Positions 1 to 64,000 of a stretch of DNA of 64,000 bases are shown piece after piece; position 1 is the first letter of the stretch; each line of letters opens with the position of its first letter. The stretch comes from Argopecten irradians (taxonomy: Eukaryota; Mollusca; Bivalvia; Pectinida; Pectinidae). A program made the translations under genes and the position numbers. Location of the stretch: contig NC_091134.1 of the NCBI RefSeq assembly GCF_041381155.1, positions 9,456,755 through 9,520,754 of the forward strand. Reading direction: 5' to 3'. The notes under the pieces are model-generated. The model was not told the origin of the DNA and ran no database searches. It saw only the letters and a program-made list of their open reading frames with translations.

Positions 1-656
1 CGGTGTCACACCCGAGCATAAACACGATTAATCGCCGAGTTACAAACTTTGTACATAATTATCTTGGAATCATTATGTGGGCATGTACATGTGGTAAGTC
101 GACATATTCTTCTGTTTATGTCGACATCTTCCTATATGATGTCGACATAATGCCTTAATTATGTCGACATCATTAAGTCGTAAGTCGGCAACTCGATGGC
201 TGAAATATGCCACCATAGATGACAGCACAAAATATTATTTTAGATCTTTTCGATGTGAGTAACCCTGATTCACGATGAGCACAGTAATGTGATCATAGGA
301 ATGCTTACTCTAATAACCGGGTTTAGATTTAACGTACCTTTACGATAAATATAATATCGTTTCCGGGTATGAGGAAAGATAGGAGATGGAGTAGGAAGGG
401 TAAAAAGTATGTAGTAAAAGTAAAGAGCGAGAAGAGTCGTCTCTTCATTTTGGTTTTGGTTTTAATATTTTCACGTCCTATTAAAGTGTACACGGAATGG
501 TTTGGTATATAAGGCTTGATAAATGCGTCTTTGGATAAAATTTAGAATGGAGAAAGTACGAGTTTCATAGCGATTACGGTATTAGAGATAATGCGACTTT
601 TCTCTAAAACACACCTGAAGCCCCAAGCCATTGACCCCGATTCGGGACCCCTGACC
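1..656. other. Non-genic stretch with GTCGACAT motifs
   Basis: Nothing coding is seen. Positions 95-175 hold several copies of a palindromic TATGTCGACAT-type motif. At 481-498 is TTAAAGTGTACACGGAA, which recurs inverted at about 2594-2611. Confidence 0.4.
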
Positions 657-2425
657 TGTGACGTCACGAGGACAACGGGACCTATTCTACTCGCATAAGA
701 TAGAGAGGTGATTTTTTGGTATCTGCCATCTAATATAAACTATCTGTTTGTAAACATCAATTTTGAAGACACAAATACCTGTGTTCATGTCCGATACCTA
801 TTTAACATTATCCTTAATCACAGATATGAGTTTGAAAAACGCTTGAAAACAGGGATTTATGCCATGCATAGATGTATATTGATGTACCTGTCTTAGATAA
901 ATGAACATCTCTATGCAATTACTGCATAATTTTACACTATAAAATGTTCATAATAATCCACGTACGTTGTATATATGCGGTGGTTGGAACCACATATACA
1001 TGTATGTGAATAATATATCAAGGATTCTTGATTATGTTATCCAAAGCCCTACTCGGGTCTTTGAATGTCTACTGGTCAAACCCGCTGTTAACAGATTTCT
1101 TACTTTTTTTTTATAAAACCTGCCCATACGATTAAGTTATGATTCCAAACAGAATTTTTTGCATATATGTAAATGCATCTACATCTGAAATCGATCTATT
1201 TGTTTTTTTGACGAAATATATTCAGCTTACATACATATGTATGATATTTCGCTCAAGTTCATTCATTAGTGTCTTTAATTGAAAAATAAATCATGCACGG
1301 GTCAGACGAAAACAATGAGACTGAAGATGTCTATGTGACCAGTCTAATCCAAGAAGCAGATATCAAATACAGAACAAAAACAGAACTGTCATTCCGAATA
1401 GCCAATGTCGTGCTGCGTTAATCTCTATACCTGTATACTGCAGTAACTAAACCGCGTGGTCAACCGAGACTAATGAGGGGGCTAACCAGATTACGTAAGA
1501 AAGGTGTTTAGTGACCTGTCACGCTTTGTTGAATAGCTCGCGTCAGGTGTCAAAAGTAAGATCACAGGTAAGTTAGCGATGGACCATCATGTAATTGTTG
1601 TATAATGTAATATTTGTTTACACTTAAAAATCCCTGGTTTACAGTAAAATATACCGTTCTAACACAACATATATCAAGTGTATCAATTACTAGATGTACA
1701 GTATATATTTCAGAAAGACTCATTATACATTTGTCTTGTTTATATGTTCTGGTTACACGTAAATGCATTTTTATAACAAAAATTACAAAATTATCTACAA
1801 ATGGCATGTCGAGAAAGAACAATGCAAATATAATGCTCAATGTCAGAATTTTGATATTTCTGATAGTAGATTTCGGATATCCATTTTTTACTCCCCTCCT
1901 AATTTATGTCTATGATATCTACGTGTATTGAACTATGAAATACATTTAAAACATTTTCTTTTCGTTATGTTGGTTCTTGAAATCAGAAACATACATACAT
2001 ATATATTTCTGTTGAAATCCATAGGCCTAGAGAGAAAAATTTATTTATACAGAAACATATTCAAAGGAATAATCATATAACCATCATTTTTCTAATTCGT
2101 CCCTTTTTAGATCACATTATGAAAATGGAATATTCCCGAGGTTTGATAATTTAGAAAGTTGTTAAAACAGAGATAAGATCTCTAGTTAAATGTACCAGAA
2201 ACATAAATAACGTATACATGTTTCCGCTTATCTACATATGTATTTAGCCTGATTTCAGTTGTAATATTTCCTATTATATATATAATTAAATCGTCAACAT
2301 AACTGCATACTGTATATATATTTGTAAAATTCTCGTAACCCCATTTCAGGAATACATATATGTCCCCCTTTTTGCTATAACCCCACTACCAAACACCTCA
2401 CTGCCGTTGTCCTCGTGACGTCACA
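657..2425. mobile_element. Possible non-autonomous DNA element with 22-bp inverted termini
   Basis: The 22 bp at 657-678 (starting TGTGACGTCACGAGG) are exactly inverted at 2404-2425. The 1.7 kb between them has no convincing gene. No clear target duplication was seen. The inverted relation may extend outward with divergence, because TTAAAGTGTACACGGAA is also inverted at 481-498 and 2594-2611. Confidence 0.4.
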
Positions 2426-2611
2426 TCCGGTTATTCCTCAAATCAGCGTGAGCGGCCGATCCCTGATCAGCAGTCGATATACAGGTAAAAATCGAGCACT
2501 TCGGAGGGCTGTATCTCGGTACTGAAGCGGCCGATTTTGATGCGGTTTTCAACATTCTTGTCAGGAGATCAAACAGAATAACATATCTAAATATTATTTT
2601 CCGTTCCGTGT

Positions 2612-2820
2612 ACACTTTAACACCGCAGCCAGGGTTCTCTAATGATAAGGAAGCGCCAGGTTTGTTGGTGAAGAAAGCCGGAGTACCCGGGAAAAACCAC
2701 CGTCCAGTACCTGACAACTGTCACACATGGGATTCAAACCCGCATCCCACGGAGGAAGACTTGTGGTAACATGCATGTGTATATGTCGGTCCATCTTAAC
2801 CACACGGCTACCGCGGCCCC
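2612..2820 (-). repeat. tRNA-derived SINE with central domain
   Basis: The minus strand begins GGGGCCGCGGTAGCCGTGTGG (tRNA-like head, A box) and continues to GGGTTTGAATCCC (B box). A non-tRNA central part with CCCGGGTACTCCGGC follows, then a tail CCTGGCTGCGG. This layout is typical of mollusc tRNA-derived SINEs. Confidence 0.75.
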
Positions 2821-2822
2821 AC

Positions 2823-4839
2823 CTACTCTTTATCGCGATCGGAAGACCAGAGAGTGATTTTATTTCTCAAGTTTCCATTCGTTATTCATTCATTTATATT
2901 ACATATTTGGTTTTTTTTACATTTGCAAATGAGAAAAATTACAATACAATTAAAGAAAAAATATATGTATATGAATGAATATAGAATAACAATGAAAAAA
3001 TATACAATACTGTCCAAACGTAAAAAAAAACAACATAATACAAAGTTTTCAAATTTTCTTGCAATGGAAGTGGTAGCGTTGGACATAAATTATCTAGATC
3101 TACCACTAGCCCATGGTCACTTCCTGGGGATTCTCAATTACCATGTACATATTCGTAGTATTGGGTTCACCACTGCAATTTCTTATAAAAAATGAAGGGA
3201 AGTAACTCTGACGAACTAGGAGGTATATTGCTGTCTACGTTCTCATTAACGACCATATATAGCTGCTAATCATATAAAATAAGACGTAAACAAGATATGA
3301 ATGAACAAGTTTAATTAACGCAGCCATGTATATGGTCACAAGACACGACATCCAGAATACCTTTTAAACTCCCAAAATATCGCTTTAATTACATTTCAGG
3401 AAAATGTACTAAAAAGTACATATTGATATTTTCAAACATAACGATCAATATGATCAATGCAAATAAAAAATACGCACGTAAGTAAACAAATTCTGGTGGA
3501 TAAATCATTTTAAGAGAAGTCCTACAGGATCATAGACCTTACAAACATTTTGTAGCTATTAATCGAAATAACAAAAAGTACATTTTTAAAATCTGCATGA
3601 ACAGTTCCGTAGAACAATAATACTGTTTGTTGATATTAGTCTGTGTCTTTATATAGGATAAATGACATTGTCTTTCCCGTGCGTCAGATGTACCAATAAT
3701 ATCCAGTCACTTCTCGGTATCCAGTCACTTTCCTGGTGATTTCGTTACCTCACTGCAGCCTGGCCTTGCCGAACGTATCTAAAATAAAAGGTAAAACAGA
3801 ATAGATATTATCCATCATTTTTTTTATCAATTTAAAGCTTCATCACTGCCACATGTCAACTCTCTCGTTTATTTATCAGAAAGTTTATCGTTTATTTGAA
3901 TTATTTAACACGAAAATGTTCTTTTGTTTTACAGCACGTTGTTGTGACCTAAACTAAAACTTGATAAGTTTAATGAAATCGACAAAGGAAGTTTAGTATG
4001 GAAATAGATAAAGATGTCGGTTGGTAGGTTCAGTCCAGTTTTCAATTACATTGCTATAAAAATAAGTATTTTTGTTGACATTTTACAGACGAGATAGAAC
4101 GATGTGCTCTACTAATTGTACATCACGATGTTATGCACAGTTCATTGTACATGTACCTTTACAGATAATATCAAAATGATTATATTCTAGAAATTATGTA
4201 CGATGTCATCTCCGATTCTCCAGGGGTAATTATCACTATCGTTACATCCGACCCTGAAATATTTCATAGCAAGACTGAAGGCAGTTCAGTCGAAAAATTA
4301 CGATCATGAATAGACTTCATCTGGTTATTACAGCGACAGCGACGTCAAACTTCAAAGCCAAAGTCATCCACATGCACAATGTACTGTTATTCAATTCGTT
4401 TGATATACAAAAGTACCCAAGCAACTGTCTAATCTGTGGTGTGGTCGCCTGTAAAGCCTACAGTATTGCAATGAAATGTTCTACACGACAGCGATAGTAA
4501 CCCCTGGAGTATAGAGGATGGTATGATATAAATCAACAAATTAAATTTTCTGGACATTATGATTTACGCTAAAACGCACAAGAATGTATCAGACCACGAA
4601 AATGACAACCTATAGCGTATCACTGTTTTCATATCTGAATTAAATAAAGACATTCTGTGTACTATTCACACGAGGAGAATAGGTTACCTACCACTGAAAT
4701 AAGGTCCATGCGGAGACTTTTACCAACATGTTTGCACAATTAATAATCCGCAAAGACAACAGGATGGCTATCACATAATCGAGACTTTTCCAGCCAATAC
4801 TTACTATCAAGCATTATAGACTAGGGCAGCAATAGGATT
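2823..4839. other. 3' flank of gene A, no gene seen
   Basis: Short AT-rich open frames only. The first AATAAA signals on the minus strand after the gene A stop are near 3870-3895, so a 3' UTR of about 0.95 kb is possible. Confidence 0.3.
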
Positions 4840-5171
4840 TCACATCTCGAAAGCTTCCATCAACATTGGTGCGATCATTGCTGCCTGTAGTGACATTCTA
4901 CCTCGACTTTGCCTCTGACCTTGTCCTTGTCCATAACCTTGACCTTGTCCATAACCTTGTCCTTGTCCATAACCTTGACCTTGTCCATAACCTTGACCTT
5001 GTCCATAACCTTGACCTTGTCCATAACCTTGACTTTGTCCATAACCCTGACCTTGTCCATAACCTTGTCCTTGTCCATAACCTTGACCTTGTCCATAACC
5101 TTGACCTTGTCCATAACCATGACCTTGTCCATAACCTTGTCCACTTGGTGAGCCGTTGTCTTGTCTAGTAT
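4840..5171 (-). CDS. Gene A exon 4: GYGQGQ repeats and C-terminus
   Basis: The acceptor is GTCATTACAG|AT. The exon reads [12 protein letters not shown], then 12 copies of an 18-bp unit encoding GYGQGQ (one unit GH, one SQ), then [12 protein letters not shown] and the tail to a TGA at 4842-4840. The same DNA is open in other frames because 18 is a multiple of 3, but only this frame has the matching splice phase and sensible flanks. Confidence 0.8.
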
Positions 5172-8100
5172 CTGTAATGACATAATTTGATTTGATTTTT
5201 GAAAAGTATTGATTCTGAATATTACGTATTTACTGGCGCTACACACTGTGGTGTTACGGTTCGCAGATTAGTGGATTAGTTGACAATTCCACGCAGCCTC
5301 ACTTTCACTGAGTTAGGCGAATTTATTTTCGAAAATGTTTTAAATTTATACAAGGTATTCCATTTCAATGGTCAAAACTGGAAAACGTAAGCATAACTTG
5401 ATCGTCGTTTTGCTTTTGGAAGATCAATAAACGCATTTAGACTGGTTTTCTTTGGCCGGCTATTGATTTAAAAAAACACTTTTCTTCTGAAATTAGGTTT
5501 TTACAACTGAACAACCGCTTTTATTTAGATTACAGATTTGTACACATCAACAAAGTGTAGAATATAGGCTGTAGTATAGAAAAGGCAAAAACTGAAATTA
5601 GACTGGGAAGATTGAAACAGGTGACTATATAAGCGCCAAGATGAAACTGTACTTAGGAAAGGCCTAGGTACGTAAGATAAACGGGGTGACCTAGTACTTA
5701 ATGTTCACTCAATCTTGTTTAAGATGCCCCAGGAAAATATGTAAGGTCAGATTCTTTTCATACAATATACTATATACTGTTGCGAATCAACAATTGGTCT
5801 TAAAGATCCGGTATATGTTTCCGAAACAGACATTAATAGTTTATCATCTACAATTATAATGTCAGAACATATATTGATGACCTCAGATGAAGTTATACGA
5901 CACCAAACAAACGTAGGATTTCCTGTATAAATATATGTTAACAATGTAGATTCATCTCATTTTATGCTGCCACCTGGCATAGCGATTTTCAACACTTGCA
6001 TAGATCACTTTGCATATTTATTTCAGGAACCAACGGTGAGCTTTCGAATGAGTTGAAAAGGTATCAAGAAAGTTATCCAGCTAAACTGAAAATGGATAGC
6101 ATCAAAATACGAAAGAAACCAATGATATGGACATTGTCATCAAACTACTCTCCACTGTCATACAAAAGAACAGTCTATGAATTTACATACCCATGAGACC
6201 AGAGTTTCCTCAATACTAAGCGTTAAAATATGTGTTTAGATGATTACCAGCAGCAGAATTAACTTCGGTAAAAATTCGGCCAAATAAAAAAGCAAATAAC
6301 TTCAAATGAGAACAGACTTAAAAAACTTTTTGTCTGTTTAAAGTCGAAATTCGTTAAATACTTTCATCGACATCAACAACTGATCAAATTTCATTGCAAA
6401 TGTATAATGTTATTACCAAGTAAGTGACAAATAGGCTGGGATATGGGCACAAGCTGCATATCATTATAAGACTGATATAAAGCTCCTTCCAAAATATTTT
6501 TTTGCAAAAGCTTTGCACTAATATAAATTGTATATGTATTCCTTTGCAAAAACGAAAGTTGTAAAACAAAAAACCCAGAAATTGGTTTTGATGGTACGAC
6601 ATCCATATGTATGTGACAAATGACACACAATGAACTTTTATTTTTAAGAAGTCGTGACCAAGGTTTCGTGACCAAATTATTTTCATTTACAGATTAATTA
6701 GCCATGATGTTGTCACTTAAAACTATGTCATCCACATAATTGCTTATAATGTGGTAATTAGTACTAACTAATATACTATTCAACTACTAGAAAGGCTGTC
6801 GTTTATAAAGGCATACATTGGAACCACCACCACTCCTCTCACCTTCACGCTTATGCTATTTTGTATGAAGTGTTATATTCCATTGTATGAGGAAATCATT
6901 CTATAGAAATGGCCATGGATATGACAAGTGCTATCTGTTGGTATAGAGTGAAATATTTCTATTAGTCAACTAGCCAAAACTTCTCGAGTTGTGGACAACA
7001 AAATCAAAATTGACGTTTCCAGCTTGCAGTTTTAACTGTGGATTTCTTCAAAATATAAAGGATGCGATATCAGTTGTTTTACAATTATTATAAGCGCGAC
7101 GTCAATGCCATTAACATCAAACGAGCAGTCATTTATATATCAATTTTGATTCAAAATACAATCAAATTATGAAGAAAAAACCCAACATATTATGTGATTA
7201 AATGAGATGTATTATGTGGAAGTATTTTGGATGAACGTTATATACTCTGTATAAAAATCACAGCTTGGTTTTGGCAAACGTTCATATGTACATCATGGTT
7301 ACGTAGCAAATAATGATGACATGACATTTTTTAGTAATGTGTGTTACAAATGTAGATGTCCTTTTCATTAAATTTTCAAACATTTTTTCTTTCTACCACA
7401 AGTGTAAAGAACGCAATAATCTCACGTCATTTTATAAAGCAACGCCACGCATTTCAAAAATGATAACAAAATAAAAGGACATAACAAATAATTAAAACCT
7501 GCTTAAAACAACTCATTGATTAATGCGGTTATACAGTCTGTACCATAACGCTTGCAGTGCTAAACACCATAAATTAGTTTATTTGATGTAACAATTGCAC
7601 CAATCCGATTAAGATAAGGACCTTCATTACACATTTCGATGTTGATGATGACCTATAGAGTGTCACGTCATGTCCAGATCACTATACATTCGTCATTTGT
7701 GCCACATTTTCTCGAATATGGTACCGTATATCCGTCTATTTTCACGGGTAAACATTTTTGTGATTTTGACCTAAGACTAGAAAATCAATTTTGTAAATAT
7801 TTCATGGATCAAAATTCGTGACAAAGGTGATGTCCCACGAAAACACGAAAATACCATCACCTCGAAAATAGCGGCTATACGGTAACAGCAGCATCATCAA
7901 CCAATGTCACTTTCAAACTTAAGCTGGATGGTTGACGCAAAGCTAACCTGACTATGACCTCTTATTCGGCACTGTTACATTTTCATTCAGGTGATAAAAT
8001 GTAGTATAGAGAGTATACCCATTTTCAATCTGGTTGATTTTGAGCCATTACTTACCAGCCATCAACTCCGACATCATACACTTCATGACCCACCAACGCT

Positions 8101-11100
8101 TACAGCATCGCCGTCCTGTCCACATGAACCCACAGGGGAACACCTGTATTTCGTGTTGTTCAAGACAGTCCACTCTTGAACACCGACAGTACAGGGACAT
8201 CTGTGGATCACAGGTTTGAGCCCGGAACCGGTAGTGCATGGCCGCTACTCTGCGTCTGGCCTAGAGTGCATCACATAACGAAAACATAAAGAATAATAAC
8301 TTAGATCTCAATTACACTCTACTCTAAGGCTATAACTTCGAATTTAGATATATGGAACTTGTTGAACCTATGGAATCTATTGGTTTTTTCACTGTATGTT
8401 GTAGGACATGGGTCATTTAAATTAAATTATTAATCCGCTTCTTTTTTAGAAGGATATAATGCAAAATATAGAACTACTTGGAATTGAAATTGTTGAGACA
8501 ATGTCAAGTTCTGCTTTGCTATAGAGATTATATTTGATTAAATAATAATAAAAAAAATTCAAGATGATGTGCACAATGTATGCAGGTAAATTGTTTGCAT
8601 TTGGAGTAATCATACTCTTTGCACAAGGTGTAAATTTGATATAAATGTTTTTGTTTAATACATTATTACGTGTGGTAGATATGTATGTCATTACAGTGCA
8701 ATCTCACTGAACAATATTATTATTATATTGAGGGTTCAGCTCCAAGAAGTTTGAAGATAGGTAGTATTAACGGTTTTAGTGTTAAAACGGAAAGACTTTG
8801 AATTAGAAAAAAAGTAAATATATGATCTTTAAAGAAATATTGCAAAGACTTCACATAGTAGCATATAAAACATTATCATATCAATCTTGAAAGTCTTTAA
8901 ACAGAAATATCGTCATTATTTAGGTTAAAATTACTTTCAATAAATGTTGTACCAGCATAATTTCATATATTTGTATTGAATTTACGCAACACGCTGCAAA
9001 GTCAATCTGAAACGTACCATCATTGTATCATAATAACTTTGTCGTTTTGTCTTCTTGGGCTTTTTTGTTTTCTTCTTTGTTTTAGGAACGTTTGGTTTCG
9101 CTGTAGGTTGGTGTGTTCCTCCGGTATCTTGCCGGCTTGCTGGTCTCTGCGCAGGTCTTTGTAAGAGCTTCCGGTTGGGATTGTAATTGGCACTAAAACT
9201 GTTTGATTGTATCAGTCGAGGTGTCATTGGTTGGCTCTGCCCGGCTTGTTTGTTGTATATTTCGTTTCCGTAGTATGGTGCTGTGAAAAAATAATGATAT
9301 TACTTCTTAAGGAAATTAATCAACGCTCGAAAAGATCGTAAAAACTCATAAATTAGCATAAACCAGAGTGTAAATTCTATCTCGATCGTGCACCTGGCAA
9401 ATACCTCATATGTTCTTACAAATTTAGAAACATTCACAAATGAGTGTTCAGAGAGGTATCCTAAAGAAAGAATGGAAAGAAATAATTCAAAAACCTTCCT
9501 TTTCTGCGCTTTTTGCAATTTAAAAACTCTGTTGAGGATTTCGTGAGTATAATTACAAATTTGATTTAAAAACCTCGGAAATAATGGAATTTATCCTCCT
9601 GTAAATGCTGATCATTGAATATGACGAACCAGATGTATTTAGCTATTGGGTATTGTAAACCTGTGTATTTCTATGATTTAAATTTGCGTTATTTGATGTT
9701 TGCGTGTTGTCTTTATAGCAAAACCTACAAATGGATGGATGTTTCATTATGATATAATGTTTTCTTACGACATTTAATACAACAAGACAATATGATATTT
9801 CTCAATCTAAAGAGCTGTAGTTCAAATATACTGTGTGCATTCCAAAGGCACAAAAATATAACTTAAAGTTAGAGACAAAAATAATTAAAATAAATAATAA
9901 ATATTTCGAGATGTGGAGGATTGCATACTTCCCATATTTCCACACACTTGAACTGTGTTCTCCAAGTTACAAGTTATATTTCAAGTTACAACGAACGCAT
10001 TTTGTTTATGCAGGGAACAACCAGTTAAATGAAAGAAAATACCTTCGATATGGCCCCTGTGTATACAAGTTAAAGCCCAAAGTAGAAATTTGATCCGGTG
10101 TAACGTTGAAAACGGACCTCCGTTGAAAATTGACCTCGGGTCAGTTTTCAACGTTGAAAACAGACCCCGAACGCCGTTGAAAATTGAACATGCCGTTGAA
10201 AATTGACAGTGGCAAACTATCAACGGATGGTCTTTTGAAAAGTTTGTACTAATCTTTTTTATGATTATATTTTCGACGATTTTACGTTTGTCAGGTATTC
10301 AGTAATTGTTAATATATATTTATTCCCTGCACTACAAGAATACATGTATTATATATTTGCGTATGGATCAGTTATGTTGTGTTCTGCGTATGGTTGTGTT
10401 GTGTTGTTGTGTTGTGTTGTGGTTGTGTGTTTGTGTGTAGTTGTTGTGTTGTTATGTTATATGTTGTTGTGTGTTGTGTTATTATATGTGGTTGTGTAAT
10501 GTTATTGTGTTGTGTGTTATTGGGGTGTTGTTGTGTTGTGTGTAGTTGTATGCTGTGTGGCTGTATTTTGTGTTGTGTTGTGTTGTTGTCTGTTGTGTTG
10601 TTGTTCCGTGCTTGTGTAATGTGTTGTTGTGTGATGTTTTAGTGATATGTTGTTGCGTTATGTTGTGTGATGTTGTGTTATTGTGTATTGTTGTGTTGTT
10701 GTTGTTAGGTGGTGTTGTATTGTTGTTGTGTTGTGTAATGTGTTGTTGTGTGATGTTTTGGTGTGTGATTTTGTGTTGTTTTATGTTGTGTTGTGCGATG
10801 TTGTCGTGTGTTGTGTTGTTGTGTGTTATTGTGTTGTTATTGGGTGGTGTTGTATTGTTGTTTCGTGGTTGTGTGTTGTGGTTGTGTTGTGTATTGTGTT
10901 ATGTGTTGTTGTGTGATGTTTTGTTGTTATGTTGTGCTGTGTTGTGAGGCGTGTTATGTTGTTGTGGTGTTGTGTGTTGTTGTTAGGTGGTGTTGTGTTG
11001 TTGTTGCGTGTTTGTGTGATGTGTTCTTGTGTTAGTTGTGTGATTTTTTGTTGTGTGATGTTGTGTTGTGTGACTTTTTGTTGTGTAGTGTTGTTGTGTT

Positions 11101-12631
11101 GTTGTTGGATGTTTTTGTTGCGTGGTTGTGTGTTGTGGTGTGGTTATGTTGTGTGTTGTTGTGTTGTGTGATGTTTTGTTGTGATGTTGTGTCATGTTGT
11201 TGTGTAATGTTGTCTTGTGTTGTGTGTTGTGTGATGTTGTGTTTAGTGTGACGCGTTGTTGTGTTGTGTGACGCGTTGTTGTGTTGTGTGATGTTATGTT
11301 GTGTGATGTTGTGTAATGTGATGTTCTTATGGGGTCACTTTTCAACGGGGTCTATTTTCAACGGGTCGTGTAAAAAGTGCGCTTAATGTTCAGTTTTCAA
11401 CGGTTGTCGGGGTCATTTTTCAACGTTGAAAAATGACTCGATGTCAGTTTTCAACGGGGTCCATTTTCAACGTTACACCGGTATCTGATTGACTGGTTCT
11501 TATGAATTCTTATGAATTTGAAACTTAAAAATGATTTTTTTTCTGCCAGGTAATTATTCCTAAATAACAATGATATGAATTTGGAAATTTAGATTGAAAT
11601 TTAGGTTTAGAATGCAATGTATCAATTTTGATAATGAATATGTAAAAAATTAGAATTTCAAGATTTTTGCACCTTTTTTCAAAATGGATACCCTAGGTGG
11701 AGTTTGAGCTGAAGGACCCAAACTTTGTTTTCTATCTAGTGTTATATGAGAACCTAGACTAAAATGATAGTACACAAGAGGTAACTAATATTCAGCTGTT
11801 TTAATAATACATTACAAAACTTTAACACCGTGGTCTATGTAAATTTATTTAGTTGATTTGTCTCTACACTGTAGTAATTTATCTGATGTTAAACTAGGAA
11901 CGTCCATGCCATCTGTGATTCGGAGGTATATCCCCTAGTATATCTAAAGATTCATTGGTGTGGCTGTCTTTCGACAGCAAGAGTTATGAAGAACAGCATA
12001 GCTCGCTTATTGTAAACTTGTTAATGAAATAGCTAATAAATCAAAACTAGGTCCGGCCGAAACATTTATAAATGATGGTGTGACATCATAAAAGAAAAAA
12101 AAACACCTAGAGAGGTTATATAAAAGAAACAAGTTAATGATGGCAATACAATGTCACACAATTAATAATAGAGATGTTTTATAACTTATTAATGTACCGT
12201 ATACATTTACAGGATACGTCATAAAATACCGCCAGGGACATGGTTCCGAAACGTTTGAACCGTTTTTTTATTCATTGTACATTCATATTAACATAGAGGT
12301 TTAGATGTAATGCATAAATCCTTGTATAAATGTCATTTATAATATTTTTTAAACAGATAATTGTCATGAATTTTGTCGCTTTGTATTTCGGATATGTTAT
12401 TGTCTATCAAATCAGGTGTTGTTGTTAATCTTCTGAAGGAACGCATATTTTAACGTCTTGAATTGTTGTCAGTAGTGGAGGCGGGTTAAAATTAATTTTA
12501 TCATCCATCATATGATGCTGCAAAGGTTGTTACATTTTGTATCTAAAGAGATTGTAAGATACAGTTTCAATTGATATTTTGATATTAAGTATCCCGTCGT
12601 TGAAAAAAATCGTGGGGTTTTAGTCGAATTT

Positions 12632-12667
<36 letters not shown>

Positions 12668-15404
12668 ATATTAACAAATTTTCTTCCATTGGGTTCGACC
12701 TTAAACAACATCATGCTATATTCACTCTTGTTGAATGTTTCAAACAAACTTGAATAATAACATACTTTGGACTATCAACATGGACTACTTTTGTAATGTG
12801 TAGCCGGTTATTTTCATGTGTCAAAATGTTTACGAGTTGGACTAGACACGAGAAAATTTAATTTTAACGTTTTTTAAAATCTCGCGGTTTGACTATAAGG
12901 TTTTTTCTCGCACCTCGGACAGGGAAATCTCACTTGATACCCGGTGCTAGATTTTTCTATCTCGTCCGATCTGTCTGGTACCTTTACGCGAATTTTGGCG
13001 GAATTTTACGCCATTCATGTAACAGTCCGCGCATGTGACGTCAAACTCTCAAACCGGTGACGTCACAAGCGTCAGATAATCAATATTATTAGAAATATAT
13101 GCATTCAGTCATTTACCATGCATTGTTTGGTTGTTGTTTTTAATCATGAAAACAGTATGTACCGATTGATCATCGTTTTCTCTTTTATATAACCGAACTA
13201 TAGTTTTATGCGGAATGACTGAAATCGAAGCGCAGATGAAATGGTTAATCGGCTTTGAACCAGGAGGCCCAAGACGGGATAGTTTTACACTCTGAACGCG
13301 TATATAGATGGGTTTTGTTATATCTTAGAGGCGCGAGAAAAAAAATCTATTACCTTTAAGTGATCGAGATCGGGTTATCTCAGTCTCGGGCTAAGATTTT
13401 GTAACATCCCAACCTCGGCTAACGCCTCGGTTGGGATTATGTTACAAAATCTTAGCCCTCGACTGAGATAACCCGATCTCGATCACTTACAGGTAACAGA
13501 TTTTATTAATATCTCTCATCGGTTTCTTTTTTTTGAGGATCACATCTTCACGACCATAGCAATATCCCACAGTGTGGAGTTGCTCATAATTCATCTTTGT
13601 ACGACCTTTGACTTTCGACTTTGCTATCCCGAAATTAAAATGAAAGTAGTGATTATCAAATGGTGCATATGTATTACACTTAATGCATGCATGTAATTGT
13701 AAATTAAAAAAAGAACAAATAAATAAAAGAATGAATCGCCAGAACAGGGAAGTATTATAATCATATTGCTTTCATTTATACCTGATTTTTCTAATAACTA
13801 CCATATTGGACGATGAACAACTACCCATTCCTTAACATTTCCCGCATAGAAGAATGCGTGATAATTCAACAATATAGTGCTGTGGAAAGTAACGATTGTC
13901 GGTTGTAGTGTGAGTCATAAAGTTATGCCGTTGTCTTTGTTTAGACTAATTTACATATTTTCATCATGAGTAGAAGTTTGTCCTACATTGTGTATGCCAA
14001 ATCTCGATATGTTTCTGTCCTTACTAGTGTTCGTTTAAGATATACAAACCTGATTCAAGAATTAGCACTGAAAGTTAGTAATAACCAGTGTTGTAAGTGG
14101 ATGAAAAAGGAGTTAGATTTCGGGGCCAAATATTTTTGATCAAAATCAACTGAATCTTCGAAACATCTTTTTGTTCTAACAATTGTAATTTGATATACTT
14201 TTTGAGTTGTTTGTTTTCATTCTTGTTTACTTTTAAAAACAATACCTTGGAGGGAAATTGAGGTTTATGATAATTATGATGTCTCGGTTGAGGTCAATGA
14301 TACGTTGTAATAGTAGGTAAATTACAATATTTAATATAATATTTTAACTATAATTTTTCTACGTAATTCTCACAAAAAGCATAAAACATGTTATTACGAA
14401 CGACCTTGTAAGTTCTTATGAGGAATAAGTTTATATGTTTAAAGGGTAATTAGAGATTTAAATTTAGATAGAGTGAATAGGCTCTTTTAGCGTTATTTTG
14501 ACATAAAATGCTGATGTTATTTCAATTCAATCCGACTTAGTTTAATGTTTGTCCTGAAATATCATAATTAATTTTCAAATAATTAAACAAATCACACAAA
14601 ATAACTAAGGTTAGACGATTCAGCAAACTGTTTTAGAACTATTTCATTCCCCAAATAACCTTTTCAATAAAGCTTAATGTGTTTTCGTGTAACTGACAAG
14701 GTTGAGGTTATCTGTTGGAGAGCTAAAAATAACGTAAAAAGGAACAAATGTTTTAAAGTTCACATTAATATCTTTAGATGGGTTTTTTTTTTCTCTGACA
14801 TTTTATGGTACACCACAAAAAGTACCATTAAATGTTCTCATAATGAGATGAATATATCCCTATTATACCTAGAGCAATTAAAGTACAATTAAATACAAAA
14901 CAGTTTCGTTAATATCATCAATCAAATAATTCACGATGTAAGGAAATTCAGTGTAATTGTTTAATTAATAAATATCAGAATTATGGTCATTTTTGTATCT
15001 TATATCAATACATAGTAGATAACTGTTAAAGGAGTTAAAGCTTGACAAATATTACAGCAGCAAACGACACTTTATCAAAATCACTGTGGGTGACATCCGT
15101 AATGAAACTGCAACTGAAAACAACTAAATAAACAATTTGTTGTTAAAACATTACCTACTAAGTTTTTATTAACTGCAGGATATTAAAGACAACGAAAGTG
15201 CTATTAAAGATGAAAACTGCTTAACCAGAGAAATGTTTTTAACCATTACCGACATTAATGGATTTGGCGGTGATAATAATATTTCTTACGTATTAAATTA
15301 AATGTCCTACCTTGGGCTGGCGCGTTGGGGAATATCTGAAAACCTGTCGTGAATGCCAGGCCTACCCAAGTTAGGGAGAAGAGTTGTAATTCCTTTACCA
15401 ACAT
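4840..15404 (-). CDS. Gene A: secreted GYGQ-repeat protein with a Cys-rich module (277 aa, 4 exons)
   Basis: Exons in order are 15404-15311, 9280-9018, 8200-8056 and 5171-4840. They total 834 nt with matching phases (1, 0, 1) and GT-AG borders. Residues 1-31 begin with a signal peptide (MLVKELQ, then hydrophobic [15 protein letters not shown]). Residues 32-119 are Pro/Gln/Lys-rich and end in a basic stretch with KTKR, a possible proprotein cleavage site. Residues 124-160 hold seven cysteines: C-x-C-x4-C-x10-C-x8-CC-x7-C. From about residue 178 there are 12 repeats of six residues (GYGQGQ), then a short tail [18 protein letters not shown]. No membrane segment follows the signal. I do not recognise the family. 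Composition suggests an extracellular matrix protein of shell, periostracum or byssus type (inference). The Cys spacing resembles that of gene B 9 kb away on the same strand. No AATAAA lies close after the stop; the first on this strand is about 950 nt downstream. Confidence 0.8.
4923..5142 (-). repeat. 18-bp coding tandem repeat (12 units) in gene A
   Basis: Twelve units of GGTTATGGACAAGGTCAA with few changes, encoding GYGQGQ. Third-position and single amino-acid variants show it is translated in this frame; copy number is likely to vary between alleles. Confidence 0.85.
5172..8055 (-). other. Gene A intron 3
   Basis: 2.9 kb of AT-rich DNA with GT-AG ends. Apart from a small inverted-repeat element at 7722-7884 nothing is recognised. 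Confidence 0.6.
7722..7884. mobile_element. Small MITE with TACCGTATA termini
   Basis: The left end TACCGTATATCCGTCTATTT and the inverted right end TTACCGTATAGCCGCTATTT match imperfectly; total length about 163 bp. Inside are TTTTCACG/TTCGTGA motifs typical of short palindromic elements. It lies in gene A intron 3. Confidence 0.5.
8056..8200 (-). CDS. Gene A exon 3: seven-cysteine module
   Basis: The acceptor is TGATCCACAG|ATG and the donor is ATGGCTG|GTAAGT. The exon encodes [12 protein letters not shown] and onward to [12 protein letters not shown], and so contains the whole Cys module (residues 124-160). It ends in phase 1; the leftover G plus AT of exon 4 makes Asp168. Confidence 0.78.
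8201..9017 (-). other. Gene A intron 2
   Basis: 0.8 kb, GT-AG, AT-rich, no other feature seen. Confidence 0.6.
9018..9280 (-). CDS. Gene A exon 2: Pro/Gln/Lys-rich linker
   Basis: The acceptor is TTATTTTTTCACAG|CA and the donor is ATGATG|GTACGT. The frame reads [16 protein letters not shown], then Pro/Arg/Gln-rich sequence, then a Lys/Thr run ([15 protein letters not shown]) and SYYDTMM. The exon ends in phase 0, which matches exon 3. Confidence 0.75.
10095..11481. mobile_element. Inverted-repeat element carrying a TGTTG satellite
   Basis: It begins CCGGTGTAACGTTGAAAA and ends with the exact reverse complement (18 bp). Diverged inverted similarity continues for about 100 bp at each end, with many CGTTGAAAA motifs in both orientations. 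Between the arms lies about 0.95 kb of TGTTG/TGTGTTGT repeat. No transposase is seen. It is probably a non-autonomous foldback-type DNA element; the target duplication is unclear. Confidence 0.6.
10376..11325 (+). repeat. Degenerate TGTTG/TGTGTTGT satellite
   Basis: Almost only G and T on the plus strand, with units of TGTTGTGTTG-type and occasional ATG or CGTGG interruptions. Long open frames here result from the simple sequence and are not genes. Confidence 0.85.
12634..12665 (+). repeat. Poly(A) run, 32 bases
   Basis: Uninterrupted A run. It could be the tail of an old retroposed copy, but no body is recognised upstream. Confidence 0.7.
13343..13504. mobile_element. Palindromic MITE (hairpin) in gene A intron 1
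   Basis: Two arms of about 75 bp starting near AATCTATTACCT and reading through GTGATCGAGATCGGGTTATC are inverted around a short loop (CCTCGGCTAACGCCTCGG). Related GAGAAAA/CTCGC-rich sequence extends left to about 12845, so the full element may be about 660 bp. Confidence 0.65.
15311..15404 (-). CDS. Gene A exon 1: signal peptide
   Basis: ATG at 15404-15402 follows CCAAG. The open frame encodes MLVKELQ, a hydrophobic core and FPNAPAQ, and ends CAAG|GTAGGA in phase 1. The single G joins CA at the start of exon 2 to make an Ala codon. No convincing TATA box is visible just upstream, so a further 5' UTR exon is possible. Confidence 0.75.
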
Positions 15405-16401
15405 CTTGGAATACACAGTTATTTTGGCACGTTTCTATGACGGCCGTAATTTTCTAGCTGGGGCTCTGTGTACCTGAGTCAGGTGTGTGAAGTGACTGGC
15501 TGATAATGACACAGACAGTGTATTGGTCTTCACTGGTATACACTACTAAGGCTTGCCGACAGGATTAATGTCGGATTGTGTCTTTCTTGTCACCTTCACT
15601 CTAAATACGTATACATTCATGTGTATTTTCTATAAAATACATAGACAGAAACTTTATTTTTGTAACATAAAAATATTCATTACAAAGCCCATCGATGAAA
15701 CAAATAATGATTACCTTTCGGAAATTATTTAAAAAGACGATTGTATTCACGCATAAATTTGAATGGCCTTTCTGCAACTGTTTCAATGTAAATGTATTGT
15801 ATATATTTGTATTATCGAATAAGGGAAAGTAAGACTCTTGGTGCTGTCCGCTGTCAAACACTCACTATAGTCTATAAATGTGGTGGCTTAACATGCATAG
15901 CGGTGTATACTGCAGCCTCCCAAAATGTTTACAGGGGAGGAATTTAATATAGCGTGCTGTTAATAGGACTTTAAGGCTATCAACCAAACAATCCACAATT
16001 CATAGACATATAACGAAGGACTGTTTAATTGTCATACAATGTCACCAACGAACACTTTCTATTATTGCAATATTTATGGATACACGAATTAGATTAGCTA
16101 TAATAATATTTAAGTGTACGAAGGGGATATAACAGCATGGACCGACGCAAAGGTCCTGGGTTTATATATGAAGTTTATTAGACAGATGTCTAAAGGAATA
16201 TCTTATCGATTTGATTGACATCACATCTATAATCCGTATCAAATATATGGTTCTAATAGCATTGTACCTGACGTGAATTGTTATTGCAAGACAAAATAAT
16301 GGCAATAGAAGAACACCCTGAAGAACTCAACATTTGTGCAATAATGTTCGCAAGTGCAGTATCGAAATAAACATTTTGACAGTATTACTTGATATATAAT
16401 A

Positions 16402-16896
16402 TAAGACTCTTTCATATGTGGATATGAAGGATAGGGATTTTCTACCCGAGGGTCATAAAATGTTGAAAAAGGCTTGCCGAGGGTTTTACAACATTTTGTG
16501 ATCCAACGGGTAGAATATCCCTATCCTTCATATCCACATATAAAAGAGTATTTTTCTCTCATACCTCGAAATTTTATTTCAATTTTACTACTATGATTTT
16601 CCGCCATTTTGAATTAAATTCGAAGAAAACGCGACTGCAAATCAATTCGCCATCCCGTTTTTTAATGCGCGACTGCAAATCAATTCGCCATCCCGTTTTT
16701 TTATCTTTGAATCTTAATCAAGCTAAGTTTCTGAAAGAAATGCTGAAATTGCACCTAGATAACATTACTTTTGTTGACGCTGTGACATCATGAGGCTTTA
16801 TTGCATGGGTAGCCATGCAATACAACCCCAGGCGACACCAGTGTATTGCCCTGGACCAGCCAGTATTTCACGTGTAGATATGAGAGAAAAAATATT
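16402..16896 (+). mobile_element. Foldback element family P, copy 1
   Basis: The left 145 bp (16405-16549) is a near-perfect hairpin reading CATATGTGGATATGAAGG and back, with GAGGGT and CGGGTAG motifs. About 340 bp follow, ending CACGTGTAGATATGAGAG, which resembles the left end inverted. A 38-bp segment (GCGACTGCAAATCAATTCGC...) is duplicated at 16631-16704. Other copies are at 29683, 30838 and 59709. Confidence 0.65.
16631..16704 (+). repeat. 38-bp tandem duplication inside element P copy 1
   Basis: GCGACTGCAAATCAATTCGC plus 18 bp repeated twice, nearly identical. Confidence 0.8.
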
Positions 16897-18077
16897 ATCC
16901 CAAGTAAAAATTATGAACGGATGAATTGTCAAAAGTTACCCAGCATGCCTCTTAATAGCAACAGCGCATTAGACCTGTGGAGGTGTGAATAAAGCACTTT
17001 AGAGGAATCCTAAGTAAAAATTACTTAACATCTGCCTTAAATGTGATACACTATTGTTAGTAATTAAGTGACGGCTCCTGTCGGAGAGGCTGTAATACAT
17101 TAGAAAAATGTGGAAATGTGCATAAACGACATTATAACAAATGATCATTATGACAAAATTTGTATGAGGCCTCATAATTTTGTTAATTAATATGACAACA
17201 GATACTTCTTTAATTTCTGAAACTTTAATGACACTTCCTGATTTATTTCACGGCTATCTTTAAGGTGCTATAATCATCATTCTACCTAAAATATGGAATG
17301 AATATGAATATATTATTTTTATGACAGATAATCTTTTGTTTTTCCTTTATAAACAAATCTACTGTGTTTTAATCTAGAAACTATCTGTTTGAAAATGTAT
17401 ATTATTTAACGTTCCTATATAAATTGCGAAAAATAGCTAAGTATGCCGATTGACCGAATTGATTAAATGTAAATTAAAATACAGATTGCAATAATCAGTA
17501 CGATACAAAAATGCCTGCACTGTAGCAATCTACTTTCACGGAGACCATCTACTGTAGAAGCGTTTTTATAAAATAGTTTTGTATCAAAAATTGAGTAAAG
17601 CTGCCGCGATGTTTATAGGGTGTATAGCTCTAAAGCCGAGGATACAAAATGAATAGAAATACATTTATTTGTGAATAAGACAAGTGTCGAACTCGTGTGC
17701 TTGCAGAATGGTTGCAAATATGATATGATATCGAATATAAAACTTCCCCATGATATTCATCCCCTAGGACAGTTTTTTATATTGATATATTTGGCATTTA
17801 TTATTTATAGTGACTTAATTATGAAAAACTCTAATTCATGACTCATGTTTTCTCTTAGGTCATGATCTATCACGGTTTCAACTCAAAGCTCTGTGTATCT
17901 TCATCAAATGGCCAAGGTTACCGACGCATTTCCAATTAGCTTCTACCTCTATAATACGAGTTTGAATCCTATCAGGGACAGTTACGAGTGTGGTTTTAAG
18001 TTTAGTTTGGTTTTTATCCTGCTTTCATCTACCTTCAAATGGCACTGTTTTGTAAGACGCTGGGTTGTAATAAGACA

Positions 18078-18150
18078 AAAAAAAAAAAAAACCCAAAAAA
18101 CCCCCCCAAAAAAACAACAAAAAAACAAAAACAAAAACAAACAAACAACC
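18078..18150 (+). repeat. A/C-rich simple sequence
   Basis: Runs of A with C interruptions turning into AAACAAAC units. Confidence 0.75.
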
Positions 18151-18864
18151 AAACAAACAGAAAACCACTCATATCAGTGAAACAAATGATACAATACAAC
18201 AGTGGACAATTGATTTTAGTTAATTTGAGTCCGAGATTCAACAGATTGGTATTAAAACTATCTTGAAAAAAACACGTTAGCTTTTGTCGTATGTAGTTTA
18301 ATTAAACTAAAATACGACCATAAAGAGTATTACTTTGGGAAAGCAATGATAACGTTTTGCAAAATAAACATTTATCTCGACTGTCAGGCATGCACGTTTA
18401 GACGTGCTATGCGGTACCTGATAAAGTGTACTAGGTGCACAGGTGACTGTGTTACAATTCGGCGTTTCCTGGTCATAATGTACCTCTATATTTAGACGTA
18501 GAGTGATGTCACAGTGGCTTATTCTGAGTCCAGGTCACAACAGGCCAGACAGAACATGCTGCCCAAAGCTATCGTGACAAAAGCAGCCAGTCTCCAGCAA
18601 GACCAACACAGCTCACGATAACACACGTAGTATACCACTTATATGATAACGAAACCATCTATCAATGCAGCTTGAAATGCATTTGACGAAAACATTATAT
18701 AAGTGCTAAAATCATTCACAGAAAGATTCATGGGGAATATTATGCGCCTAAGTCATCCGCAAGAGCCAATTCTACATGTTTTTTACCAACAAAGAATAAA
18801 AATTCAAAGCCCAAATGGATTGACATTTCAAATACATGTAGCAGTATCCTACACAATCAAACCA

Positions 18865-21800
18865 GTGTACACATTTCAACAACCCAGTATTGTACACAAC
18901 AGTACACCAGTTCAACAAACCAGTATTGTACACAACAGTACACAGTTCAACAACCCATTATTGTACAAACAGTACATAGTTCAACAACCCATTATTGTAC
19001 ACAACAGTACACAGTTCAACAACCCATATTGTACACAACAGTACACAGTTCAACAACCCATTATTGTACACAACAGTACACAGTTCAACAACCCAGTATT
19101 GTACACAACAGTCACAGTTCAACAACCCTTATTGTACACAACAGTACACAGTTCAACAACCAGTATTGTACACAACAGTCACAGTTCAACAACCCATTAT
19201 GTTACACAACAACCCAGTATTGTACACAACAGTACACAGTTCAACAACCCAGTATTGTACACAACAGTACACAGTTCAACAACCCATTATTGTACACAAC
19301 AGTACACAGTTCAACAACCCAGTATTGTACACAACAGTGCACAGTTCAACAACCCAGTATTGTACACAACAGTGCACAGTTCAACAACCCATTATTGTAC
19401 ACACAACAGTACACAGTTCAACAACCCAGTATTGTACACAACAGTACACAGTTCAACAACCCAGTATTGTACACAACAGTACACAGTTCAACAACCAGTA
19501 TTGTACACAACAGTACACAGTTCAACAACCCATATTGTACACAACAGTACACAGTTCAACAACCCATTATTGTACACAACAGTACACAGTTCAACAACCC
19601 ATTATTGTACACAACAGTACACAGTTCAACAACCCAGTATTGTACACAACAGTACACAGTTCAACAACCCATTATTGTACACAACAGTACACAGTTCAAC
19701 AACCCAGTATTGTACACAACAGTACACAGTTCAACAACCCAGTATTGTACACAACAGTACACAGTTCAACAACCCAGTATTGTACACAACAGTACACAGT
19801 TCAACAACCCAGTATTGTACACAACAGTACACATTTCAACAACCCATTATTGTACACAACAGTACACAGTTCAACAACCCATTATTGTACACAACAGTAC
19901 ACAGTTCAACAACCCATTATTGTACACAACAGTACACAGTTCAACAACCCAGTATTGTACACAACAGTACACAGTTCAACAACCCAGTATTGTACACAAC
20001 AGTACACAGTTCAACAACCATGTATTGTACACAACAGTACACAGTTCAACAACCCAGTATTGTACACAACAGTACACAGTTCAACAACCCAGTATTGTAC
20101 ACAACAGTACACAGTTCAACAACCCAGTATTGTACACAACAGTACACAGTTCAACAACCCAGTATTTCACAACAGTCACATTCAACAACCATATTGTACA
20201 CAACAGTACACAGTTCAACAACCCAGTATTGTACACAACAGTACACAGTTCAACAACCCAGTATTGTACACAACAGTACACAGTTCAACAACCCAGTATT
20301 GTACACAACAGTACACAGTTCAACAACCCAGTATTGTACACAACAGTACACAGTTCAACAACCCAGTATTGTACACAACAGTACACAGTTCAACAACCCA
20401 GTATTGTACACAACAGTACACAGTTCAACAACCCAGTATTGTACACAACAGTACACAGTTCAACAACCCAGTATTGTACACAACAGTACACAGTTCAACA
20501 ACCAGTATTGTACACAACAGTACACAGTTCAACACGTATTGTACACAACAGTACACAGTTCAACAACCCATTATTGTACACAACAGTACACAGTTCAACA
20601 ACCCAGTATTGTACACCAAAACAGTACACAGTTCAACACCCATTATTGTACACAACAGTACACAGTTCAACAACCCAGTATTGTACACAACAGTGCACAG
20701 TTCAACAACCCAGTATTGTACACAACAGTGCACAGTTCAACAACCCAGTATTGTACACAACAGTACACAGTTCAACAACCCAGTATTGTACACAACAGTA
20801 CACAGTTCAACAACCCAGTATTGTACACAACAGTACACAGTTCAACAACCCATTATTGTACACAACAGTACACAGTTCAACAACCCAGTATTGTACACAA
20901 CAGTACACAGTTCAACAACCCAGTATTGTACACAACAGTACACAGTTCAACAACCCATTATTGTACACAACAGTACACAGTTCAACAACCCAGTATTGTA
21001 CACAACAGTACACATTTCAACAACCCATTATTGTACACAACAGTACACAGTTCAACAACCCAGTATTGTACACAACAGTACACAGTTCAACAACCCAGTA
21101 TTGTACACAACAGTACACAGTTCAACAAACCAGTATTGTACACAACAGTACACAGTTCAACAACCCATTATTGTACACAACAGTACACAGTTCAACAACC
21201 CATATTGTACACAACAGTACACAGTTCAACAACCCAGTATTGTACACAACAGTACACAGTTCAACAACCCAGTATTGTACACAACAGTACACAGTTCAAC
21301 AACCCAGTATTGTACACAACAGTACACAGTTCAACAACCATGTATTGTACACAACAGTACACAGTTCAACTAACATGTATTGTACACAACAGTACACAGT
21401 TCAACAACCATGTATTGTACACAACAGTACACAGTTCAACAACCCAGTATTGTACACAACAGTACACAGTTCAACAACCCATTATTGTACACAACAGTAC
21501 ACAGTTCAACAACCCAGTATTGTACACAACAGTACACAGTTCAACAACCCAGTATTGTACACAACAGTACACAGTTCAACAACCCAGTATTGTACACAAC
21601 AGTACACAGTTCAACAACCCAGTATTGTACACAACAGTACACAGTTCAACAACCATATTGTACACAACAGTACACAGTTCAACAACCCAGTATTGTACAC
21701 AACAGTACACAGTTCAACAACCCATTTATTGTACACAACAGTTACACAGTTCAACAACCAGTATTGTACACAACAGTACACAGTTCAACAACCCAGTATT

Positions 21801-22600
21801 GTACACAACAGTACACAGTTCAACAACCCATTATTGTACACAACAGTACACAGTTCAACAACCATTATTGTACACAACAGTACACAGTTCAACAACCCAG
21901 TATTGTACACAACAGTGCACATTTCAACAACCCAGTATTGTACACAACAGTACACAGTTCAACAACCCATTATTGTACACAACAGTACACAGTTCAACAA
22001 CCCAGTATTGTACACAACAGTGCACAGTTCAACAACCCAGTATTGTACACAACAGTACACAGTTCAACAACCCAGTATTGTACACAACAGTACACAGTTC
22101 AACAACCCAGTATTGTACACAACAGTACACAGTTCAACAACCCAGTATTGTACACAACAGTACACAGTTCAACAACCCATTATTGTACACAACAGTACAC
22201 AGTTCAACAACCCATTATTGTACACAACAGTACACATTTCAACAACCCATTATTGTACACAACAGTACACAGTTCAACAACCCATTATTGTACACAACAG
22301 TACACAGTTCAACAACTCATTATTGTACACAACAGTACACAGTTCAACAACTCATTATTGTACACAACAGTACACATTTCAACAACTCATTATTGTACAC
22401 AACAGTACACAGTTCAACAACTCATTATTGTACACAACAGTACACAGTTACACAACAGTACACATTTCAACAACCTATTATTGTACACAACAGTGCACAG
22501 TTCAACAACCCAGTGTTGTACACAACAGTACACAGTTCAACAAACCATTATTGTACACAACAGTGCACAGTTCAACAACCCATTAATGTACACAGTCAGC
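18865..22600 (+). repeat. 35-bp minisatellite, about 106 copies
   Basis: The unit contains TTGTACACAACAGTACACAG followed by TTCAACAACCCAGTA (35 bp). Two main variants read CCCAGT and CCCATT; rarer ones have GTGCAC or ACATTTC. A sub-variant with AACTCATT is clustered at 22310-22430. A few units have small indels. The unit has no stop codon in any plus frame and 35 is not a multiple of 3, so all three frames stay open for kilobases; this is not a gene. Confidence 0.95.
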
Positions 22601-24305
22601 ACACACCGATAACCTCCTTGTCAGGTAGTTGAAGCGCATACGATAATTTCGTTTTTGCGCTATCTTTTATTCTCTTGTTGTTATCTATATCTAGCTATAT
22701 TGAAATTATGATACATGTTGTAATAGATTAATTGATTAAAAAGAATTATCGTGATGATTTTTTTTTGAAAATGGCATTTTCATTCATAACATAATTTTTT
22801 GTATGACGTAATGTAAATATATTCTTGAATCTCTAAAATGCTCCATGCCAAGACAAAGACAAATCGGCAAGTGACAAGTAGATGTCAACGGATAGTATTT
22901 ACTGAGCAAAGCATATCTTAAACCATTATAATTAGACTTTTAATCCAAAAGAGGAAAGAAGTATGGTTAGCTTTATATGACAGAAGAAATAAAATATATA
23001 CCGCATTGATAGCTATTAACTGATTTTTGATCTAATATCATATAGGCAAATCTTATATTTTTAGATATATCTGCATAGATCAGCATTCTTTTTTAAATTG
23101 GAATTTTTTTTTCTCAGATATGATATTTGATATAAAATTAGCAAAGTGGACAAAGCTTTAATAGATCCAACAAGGCATTACACATAAGTTATATGCTTGT
23201 TTTAAAGTTATAAAACAAATTAAATTTAATATTTTTTTTAAATGTACTGCAAAGTGCAAAGGAAATGCTTTTTGTTGTCTTTATTGTATATTACATAAAT
23301 TGACACATGCATATCAGGAATAAGTTTTTTTATAATGTCCTTCTTTATTTCTTTAGTTTTAATTAAGCTTTAAATTGAATACCATAAATACTATTGGCTG
23401 TGTGTGCTCTATATAGTGTATAATGCATTGATAAATCACGTTAGACTCACAACACTTTACGTTTTAGAGGATACAAAATGTTATAAAGTAATACATTTAT
23501 TTACAAAGATTACATTTGTAATATCTGACCAGCTTTGTTAGTGAATGTGGTTTTGAAAGTTTTTAAGTACTTGATGTGCATGTCATAATAATGTATAAGA
23601 TTGATCCAAATGCGGTTTCAAGATGTAGTCTTTGTACTTTTCTGAAACAGGCTTTAGCTAAAAGATTGAATGATAGTGTGTTCAGAGGAGATATTTTGTT
23701 TAAGACACATGATATATGGAAATCGAACATAATTGTGCAATGCAAATATCAATGCATGTCACATCACAATCGGTTTACCATGTACAGAGTTTAGCTTATT
23801 CATCTCATTTTCAAAGAAACTCTAATAAGGATTTTGAACTGGAGGAAATTGTAAATGTTTGTTTCCGTCCGTTTGTCTGTCTGTCTGTCAAATTGTGGTT
23901 TTCAGACGATAACTTGAGAGCGGATTGCTGGATTTTGGTCACACTTCATCAAATGGTAGATTCGGAAGTAACTTAGCTTAGTGATGAAGGTCACCAGGGT
24001 CACCAGGGAACATAGATTGTTTCAGTTTTACTCAGATTGTTTTGTCTAAATGTGGAATAGAATACATTATGGTATCAAAGCACATGTAAGTGATAAAAGC
24101 AATTTTAAAGTGATGAAAATAATCATATAACTAAAGATTCAAAGTTTGGCATGCATTCCGACCAATGAATAACGAACAGTACCGAGTCTAAATGTTTGTT
24201 TTAAATGAAATAGCTTTATTTTGATTTTTGTAGATTAAATAATAAGATTTAATCCATTGACATATCATGTCCGCCATCACATCGTAGTTTCCACAACATG
24301 CATCT
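22601..24305. other. Stretch between minisatellite and gene B, no gene seen
   Basis: AT-rich. At 23862-23990 lies a (CTGT)n run followed by GCGGATTGCTGGATTTTGG and CTTCATCAAATGG, which looks like part of a dispersed repeat. The end of gene B's transcript falls near 24200. Confidence 0.35.
24215..24220 (-). promoter_or_regulatory. Polyadenylation signal of gene B
   Basis: AATAAA on the minus strand (TTTATT on plus) sits 86 nt after the gene B stop codon, with no other copy nearer. Confidence 0.65.
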
Positions 24306-25222
24306 CTAAAATTCAAAACCAACACATATGTAATGCACTTTCTCCGGACAGCACATGGTAGGTAAAAAAGAATGTTCCTTATATTCATCACAGTTGCCAT
24401 AACTAACGTGTCCCTGTGGGCACATGAAATTACATTTGCAGAATCTAAGCCAGAAAGGCGACGCACATTTTCTAGTTACTGGTGGTTTAAGTCCCTGGCT
24501 TAATTGACCGAACAGGCCGCTCATCCCTCCAGCGCCCATTCTAGGTGCCATTTCACCTCCAAACATATTAGTCATTCCAGTCGCTGTACCCATTCCGGCT
24601 CCATTCATCCTCTCGAAAGGAAATCCTATTCCATCCATGGCATTTCCTGGTCCGCCCATTCCACTTCCAATCAGGCCTTCCATTCCACCCATAGCATTTC
24701 CTGTTCCACCAAATCCACTTCCCATATGACCTTCTATTCCGCTCATTGCATTTCCCGTTCCGCCCATTCCACTTCCCATCAGGCCTTCCATTCCACCCAT
24801 AGCATTTCCTGTTCCGCTCATTCCACTTCCCATCACGCCTTCCATTCTACCCATGGAAATTCCTGTCCCGCCCATTCCACTTCCCATCGCGCCTTCCATT
24901 CTACCCATGGACTTTCCTGTTCCGCCCATTCCACTTCCAACCGGGCCCTGCATTCTGCCCATAATATTTCCTGTTCCACCCGTTCCACTCCTCATGAGAC
25001 CTTCCATCTGACCCATAGTTCCACCATTTCCTCCACTTCTGACTCCTAAGTTAACTTCCGTTCCAGCCACTGCACCTCCAGTTGGCCCCATTCCATCTCC
25101 AAACATTTCGTTCATTCCACCAGCTCCATGCGTTCTTCCACCCATCGTACCACCCGTCAAACCTTCCATGGCGTCCATGGCCATCATGGAGCCAATATTT
25201 ACACCTCCAAACATTTCATTAC
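24306..25222 (-). CDS. Gene B exon 2: mature protein
   Basis: The acceptor is TTATACTGACAG|GT. The frame is open for 305 codons to a TAG at 24308-24306. The exon carries all the Gly/Met repeats and the C-terminal Cys module starting KCASPFWLRFCKC. Confidence 0.87.
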
Positions 25223-25860
25223 CTGTCAGTATAAAAAGTTATCTTATAATAATTACTGTTATCGTTGGACACGTGAAATGGTAAACAACAAAAATAAATA
25301 TAACAATTTTAATTTTAAAAAGACTGTTAGATAATACTTATGTATGTCATGAAAAAGCTATGCAACATGCAATATCAGAGGTGGAAAACAATAAGCCAAT
25401 CATTTTCAGAGATAAAATATTTGAACATGAACTATTCAGTTTTGCTCAGTAAATAAATAAACAAATGAAATATATATACAATAGATTCAGTAGTGTTTTA
25501 GCTTTTCTTCATCTTTTCTAAATGACGTCTTTCATTTTGTATTTCTGCGAGTTCACGGACGGTATTTCTGCGGAATTAATTTCCGCTGTGAATTACAATA
25601 GCAAGAGCCGACACATTAAAAACTGTGCACAAAATCATTTGATGTTCAAACACCTCGTTGAGAATGTGTCATCAAAATTACTACGAAGTCCTCCATGATC
25701 CTTTTTTTTTATTTTGCTCTAACCAAATTCAGCAAAAATACCACATTGTTTGCTTTAGCCAAATGGTAGTTTCGTATGCATACATACCAAATATAAATGC
25801 GATAGTTGTGTGGAGAAGAGTTAATTCTACGAGAAGGAATCCAAATCCAAGGTGCCTCAT
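24306..25860 (-). CDS. Gene B: secreted Gly/Met-rich repeat protein with C-terminal Cys module (329 aa, 2 exons)
   Basis: Exons are 25860-25788 and 25222-24306, 990 nt in total, joined in phase 1 (G|GT gives Gly25). Residues 1-25 are a signal peptide (MRHLGFGFLLVELTLLHTTIAF). The mature chain is rich in Gly and Met. About seven tandem units of 18 residues (pattern MGGMEGLMGSGMGGTGNA, 54 bp) fill the middle, with less regular Gly/Met sequence on either side. The last 53 residues are a separate module with eight cysteines: C277-x8-C-x-C-x3-C-x9-C-x12-CC-x7-C324. The composition resembles methionine-rich nacre proteins of pearl oysters, but I cannot claim homology without a search. The Cys module shares spacing with gene A. 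A canonical AATAAA lies about 90 nt after the stop, so the transcript end is well placed. Confidence 0.85.
24640..25030 (-). repeat. 54-bp coding tandem repeat in gene B
   Basis: About seven units encode 18 residues each (MGxMEGLMGSGMGGTGNx). Units differ at several codons, so the array is older than the gene A repeat. Confidence 0.85.
25223..25787 (-). other. Gene B intron
   Basis: 565 bp, GT-AG, phase 1, AT-rich; no other feature. Confidence 0.7.
25788..25860 (-). CDS. Gene B exon 1: signal peptide
   Basis: ATG at 25860-25858 follows CATCAGG. The 24 complete codons encode a typical signal peptide ending AFIF. The donor is TTTG|GTATGT, phase 1, matching exon 2. Confidence 0.8.
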
Positions 25861-28144
25861 CCTGATGGTCCAACGAAAAGCGGCTCATTAAATTATAATG
25901 TAACTTGAACATATAAGAACATATGTGTACGTTGCGTTTGAGGCACCGACAGGTTAAATACACATGAACATATAAAATTCTGTGAGTTTGGACATTATAT
26001 ATTTATTACATCGAGACACTCGCATGAGACGTAGGGCATATAATGTATGAAATACAGAAACCCTATTTTCTATGCTCTGATTAAGGGGACATAAAAACTT
26101 AAATAATAATTTCGCCCCTTTAACATCCTCTTCTCGCTTACGTAAACATCTGACGTTTCTTCAACGATCATTAAATGAAAAGTTGTCGTTTATCACACTC
26201 AGTACCAAGCACAATGATAACAATGATAGACACTTAGCCAAAGGGGGTATAAAGACATCTCTGGCGAGTCCTGGTGTCACGGGTGAAGGCTGGTTAATCC
26301 AAGCACGATAACATTCACCTCTCGTGTTCCGTATGTCCGTATATGACAGCTATACTAGGATAAACGATAGCCCCGCGTGATTAATACATTTGCAAATGAA
26401 GTGGAGAAAACAAAGCACAATTATGTTCTTTCTGTGATGATTTGTGTACAAAACATTTTTTTTAACGCTTGTTTAAAGTCTCGCTCCCATCTCAGGCAAG
26501 TTTAATTTGCCGGTGATAGATGCCACTACTGAACATGAGAAAAAAAAATAATGCTAGGCCTATTCATTTTATACATAAATCAGTGAATATATTTAATACT
26601 GCATATGTGAATACTTTACCTCATACAAAAAAAAAAAAAAAAAAAAAAAATTGACAAATCATTGTTAACCAATTTTATTTTCGTAGTGACTTAATTTATT
26701 ACACAACGACCATTTTGCTATGTACGACGTAGTTGTAGTTGAATCTGCTTAGCGGGTAATTGTTTTCGCGGATTCCTATCTTACTTAATCTTCTTTAAAT
26801 ATATTTTGGAAACTATATGCTGCATGTATTAAAAAAAAAGAATAATATATATTAATAGAGCATCCGGCTAGGGTTCTGAGGGCAAGGATGCGGGCCTCTC
26901 TTGCTACAAACTTCACGCTAAAATTAATTCACACGGTTATGGTATAAGGGCCCCGTTTTCTTTGAAAGGGTAGAAAAGTTAATTGGAACTAGATTTTCCC
27001 CTCTCCTATTACACATACAACTAGCGAGACCATCAGTTTCCCTCCACATTCAGTATTTTATCACAGATAATTTTCTTTCTGATATTATAATCTAGTTATT
27101 GTTGAACATTGCAAAAGAACTTGTTTGATGTCCAAACTCCTTGAAGTATGGTGGCAAACTCTTTCAGCTGATTTATCGTGCAGAATTCTAATAAAATACC
27201 TGAGTGTCCCTTAAAGGCGTGTTTCTCTTCAGCCTCACTGATCTAAATACCAACAAACTAAATCGCTTTGATCAGGTATGACATGCGTGATAATTAAATT
27301 TTGCAATGACTAACATTCCATATGATAGTCTTATATGGCAACTGCTGGTGCGTATACAATTTCTTGCTTCCATACATATAATGTAAATAGTACTTTCTTT
27401 TATAATAGATATCGATAGGTTGTTTTTTAATTCTGGAATTCTCTTTACCTAGGATCGATTTATAAACGCCATGGACTAGCTTAAGGGTCAATAATTATAT
27501 CACAGATGACAATGTTTCCCCTTTTTATCGGTATTCTTTATGCATCTTTTTCGTAATTAACGTCATGTCAGGTAAATAATAAATACTTACTTTAGCCAGT
27601 GGCTGCTTTCACCGTTTTCAGGTTTTGTTACCAATGCATAATTTTTAACAATATAAACAACACCTTTATAGGTCAATAGGTAATAGTAATAATTTGTTTA
27701 TATTTTATTACAAAATACATGTTGTATAAATATTACAAAAATACGAATATATTATTAATAAATCAATGTCGCGCACCACTTATTAATAATTATGTTTTCC
27801 ATTTCAGAACAATGCCTAAAATAACGAGGACAAAAATATATCGAAATACACATAAAATGTAATATTACGAAATCATATGCGCGTCAAGGGAAATAACCCA
27901 TATGATGAACTGTGTCGCATAACATTGGCGGTACTTATAAATAGTATACATATATAAGGGCGATAATCATGTTTTGATTAATTGCTTCATAACAAAGTCC
28001 TTCCAATCAAAAATTGCAATCACTTCAGTTCCATTTTACAAATTTCTCTGAGAGCAAAGGCAGTATGACACAAGTTTGTATGCTGTAATAGATCTATAAG
28101 ATAAAGTTTATGGTTTACATGTACTTAGTATATGTCGGTAGTGT
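25861..28144. other. Between genes C and B, no gene seen
   Basis: AT-rich with a 24-base A run at 26627-26650. It should hold the promoter of gene B on the right of 25860, but no clear TATA box is placed. The 3' UTR of gene C occupies the right end. Confidence 0.4.
27704..27709 (-). promoter_or_regulatory. Candidate polyadenylation signal of gene C
   Basis: AATAAA on the minus strand about 440 nt after the gene C stop. Nearer non-canonical signals cannot be excluded. Confidence 0.35.
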
Positions 28145-28687
28145 TCACAGTCTAGATTCCTCTGTCTTTACAGTTTCCGTATTTTTGTTCTGCTGCAGTC
28201 CATTTTTCAAAATACCTTTAACATTTCCTACACTAGTGTTAATTTTTGCTTGATCAGGTTTTGTATCATCTTTTGGTTTTTTGTTGAGCTGCAGTGTGTC
28301 GTCAATCACTTTAATGTCATGTGTGAATTCCGATTTTTCCTTCTTCACCTCGTCACCATAATTGAAAACCGTATTCTGATACCAATTAGGTTCAAGAGAT
28401 TCAATCCGTGGCATCCCCGCCTCATCAGCATCTTTTAGATTGGTCATGGATGGGTGACTTCCAAGTTTAAACGGATGTTTACCTTGTTTTATACGCCGCT
28501 TCGCTCGAATGACCAACGGAATGAACAACGCCATGAAAACAATTAATAGCACAAGAACCCCAGCAAAAATGGCTGCGCCCTTTGAATACTCTTCCTCTGT
28601 CTTGTCTTCCACACGTTTGTCTCGGTGAACAGCCAAAGGGAGAGGGTTGGAAAGTATTCGATGGTCATTTTCTCTGACTAAAATAAT
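28145..28687 (-). CDS. Gene C exon 6: juxtamembrane, TM helix and cytoplasmic tail
   Basis: The acceptor is TTTTTTCAG|ATT. It encodes IILVRENDHR, HRDKRVED, the helix GAAIFAGVLVLLIVFMALFI and the tail ending KTEESRL, stop at 28147-28145. The tail is rich in Lys, Asp and Asn and has no recognisable motif. Confidence 0.87.
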   Translation of the reverse strand: MILVRENDHRILSNPLPLAVHRDKRVEDKTEEEYSKGAAIFAGVLVLLIVFMALFIPLVIRAKRRIKQGKHPFKLGSHPSMTNLKDADEAGMPRIESLEPNWYQNTVFNYGDEVKKEKSEFTHDIKVIDDTLQLNKKPKDDTKPDQAKINTSVGNVKGILKNGLQQNKNTETVKTEESRL

Positions 28688-31600
28688 CTGAAAAAATATG
28701 TGTGTTATGACATTAATGTTGGATAATATATTTAAGTGTTATTGATAATTTTGCATAAAGATATTATCAATGATATTGTAACAAAGATGCCACTGGCTCT
28801 GCCTGGAATCGAACTCGGGAACTCAGGATTACTAGTCTTACGCTCAACCAATCGATCTAAAAGCTCTCACTAGCCGAGATGTGTATTGCGGCTAGTCTTC
28901 ATCTGGGTTACAATTACAATCTCTCACTCAATGTTCATTTTCCAGGACTACCTCTCAAAAAGAAAACGACAGTGTATCTGTTAAAATGATGTATTTTGTT
29001 TTATCATTAAGAAGGTTTTTTTAACAACTTACATAGTCATGTTCAGATTTTCCTTTGACTACTGTTGGTATAACATGTACCCTATTTCTTCTGGCCTACG
29101 TAAGACATTATTCATTTGAAAATACATTTCATGAATGTAGTATATCACAATATTTCATCGTTAGGGATAAACTAGATCAAAGCCAAATGACATCACTGCA
29201 TGTGGAATCGTATGAACATCTCTCATCCCACATTTTCATGATGTGATGTCATGGTTATATATTTCATCTCTAAAAAGAATTCTTACATTGAAAATAAATT
29301 CTGTTGAAGCCTCGACGTCCTCGGTGTTATTGACCACAAGGAAGTTGTCGTCATCAACCATGAATGCATCAGTACCAATTACAAGGAAACTTGTATTGAC
29401 CTAAAACATAATAAATAATAAAAATAATTATTAAGATAAAAAATGTTATATCAGATAAAAAAAACTCGCTTGAAATAGCAAAATACATTTGTGTGGAAAC
29501 AAATCTAGCATATCCAGACCAGGCGTTCGGAATAATAATAAAGCGTTCTTTGATACTCCATTGACAGTATTTATTTGCTGTACAAACATAGATGGAAAAG
29601 GCTAAGATAAAGTCATAGTCTCCATATAATAGCTTAAGAGTGATAAGCTTATCTAAGGAGCAAAGATCACATGATATAGCGCATATTCTTTCATTCCTAC
29701 GGGTGTAATACTGGCTGGTCTAGGGCAATACATTCATGTCGCCTGAGGCTGTATTGCATGGCTACACATGCAATAAAGCCTCGTGACTTCACGGCGTCAA
29801 CAAAATTACTATTTTCTCGGTAAAATTTTAACAATTTTTTTTCACAAACTTGCCTGGTTGTGTTATAAACGATGCAAACAATGGAATTTGTGTTGAAAAT
29901 ATCACGTTATTCTTGATGTATGGAAAATTGACTTTCAGTTAAGTTTTTCTTCGAATTTATTTCAAAATGGCGGGATATCATAGCTGTAAAATTGCAATAG
30001 AACGGCGAGGTATGAAAGAAAATACTCATTCATAAGTAGATATGAAGAATAGGGACATTCTACCCTCGGGATCACAAAATGTTGCAAAACCCTCGGCAAG
30101 CCTCGGGTATGACAACATTTTGTGACCCTCGGGTAGAATATCCCTATCCTTCATATCCACATATGAAAGAGTCTTATAATTTTTCCTGATAATATGAAAT
30201 CATTACTGTATATTGTAAATGTACGCAGATTTTTATTTTCGCTTGACTTTAATATCGCGCATTTATTTTCTTCAAAACTCCTATTTTTCTAATTAAACTC
30301 TAGTGAATGACGCTTTCAAAGAACACACAAATTATTTGCAAAAATAAACCTACGGAAATAATTTCTAAACACAAAGTTGCGGATTTGTAAGAATATCAAA
30401 TGAAAAACGACGAATGATGCGAATTACTTCATATGAGTTTTATCGATGTTTATAATGCTTACAAATGATTTTGTTGGCTTAAATTCAGCTTCATTAAAAA
30501 CGCTACAATGCGATAGAACTATATCTAATTCAGCTTCATTAAAAACTGCTACAATGCGATAAAACTTTATCTAATCAAAATTATTAAGAAAATGTCTGAA
30601 ATATCTTCATTGATATCTACCCATAACGAAGATGGAGAAACCATAATATAATCATTACATTAGAAGCTAAATATACTGACTTTTTCTAAAAATGTGTGTC
30701 ATAAAGGTTTAATCCAAGTGTCAATATTTACATTTACCTGCACTTGGTTTGCGATAACTGCGTCTATTCTGAATCACTGTATAGACATATGGGGAAAGCT
30801 GATTCGTTGTTTTTGAAAAGTTTTGTTTACCACAATTTGTTATTCCGAGGGTAAACTATCTCTATCCTCCCTCTCCACAGATGAAATAATATTTTCTCTC
30901 ATACTGCATGTATTACAGCGTTAGACGACATGAGTGTATTGCATGCGACCAACCAGTATTACACCTGTAGGTATGAGAGAAAAAAAATATTTCCCGAGGG
31001 CCATAGAACATAATAACCTAAGTGAAACGCAAATGTTTTGTTATGTTTTTGAACAATTGCGAAACAAATTATGTATAGAAAGAAGAAAGGACGTGAGGAA
31101 GTTTACGTACGCTGATTATGTCCCCTTTAGTTACAGTCAGTCGGATGAAGTCTATATCCTCGCCATTCCTGATATTTGTCTCGATGGAATGAAGCCTCAC
31201 CATGGATCCATGGACACTTTCCGCAGGGACGTATCCTTCCTTAACGGCTCTAGGCTTGGTGTCTATTTCATACTCATAGTATGTATAAGGAATTTCACCT
31301 GATAAGGAATGAGATAAAATATTACAAACACTTTGTTTGGAAATCATAAAATTCAACCAGATATTATCAAATGAGTGCACATAAAGACACCTAAAATAAA
31401 CAACCCCACACTAGCTTCGTCTTTCAGTCGTGAAAGACGTTCGATATCAAACGTCATAACGAAGAAGCAACTACAGCCGAATTGTGACATAGAAAGTTAG
31501 TTGATCCCGTTTTTTACTCTTGTGATTAGAAATTGATCATAAGTTTCTGTACGGCAATAATTTCGTAGGTTTTCCTAGAAGTGTGTCGTTATGCTCTTAA

Positions 31601-34600
31601 AAACATGGCGTCGAAATTCGAATCCACAAGAGCATATATCTTTCTAACATGCAAATAGAGCTTAAGGATTCCCGATTCTAAAAATATTTCAATAGAGAAA
31701 AAAAAAGAAAAAAAAAAAGAAAAAAAAAAAAAAACGGTCGTATATTCTGCGTGCAATGTTGTATGTAGTTGTTTGTGTTTTTAAATATAGAGTTCAGTTC
31801 CATTTATTTCCGAAAATATATTAAAGCTAGAGCTGCAGACGACCAAACAGAGAGCTGATTTCACCTATGTATCATTTACCATCGTTGGAAATAAATAAAT
31901 GTTAAAAAGCAAAATCAATGGGACATGCAGTACGTGTTTTGGCAGTTATCCATACAATGTCATGTTTCTAGCGTTTGCCTTCAGTGCCAAAATTCGCACC
32001 CCAACCTTTGTTGCTGCACGATTGATAACTACTAAGTATATTATGGACTCTTATCTTCTGATATGACTATTTCGTAACAGGTTTTAAGTCATAAATAAAT
32101 TACCTTTTAACAACAAAATCAAACATTGCTTATCAACAATTACAACAATAAACGAGCTTCAGTCTCATTTAATACACGTGGTAAATACAGAAACCATCAC
32201 ACATGATAAATCCCGCTCGGGGTCAGGGTGACCCCTGACCATCACCCGTGATCAGTGCGTGGGGTTGGTATGTAACCTGGTGCTAAAGCCCTCGATAAAT
32301 ATAAGAATATACGGACTGTATACCATGAATCGTTCTTTCGAATAAAATACGTGTATTCCTTAATATTCCCAGTCTAGCATAATTTTAACAATTTTAATGT
32401 AATATCACACTTCTAATCTATTATCTTTTGTATATTTGCTGATTTGTCAAAAGAGATTACAAACACAGTAGATTTTTCTTTATTTCTTTTTCTCATATAA
32501 AAGACCTTATAACTGAAATTCAACTAGAAAGCCTAACGTTATTGATAAAATACCTTTTATACAATTTTATAAATATCTATATTAACGGATTTATTATACA
32601 GAAATCGAGATTTGACACAAGGTCATCAACACGATTTTAACTTGAAAATATTATGATTAATTCATCAATTATCAATTTGCAACCAAATCAAGAAAATATT
32701 ATCCACGCGGAAATTAAATGTTTTACAGTGTAGGTCAAGTTCACTTACCTGTCACAGCGAGACCCAAGCACACCATTGCCGCTAGCGTGTACATTAGCTT
32801 TCGGGATTCCATCTGTTCAACTAAAAAGAAAACAGACATAATGATCACTATTTAGTATAACATTATCAATTTATGGATGTTAAAAGTCTAGTTAATATAG
32901 TTTTAATGTATTGTTGTTTAATGATAGCAAGGCAAATACTATCTAAGTAAGCAAAGCTTTTAAAATGTTATTAGATGTTCTTTTTTGTTTATAACATTAT
33001 TCGTGAATACATTAATTAGCAATCAATGACTGCTAATTATAAGTACAATGTATATTTGTTAATTACGTTTAATATATTTTATATATGACATTGAGCTCTC
33101 TAGCGACAATACGTGTTTGTGTACCCCGGGTGGATATAATGGAGTATGTGTGTGTTTATGTAAATCGCAGGTATCTAATATATGAATGTACCATCACACA
33201 GTAAGTGGGCGTAAATATCATGATTCTAACGCGACATTATGTATGTAATGATGCAATAACAACTTCCTAAATGGACTTCCTACTTCCTACGCTATATTTC
33301 CGAAATAAATGCCTGAAGACATATTATGAAATTACATATGTAAGGATATGAGCAATAGCCATAGCTTGCTCTAAATTAAAATAGTATATCGTTATAATAC
33401 ACGTGGTGGCATGTAATGGGTAATTTTACATGAAGATATAATCAATGCTGTTGTAACAGAGTGCAGAATTTTATATTTAGAGTTAGATATATGTAAATTT
33501 CCATATCGCTCTCTTGATCAGCCCGCGACCGTTATATCAGCCCAAGGGGCGCAGGCCCGAGGGCTTATGTCAGGTCAAGGTGCGATATCAAAATTGTTAT
33601 ATTATTACCTATATTAACACATTTTGAAAAAAAAAATATAACAATTTAAAACGTTTACGTGAGCTTAGACAGATACTGCTTCATAATTCAATTCATAATG
33701 CTGGTCAATAATATAGGTCAATTTAATGTTGAATTAGTGGGAAGCGTTTCATTACTGTATACGTTATTCAAATACAGAATACCCAGTTAGATGAGCGAAT
33801 TTAAATATATATTTTAAGCAAAATTAACAAGATCCCAGTTAAGACTTATTATGACTTAATCACATTACAATAAATTCTGGCAAGAAGTTAATTTCAGTAT
33901 GGTCAATTTACATTTACAACAGACATAAATTAACAATTCGGCGAGAAAATTGTACGAGTCAATCATTGAAATGTTCAATTTGTTCCTATTTCTCTTTCCG
34001 TTGACAAAAGCATGCCATTTATCTTATTTTTATCCAAAAAGTTCCTTTTTGTGTAATAATTAAATATGAATGGCGATGCTGCGTTTTCGGCGACGTGGAC
34101 AAAACTCGTTTGATCTAATCCTACCTTTAAGACAAAAGTATCCAGTCAAATCATCATTAACAGAATATTTCTTATTTCCGTTATCGTTCCTTATACGTTA
34201 AATATCCAATGTTTTATCCGCTGTCCAATGTAATACAGACTGGTTACAGACTGGTTCCTGCCTCAGTTACCTCCCATGCGGAAGCTACACAGAAGACTGG
34301 TAGCTATAGCGACCAGTCATCTTGAGTAGGATTTTCTAATCTAGATTGCGCATCATTTTTGCGCACGACATGTCATTATGGAGATGGCTACTAAGAGAAA
34401 ATAACGTCATTAACGTCATTCCCATACGCACACTTAGCTCTGGTAGCATGAAATAATTTCAAAACTTGATTTATAAAAAATAGTTTAAATTGTTTATCTA
34501 TTGTCCAAATAGAATAGTTATTCTTTACGTTAAGATCCGTCGCTTCGTTGGGTTTTATAGAGTTTTACCACGTCTAAAATAAGTGATGCCTTTGAAACCA

Positions 34601-35633
34601 GATATGTAAATAGATCAATCAGAAAATCATTATGGTTACCCGCTACCGGTCCCTGTATATATAGTGAGCGGAGTGTGGCGGAGAGTAGAGAAATAGGGAA
34701 GGGATCGAACCAGTCTACGCGGCAACACTAAAAAACACGGATGAAGTGATTATATCAGCCAGGGACGATAAATCATACCAGTCCGGGCTGAAATAAAAAT
34801 ATGAGGTCATAACTTGATATCAGTCCGGACATGTATACAGTATGACGGCGCAGACAGTACAAGAATCGCATGAATAAACATTAAACATAATATCTGCTTC
34901 TGCCAGGGATCGAACTAGGAGCCTCGGGGTTACTAGTCTAACGCCATTTGTTTTTACTTATATTTAATTTGAATATGTCATTCCGCTCTCTCGCGAATTT
35001 TTAGCTGAACATATATAATGCCTCTAGTTCTCAATCCCAACAAGTATGGAAGCCTTTGGGATAGTCAGGATTTTGTCACATTTTTATTGAATCAATCAGA
35101 CACATGAAAAATTGTTACACGAGGACATAATAGTATACAAAAAGAAAGTCCCTTCGGGGATTCCTGTTGTATAACTTTAGTCTGTTCTGTAATTTACATG
35201 TTGGTCCCATTTAATTATTTCACGTCCATTTTAATTTTCTGTCTAAAAGGTAATGGTCACGTTAAGTAGCTTTAAGTTATCTCCAGTCTTAGTTTTGCAT
35301 AGGTAACAGCAATATTTTCCAAATTGGTTCCTTAACATATCTAATAAAGATATTGTATAAAAATAAAAGGTATTTTAAAATAAAAAAAACTACAAAGATA
35401 ACGTTTGTTGTACGTTCTACCGCTTTATTTGTTGTTTGAACTGTTTCAATTTATTTCAAAATAATATGAATATTGATGAAAATAACTATATTGGTAATTT
35501 TTCATAGATTCTGTTCTTGTTAATTTTTCATTTAGATATTTCGTCCGGTTTTGTATACGCAAAAACTGATTTAGTTATCTAATTTACAATTTAATAAGAA
35601 AACAATGTATTAAAACGCACACTTACCAAGCAT
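28145..35633 (-). CDS. Gene C: small type I membrane protein with furin-type site (307 aa)
   Basis: Coding exons are 35633-35627, 32820-32749, 31298-31111, 29400-29287 and 28687-28145: 924 nt, all phases consistent, all GT-AG. Residues 1-27 are a signal peptide (MLVEQMESRKLM then YTLAAMVCLGLAVTG). The ectodomain (about 28-163) is beta-strand-like, has no cysteine and has sequons at N91 and N113. Its last part (DDDNFLVVNNTEDVE to FNIILVREND) faintly recalls the end of a cadherin repeat, but I do not recognise it firmly. RDKR at 149-152 matches the furin consensus, about 12 residues outside the membrane, so shedding is possible. The membrane helix is 164-187, followed by RAKRR and a 120-residue polar tail. 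An alternative start at Met6 opens exon 3. The role is unknown; adhesion or a shed matrix component are both possible. Confidence 0.83.
28688..29286 (-). other. Gene C intron 5
   Basis: 0.6 kb with GT-AG ends. Contains a tRNA-like SINE fragment at 28788-28875. Confidence 0.65.
28788..28875 (-). repeat. tRNA-derived SINE head (Thr-like)
   Basis: On the minus strand, GGTTGAGCGTAAGACTAGTA is followed by a B box GTTCGATTCC. The loop CTAGTAA would present the anticodon AGT. The acceptor-stem halves do not pair well, so this is a SINE remnant, not a tRNA gene. Confidence 0.55.
29287..29400 (-). CDS. Gene C exon 5: ectodomain part 2
   Basis: The acceptor is TATGTTTTAG|GTC and the donor is TTCAAT|GTAAGA; 38 whole codons, phase 0 on both sides. 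It encodes VNTSFLVIGTDAF through EASTEFIFN with both sequons. Confidence 0.8.
29683..30179 (-). mobile_element. Foldback element family P, copy 2
   Basis: About 497 bp, opposite in orientation to copy 1. The hairpin end lies at 30030-30175 and the other end reads GGGTGTAATACTGGCTGG near 29700. It sits inside gene C intron 4. Confidence 0.65.
30482..30573 (+). repeat. 46-bp tandem duplication
   Basis: Two neighbouring copies of AATTCAGCTTCATTAAAAAC plus 26 bp differ at a few bases. Confidence 0.75.
30838..31005 (+). mobile_element. Foldback element family P, copy 3 (internally deleted)
   Basis: Short version retaining CGAGGGTAAACTATC, TTTTCTCTCATAC, the GACCAACCAGTATTACAC region and the GGTATGAGAG end, but lacking the full hairpin. 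It ends about 105 bp from gene C exon 4 on the intron side. Confidence 0.5.
31111..31298 (-). CDS. Gene C exon 4: ectodomain part 1
   Basis: The acceptor is TTCCTTATCAG|GT and the donor is ATCAGC|GTACGT, phase 0. It encodes EIPYTYYEYEIDTKP through DFIRLTVTKGDIIS. Confidence 0.8.
31299..32748 (-). other. Gene C intron 3
   Basis: 1.45 kb, GT-AG. A-rich stretch at 31698-31735; an estrogen-response-element-like palindrome at 32221-32233. Nothing else recognised. Confidence 0.65.
32221..32233. promoter_or_regulatory. Nuclear-receptor-like palindrome
   Basis: GGTCAGGGTGACC is an exact match to the inverted GGTCA-nnn-TGACC pattern of steroid-receptor elements. It is followed at once by CCTGACC, giving a third half-site. 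Binding is not shown. Confidence 0.35.
32749..32820 (-). CDS. Gene C exon 3: signal peptide
   Basis: The acceptor is TTCTTTTTAG|TTGAACAG followed by ATGGAATCC. It encodes MESRKLM and the hydrophobic core YTLAAMVCLGLAVT. The donor is ACAG|GTAAGT, phase 1. Confidence 0.8.
32821..35626 (-). other. Gene C intron 2
   Basis: 2.8 kb, GT-AG. Contains a second tRNA-like SINE fragment at 34895-34950 and a TATATATAG with GC-richer flank at 34655-34700. No coding sequence supported. Confidence 0.6.
34895..34950 (-). repeat. tRNA-derived SINE fragment, same type as 28788
   Basis: The minus strand has GCGTTAGACTAGTAACC and a B box AGTTCGATCCC, matching the copy at 28788-28875. Confidence 0.5.
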
Positions 35634-35666
35634 ATCAATCAACGACGTCCACAAAGAGATCCACCC
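35627..35666 (-). CDS. Gene C exon 2: 5' UTR and first codons
   Basis: A 40-nt exon is bounded by CATTTTTGTAG|GGG and ATGCTTG|GTAAGT. It carries an ATG at 35633-35631 that is in frame with the next exon (MLVEQM). If the internal Met of exon 3 is used instead, this exon is entirely UTR. Confidence 0.6.
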
Positions 35667-37689
35667 CTACAAAAATGATAGCGACATGAATTTAACGTAA
35701 TCATATCAATTTTCCGAGAGTTTGAAACTGTATTTACATACATGTACGAATAATAAAGGTCACATGATACAACCGTAAATAAGAGGCATTAAATAGTATT
35801 TTTATATAAAAAACATATTAATTAATATTGCTACATATGTGCATGGCTCCTGAAGGTAAGCGTGATCCCTTTAATTGTTAAGAGTTACAGTTTAATTACA
35901 CATATCATCATACAATTCATCTTTGAGGTTTGTTAATTACGTGTATTTGTAAGCAACACATAATTGTGCAATATTTTCATCAGTAAAGACTAAATCTTGA
36001 CTGTAGCTATATATAGTTACTCTAGCAAGTTTGATCGTAACATTATCTCATTTACATATATCTCTCTTTCAGGTTTGACTTCAAATTAATATCGGTGTTG
36101 TCATAATGATACTATACTAAGTATGCTTATTCTAACAATTTTTTATGACTTTTATGTTAATTCATGTAAAATGTTTTAAACAATTCTTCGGGATATCTTT
36201 TTTCATACATAATCTTTTGCTTCATGTACAGCTAAGTCTATTATTGAGATCATTAGGTCAAAACTAGTGCTACTTATAATCAGATATTGTGGGGTATCTT
36301 GTGCTCCTTATAGGCAGAAATAATTTGTCATGTTAGCTGTTTAGGCGATTCGATCTAAGCCTGTGACCTAGTTGTTGATTTATATATTTGGACTGACATT
36401 TTCATTAAAATTTACACTGAATCCTATCTTATCCCTTTGTCGAAAGGATCTTCCCTTTCATAAGGCAGACTAAAGGGACACTGAAGACCAGATAGGCCTG
36501 TGATATATTGTGTTCGCTTGGATCTTGATCAGTCAACAAGATGATATTTTTGAATGTTAGATATATCTGCAATATTTGCTTCTGGAAAGCAACGTAATTG
36601 AAGACATACTTTTATCATCTACGATGAAATTCAATTTGATCTGACGTAGAAACATAGTTATGTTTTCATATGCCATATGTGATTGACTCTTCATAGTAAC
36701 ACCAAAGAAGCACACATATTGCGTAAGGTCATCACCTGGCTACGACCCTAACGAGATAGTAGCTAGATTAAAGGTGGAATGTAGGTTGATCTAAATCCTT
36801 GGTCAGCTGAGAGGGGTGAAACTATTTCGTAAGATGTAATGTTCTGTGTGATATTTCGCAACTGGTGCATTAAAACATGAACACGAGTTTAACTATTTCC
36901 TAATATGACAGCGGTTCTATTGACGGCACATGATTATCATTATACAATGTGACCTGTCTGGTGTTTCACCTTGCTTTGAATGTCTAATTTGTCTTTATTA
37001 TAATATATTACGATTGCTGGCCATGACAAATCTGTGCAAGTCCTACATTTGGATATTTAAAACATATTTAGGTATCAACACATATTTGAACGATCCTGAA
37101 TTTTTGTTTCGATTGATGTTTGTCAACTAGTGAGACTTAATCTTAGAATTTCAAGGCATGTTTAATAATATTATGTGCATATTTGGTGTATAACAACTTT
37201 TCGAAATATGTTATAATTGCTGCATGATGACTATTTTTGACGATGGTGTAGGAATTGTTTCTTAATCAATAAAGATAACCAATCTAAGATGTAATGAAAT
37301 TATATTCTCTACACATAGAAAAACAATATTTTTTGTTTACAAACTATCCGTTACTCGACGGGTCATACGATAAATAGGTCAGGTCATCGGTTGACGGTAT
37401 GTAAACAAACGAGGCACTATACTGACAACACTGCTATTTAACCCGGGATTCACTTGTGTCAGAAACAGGTGAAAGCAGATAATAATCCTGGTGTAAAGTG
37501 GTGTCAACAGCCGTATTAAAATGAAATCAATTCAAAACATATTATAGACAGATAGCGGCTGTGTGATCCTTGTTAGTAAAAACAATGCTCAAACATTTAT
37601 GTAAATAGAAGCCGAGAACAAAAACCTAGTTCATGATATTACATAATAGTGTTTGTTTTATCGCACATGATGTTTTTGTCACGTGCCCG

Positions 37690-38745
37690 CTACAGTTCAA
37701 CGATTTTATTTTACACCCAGACACATTATAATGTGTAACATGAGGGACAAAACAAATACAAGTGTATAAGCATGACAGGATGGACAAGTATATGTACATA
37801 ACATTAAGACATTATTATATAGCAATTACTCTCAACATTTTTACATTTCACATGTGCGAAACACAAAGTATAAATATTTCATTCATGGTGCAATAAGAAA
37901 AAAACCTAAATCATAAATGTAGAATATTTTGATTTCATAGTAGCATCATTATTACGATAATAGTAGAGGATTAAGTTTTTTTAAGAAAAAGGGAGAGTCC
38001 ATTTAGGACACTCTTATTACAAACTGATATTAAACCTTTCATCTTATTATCATTTGGGTTAATTCGGAAGTAGTTTGGAATATACTTTCTTTGCAAAGTT
38101 TGGACAACCGCATTATTACAAACAAACAAATAATGAAACTCATTTCCAACATGTTCCAAGCACATATTACAAAGTCTATCTTCTTTAGGAATATTTCGCC
38201 ATCTGCCTGTTTCAATGGGAAACTTTAAGTTACAGGTACGTATTTTGGTTATTTGCAATCTGTTATTTTCGGACAATATTGTCAAATACTTCTCAAATTT
38301 AAATTCAGTTTTAAAAATCAAATAGAATTGTCCTCTCGATGAGTTGTGGGCATCAGAAAACCAGTTTTGGATAAACTGGTCTTGGAGCCTTTGTTTTAAA
38401 TAGTGTTTGAAAAACATCTTAGGCATGATAATTTTATTATCAAATATATATGAAAAACCAGTTTCATCAAATATACTCTTAATTTTGTTAATCCACTTGA
38501 AGGAATGAGTTCCATTTTCTTGTAGACAAAGAGCTAACTTCATTAAAATACTACTTAATTTTTCATCATTACTTAACAATTTATTCCAAAACCGAGCCAT
38601 TCGAAGTTTGATATTTAATTCCAATGGAAACCGACCAAGTTCTCCATATACCATGAAATTAGGAGTGCTAGATCTCACTCTCAATATCCTTTTACAAAAT
38701 TTCAAATGCACTTGTTCTAGTTTCTTTAAGTTTCGCTATAGTTTG
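37690..38745 (-). mobile_element. LINE (non-LTR retrotransposon) 3' fragment
   Basis: An open frame of 246 codons (38711-37971) encodes the C-terminal part of a reverse-transcriptase polyprotein. It begins with VHLKFCKRILRVRSSTPNF and contains a late Cys/His motif (RLCNMCLEHVGNEFHYLFVC) typical of the region after the polymerase. The 3' UTR ends with AAAATAAAATCG near 37690. The 5' end is truncated near 38745, where a stop interrupts the frame before KKLEQVH. The CR1/L2-like group is possible; the clade is not certain. Confidence 0.7.
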
Positions 38746-38800
38746 GGAAAGTAGCATGAATGTCATAATGAATATAAAATGATATGTATTGGCGAATACT

Positions 38801-38938
38801 TAAGCATTGTTCTCAATATCTTTTTGGGTTATGAAGTCATAGACAAAAAACGGAAGAACAAGCGTCTATGAAAAAGATATTCCGTCCATTTTTTGTCTAT
38901 GACTTCATAACCCCAAAAGATATTGAGAATAATGCTTA
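38801..38938. mobile_element. Palindromic MITE
   Basis: Arms of about 55 bp begin TAAGCATTGTTCTCAATATC and are inverted at the right end (AATGCTTA) around a loop of about 30 bp. It lies directly beside the truncated end of the LINE. Confidence 0.7.
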
Positions 38939-39399
38939 TAATCAGATAACTCAATCAGGTACTAATTAGACATAAATTTTCGTGATTTCACTTACTTTAC
39001 AATAAAAACAAATAGAATTGGGGGGCATTGATATCTTATCCAATAATTCAGTTTGGCCAATGACTGTGCCGCTTTTAAAATTCCCCGCGAAACCGTTCAG
39101 TATGTATGACGTCATAATACTTGACGTACTATTCTTTCGGTCTATTTAAGGATTAACTTGAATAGATTTTTCATGTTATGGAGATATATAACACAAAAAT
39201 CTGAGTGTACTCTAAATAAACCGCGAAGCTTTAGCCTTGTAAATTCATGTTTATTTTTATTACCTTGCTTTAAAATTGTAAATTATGTTTATTTTATTAC
39301 ATCATTTTTTGCACACATATAAAATGTAATGTACTTACAACCTGTCTATATACATGTAACAATACAAACTTTACAATGGGTGAAATTATGACGAAATAA

Positions 39400-40745
39400 T
39401 ATCAATGAACGTCCGATGAACATTTGCAACTGATGGAATTATGTCGTTATGTTGAAATGTCGTTATGTTGAAAAGATATTAAAGAACATCCGATAAATAT
39501 TTTCTGTTATCATAACTGATGATTCACGATGTAAGTGCATTCGAATTGTATGTGTAAACGGAGAGGAAGGTACAGGACCAGAGCGGAGTTTGATAACAGG
39601 ATCCAGTGGTGATAGGTAGGCGCCTGTCCCGATCCAGAACCGTTACACACACACACATATATATATATTTATTCTAGATAAGTGTACTCGCTCGTAATAG
39701 TACTTGAGTGCATAGTCAACCTGTTAACATTAGGAACACTGTCTGGGTTTTTTTATGACAAATTACACTTGTTGATTACTTTTTTTGTTCTTATCTCATA
39801 AATCAATATGGTTTCAATAGCAATACAAAATTGCACCTACTTTCTCACCAGTGGATTTGCATTTGAAGCTAATCAATGCATAACACGTACTGCATAACCT
39901 TCACGAGGTTTTGATTCATAGCAATTATGGTCAAATTTTTTTAAAGCTGTATTTCGTAACAGTCACAAGGCCTTTGATTTATCACAAGGTTGAGATCGTT
40001 TTCGGTCTTTACGGGTAGCTTTCAAGTTCTTCGTTTTTATCGCTTCTATACAATATTATAGTTACATTTTACTGCAGCCCACTATGTAACCTTACCAAGC
40101 GCAGTTGGCAGTCATATACATTAACCTCAATCGCTTATCATGACGTCATTATCATTGTGACTTCACAATTGTCGTGCCAGCGATCACGGATAACGGCTGT
40201 TTAAATGGTTGTTCCATTCTTGACGATAACAAATGATTAATTGCAAAATCCCTTGGTATTTCAACATAAAATTGTAACAAAATGTAAATATAAGCAGTGA
40301 ACGTCTATCATAAATCTGATGAAAATTTATCAAATCTGACGATTTGTGATGTAAATTCATTAGAACTTTATATTTAAGAGCTGGAAAAGTGCACAACCAG
40401 ATCGGGGTTCGAAATCACGACCTCAGAGAGCACTACTGCTTCTCTGGTGGTCAGCTATCGAGCCGATACAAATTACACACGGTTACACTGTACCTACTTC
40501 TGATTGTAGTCTACATGTAAAGCCAGTCTGTTATCGCTCTCTGTCACCGATATGTTTTTATATGAAAAATTACATTATATAGCTAGTTGATTGGTTTTTG
40601 TTCTTATCTCATAAATCAATATGACTTCAATAGCAATACAAAAATGCATTTTCTTTCACACCGTTGTGTTCGCATCTGAAGTTACATAACACGTATTTTA
40701 AATATTTGAAAAACTCGCGCGGTTTTGATTCATTTCAAGGTAAAA
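39400..40745 (+). repeat. Diverged tandem duplication (about 0.5 kb units)
   Basis: The stretch near 39480-39930 recurs near 40295-40745. The best-conserved part is TTCTTATCTCATAAATCAAT followed by TTCAATAGCAATAC. The second copy has a tRNA-like sequence on the minus strand (about 40385-40465, B box near 40398), less clear in the first copy. Confidence 0.55.
40385..40465 (-). repeat. tRNA-like SINE head
   Basis: The minus strand reads GGCTCGATAGCTGACC and later GTGATTTCGAACCCCGATC, the order and spacing of tRNA A and B boxes. Confidence 0.45.
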
Positions 40746-40920
40746 ATCATTGTTTTTTTAATCTTTTAGGAATAGTCTTCGAATATACCGTTTTGATGAT
40801 TTGTATGAAATATTGACAAAGAGAAAAATCGCAACCATATTGATTTTATACAAATTATATGAAATAGACTGCTTGTCGAACGTAACAGAAGTTTCATCAA
40901 TGGCAAATCATCTTCAACTT

Positions 40921-43900
40921 CATGATAACTGTATATTATATACACTGACATGATAACTGTATATTATATACACTGACATGATAACTGTATATTATATACA
41001 CTGACATGATAACTGTATATTATATACACTGACATGATAACTGTATATTATATACACTGACATGATAACTGTATATTATATACATTGACATGATAACTGT
41101 ATATTATATACACTGACATGATAACTGTATATTATATACACTGACATGATAACTGTATATTATATACATTGACATGATAACTGTATATTATATACACTGA
41201 CATGATAACTTACATATATATATATAACATGACATGATAACTGTATATAATCATATACATGACATGATAACTGTATATATATACATTGACATGATAACTG
41301 TATATTATATACACTGACATGAAACTGTATATTATATACATGACATGATAACTGTATATATATACACTGACATGATAACTGTATATTATATACATTGACA
41401 TGATAACTGTATATTATATACTACACTGACATGATAACTGTATATTATTATATACATTGACATGATAACTGTATATTATATACACTGACACTGATTATAT
41501 AACTGTATATATTATATACATTGACATGATAACTGTATATTATATACACTGACATGATAACTGTATATTATAAACATTGACATGATAACTGTATATTATA
41601 TACACTGACATGATAACTGTATATTATATACACTGACATGATAACTGTATATTATATACACTGACATGATAACTGTATATTATATACACTGACATGATAA
41701 CTGTATATTATATACACTGACATGATAACTGTATATTATATACACTGACATGATAACTGTATATTATATACATAACTGACATGATAACTGTATATTATAT
41801 ACACTGACATGATAACTGTATATTATATACATTGACATGATAACTGTATATTATATACATGACATGATACTGTAATTATATACATGACATGATAACTGTA
41901 TATTATATACACTGACATGATAACTGTATATTATATACACTGACATGATAACTGTATATTATATACACTGACATGATAACTGTATATTATATACACTGAC
42001 ATGATAACTGTATATTATATACACTGACATGATAACTGTATATTATATACACTGACATGATAACTGTATATTATATACACTGACATGATAACTGTATATT
42101 ATATACACTGACATGATAACTGTATATTATATACACTGACATGATAACTGTATATTATATACACTGACATGATAACTGTATATTATATACATTGACATGA
42201 TAACTGTATATTATATACACTGACATGATAACTGTATATTATATACACTGACATGATAACTGTATATTATATACACTGACATGATAACTGTATATTATAT
42301 ACACTGACATGATAACTGTATATTATATACACTGACATGATAACTGTATATTATATACACTGACATGATAACTGTATATTATATACACTGACATGATAAC
42401 TGTATATTATATACACTGACATGATAACTGTATATTATATACACTGACATGATAACTGTATATTATATACACTGACATGATAACTGTATATTATATACAC
42501 TGACATGATAACTGTATATTATATACACTGACATGATAACTGTATATTATATACACTGACATGATAACTGTATATTATATACACTGACATGATAACTGTA
42601 TATTATATACACTGACATGATAACTGTATATTATATACACTGACATGATAACTGTATATTATATACACTGACATGATAACTGTATATTATATACATTGAC
42701 ATGATAACTGTATATTATATACACTGACATGATAACTGTATATTATATACACTGACATGATAACTGTATATTATATACACTGACATGATAACTGTATATT
42801 ATATACACTGACATGATAACTGTATATTATATACACTGACATGATAACTGTATATTATATACACTGACATGATAACTGTATATTATATACTTTGACATGA
42901 TAACTGTATATTATATACACTGACATGATAACTGTATATTATATACACTGACATGATAACTGTATATTATATACACTGACATGATAACTGTATATTATAT
43001 ACACTGACATGATAACTGTATATTATATACATTGACATGATAACTGTATATTATATACACTGACATGATAACTGTATATTATATACACTGACATGATAAC
43101 TGTATATTATATACACTGACATGATAACTGTATATTATATACACTGACATGATAACTGTATATTATATACACTGACATGATAACTGTATATTATATACAC
43201 TGACATGATAACTGTATATTATATACACTGACATGATAACTGTATATTATATACATTGACATGATAACTGTATATTATATACACTGACATGATAACTGTA
43301 TATTATATACACTGACATGATAACTGTATATTATATACACTGACATGATAACTGTATATTATATACACTGACATGATAACTGTATATTATATACACTGAC
43401 ATGATAACTGTATATTATATACACTGACATGATAACTGTATATTATATACACTGACATGATAACTGTATATTATATACACTGACATGATAACTGTATATT
43501 ATATACTGACATATACTGTATTTATATACATGACATGATAAATGTATTATATACTGACATGATACTGTATATTATATACACTGACATGATAACTGTATAT
43601 TATATACACTGACATGATAACTGTATATTATATACACTGACATGATAACTGTATATTATATACACTGACATGATAACTGTATATTATATACATTGACATG
43701 ATAACTGTATATTATATACACTGACATGATAACTGTATATATACATGACATGATAACTGTATATATATACATTGACATGATAACTGTATATTATATACAT
43801 TGACATGATAACTGTATATTATATACACTGACATGATAACTGTATATTATATACATGACATGATAACTGTATATTATATACACTGACATGATAACTGTAT

Positions 43901-44314
43901 ATTATATACACTGACATGATAACTGTATATTATATACATTGACATGATAACTGTATATTATATACATTGACATGATAACTGTATATTATATACACTGACA
44001 TGATAACTGTATATTATATACACTGACATGATTACTGTATATTATATACATTGACATGATAACTGTATATTATATACACTGACATGATAACTGTATATTA
44101 TATACACTGACATGATAACTGTATATTATATACACTGACATGATAACTGTATATTATATACACTGACATGATAACTGTATATTATATACACTGACATGAT
44201 AACTGTATATTATATACACTGACATGATAACTGTATATTATATACACTGACATGATAACTGTATATTATATACACTGACATGATAACTGTATATTATATA
44301 CACTGACATGATAA
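40921..44314 (+). repeat. 28-bp minisatellite, about 120 copies
   Basis: The unit is ACATGATAACTGTATATTAT followed by ATACACTG. It holds a near-palindrome TGTATATTATATACA. The core (about 41890-43500) is very uniform with CACTG or CATTG variants; irregular and shortened units occur at 41205-41560, 41770-41890, 43500-43570 and 43735-43860. Confidence 0.95.
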
Positions 44315-44659
44315 CACATAATATAGGCTACTAAATTTCGTAGGTAAAGAATTTTCTTTTGTTTATAACATCCATAGCAAATTACTTTGAAATCGCTTTA
44401 GACTAAGATATTTATATGTGTATATTTTAAGAGGAAATCGGTTATTGTTTGAAGTAATTTCTTTTCGAAGATGATATTTAAGCATTTATTTTCCTTACAA
44501 AATACATAAGAATACCTTGCAAAACATTTATTATGGCCTTTGTAAAATGTTTTGATTTTGACGAATACTAGAAATACAAGAGTACATTAGTATATTTTCA
44601 TTTTAATTTATCCAATATTATTCATTTATAATTTCTTATAAAGTTGCGCATGTACTTAC

Positions 44660-44808
44660 CGCCGTCAATGCCTCTGTAGCTTTCTCCGGAATATTACTGC
44701 TCCAGGTTGGCGCGGCATTGCTTTAAATATTAGATAAACTCTCATCGGCATGTTTTTGTCACCAAGCTGTTGTGTTTACCTGAGATCTCAGGTAAATGTT
44801 ACTATCTT
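44660..44808 (-). other. Probable 5' UTR exon 1 of gene C
   Basis: A strong donor GACGGCG|GTAAGT lies at 44660/44659 on the minus strand, downstream of a TATATAA at 44837-44831. With a start about 30 nt after the TATA box the exon would be about 150 nt and would splice to the 40-nt exon at 35666. The link is inferred from order and splice signals only. An independent transcript is possible. Confidence 0.45.
44775..44796. promoter_or_regulatory. 22-bp perfect palindrome near the gene C start
   Basis: Half-site TTTACCTGAGA is followed at once by its exact reverse complement. It holds two inverted CAGGTA (E-box-like, Snail/ZEB type) cores and lies just downstream of the predicted transcription start. 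Function is not shown. Confidence 0.5.
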
Positions 44809-44830
44809 TAACTTCTATCGAGATAAATAC

Positions 44831-44837
44831 TTATATA
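44831..44837 (-). promoter_or_regulatory. TATA box, probable gene C promoter
   Basis: CCTATATAAG on the minus strand, 170 nt before the donor of the probable first exon. Confidence 0.45.
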
Positions 44838-45739
44838 GGTACATATGACATCGGGGTGTATGGTGATGTAAATATATCATTCCACTGGCGTGAAAATAAA
44901 CCTAACATACCGTGCCCAGACATCAGTGAAGGTAAGACAGATGCTATATATGTATATGTATCAAAACACACTTAAATTATTCATTATGCATTGAATATGG
45001 AATTAGAAGTCCCTTCTTTATATTTATGAATTGTTTACATTTGACTTTTATTATACTACTAGAAATAAAAGATCGTGTAAAAAACATTGAGCAATCAAAA
45101 AATTAATTTGTGTAAACCTTGCAGACGTATTGAAAGTACTTTAAGTGCAATGTCATCACGGAATCTCATTTCAAATTGTGATTTGACCTATATTTGTGTA
45201 ATGTTATTTATTCAATAAAGTTATTTATCAAAACATGAATCATTATATTATGCAAACATTGCTTCTGAACCTTGGCAGATTTTTCTGTATATTATAATCC
45301 TCCAATGGTTAAAAAAATGGCATCCTTCAAAATTATATATAATCGTCAGTCTATATGAAATATTAATTTTTCATTGATCGTGTTTGGTATATATTTCCTA
45401 ACAAACTGTGGAGAGGAGTGTTATACACATTAAGCAGTTGTGAACTATTATACACATATACTAGATTAAAAAGAGATAAAAAACACAGAATTTACTTTAT
45501 TATGTTTTGTGTTCATTTATAATAAAACCAAAAGTTGATATAATCGTTGTAATTTATTATTTTAGTCTATGATAAAGCATCACATGCACATGGCTGTCAC
45601 ATCTCCCAATATGCAAACAATATTCGTGAATCAATAAATGTCGCATTCGGTTAATATTTTGAAGGTGAAAATTTCTGCTGTGACGACATCTCGGCCTCGA
45701 TTCAAATATATACTATCTAACAAAAAATAAAAAAGGGAA

Positions 45740-45827
45740 ATAACTCTGAGAGTCCCGAATACCAATCGGACCACATCGCCCACTTCTTCGAAGAAAATGA
45801 CGAGGTGATCCGATTGTCCCGAATCCA
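45740..45827. repeat. Short inverted repeat
   Basis: AACTCTGAGAGTCCCGAATA with CAATCGGA is inverted about 40 bp later as TCCGATTGTCCCGAATCCAG. Possible small MITE. Confidence 0.4.
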
Positions 45828-48800
45828 GAGTTTGATGACAATTTTTATCTAGTCAAAGGGAAATCACTCTAATGATACTGACAAAGTGACTTGTTACACA
45901 GATAAAAACCAAAATGAATTATAGGAAGTCTTTTAAATATTTCAATTAAAATGGCATATTATTTGAACCAGTTTTGTTTTTCGGTAAAAAAAACAATCAA
46001 AATTTTATGCGATTAGTCTGTACGAAATTTTAAATCTGGATCACTTTATGCAGTCAGAGAGATGTCTGTTCTACTTAACTAATAATAGGTTCGACAGACC
46101 ACAAAGTGCAATGGCAGGCAGTGAGCGAGTTTGGACATTTTACAAGCTGTGGCCATGCAGTAGACATTGTTTACATATTACAGTGATGCGCATTCATTAG
46201 AACGTGTTTGTTTTCGATTTGTATGCAAATCTAAGATGCGCTTTTAGACTTCACCGTTCCTTTGGAATCATTACGGAAGATAGAGAGTAAATATATACAA
46301 TAATTTATGTTTTTATGATTTTTGCTACCATGATCAGGCGACTGTTTTTACTCATGTATTGAAGTTATAATCATTATGAAGTAATTATGTATCATATGAC
46401 TACATGTATTTGACAATGTATTTTTATGACATATTTATTTTTTTCAATTCCTTTTACACAAAATTCATTAACGTAAATATATTTTATTTGTAATATTCTT
46501 TGAGTAATATTCTTATCAATGAGTGATATTGTCTTGACGTTGCAGCAAACTATATAAATGTAATTTTTACATGATTTCATCAATTAATTGGGTTTATTTT
46601 TAAATAAGTTATTATCTGGAAACTGATCAGTTGGCAATACTTTTCAATGACAATGCTTTTGGACTTTTCCATCATTTTTAAATCAGCCTAACGCAGTTCA
46701 AGCAGCGTAACGTGTAACACCCCCTCCTCCTTCCACAGCAACATAAATCGCTTGCACAGCTACATATGTCCTTTTTATGGTGATTTCTTCGTTACATATC
46801 AACTCTTGGTTTGTTGAGATTTGCTTTTATTTAGATACTGATTTTGTACCATTAATACATCATATATTTTGTATTTCATCTTAGGTCGTGACTTCAATAT
46901 AGGGTACATGTAATGTGAATAAGGTAAGTGATTAAATGAACACAAGTGCTGGCAAAACATTTCTTGAAAGGAAGGGCTGAGCCTTTAGATTGAAGATATC
47001 AAATGGGTTTGGTACTTTTGTGCTGTACACCATTTATGAGGTTATTACCAATACTACGCCTATCACCGGATAATTAACAATTTAAAACTAGTATATAGCC
47101 TCCAGAATGTTGAAGTCCTTTATGTCGTAACGACAGTACTACATACATGTACGTAAGAAAGCATATGTAGTCATTTAATGCTGTTATATCTTTATGTTTA
47201 CTATTTATATTTTCTTGTGTTGTGACACTTACCTATGTCGGACAATATGCGTCCAGTATCTTGGTTAATTTAGAAAGTTCGAATATTTTTTCACAATTTT
47301 ACATTTTTATGTCCCCTTATATAGCATATAAACGGACAATTCTGTAAGAGTACATTAAAATTTGCACATATATCGGAAACAAACCAGTTCTAACAGATAT
47401 TAGATTAGTTGATGTTACTGTGATATGCCAGAAAAGCCCACTGTAGTGAAATGTATGTGAAATATTCAAACTCGCTTACTGTTTGCCATAACACATATAC
47501 ATGTAGTGTAATTAACATTAACTCAAATCGCTCTTACTGTAGTGTGTTTATCTAATTAGATGCGTGTTCTTGTCTTATGATAATTTCATCAAATCCTCAG
47601 GGGTTATGCAATGCATTTGTTTGACGTGCGCGACTTTGGCTCGGGTATGGGTACAGCGTACATGTTGTACCTGCATAACCGTATTGATCAACGATTTGGA
47701 ATTTCGACGGTATCAATCAAAATACTTAACAATGTCATGAAATTTGTCAATGTTTCTTGTTATATATTTTATAAGGAATGTAGAACAATACATTTAGTGT
47801 CATATTTTGCTTCGTGGTTATGTAACAGAATTAGCCTCATTGAATTTTCCCTTTAATATTCAATAGAATAACAAATACGTAGTTTATCAATGCTTAGAGA
47901 AGTATTTTTTGAAAATGCAGATTGAGTGTTGGTGTTACATACACAGAAGTTTTTAGAAATGACAAATTTGAATATCAATCTAGAAAAAATATTACAAATT
48001 GATTTCATTGAACTTTTGAAAATAAACTATGCTGCGTCGCTGTCAAATTTAAATATGCGTCATAGAATTTGTAACAAATCTCAATAAAATGAGTCGTACC
48101 AAGCAGTAACCTTAGTCGATTGGAACTGATTTTTTATAAATACTTCAATATCTAAAAACAAATTATAAATAGGAATACATAATTAAGTGTCAAGTGTATT
48201 AACCCTACTCCGATTCGCGAGTCATTGGCTATCCGCCCGCCGTAACTACATATAGAGAGGATGAGATGCGTTTTAAGTACATAATTTCCGAGCGGAAACA
48301 CTTATTATATACATTGTTGTTAAGGGCCTTCCTTATGATTTGTCGTCAGCCGAAGATGTTTAATACACATTACGGCGTAAATCGCGGCAATAAATCGATA
48401 CACAGAACAATATTTATCCTCATTATCATCACTAAGGAAGTTTATGTGAGTGTTTGAATCAGCATTTCTACATTTAGTGTAATGTTGATCTAGACTGGCC
48501 CCTTGACAAAACGTTGATCTAATGCATGTTACGGCCACAATTTTACCATGTAACTTAATACATATATATCTACATTATACAGGTGATACGCGGTACCCTC
48601 TAGCTAGCACCAACTATTCCATAATGTACATTTCTCTGGAATCTTGATGGCACGTCAATATAAAACTATGCCGTCAAAATGGATGCCTTGCTTGGAAAGC
48701 AAATGTCATATATATATCAGGTTATTGATATATATAATATATACATAATATGCAGAATTATCATAAGAGGAAGTCTCTAAATACCAAGCGGATTATGTGT

Positions 48801-48974
48801 TGAACATCCAATTCCACCTCATTTGATCCGTCCTATAAAAATGTTAACTGACCGAGTTTCTACGTTATCGGCTTTGACCAGCAGCATTAATATTGACTGT
48901 ATTGGCTCATTTTCACGCGCACTTACATTTCACGTAATTCATGGGCGAAAAGAAAATCGCGAAAATAAATCGTT

Positions 48975-49172
48975 ATGAAAATGTTTCAAAATAGATGAAA
49001 TTGAACATAATACTTCTAGATCGTTAAAAAAAAAACCCGTTAGGTTTGAAAACGTGAAATTAAGTCACTGCGAAAGCATTTCAAAACAGATAAAGTTGAG
49101 CATTTTACTACTAGATCGCAAAATTAAAAAAAAAACTTGAGGAATGAAAACTCGAAATTAAGTCACCACAAA
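48975..49172 (+). repeat. Diverged tandem duplication, about 97 bp per unit
   Basis: Both units contain a TTTCAAAA(T/C)AGATGAA-like start, CTAGATCG, an A run, and end CGTGAAATTAAGTCAC or CTCGAAATTAAGTCAC. Confidence 0.55.
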
Positions 49173-51618
49173 AAAAACAGGCAGCTTTACAGTATTTAGA
49201 AATTGTCTTTTCATTTTTGCCATCAGTCGTTAAGATATGGCATAGATGGACTCTCGCTAAATCATAGCCGAACATTGCTAAAAGTATATTGAATCCTTAT
49301 TAGGATATATAAACGTAGGTGTAATCGTTCTACGTTAAAGATGATGTGCACCCACTCCTCCCAGTGTTTGTCATCCTGCCATTAGTTGGCACAATCTGTC
49401 TACATTTCACGGGTTGTTTAGAGATAGTAATTTAGCCATAGGGTCAATTATGTCAAAACGAACATGTATTTGGAGATAGGGCGTTACATAGTTCTTCCCA
49501 CCATCTTCAAACACATGTAATAGCCACCCCCGGATTTTTTAATGCACAGTATGACACATTGAAAACCCCAGGATGAACTTATAATATAATTATTTACTAG
49601 TAAGATATTGTGTCCTACCTCGACCCTCTCAAGCAACAAAACATGATTATATTACCTGTCCATTTAAAAACGGCAATAATGTTACATATGTAAAAAACGA
49701 CAACACTTTTTATCCTGTTCAGATAAAATTGACAATCCACTAGCTGGATGAAAGCTGCTCGTTGTTGTAGTCTGTTCTTGCACTTTTTGTATTTCGGTAT
49801 ATATACATATATAGTTTAACTTGTTCAATATTGTTTGTTTATTTATTTTGACCTCATAGTCTTCAACTGCTATACACACTTTCCATTTTTAGTATCATTA
49901 TATACAATCACTTTAGGTATTATTTACAGCTTCAGTGTTATTCATTGATACTATATACATGAAATGTGGTATCAATGTCGATGGCTGATGGACTCATGAG
50001 CTTAACAAAGTCGCTATTTACGTATGTTTTACAAGCAAAGCGAACGAGGATTATTTTTTACTTAGGATAACTGATACTTGCAAATGAAAACTATAAATAT
50101 AGGCTTAGTTTATGTCATTACTGTTAGGTCAATGGATTGGATTGCTTTTATTTGTGAGCAAATGATATTGTCCTGGTTGTTTAATGAATTATGTTAGATA
50201 TGCTCTGATTTTCCACTATTCTCGATGGCTAATACACGTTTGCGAGACGTTCGATATATAGCAAATATACTATGTAATTCCATTTTTTCATTGCCTCACT
50301 TCAGGATCTTCAGGTTTTCAGGGTGGCGTTCTATGGTCATCGTTTTTCTTATGATTAACATGCACATAAGACATTTGTCATAGAAACCACATATCTGATA
50401 TGTATCTACCAGGGTGGTATAACAATATATGGACCTCAACAAAGGTCCATAATTGATCGATATCTATGCATCGTCACAACACATTTTTAATTTGTACATG
50501 CAAGAAGTATCAGAAAGTGCACACAGAAAAAATCAAAGTACTGAAAGTACTGAACTGAAAAAGCATTGATGTAATAAAAAATTAGTTCAAAGAAGGCAAA
50601 TATGTCATTAGTAACATTTTAGGGTGTTTATTTTCTTGCAAGTCTCATATAATTATCTAGTTGGGTTATTTATCTTTCAAGTGTTCATTTAATAAATTTT
50701 TGATAAATTGTTAAGATTGCAGACAACCATTCATTCTCATATCAAATGATGAAACTAAAAATTATGAGAAGATTTAAAGAAAATGATAGAAAATTTCTTT
50801 TAGATTTGAACTTTGAACCTATCTTGAATTCAACAGTTTCAACAAATATTTACAGTCAGTGTCATGACTTTTCTATATTGTTTGAATATAATTGTCTGAA
50901 TAACAATATAAAGTAAAATTTTGTAGTTATGATTATTTGATAATTGATCCTGAGGACAAGGCCATGGAGACCTACAACTAGTAACAATCTGCAGTAAAAT
51001 AACAACAAGTGAAACATTAAGACTCCATTAAGAAGAAAAGTATATCTGATACATGGATACATGTATCCTTGATGGCATTTTTTACAAAGTTCATGGCTTA
51101 TGCTGCAAATGTTGTTTACAGACCTCATTTATAAGGAACTATGTGCAATGCATATAATATACAAGTATTTTTTCGATGAACTATGTGGTACAGATCTATT
51201 ACAGGAGGAAAGGGCAAAAGGCAATTAATTAAATAATAATCAAGAAAAGAAATGAAATGACAAAAACTAAGGGTCAAATGTTCATTTAAAGAATTAGTTA
51301 CTGCATCAAAATCAAAACTGTGTGTTGAATTATGTTTATTCAAAAATGCTTTAATACAAACATGAAATAACATCACAATACATTATTTTTTATAGTTCTC
51401 TTCTGTGATACACACAATGTATTCAGGCATATTAGTAAGTAATGAGCAGTTCTTGATACTTTGCTGCAATATTGAAGAAAAGTCATATCAAAGTCAGATT
51501 CAGTATGATTCTGTCTCTATATACTGCATAAAATGAACACTGAGAATTCTTAATAGCATATTAAAACAAGCATTCTTAAAATCAGTGTGTTACTTGTATA
51601 CATTGACATGTACATTGG

Positions 51619-51705
51619 ACCCTCGATAATCTGGACACCTTCGTTCCCAGCCTAAACCGTCTAGATTACAAATTTTCCGGACTGCCGAATTTCGTGTACC
51701 CTAGT
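51619..51705. repeat. Fragment resembling pogo/Tigger transposon ends
   Basis: ACCCTCGATAATCTGGACAC, CGTTCCCAGCC and TTTCCGGACTGCCGAATTTC follow the alternating 'TCCGGA/TTATC' pattern of pogo-type terminal repeats. No transposase found nearby. Confidence 0.4.
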
Positions 51706-53029
51706 CAATTTTGAAATTGTCATATACAAGTTACTCCCCTTGACCTTGTAATCAATAATTGGTTTTTATGTTTATGTACTAAAATAAATACTTTGTTTGT
51801 TATCTTTTAAAGTTTTTTTCCCCATTTAATTATGCTAAGAATATGACATTAACGTACATGTAATCACACATTATTGGCAACTTGTTGTTAATGTCACATT
51901 ACTTACAACTGTTTATACATGTATAGGTAACAAGATCAGAAACAATTGTAAAAACATTTGATAGAAGCATCAACTAATGGAAACAACCAAATGGGCTATG
52001 TCACCAGAAGTGTTAAAATTTATGTCATTTTGGTGAATACAATGTGAAACACACTGCACAAAGTCAACAAGTAAAACTGTTTATGTTCCTGTTGTAGCAA
52101 ATAAATGAATGTCATTCCATATACTTATATGGTTACATTGCCAAATTGTAAATACTAGACTTTCTAACAAAGAGTATCATGACAGCCAATTACTAAAGTA
52201 AGTGAGCCGTGTCACAGATGTGAATCATTGAAATATACATTGTAGTAATGATAATTCAGACGTGATGATGGGTAAATAAATTATCAGTTTATATCATAAA
52301 TGTAGGATATTTTTATATATATCTATAAACGCAAAGTTACTCGACACTCGCTAATTGTCATTACTTGATGTTTTGCAACATTAAAGTCAATGGGACGAAT
52401 TGTAGTTCTGATGATGACCGTCTGTCAGATCATATACATGTATAGTGTGTTTCATTCAAGCCAAGAAAGACTTGTTTGAATTTTACAACAAAACAGAACG
52501 ACTTACACGTGAGTCAGTCTGTGAACTTAAAAGTTTAAACACCTTCTATCTCTCGACAGATTGATAACAATCGACAGTATGTCAAATGGTGACAACTTTT
52601 TGCAAAAGTTGCAAATATACTGGATTTACTCTTTGTATTTTGGTGTTTTATTTGGCATTATGAAACAATGCGAATGAGTAAGCCCAACCCATACACCTGT
52701 TCTCCAGAGCTACATATATGTTGTCGCAGCTAGTTTAATATATGCCTGGTAGTCATCCTTAGAATCATTTCATTGCTTCCAAAGTAATCCTGGTAATCTC
52801 CAGTCTTCAACAATTATGAATCTGCATCAGATGACTAGCCAATGAGTCCTGTAATTATAAAATTTAACATATGCATATATGTTAGATGGAGAAATTTCAG
52901 TAAAATGGTTAGGGGGCCTTAATTTTATAAACTGCTGTACTTTAGGTAAGTTATTGCGTATCAGGAGAGTAAATACGGTAATTTGGTAAATACGGTAGTG
53001 GAGCAAGTTCACGTGATCTGTCGCGCGGA
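51706..53029. other. Non-genic stretch
   Basis: AT-rich; nothing recognised. Confidence 0.3.
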
Positions 53030-54520
53030 AAATAGAGTGCCCGGATTCAGCCATTAAAGACTGATGTGACTTAATTCTCGTCTCCTCATCTTTTAGGTAA
53101 GTAGATTCAAGCCTTTATAATATTGTTGTAAAAAAAGTAAATACGGATTCCTATTTCCATTTGAGTGCTATTAGGATTACGTATAGGTGATATTTTCATG
53201 TATTTGGTCATTTATCGAAGCGATTGCGCCAGCCGGTCAGAAAGCACATGGTTTGGGGAAAGCATGGTCGAACTCGATATTGGATTGTAGTGCTGTTAAA
53301 ACCTGTACATATCTTTTCTGTATGACATGATAATTTTTATGAATAATAATCGATATTACCATTGTTTTAAAATATATTGTGCAGTCTGATGTCTTATATT
53401 CAGAATATCGAGTAAGGGATAATTTGAACAGTTTGTACCGACTAGTTTTCATTGCGAGTTATCTCCCTTTACATGCTGTGTACATTGTTTACACAAAAGC
53501 ATTTCAGTGTTTGTGTAGCTACTTACAGTTAGATTTATTATGTAATTAGTGTAGATAATTTGTGAGTATTGGATCTTTATTACATACATATGTGTGATAA
53601 GCATTGGTTACTATAAATAATAGTCATTATAAGCCGAGACTTTGGCTTTACCAATTTGCTGACTTGCAAGTATATGAATTATGGTACGAAGTGTATATAG
53701 TGAAAGGTTGAGTAAGTATAATTGTAATCATGATTTATTACATTGTCTGAATTCTTTGTGTAACATTGTAAGTATAATGGAATTTGGATTAAGCTTGGTG
53801 ATAATACTGACATTAAGCCACATTGTTATCTTGGTGTTGCAGTGGGAATTCCAATTATGAATGCATATTTTATAACTAGGATGTATGGTAATCCTAGAGT
53901 TTGTACATTTTCATGTTTTGTAGTTAACAATCTGTTCTGCAATTGTTGCGAATGATAATTTACATAATTTGATAATTTAAGTATTCGGTATGCTGTGATG
54001 CGTTGGCCGATTAGGTTGGTCACACATTGGTCACATGCCATGTGACTTGTCACCTTGTCACTTCTAATCACTTGTATTGATTTGTCACATACTCGTTTGG
54101 TATTATACTTGAATGAGGCATATATGAGGTAAAGCGAGTGATATGTTCATCGAGTGTTTTACTAGTCTAGTCACAGTTTGTCACATTTGTTATTTCTAGT
54201 CACATTTTAGTCAAATGGTTGTCACAAATATCGGTTTAGGTTGATATAGAGTGTGAGGCATCAGGGTAAATGTAATTCCTATGTGTGTGAATGTAACATC
54301 GAGTTGTCACATTTGACCTATTTGTACTTACTATCTTGATAAGACTGTTGTTATGACTCTGCATGGTTATGTCTAATGGTCTGCTATAGTTATTAGACTG
54401 CAATTCATTATCATTATTGTGATTGAATTACAAATATGTTGTAATTTTGGCAAATAGAGTGCCCGGATTCAGCCATTAAAGACTGATGTGACTTAATTCT
54501 TGTCTCCTCATCTTTTTAGG
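53030..54520 (+). repeat. Segment bounded by 68-bp direct repeats
   Basis: Near-identical direct repeats at 53030-53097 and 54452-54520, each with AATAGAGTGCCCGGATTCAG, CCATTAAAGACTGATGTGAC and TCTCCTCATCTTTT. The 1.35 kb between them has no gene. The repeats carry ATTAAA followed by a C/T-rich tail, as transcript ends of retroelements do. It could be a small terminal-repeat element fossil or two copies of one short repeat; unresolved. Confidence 0.4.
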
Positions 54521-57500
54521 ATTCACCACATGCACAGATCCCATGTAACATATATCAATATTCCTAATTTGTTATAAAAAGTTACAGAAAAATTTGACTC
54601 CTGCATACAAGTACTTTGAGTTAAATATTAGCATCAAAATTAATTTGCTCCTATACCTGATAGACATTGATAAAATACAATGTTTTATTTTATACTGTTA
54701 CCAAAACTTACTTTAAATCAAATACTGTAATATTGAGCAAGTGTAAATTTACCATGTATGATATATTACAGTGCACAGGTTATTGTTTAGTTTGGTAAGT
54801 GAATCCATGAAGTTATATATGTAGTGACTGTTTAATCGATGTTTTAAGTTCATACCGCCAATTTCGAAATCCCAGATATTAATTGTCTTAATTAAATCTA
54901 GCATTACAATTCTTGTATTTAGTTAAAGAAACTCTGCATTCACATACAAGTGTATTACACACATATGTACGTATTGTGAATGGATCTATATCATGCATTG
55001 TTTTTCCTACAAATAAACACATGCTTTGTGATGTTTATAGACATATTAACAATCTGGTAAATTGACTCTGTGCATTAATTTTAAATGATGTCATCGCATT
55101 AGAAAATGAAACCAAAAATGGATCTTGTCAACTGCTAATTTAACAACAAACTACTTCAAATATAAAGTGATATTCAATTTTGTTCGTTGCGTTGTAATAA
55201 AATAAAACGTCGATTATATGGATGTTAGCAGGAATACACACATACTCTTGATGTTGTAAGTTCACTTCATGTGCCGATGTCTGTCAAATAGTTCATATAA
55301 TGATATAACGACCCATAGGCATGATAGGCAAAGAAGCAAAACGAAATGAAACTGACGATTTTCACTGCTTCTGTCTCCAAATACGAAAAGAATTTCGTAG
55401 TTTACTAGCAAGGTGGCTTGCAACATGCAGTGTCCAAATATTCTTCGGCGTTTTTTAGATATGAGAATGCATTTATTACGCTGGATAATCACAGTTCTAA
55501 CACAGGCAACTCCAAGTCCGCTTTGCGTGATCACATTTTTGTTTACATTGGGCCGTTTACACTATTTCTGAGTGTCACGATATTTCATTGTATCTGTACC
55601 CATGTATTAGATATTCCCTCGTTTATGAAAGGATGCGTTAGTTGACAATCCGTGCGAAATGATAAGGAGCCAGCGTAACTCAAAATATTTATCGTATTTG
55701 TTAGCTTCTGCATGGATCATCCAGACGCTTGATGCGTACGTAGTTAACAAGCGTCTGTTTGAGTGAGACTTGGTTAAATTCAGTAGGCCATCGTAATGAC
55801 ATGATCACAATACGAACGTACCTGTTCTCCAAAACGACTATCAATGTAATACAGGTAAACACAAACAACTTTTGTGTCTTTCTTTTGTCACGATGAATTC
55901 AAAAATTGTCATTATGTAATAGATTATGAATGTATATATCAAAGTACCATTAGGTATTTACATGTACATACCAAAATCCTGACAATTCCTTTATTTAGTG
56001 TTACCCAAAACGGAAGTTTTACATAAAATATATGCAAATGACTGGCGATAATTAGGCCACCGATCGCTACCACTGATGCAAATTATCCTCACTATTTTTC
56101 AATTATAGACGTTCACACTATAGTTTTTGTACACATGTTTGAAACTATTCTATTTAAGGAAATACCATAGAAGTTGTTTATTGCAATTAAACTGCACTAT
56201 GGCAGCATATTTGTTCTAGAAAGAGGAAAAGAGAAAAAATCGCATGCAAATGAGAGGTCAATCGCATTTAAATTAGTTGTGTCATCCTGACAGTAGCAAT
56301 ACTGCAAAAGCAAGCTTTTTCAGTAAAAACGCATGTAAAATATAGTTTGTCACTTAGAACAGCTTTCAAAGGACCTGGAGTGTAATTGAAGATGATATCG
56401 TAGGTGTATCATTACATACAATTATATTGTGGATGTGTTTTTTTCAAACAGTGCATCTTGCCAAGAACTCCCACACTAAAATGAAAATCTCATCAACGAA
56501 ATTTAACTGAGGACGCAAACACGTAATAAACGCAAAAAACAAGATTCATTAAAATAAATTATAATGAATATTTAATACGAAATGGCATCAAATAGCTAAA
56601 TGGTTAAAAAACTGACAAATACGAAATTCGGACAACTGATCAGGAGGTTACTAATACAAGACTTAAAAACTCGACTAAATGACAAAAGTGAAATTAAACC
56701 AACTCTTCAAAAGTGATATTGAAATAAATACTCAATAAATAAGCTAAAATGAGAGATTCAATTAATTATTTATTAAACTAGGTCACAAAGTATGTGTGAA
56801 TCAATGACCAAATCAATGATGGGTCCAGGGTTATACCTAAACATAAACCTATAGTTGCAATTGCCAATTTTACTACTGCTTCAACAGACCACACAGAACG
56901 ATTTACACTATTAAAAAAATTAACACCAACAAAGAAATTAAAACCTCCATCGTTTGCTTTATTTATTAATTAATTATTTTGATGTAGAAATGTTATTGCA
57001 TTTATTACTTTTGGAACATTGTCAAGATTTCATCTGAATATAAGGCAACAACTGTTGTCATAGTTGAACTAAAACATTGTTATGCATGGCATGATAAATT
57101 TGTTTCATATTGGGACGAATAATTCCATAAAAAGAATGATAAATACATCATGATATAACGACTCAACATTATAGATAAAACCAAAAATTACATGATCGAT
57201 GTTTGACTGCATATTCTAGGGTTCCCGTCTTAGACTAAAGATGAATTGGAGATAATCTGCAGACAAATATAGCTCAATTGATTATTCTGTAAACCAGTTT
57301 GTTTTCCCGAAATACGTTTTCCAAAAATGATTCATGTACATGTAGTTATATAAATACTTTATCTGCACTTAATAATCCATGCACATGGTGTTATGTGTTG
57401 ACTACGAAAATTCCCCCAAGGTGGATTTTTAAATTTGTGAACACATTTGTTTTCAAACGAAATAAATAGATGATGATAATATATAGATACACAATTTCAT

Positions 57501-59708
57501 GCAAATTCAAAAGCTGCAACAGTAACATGTTGCATTTATCTTTGATACAATGACACAAACAATCATAAAAATGTTGATGAATGTTGTAATTAGGGACAGT
57601 CATAGTTTGAGTGGATACCAAATGTTTCGCATTGGTCGTAACACTACAATAATTCAAAATATAAATGTTAGTAGATATAGCATAATTAAATTTATTACTG
57701 TTTTTTCAGTACTGTTTCGTCATAAAATGTCGGCAGTATTTACAATAATCACGATATCAATTTCTTAGGGCGTTTATTTAACCAGTGTGGTCCAATTACT
57801 CAATGTCAGTCTTTTTTATAATAATTGTAGATATTTCATTATGTAAGGTAGAAATGTCACACATATATATATACACGTGGTGTATGTGTCGTTAAGGTAT
57901 TAGTTAGATACACCCTATTGCATCATAATGAAATCGGGCAGATTACGCTGAATAAACAACTGCATACGTGTTCAATTATCCAATCGTTTAGTGCATCAAA
58001 TAATTTTCTAGAAGGTCGGGAATTGCATTTGCATTAGAGTTGTTGTAACTGAGGTATAAAAGGATGAATTCACTTAAAATCTTATCCGAAATCTGATGAT
58101 TTGTCACTCGCCTGCTCAATTTTGGCCTAGAGGCGAGCGTTCTCCACTATGACGTAGTCTCTGGTTTATGTCCACTGGTTGATAAACCACAAAGTCGTTA
58201 AAGAAATTCCTGCTCCAGTGTAAGATCTTTATAATAAAACATTTGGATTAAATCTGTTTTGTATGTATATGGACACTGTCGTTCGTATATTCATGTTGTG
58301 TCTATGCGATACTTGAAAATTTTACCCTTGTCATAGTTATGTCCCACTGAAGCTTGCCATTAAAAGCACACCCGTCTGGTCACATTATACTAACAACTCC
58401 CTTTATGTTGGTAAAAATTACAAATATGAAATTTACATTATACGAGATATGTAACTTTGTTTTTTTAAGTTCGGCAGTGGGCTAAATATTTGTCTTATAC
58501 CATTGATATGCATTTTATCTTTCACTCATGAAAAGTAAAATGATTTTAGACCAACTGTGCTCCGGAAGATCAGGCGGGCTACATCGACGACACCTTTTTT
58601 TTTCTTCACAAATTTGGATCACAGTTGGGCCAAGTCGCATTCTAAAAAAAACCACGGCGGTAACTAAAAAACACGAGGTACTTTTGGATTTGTTGAATAA
58701 GTCTGCCTTAATATGCAAAACGAAACTAAGTATTTTTTCGATTAGATCACGATGTTAATCCTAACACGTTCCAACGTCCTTCATCAACATGCCTTCATGC
58801 ACTTAGTCTTCATTTACTATAAATGCCTAAGGCATTAATGAACAAACAAGTGACGTCATACCTCGTGTGATAATACATGTATGCAAACGCACATAAACCC
58901 CCTCCCTGATCATTGTTACATTTACTAGTACGGAATTTCCTGCGGATATGTAGCCTAGGTCTGACAGGTTAAACACTCCAAAATAACAAATGTAAGCTAT
59001 GTACATATTTCGGAATAAAATACATTTTAGAAAAAAAAAAAACATATTTCGACGTGTTGATGTTTGTTGTTTTTTGACGGCCAGTAAAAGCATACATCAA
59101 ACAAAGTTTCAGTTAGATAATTTAAGTCGTTTTAAACGTTAGTTTCAACATATCTTTATCCACTATAAATACCTGTATTATTGCTATTTATTTTAGTATT
59201 TCAATAACGTTTTATATTTGTTTTCATGTTGATTAAGCATATATTGGAATGTTTTAGTGCTTTAGGCCAAATTAGCTAGTACATCGTCATACACGTACAC
59301 GACGACATATTTTGTATTTTATACACATAAACTTTTTTAATCCAATTCGTTGTTTCCACGTTTGACTTCCAAATTCCAATATCAAAACACCGTGTCAAAC
59401 AATATCTATGAACGTACTTTTCCGTTGTATGATATTTAAGTCAAATGAAGCCACAATAATGTAGGTATGTAACAGTAACACAATTGATCTGACTTTGAAA
59501 GTAAAGATACCTGGCAGCTGTTACACTCCGGAATTATAACACTGGTGTGTAACGATCTCATATGACATCTTCTATTGTAAATATTACAGCATACTGGAGC
59601 CAGTCACACTTGTGTATAATCACCTATGATCGTCTGGTAATATGTTAACAACGCAAACAATTTGCCCATGATGAATATACAAGAAAATGTCTAAGAGAGC
59701 CTATAACA
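54521..59708. other. Non-genic stretch
   Basis: AT-rich with small open frames only; no splice-consistent coding model could be built on either strand. Confidence 0.3.
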
Positions 59709-60139
59709 TTATTTTCTCTTTTATCTGCGAGTGTAGTATTGTTTTAACTCCTACAATACAATCGTTCTTGGGCAGATGTACATGACCACCCATTCATATA
59801 ACCTCATGACGTCACTGCGCTACCGAAATGACTTTTTTCCCGGTAAATATTGAACGTCATTTTGAGGTTATAGGTTGTGGTTTTACTATAAAAGAGACAA
59901 ACAGCAGGAATTGTGTTCAAATTATCTAGCATGCAACGGAATTACACACGCAGGTTTCTAACTTTATCATTATAACTGTAGAATTGTTAAAATGGCGGGA
60001 TATCCTAAATATAATAAAAATACTACTTCATATATGGATATGAAGGTTAAGAATAAAACCCTCAGCAGCCTTGGATGTCACAGCATTTTGTATCCATAGA
60101 ATGTCCATATCCTTCATACCCACAAGTACAAGAGTCTTA
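59709..60139 (-). mobile_element. Foldback element family P, copy 4 (most diverged)
   Basis: Same order as copy 2: ATTATTTTCTCTTTTATCTG at the left, ATGACGTCACTG and AAAATGGCGGGATATC inside, and the hairpin end ATCCTTCATACCCAC...AGAGTCTTAG at the right. The arms are more mismatched than in copies 1 and 2. Confidence 0.55.
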
Positions 60140-63067
60140 GAATCATGAAAATAAAAGGAATTGGAGATGTTCGACTTTCCGGTGCGGAACACCTCTAGTT
60201 CGATCATGTTTCTGTGCCTCCTAATTGTGATGATCAAATAAACAAGTAAGAACATCTCCATGGTGGCGTGAGCACCATTTTTAAAGCTTGATAATTGAGG
60301 TGTCGAAGACATTGATAAAATTAATTCAGTCGTTGAAAAAAAAGGTATTTTAGTGGTTGATGGCGCGGAACTCTTTTATATTATCAGCCGTTTGACAGTT
60401 TACTTTTAGGTTTGTAGCCTTTAAAGTTCTATCTTAATGTTTGTACAGCTTTACAAATGCTTTTGTTTTTTTCTTACTTGATTCTGACATTAAATTCATT
60501 TTAATATACCGTATATCATGAAACAAAGATGGGTCCATTCTTTCTTATTTAGAGTTTTCGTGAGCTGAAATAGTTATGTATAATTGTATCAATAAACTTT
60601 AGTAATTAATACAAAACAATATTCCTTGATCGGACATTCGACCCCTTAAAGCAACCCCGAAAACAGCGAAGGTTTCTTTACAGCAAATATTTGGTAATAA
60701 ATCGTATATTGTTGTATGATGAAACATTGTTTAATACCAATTATTGTTACCTAGAGTGGTTTACAATCATCTTATTTATTATCGTTTAGATTAAACAAAA
60801 AAATAGTGATATCATTGTCACATGTTAATGGCTCCGGACAATGTCTATGAGTGGATTGTTATAGATCAACTCATTGGGAATATGTATTTGATATATGAAG
60901 ATTCACAAATAACCCATTAATACTTTAAATCAACTTACTAAATTAGGCGATGTCCATTTCAATCTTAAAACAAGTTCGCAAAGAAGAATATTTGCGGATT
61001 TAAAAATTGTTTTTACCTGGATCGTGATTTGCAAAAGTAACTCGCACGCTTAATGATGCTCCATCGCCGACAAAGAATAAATGGTATTAATCATTTGAAC
61101 AATAGTTTAAGCGTGTATATATATGTCTAATTAACACACACACAAAAATCATATATTATTTGTTTTGTCTTTGGTGCAGGCGCAATCAGTACATTGTACT
61201 TCATTCCATATAGGATATAGTGCCACAGATTTTTTTTCGGGATGCAATTAATCATCCTTTTTTTATTTTTAACTATTTTTAAGTAGACTTAGAAGCTCAA
61301 ACTTTTCAATGATGGTAATGGCGTAAAGTAAGTAACTTTTGTAACTGAAGAAAATATTAAATCGTCTGCTTCTGTTTTTGATAGTGAAAAAATACCATTT
61401 GCCAGCGGTGGAGCGTCTTTAAGTAAATTGGTTTACCGGGATTGAAAGCGAGAATTCAGAAAAGTATGTTTTTGATATATGATTTTTTCCGACAAATTGC
61501 AACAAGATTGATAATGAATTGTCAATAATGATTACATTCTTCATAGATATTGATTTTGTACATCTTTATATCTTAGGACGTGTTCGAGTCTGAGTACCCA
61601 TGCTCCATCTTCATGATATATGTTAGATTTCTAAGTGTTTCAACCGATTCAAACAGATAACTGATCATTGAGAATAGTTGTTGTAATCTCAAAAATATTA
61701 GAGCTTTTGTTCTATCTTAATTTTAAACATTTCTTTAGATTTAAGACTATTTCGGAATTATATATTCGAAACACAAATCTAAGAAAAAAAGACAAAAGAC
61801 AAATATAGAACATTGGCTCTTTTAAGCAAAACCTTTGCATCAATTATCGAAATATTAACTCATTTGATAACAATTTAACGATGTTGATTTTTCACCATTA
61901 AATTAGTACGTATGTCCTAATTATTGATAGGACACAAGGGCAGGGTGATGTAATCAAATTTCCATGGTATGTGGCACGTACTATTTCAAACCCACAACTG
62001 ACCTTTCAGGTATATATCATCAGAATAGGATCTGGGCTGTGGCTGGAAATTGTTTTAAAACTAGTTGATAACCGTGATGTCCAACTGTAGGAGGGTTTAC
62101 CCTAGGAAATTGAGGTGTGCATATATATATGATTAAACAATAAACAATGTCAAAGAGTCAATTATTATTCAACGTTTTTATATCAAAATTGAAATAGAGG
62201 TGTGCTGTCATATATCCGGCTCGACACGTGATTTTTTGCATGCGATAAAAAGTCAAATTAATTTAATTCTTCTAATAGATTTTTTTTTCAATAAAAGAAA
62301 AAACTACATATTTATGAATTGGTTATATATGCTCTTTTGTATTATCTAGTTCATGTATGACTATGTGTTTCTCGTAATATCAGAAATATGAAAACAAAAC
62401 TCAAGACCTATGTGTTTCGGAAGATACAACGTTGTTTCTTCAACCAGACAATGTATGGAAAAGTAGGTCAATTCTGAGTGAATCTACCCTCCATAATATT
62501 TGAGTCGATATTCATTATCGGAATGATTTTGTAATATTAAGATAAATATGCATGATATTATCCCTTTTGGTTCAAAACAAACGAAAGCTAAAATGTATCA
62601 ACAAATCAATTTATTCTGTAATCTTAAAATCGATAAAACGAAAACCAAATGGATTTAATATACAGAGCAGCAATGCAATATTGTCAAATTCTTAAAGAGT
62701 ACAAAGGGGATTCATAATAGATATTAGTCAATTGATGTCCAAAGCAATGATTGTTCTGTAACGTAAACCTGGATGAACCTCAAACCGGATGTGATATGTT
62801 TAAATATTCTAAACTGGTATAGGTTATGCATCACAACACTTAATTATAACATGAATTCATTTCTGCCAAAACACCAAATATCTTTATAGAGACACCCATC
62901 TTTATAGAGCGGGTCATACCAAAAGAGTGTTTTAAAATTCTAGTGTCATAGCTAAACTACCCCCGACTAAGGATAATCCAATACTTTAAGTTTACCTTAT
63001 CGATACAGCTAGCAACGCTAAACAGAGCGCGTGGTGGGCGTGGTCATGGTACGTGTGCTGGTGTGTG
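60140..63067. other. Non-genic stretch upstream of gene D
   Basis: AT-rich; no gene supported. The proximal promoter of gene D occupies the right end. Confidence 0.35.
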
Positions 63068-63077
63068 TATATATATA
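63068..63077 (+). promoter_or_regulatory. TATA box of gene D
   Basis: TATATATATA followed by CGCC, about 30 bp before the GCCAGTGTGG stretch where transcription would start and 59 bp before the ATG. Confidence 0.6.
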
Positions 63078-63135
63078 CGCCTGAGCCGGCTATCCAGGGC
63101 CAGTGTGGTTATAGTGTAAAGGTATACGTGCGATA

Positions 63136-63189
63136 ATGGCGACCATGCCAACTGCTGCTATATGTGTTTTAACCGTGTGCTGTATGCAT
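63136..63189 (+). CDS. Gene D exon 1: signal peptide
   Basis: The ATG in GATAATGG is followed by 18 codons including TAAICVLTVCC, then GTAAGTAAG. It sits directly behind a TATA box. Confidence 0.75.
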
Positions 63190-63772
63190 GTAAGTAAGAT
63201 AAAGGATTTAACCAGCATCTTATATATGTGTGTGATGCAGTGGAGAGTAACGTTTTCACGATGTTAAAATTATTTGTTCAGGTATTATTCATCTACTTCA
63301 AATATTACAAACTTCAGTTGTTGTCATTAATGTTTTGATTTATTCCAGGCCGGCATCGTAAATGGATATTCTTCTGTGGACGAGACTAGGTCATTATTAG
63401 GTAAGTGTATGGGATGGCTAACATACTATTGCAAAAGTGAAATGTTATATGTATTTTACATCATCAGCAGATTTCATTTCATTATGGGGTATTTAGCAGG
63501 GGGTAAATGTGTCACATATTTTCAGCCAGAAAAAAATACACACAGGGTGATCAAACTATGACATCTATAACAAAAATGCTAAACTTGTAGTTTTCAACTA
63601 TTCACATGTGCTTTAAGAAGCATCCCGGAAAGTTGTATAGTGTCGCTACCCCCAGATATATTATTTATAGAACGATCTGAAAGGGATAAGAAGGTCTGAA
63701 TTGATATTGAAATGCATATGGGGATCTAGTGTGGCGTGACTTCCACCCAGTGATATTGCAGGTTTACCTCCG
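63136..63772 (+). CDS. Gene D: 5' part of a secreted or membrane protein gene (continues beyond the window)
   Basis: Exon 1 is 63136-63189, encoding MATMPTAAICVLTVCCMH with donor CAT|GTAAGT. Exon 2 is 63349-63400 (acceptor TTTATTCCAG|GCC), encoding AGIVNGYSSVDETRSLL plus one base, donor TTAG|GTAAGT. A possible 11-nt exon 3 is 63762-63772 (TATTGCAG|GTTTACCTCCG|GTAAGA), adding GLPP and returning to phase 0. The first 18-25 residues form a signal peptide with cleavage probably near VNG. Too little of the mature protein is present to name it. A TATA box lies about 60 bp before the ATG. If the 11-nt exon is wrong, reading on from 63762 meets a stop after about 35 codons. Confidence 0.7.
63349..63400 (+). 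CDS. Gene D exon 2
   Basis: Acceptor with pyrimidine-rich TTTTGATTTATTCCAG and donor G|GTAAGTG. Seventeen codons plus one base, in frame with exon 1 (AGIVNGYSSVDETRSLL). Confidence 0.72.
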
Positions 63773-64000
63773 GTAAGAACGCGGCAAGTGGAGTGTCGGC
63801 TTACCAAGGGTTTTATTTACCTGTATGGTGGAAAGGAAATGTTGACATATTACCTTATTGGCTCATAGTGCTTTAATGTGTGTCTATTGTCATAGTTCAA
63901 TGTCCTTTACGACAGTTCCCACTGACTGTTTATATCTTTCAAGTATTTGAAATGCAGTTGAACTTGATCATTGTACCACATGCATGGTCATTTACGGTAT
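63401..64000 (+). other. Gene D introns and unresolved right end
   Basis: Contains the intron after exon 2, the possible 11-nt exon at 63762-63772 and following sequence. No further exon is clear before the window ends. Confidence 0.4.

What the first reader, a model, noticed from the sequence alone, without database searches (positions are those of the whole stretch)
4840..25860. Two neighbouring secreted low-complexity proteins share one cysteine module
Gene A has C-x-C-x4-C-x10-C-x8-CC-x7-C (residues 124-160). Gene B has C-x8-C-x-C-x3-C-x9-C-x12-CC-x7-C (277-324). The CxC start, the order of single cysteines, the CC pair and the exact x7 to the last Cys agree, although the other residues do not. 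In A the module precedes GYGQGQ repeats; in B it follows Gly/Met repeats. Both have phase-1 signal-peptide exons and lie on the same strand about 9 kb apart. This looks like an undescribed secreted module coupled to different structural repeats, perhaps for shell, periostracum or byssus. The part from the third Cys to CC also loosely recalls beta/big-defensin spacing, but the loop lengths do not fit well.
Basis: partly seen in the sequence, partly recalled or inferred. Interest (0 to 1): 0.75.

Follow-up and report, generated by a model that had tools for sequence, protein, structure and literature searches.

The report
Two scallop structural proteins, shared cysteine framework
Two neighbouring scallop genes appear to encode secreted, repeat-rich structural proteins that carry the same spacing of eight cysteines but no other detectable sequence similarity, probably a small disulfide-linked knot used in shell, ligament or another secreted material.

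Summary
All eight cysteines of each protein fit one framework, C-x7/8-C-x-C-x3/4-C-x9/10-C-x8/12-CC-x7-C. In 264 kb only these two places fit its strict form, and the agreement of spacings is unlikely by chance (about 0.0004 to 0.003). The genome is taken to be bay scallop, Argopecten irradians, or a close relative. Against common descent: residues between the cysteines are no more alike than shuffled ones. No Pfam or PDB match and no second copy were found, and neither structure prediction is usable. I read the pair as secreted structural-matrix proteins: a disulfide module joined to Tyr/Gln/Gly repeats in A and Gly/Met repeats in B. B resembles, in composition only, abductin and Met-rich insoluble shell and ligament proteins; A resembles KRMPs in layout. 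The defensin idea is not supported. Expression, secretion and the joining of A's last exon are unproven. Secreted repeat proteins with Cys modules are a known kind; this framework was not found described, so I call it a new variant.

The parts
15311..15404 (-). Gene A exon 1, signal-peptide-like, ends in phase 1
   Evidence: donor GTAGG; hydrophobic N-terminus judged by eye
9018..9280 (-). Gene A exon 2, linker and Lys-rich stretch
   Evidence: one match in the own genome
9042..9053 (-). KTKR (residues 108-111), furin-like motif at the end of the Lys-rich stretch of A
   Evidence: residue number, place computed from the model; cleavage is inferred
8056..8260 (-). Gene A exon 3, carries the cysteine module; donor GTAAGT; if unspliced the frame ends after two more codons (GK stop)
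   Evidence: one full match in the own genome
8078..8212 (-). Cysteine module of A, residues 136-180: C-x7-C-x-C-x4-C-x10-C-x8-CC-x7-C
4840..5171 (-). Gene A exon 4, GYGQGQ repeats and C-terminus
   Evidence: joining to exon 3 is phase-compatible but unproven
4918..5139 (-). 18-bp tandem array coding GYGQGQ, 12.3 copies, 94% matches
25788..25860 (-). Gene B exon 1, signal-peptide-like, ends in phase 1
   Evidence: judged by eye
24306..25222 (-). Gene B exon 2, Gly/Met repeats followed by the cysteine module and stop
   Evidence: one full-length match in the own genome
24628..25018 (-). 54-bp tandem array coding an 18-residue Gly/Met repeat, 7.2 copies, 81% matches
24324..24467 (-). Cysteine module of B, residues 277-324: C-x8-C-x-C-x3-C-x9-C-x12-CC-x7-C
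24215..24220 (-). AATAAA poly(A) signal about 90 bases past the stop of B (an ATTAAA lies about 55 past it)

Best explanation
A and B are secreted structural-matrix proteins of the bay scallop. Each joins one compact eight-cysteine module to a repetitive low-complexity chain: a Lys-rich stretch plus GYGQGQ repeats in A, Gly/Met repeats in B. The module most likely derives from one ancestral module, duplicated locally and then diverged so far that only the cysteine frame is left. Proposed mechanism: after secretion the chains give extensibility, hydrogen bonding and, through Tyr and Met, oxidative cross-linking. The module folds with disulfides and serves as the fixed node beside the chain, either by binding a partner or by disulfide exchange between chains, so that a mixed network sets outside the cell (shell matrix, hinge ligament, periostracum or byssus). 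Shown: the gene anatomy readable from sequence, the shared framework, its rarity in 264 kb, the composition, and strong signs of the species. Inferred: secretion, common descent, fold, disulfides, tissue, network role.
For: Shared 8-Cys framework with no further Cys in either protein. Agreement of gap sizes by chance: 14 of 5040 permutations, 83 of 200,000 random placements, 62 of 109,945 placements that already hold one CC and one CxC. Strict form at 2 places in 264 kb, both these genes. Same strand, 8.9 kb apart, phase-1 first intron in both. B is 27.7% Gly and 13.1% Met; A is 15.8% Gly, 14.8% Gln, 6.7% Tyr. Met-rich regions are found in most insoluble proteins that Kintsu et al. identified from nacre, prism and ligament of a pearl oyster with mercaptoethanol and trypsin (PMC7591529, abstract and passages). 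A secreted MGG-repeat protein, gene 000194, was detected in mantle only, and its knockdown came with disordered prismatic and nacreous layers, though the authors caution that their knockdowns may not be specific (PMC3893171, passages). In KRMP-3 the Gly/Tyr region binds chitin and the Lys-rich region acts on crystals (PMC4498902, abstract and passages). In recombinant scallop byssus proteins disulfides influence assembly and strength (PMC9117251 passages; PMC13348336 abstract).
Against: Residues between the cysteines score -16 against -18.0 (sd 13.0) for shuffled loops, 8,727 of 20,000 shuffles as good or better. The signal regions are only weakly alike (220 of 5000 shuffles as good). MAFFT did not line up all eight cysteines. 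DNA comparison of the genes and upstream regions gave matches of at most 28 bases, the best in a poly-T run. No expression, proteomic or structural evidence. A phase-1 intron after the signal peptide is common in secreted proteins (recalled). B is not demonstrably related to abductin: 91 of 1000 composition shuffles align as well.
Confidence: 0.5

Rival explanations
1. The two frameworks agree by coincidence or convergence. A and B are unrelated secreted proteins with small disulfide domains; CC and CxC pairs are frequent in such domains.
For: No similarity outside the cysteines; neither module finds the other or a second full copy in the genome; the fifth loop differs by four residues (8 against 12).
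Against: Gap agreement is rare even when one CC and one CxC are required (62 of 109,945); the nearest other eight-Cys stretch among 34 in 264 kb lies 15 from A and 18 from B, against 7 between A and B; the pair are near neighbours on one strand.
Confidence: 0.27
2. The modules are defence peptides: A in particular is a cationic defensin-like peptide released from a precursor at KTKR, and the repeats are tails.
For: The A module has 7 Lys+Arg against 4 Asp+Glu with a cluster RRCCKRWW; a dibasic site precedes it, as in big-defensin precursors (PMC7203481 passages); B has Arg-Lys directly before its first Cys; the order C-x3/4-C-x9/10-C loosely recalls beta-defensins (spacing recalled).
Against: Eight cysteines and a Cys after the CC pair, whereas trans-defensins have six; no Pfam match; the genome's big-defensin exon ends CC-V-T with no further Cys and lies on C8; the B module is balanced in charge, 4 Lys+Arg and 4 Asp+Glu; long structural repeats are not a defensin feature (recalled).
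Confidence: 0.1
3. The gene model of A is wrong: exon 3 ends the gene (ELMAGK stop), and the GYGQGQ exon belongs to another transcript, so A is a shorter Cys protein without repeats.
For: An in-frame stop lies two codons behind the exon 3 donor; an AATAAA lies about 467 bases beyond, whereas after exon 4 the first ATTAAA is about 869 and the first AATAAA about 947 bases away; intron 3 is 2.9 kb.
Against: The donor is a full GTAAGT consensus, the acceptor TTACAG is in the matching phase, and the joined frame stays open. A simple scan for hydrophobic N-termini between exons 3 and 4 found one, 20 residues long before its stop.
Confidence: 0.13

Closest known systems
KRMP (lysine-rich matrix proteins) of pearl oysters
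   Same: Signal peptide, basic Lys-rich part, then a Gly/Tyr-rich part (PMC4498902); A has this order with a Cys module between.
   Different: KRMP-3 is 101 residues; A is 297 with a GYGQGQ array. No KRMP sequence was compared here. B lacks a Lys-rich part.
Met-rich insoluble shell and ligament proteins (NU-5, LMP; MRNP34 known to me by title) and gene 000194 of Pinctada fucata
   Same: Met-rich; 000194 has a signal peptide, MGG repeats and mantle-only detection.
   Different: In 000194 the Met/Gly repeats are near the C-terminus; in B they precede the Cys module. No shared Cys module is described in the passages I saw; sequences not compared.
Abductin, the scallop hinge-ligament rubber protein
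   Same: Gly/Met repeats in one exon behind what looks like a phase-1 acceptor; two abductin-like exons found on C9 of this genome.
   Different: Abductin repeat is GGFGGMGGGX (recalled), B's is an 18-residue unit. One C9 exon ends with a single Cys, neither has the module. Similarity to B is explained by composition.
Scallop byssal proteins Sbp5-2 and Sbp9
   Same: Secreted scallop repeat proteins in which disulfides influence assembly and mechanics.
   Different: Their repeats themselves carry the cysteines or are EGF-like; here one separate module adjoins a Cys-free repeat chain.
Big defensin / beta-defensin (trans-defensins)
   Same: Secreted Cys-rich domain with a CC pair; dibasic site KTKR in A.
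   Different: Eight cysteines, extra Cys after CC, CxC start, no Pfam match.

Membership tests
Big defensin / trans-defensin | Six cysteines (paired 1-5, 2-4, 3-6 in beta- and big defensins) | tested here: not met
   Eight cysteines in both modules; pairing untestable
Big defensin / trans-defensin | Match to a Pfam defensin model | tested here: not met
   0 Pfam families at E up to 10 for both modules
Big defensin / trans-defensin | Prodomain ending in a dibasic site, Lys-Arg or Arg-Arg | tested here: inconclusive
   KTKR 24 residues before the first module Cys in A; in B only Arg-Lys directly before the first Cys
KRMP | Signal peptide, Lys-rich basic region, Gly/Tyr-rich region in this order | tested here: met
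   A only, with a Cys module inserted and Gln added to the repeats; B does not meet it
KRMP | Sequence homology to KRMPs | not tested
   No KRMP sequence was available in the collections used
KRMP | Chitin binding by the repeat region | not testable with these tools
   Needs protein
Abductin | GGFGGMGGGX decapeptide repeat (recalled) | tested here: not met
   B repeat is 18 residues; 91 of 1000 shuffles of B align to the C9 abductin-like exon as well
Met-rich insoluble shell/ligament scaffold proteins | Met-rich region | tested here: met
   B is 13.1% Met
Met-rich insoluble shell/ligament scaffold proteins | Present in the acid- and detergent-insoluble shell fraction | not testable with these tools
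   Needs proteomics
Shared A/B module family | Same cysteine framework | tested here: met
Shared A/B module family | Residue similarity beyond the cysteines | tested here: not met
   8,727 of 20,000 shuffles score as well
Shared A/B module family | Same fold and disulfide pairing | tested here: inconclusive
   AlphaFold2 without alignment: mean pLDDT 40.8 and 42.7

The most novel reading that the evidence does not exclude
An undescribed eight-cysteine disulfide module, present as a local pair in the bay scallop, has been moved between positions and joined to two chemically different elastic or silk-like repeats. It acts as an exchangeable cross-linking node, so that two partner chains, one Tyr/Gln-rich and one Met-rich, co-assemble in one material such as hinge ligament or shell matrix.
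Probability: 0.25. Interest if true: 0.55.

Novelty: new variant of a known kind. Interest (0 to 1): 0.38.

Why it matters
Mollusc shell and byssus proteins diverge so fast that families are hard to trace; a cysteine frame that outlives the other sequence would give a handle for following them. If the module is a cross-linking node it would also be a simple part for protein materials, in the animal that also makes the Met-rich rubber abductin. If it is coincidence, the pair is still an ordinary addition to the many lineage-specific secreted repeat proteins of molluscs.

Tried and rejected
Sequence searches with each module against the own genome, Pfam, PDB and viral contigs gave no relative; two weak own-genome hits (E 3.58 and 0.25) cover part of a module and were not pursued. 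The collections hold no other mollusc genomes that I could search, so orthologues could not be sought. A short Cys pattern over the own genome matched 5450 and 5283 times against 4390 and 3860 for its reversed control, too common to use. AlphaFold2 on single sequences gave mean pLDDT 40.8 and 42.7, so no fold search was run. The B repeats hit a C12 stretch (E 0.006-0.03) that is a tandem array coding a different repeat, and a C2 stretch (E 0.10) whose fetched DNA showed no Gly-rich frame of at least 70 residues. Big defensin was considered and rejected; the family search also rang, below its cut-off, in 1 of 14 control genomes. WAP, trefoil, hevein, three-finger, SVWC and anemone-toxin frameworks were compared from memory only. 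Ten paper searches were made. Searches (six terms on shell matrix, Cys-, Gly- and Met-rich, signal peptide, mantle; GYGQ, mantle, shell) found 0 papers. Of the listed papers I saw passages or abstracts of nine; passages of PMC5700196 and PMC4064982 added nothing. So 'undescribed' means: not matched in Pfam or PDB and not met in those searches.
Full report
What was checked. The window lies at C1:9456755-9520754 of an 845.8-Mb genome. Two exons of a muscle-type myosin heavy chain are identical over 177 of 177 residues to the chains of PDB entries 1dfk, 1dfl, 1b7t and 1kk7, which I recall to be bay scallop, Argopecten irradians; 2ec6 and 2os8 score lower. The genome also holds two exons with the decapeptide repeat that I remember for abductin (read). 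I therefore take the animal to be A. irradians or a very close relative.

Gene models. From splice signals and open frames, gene A has four exons on the minus strand: a signal-like exon (15404-15311), a linker with a Lys-rich end [19 protein letters not shown] (9280-9018), the cysteine exon (8260-8056) and the GYGQGQ exon (5171-4840). Gene B has two: a signal-like exon (25860-25788) and one exon with 7.2 copies of an 18-residue Gly/Met repeat followed by the cysteine module (25222-24306); an AATAAA lies about 90 bases past its stop. The first intron is phase 1 in both. Signal peptides were judged by eye; no predictor was run. Neither gene has transcript support here. In A the step from exon 3 to exon 4 rests on a GTAAGT donor and a phase-compatible acceptor only. 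An in-frame stop follows two codons behind the donor, and of the two poly(A) signal types sought none lies within about 868 bases of the exon 4 stop.

The shared framework. The cysteines are at 136, 144, 146, 151, 162, 171, 172, 180 in A and at 277, 286, 288, 292, 302, 315, 316, 324 in B, eight in each protein. The gap series are 7-1-4-10-8-0-7 and 8-1-3-9-12-0-7, a summed difference of 7. That close a match is met by 14 of 5040 permutations of the gaps, by 83 of 200,000 random placements, and by 62 of 109,945 placements that already contain exactly one CC and one CxC. In 264 kb (window plus 100 kb each side) the strict pattern matches these two places only. The loose 8-Cys pattern gives 39 rows, 37 of them at three TG-rich simple-repeat places and the other two A and B (no filter; one search listed 26 rows after dropping those over 40% Cys). 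A second-order Markov sequence of 10.56 Mb, trained on the window without five repeat arrays, gave 0 matches to the loose 8-Cys form and 1 to a 7-Cys form. Of 322 eight-Cys stretches in the 264 kb, 34 had at least 12 residue types; the nearest of the others lies 15 from A and 18 from B.

What speaks against common descent. With the cysteines anchored, the other residues score -16 against a shuffled mean of -18.0 (sd 13.0), and 8,727 of 20,000 shuffles do as well. The signal regions score 27, reached by 220 of 5000 shuffles, weak at best. DNA comparison of the two genes and their upstream regions found matches of at most 28 bases, the best in a poly-T run. MAFFT did not align all eight cysteines. 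So the case for a shared module rests on the frame, the neighbourhood and the gene layout. I put a shared origin at somewhat better than even.

What is known of the module. No Pfam family at E up to 10, no PDB chain at E up to 10, and only its own place in the genome as a full match for each module (two weak partial hits at E 3.58 and 0.25 aside; the tool scores only its best candidates). AlphaFold2 without an alignment gave mean pLDDT 40.8 and 42.7 with a few short strands in each; I draw nothing from that. Trans-defensins have six cysteines (PMC7203481, passages), and the genome's one exon over the Pfam cut-off (25.1 against 25 bits with its neighbours in frame), on C8, ends in CC-V-T without the extra Cys. 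A has KTKR before the module and B has Arg-Lys directly before its first Cys, so processing cannot be excluded.

What the proteins may do. B is 27.7% Gly and 13.1% Met; A is 15.8% Gly, 14.8% Gln and 6.7% Tyr. In pearl oyster, most proteins identified by mercaptoethanol and trypsin from the insoluble matrix of nacre, prism and ligament have a Met-rich region, and the authors propose scaffold formation and cross-linking (PMC7591529, abstract and passages). A secreted MGG-repeat protein, gene 000194, was detected in mantle only, and its knockdown came with disordered prisms and nacre, with the authors' caution on specificity (PMC3893171, passages). In KRMP-3 the Lys-rich part affects crystals and the Gly/Tyr part binds chitin (PMC4498902, abstract and passages). 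Repetitive low-complexity domains combined with other domains are a recognised feature of mollusc mantle secretomes (PMC4897951, passages). In recombinant scallop byssus proteins, disulfides contribute to strength and recovery (PMC9117251, passages) and to assembly (PMC13348336, abstract). From these I infer a repeat chain with one disulfide module as its node. The tissue could be shell matrix, hinge ligament, periostracum or byssus; B's composition leans towards ligament or shell. B is not shown to be an abductin: its similarity to the C9 abductin-like exon is reached by 91 of 1000 composition shuffles.

Surroundings. Seven open frames from the flanks were given to Pfam, out of those of at least 130 residues listed. 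They include a KY-like protein, a protein kinase, a polysaccharide deacetylase (chitin-deacetylase-like), a GLTP protein and an alkaline phosphatase. No third match to the framework outside simple repeats lies within the 264 kb. The deacetylase is a possible matrix gene, but one neighbour proves nothing.

Verdict. The reading as secreted structural proteins with an undescribed module is reasonable but unproven in its key steps. The kind, a secreted repeat protein with a Cys module, is known; the framework is new to the libraries searched.

Noticed in passing
C9:40866308-40866451 (L049) and C9:40835546-40835698 (L051), minus strand: Two abductin-like exons about 31 kb apart with GGFGGMGGG repeats, so the ligament rubber protein appears to be a local pair in this scallop; the L049 copy has a single Cys near its stop.
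   Followed up: partly
window 10100-11480; similar TG-rich stretches near -64.5 kb and -57.9 kb of the window: A TGTTG-rich minisatellite of about 0.9 kb flanked by repeated GTTGAAAA-type sequence, inside intron 1 of gene A; similar TG-rich stretches occur twice more upstream. It may be a repeat-bearing mobile element.
   Followed up: no
window 18867-22594: A 35-bp tandem array of about 100 copies between the two genes; its long open frames (up to 1309 aa) read the same repeat in several frames and are no sign of a gene.
   Followed up: no
window 40921-44315: A 28-bp tandem array of about 121 copies, 95% matches.
   Followed up: no
L019 6327-7490 (about 33 kb upstream of the window): Polysaccharide deacetylase with a signal-like start and an N-terminal Cys-rich stretch, chitin-deacetylase-like.
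   Followed up: partly
window 37974-38735, minus strand: 254-residue open frame that looks (from memory) like the end of a non-LTR retrotransposon polyprotein; Pfam gave only a sub-threshold unrelated match.
   Followed up: no
window 28148-28738, minus strand: Last-exon-like frame with one strong hydrophobic segment and a charged tail, just upstream of gene B; no Pfam match over its cut-off.
   Followed up: partly
C8:8118522-8118602 (L045): Big-defensin exon, just over the Pfam Defensin_big cut-off with its neighbours in frame.
   Followed up: partly
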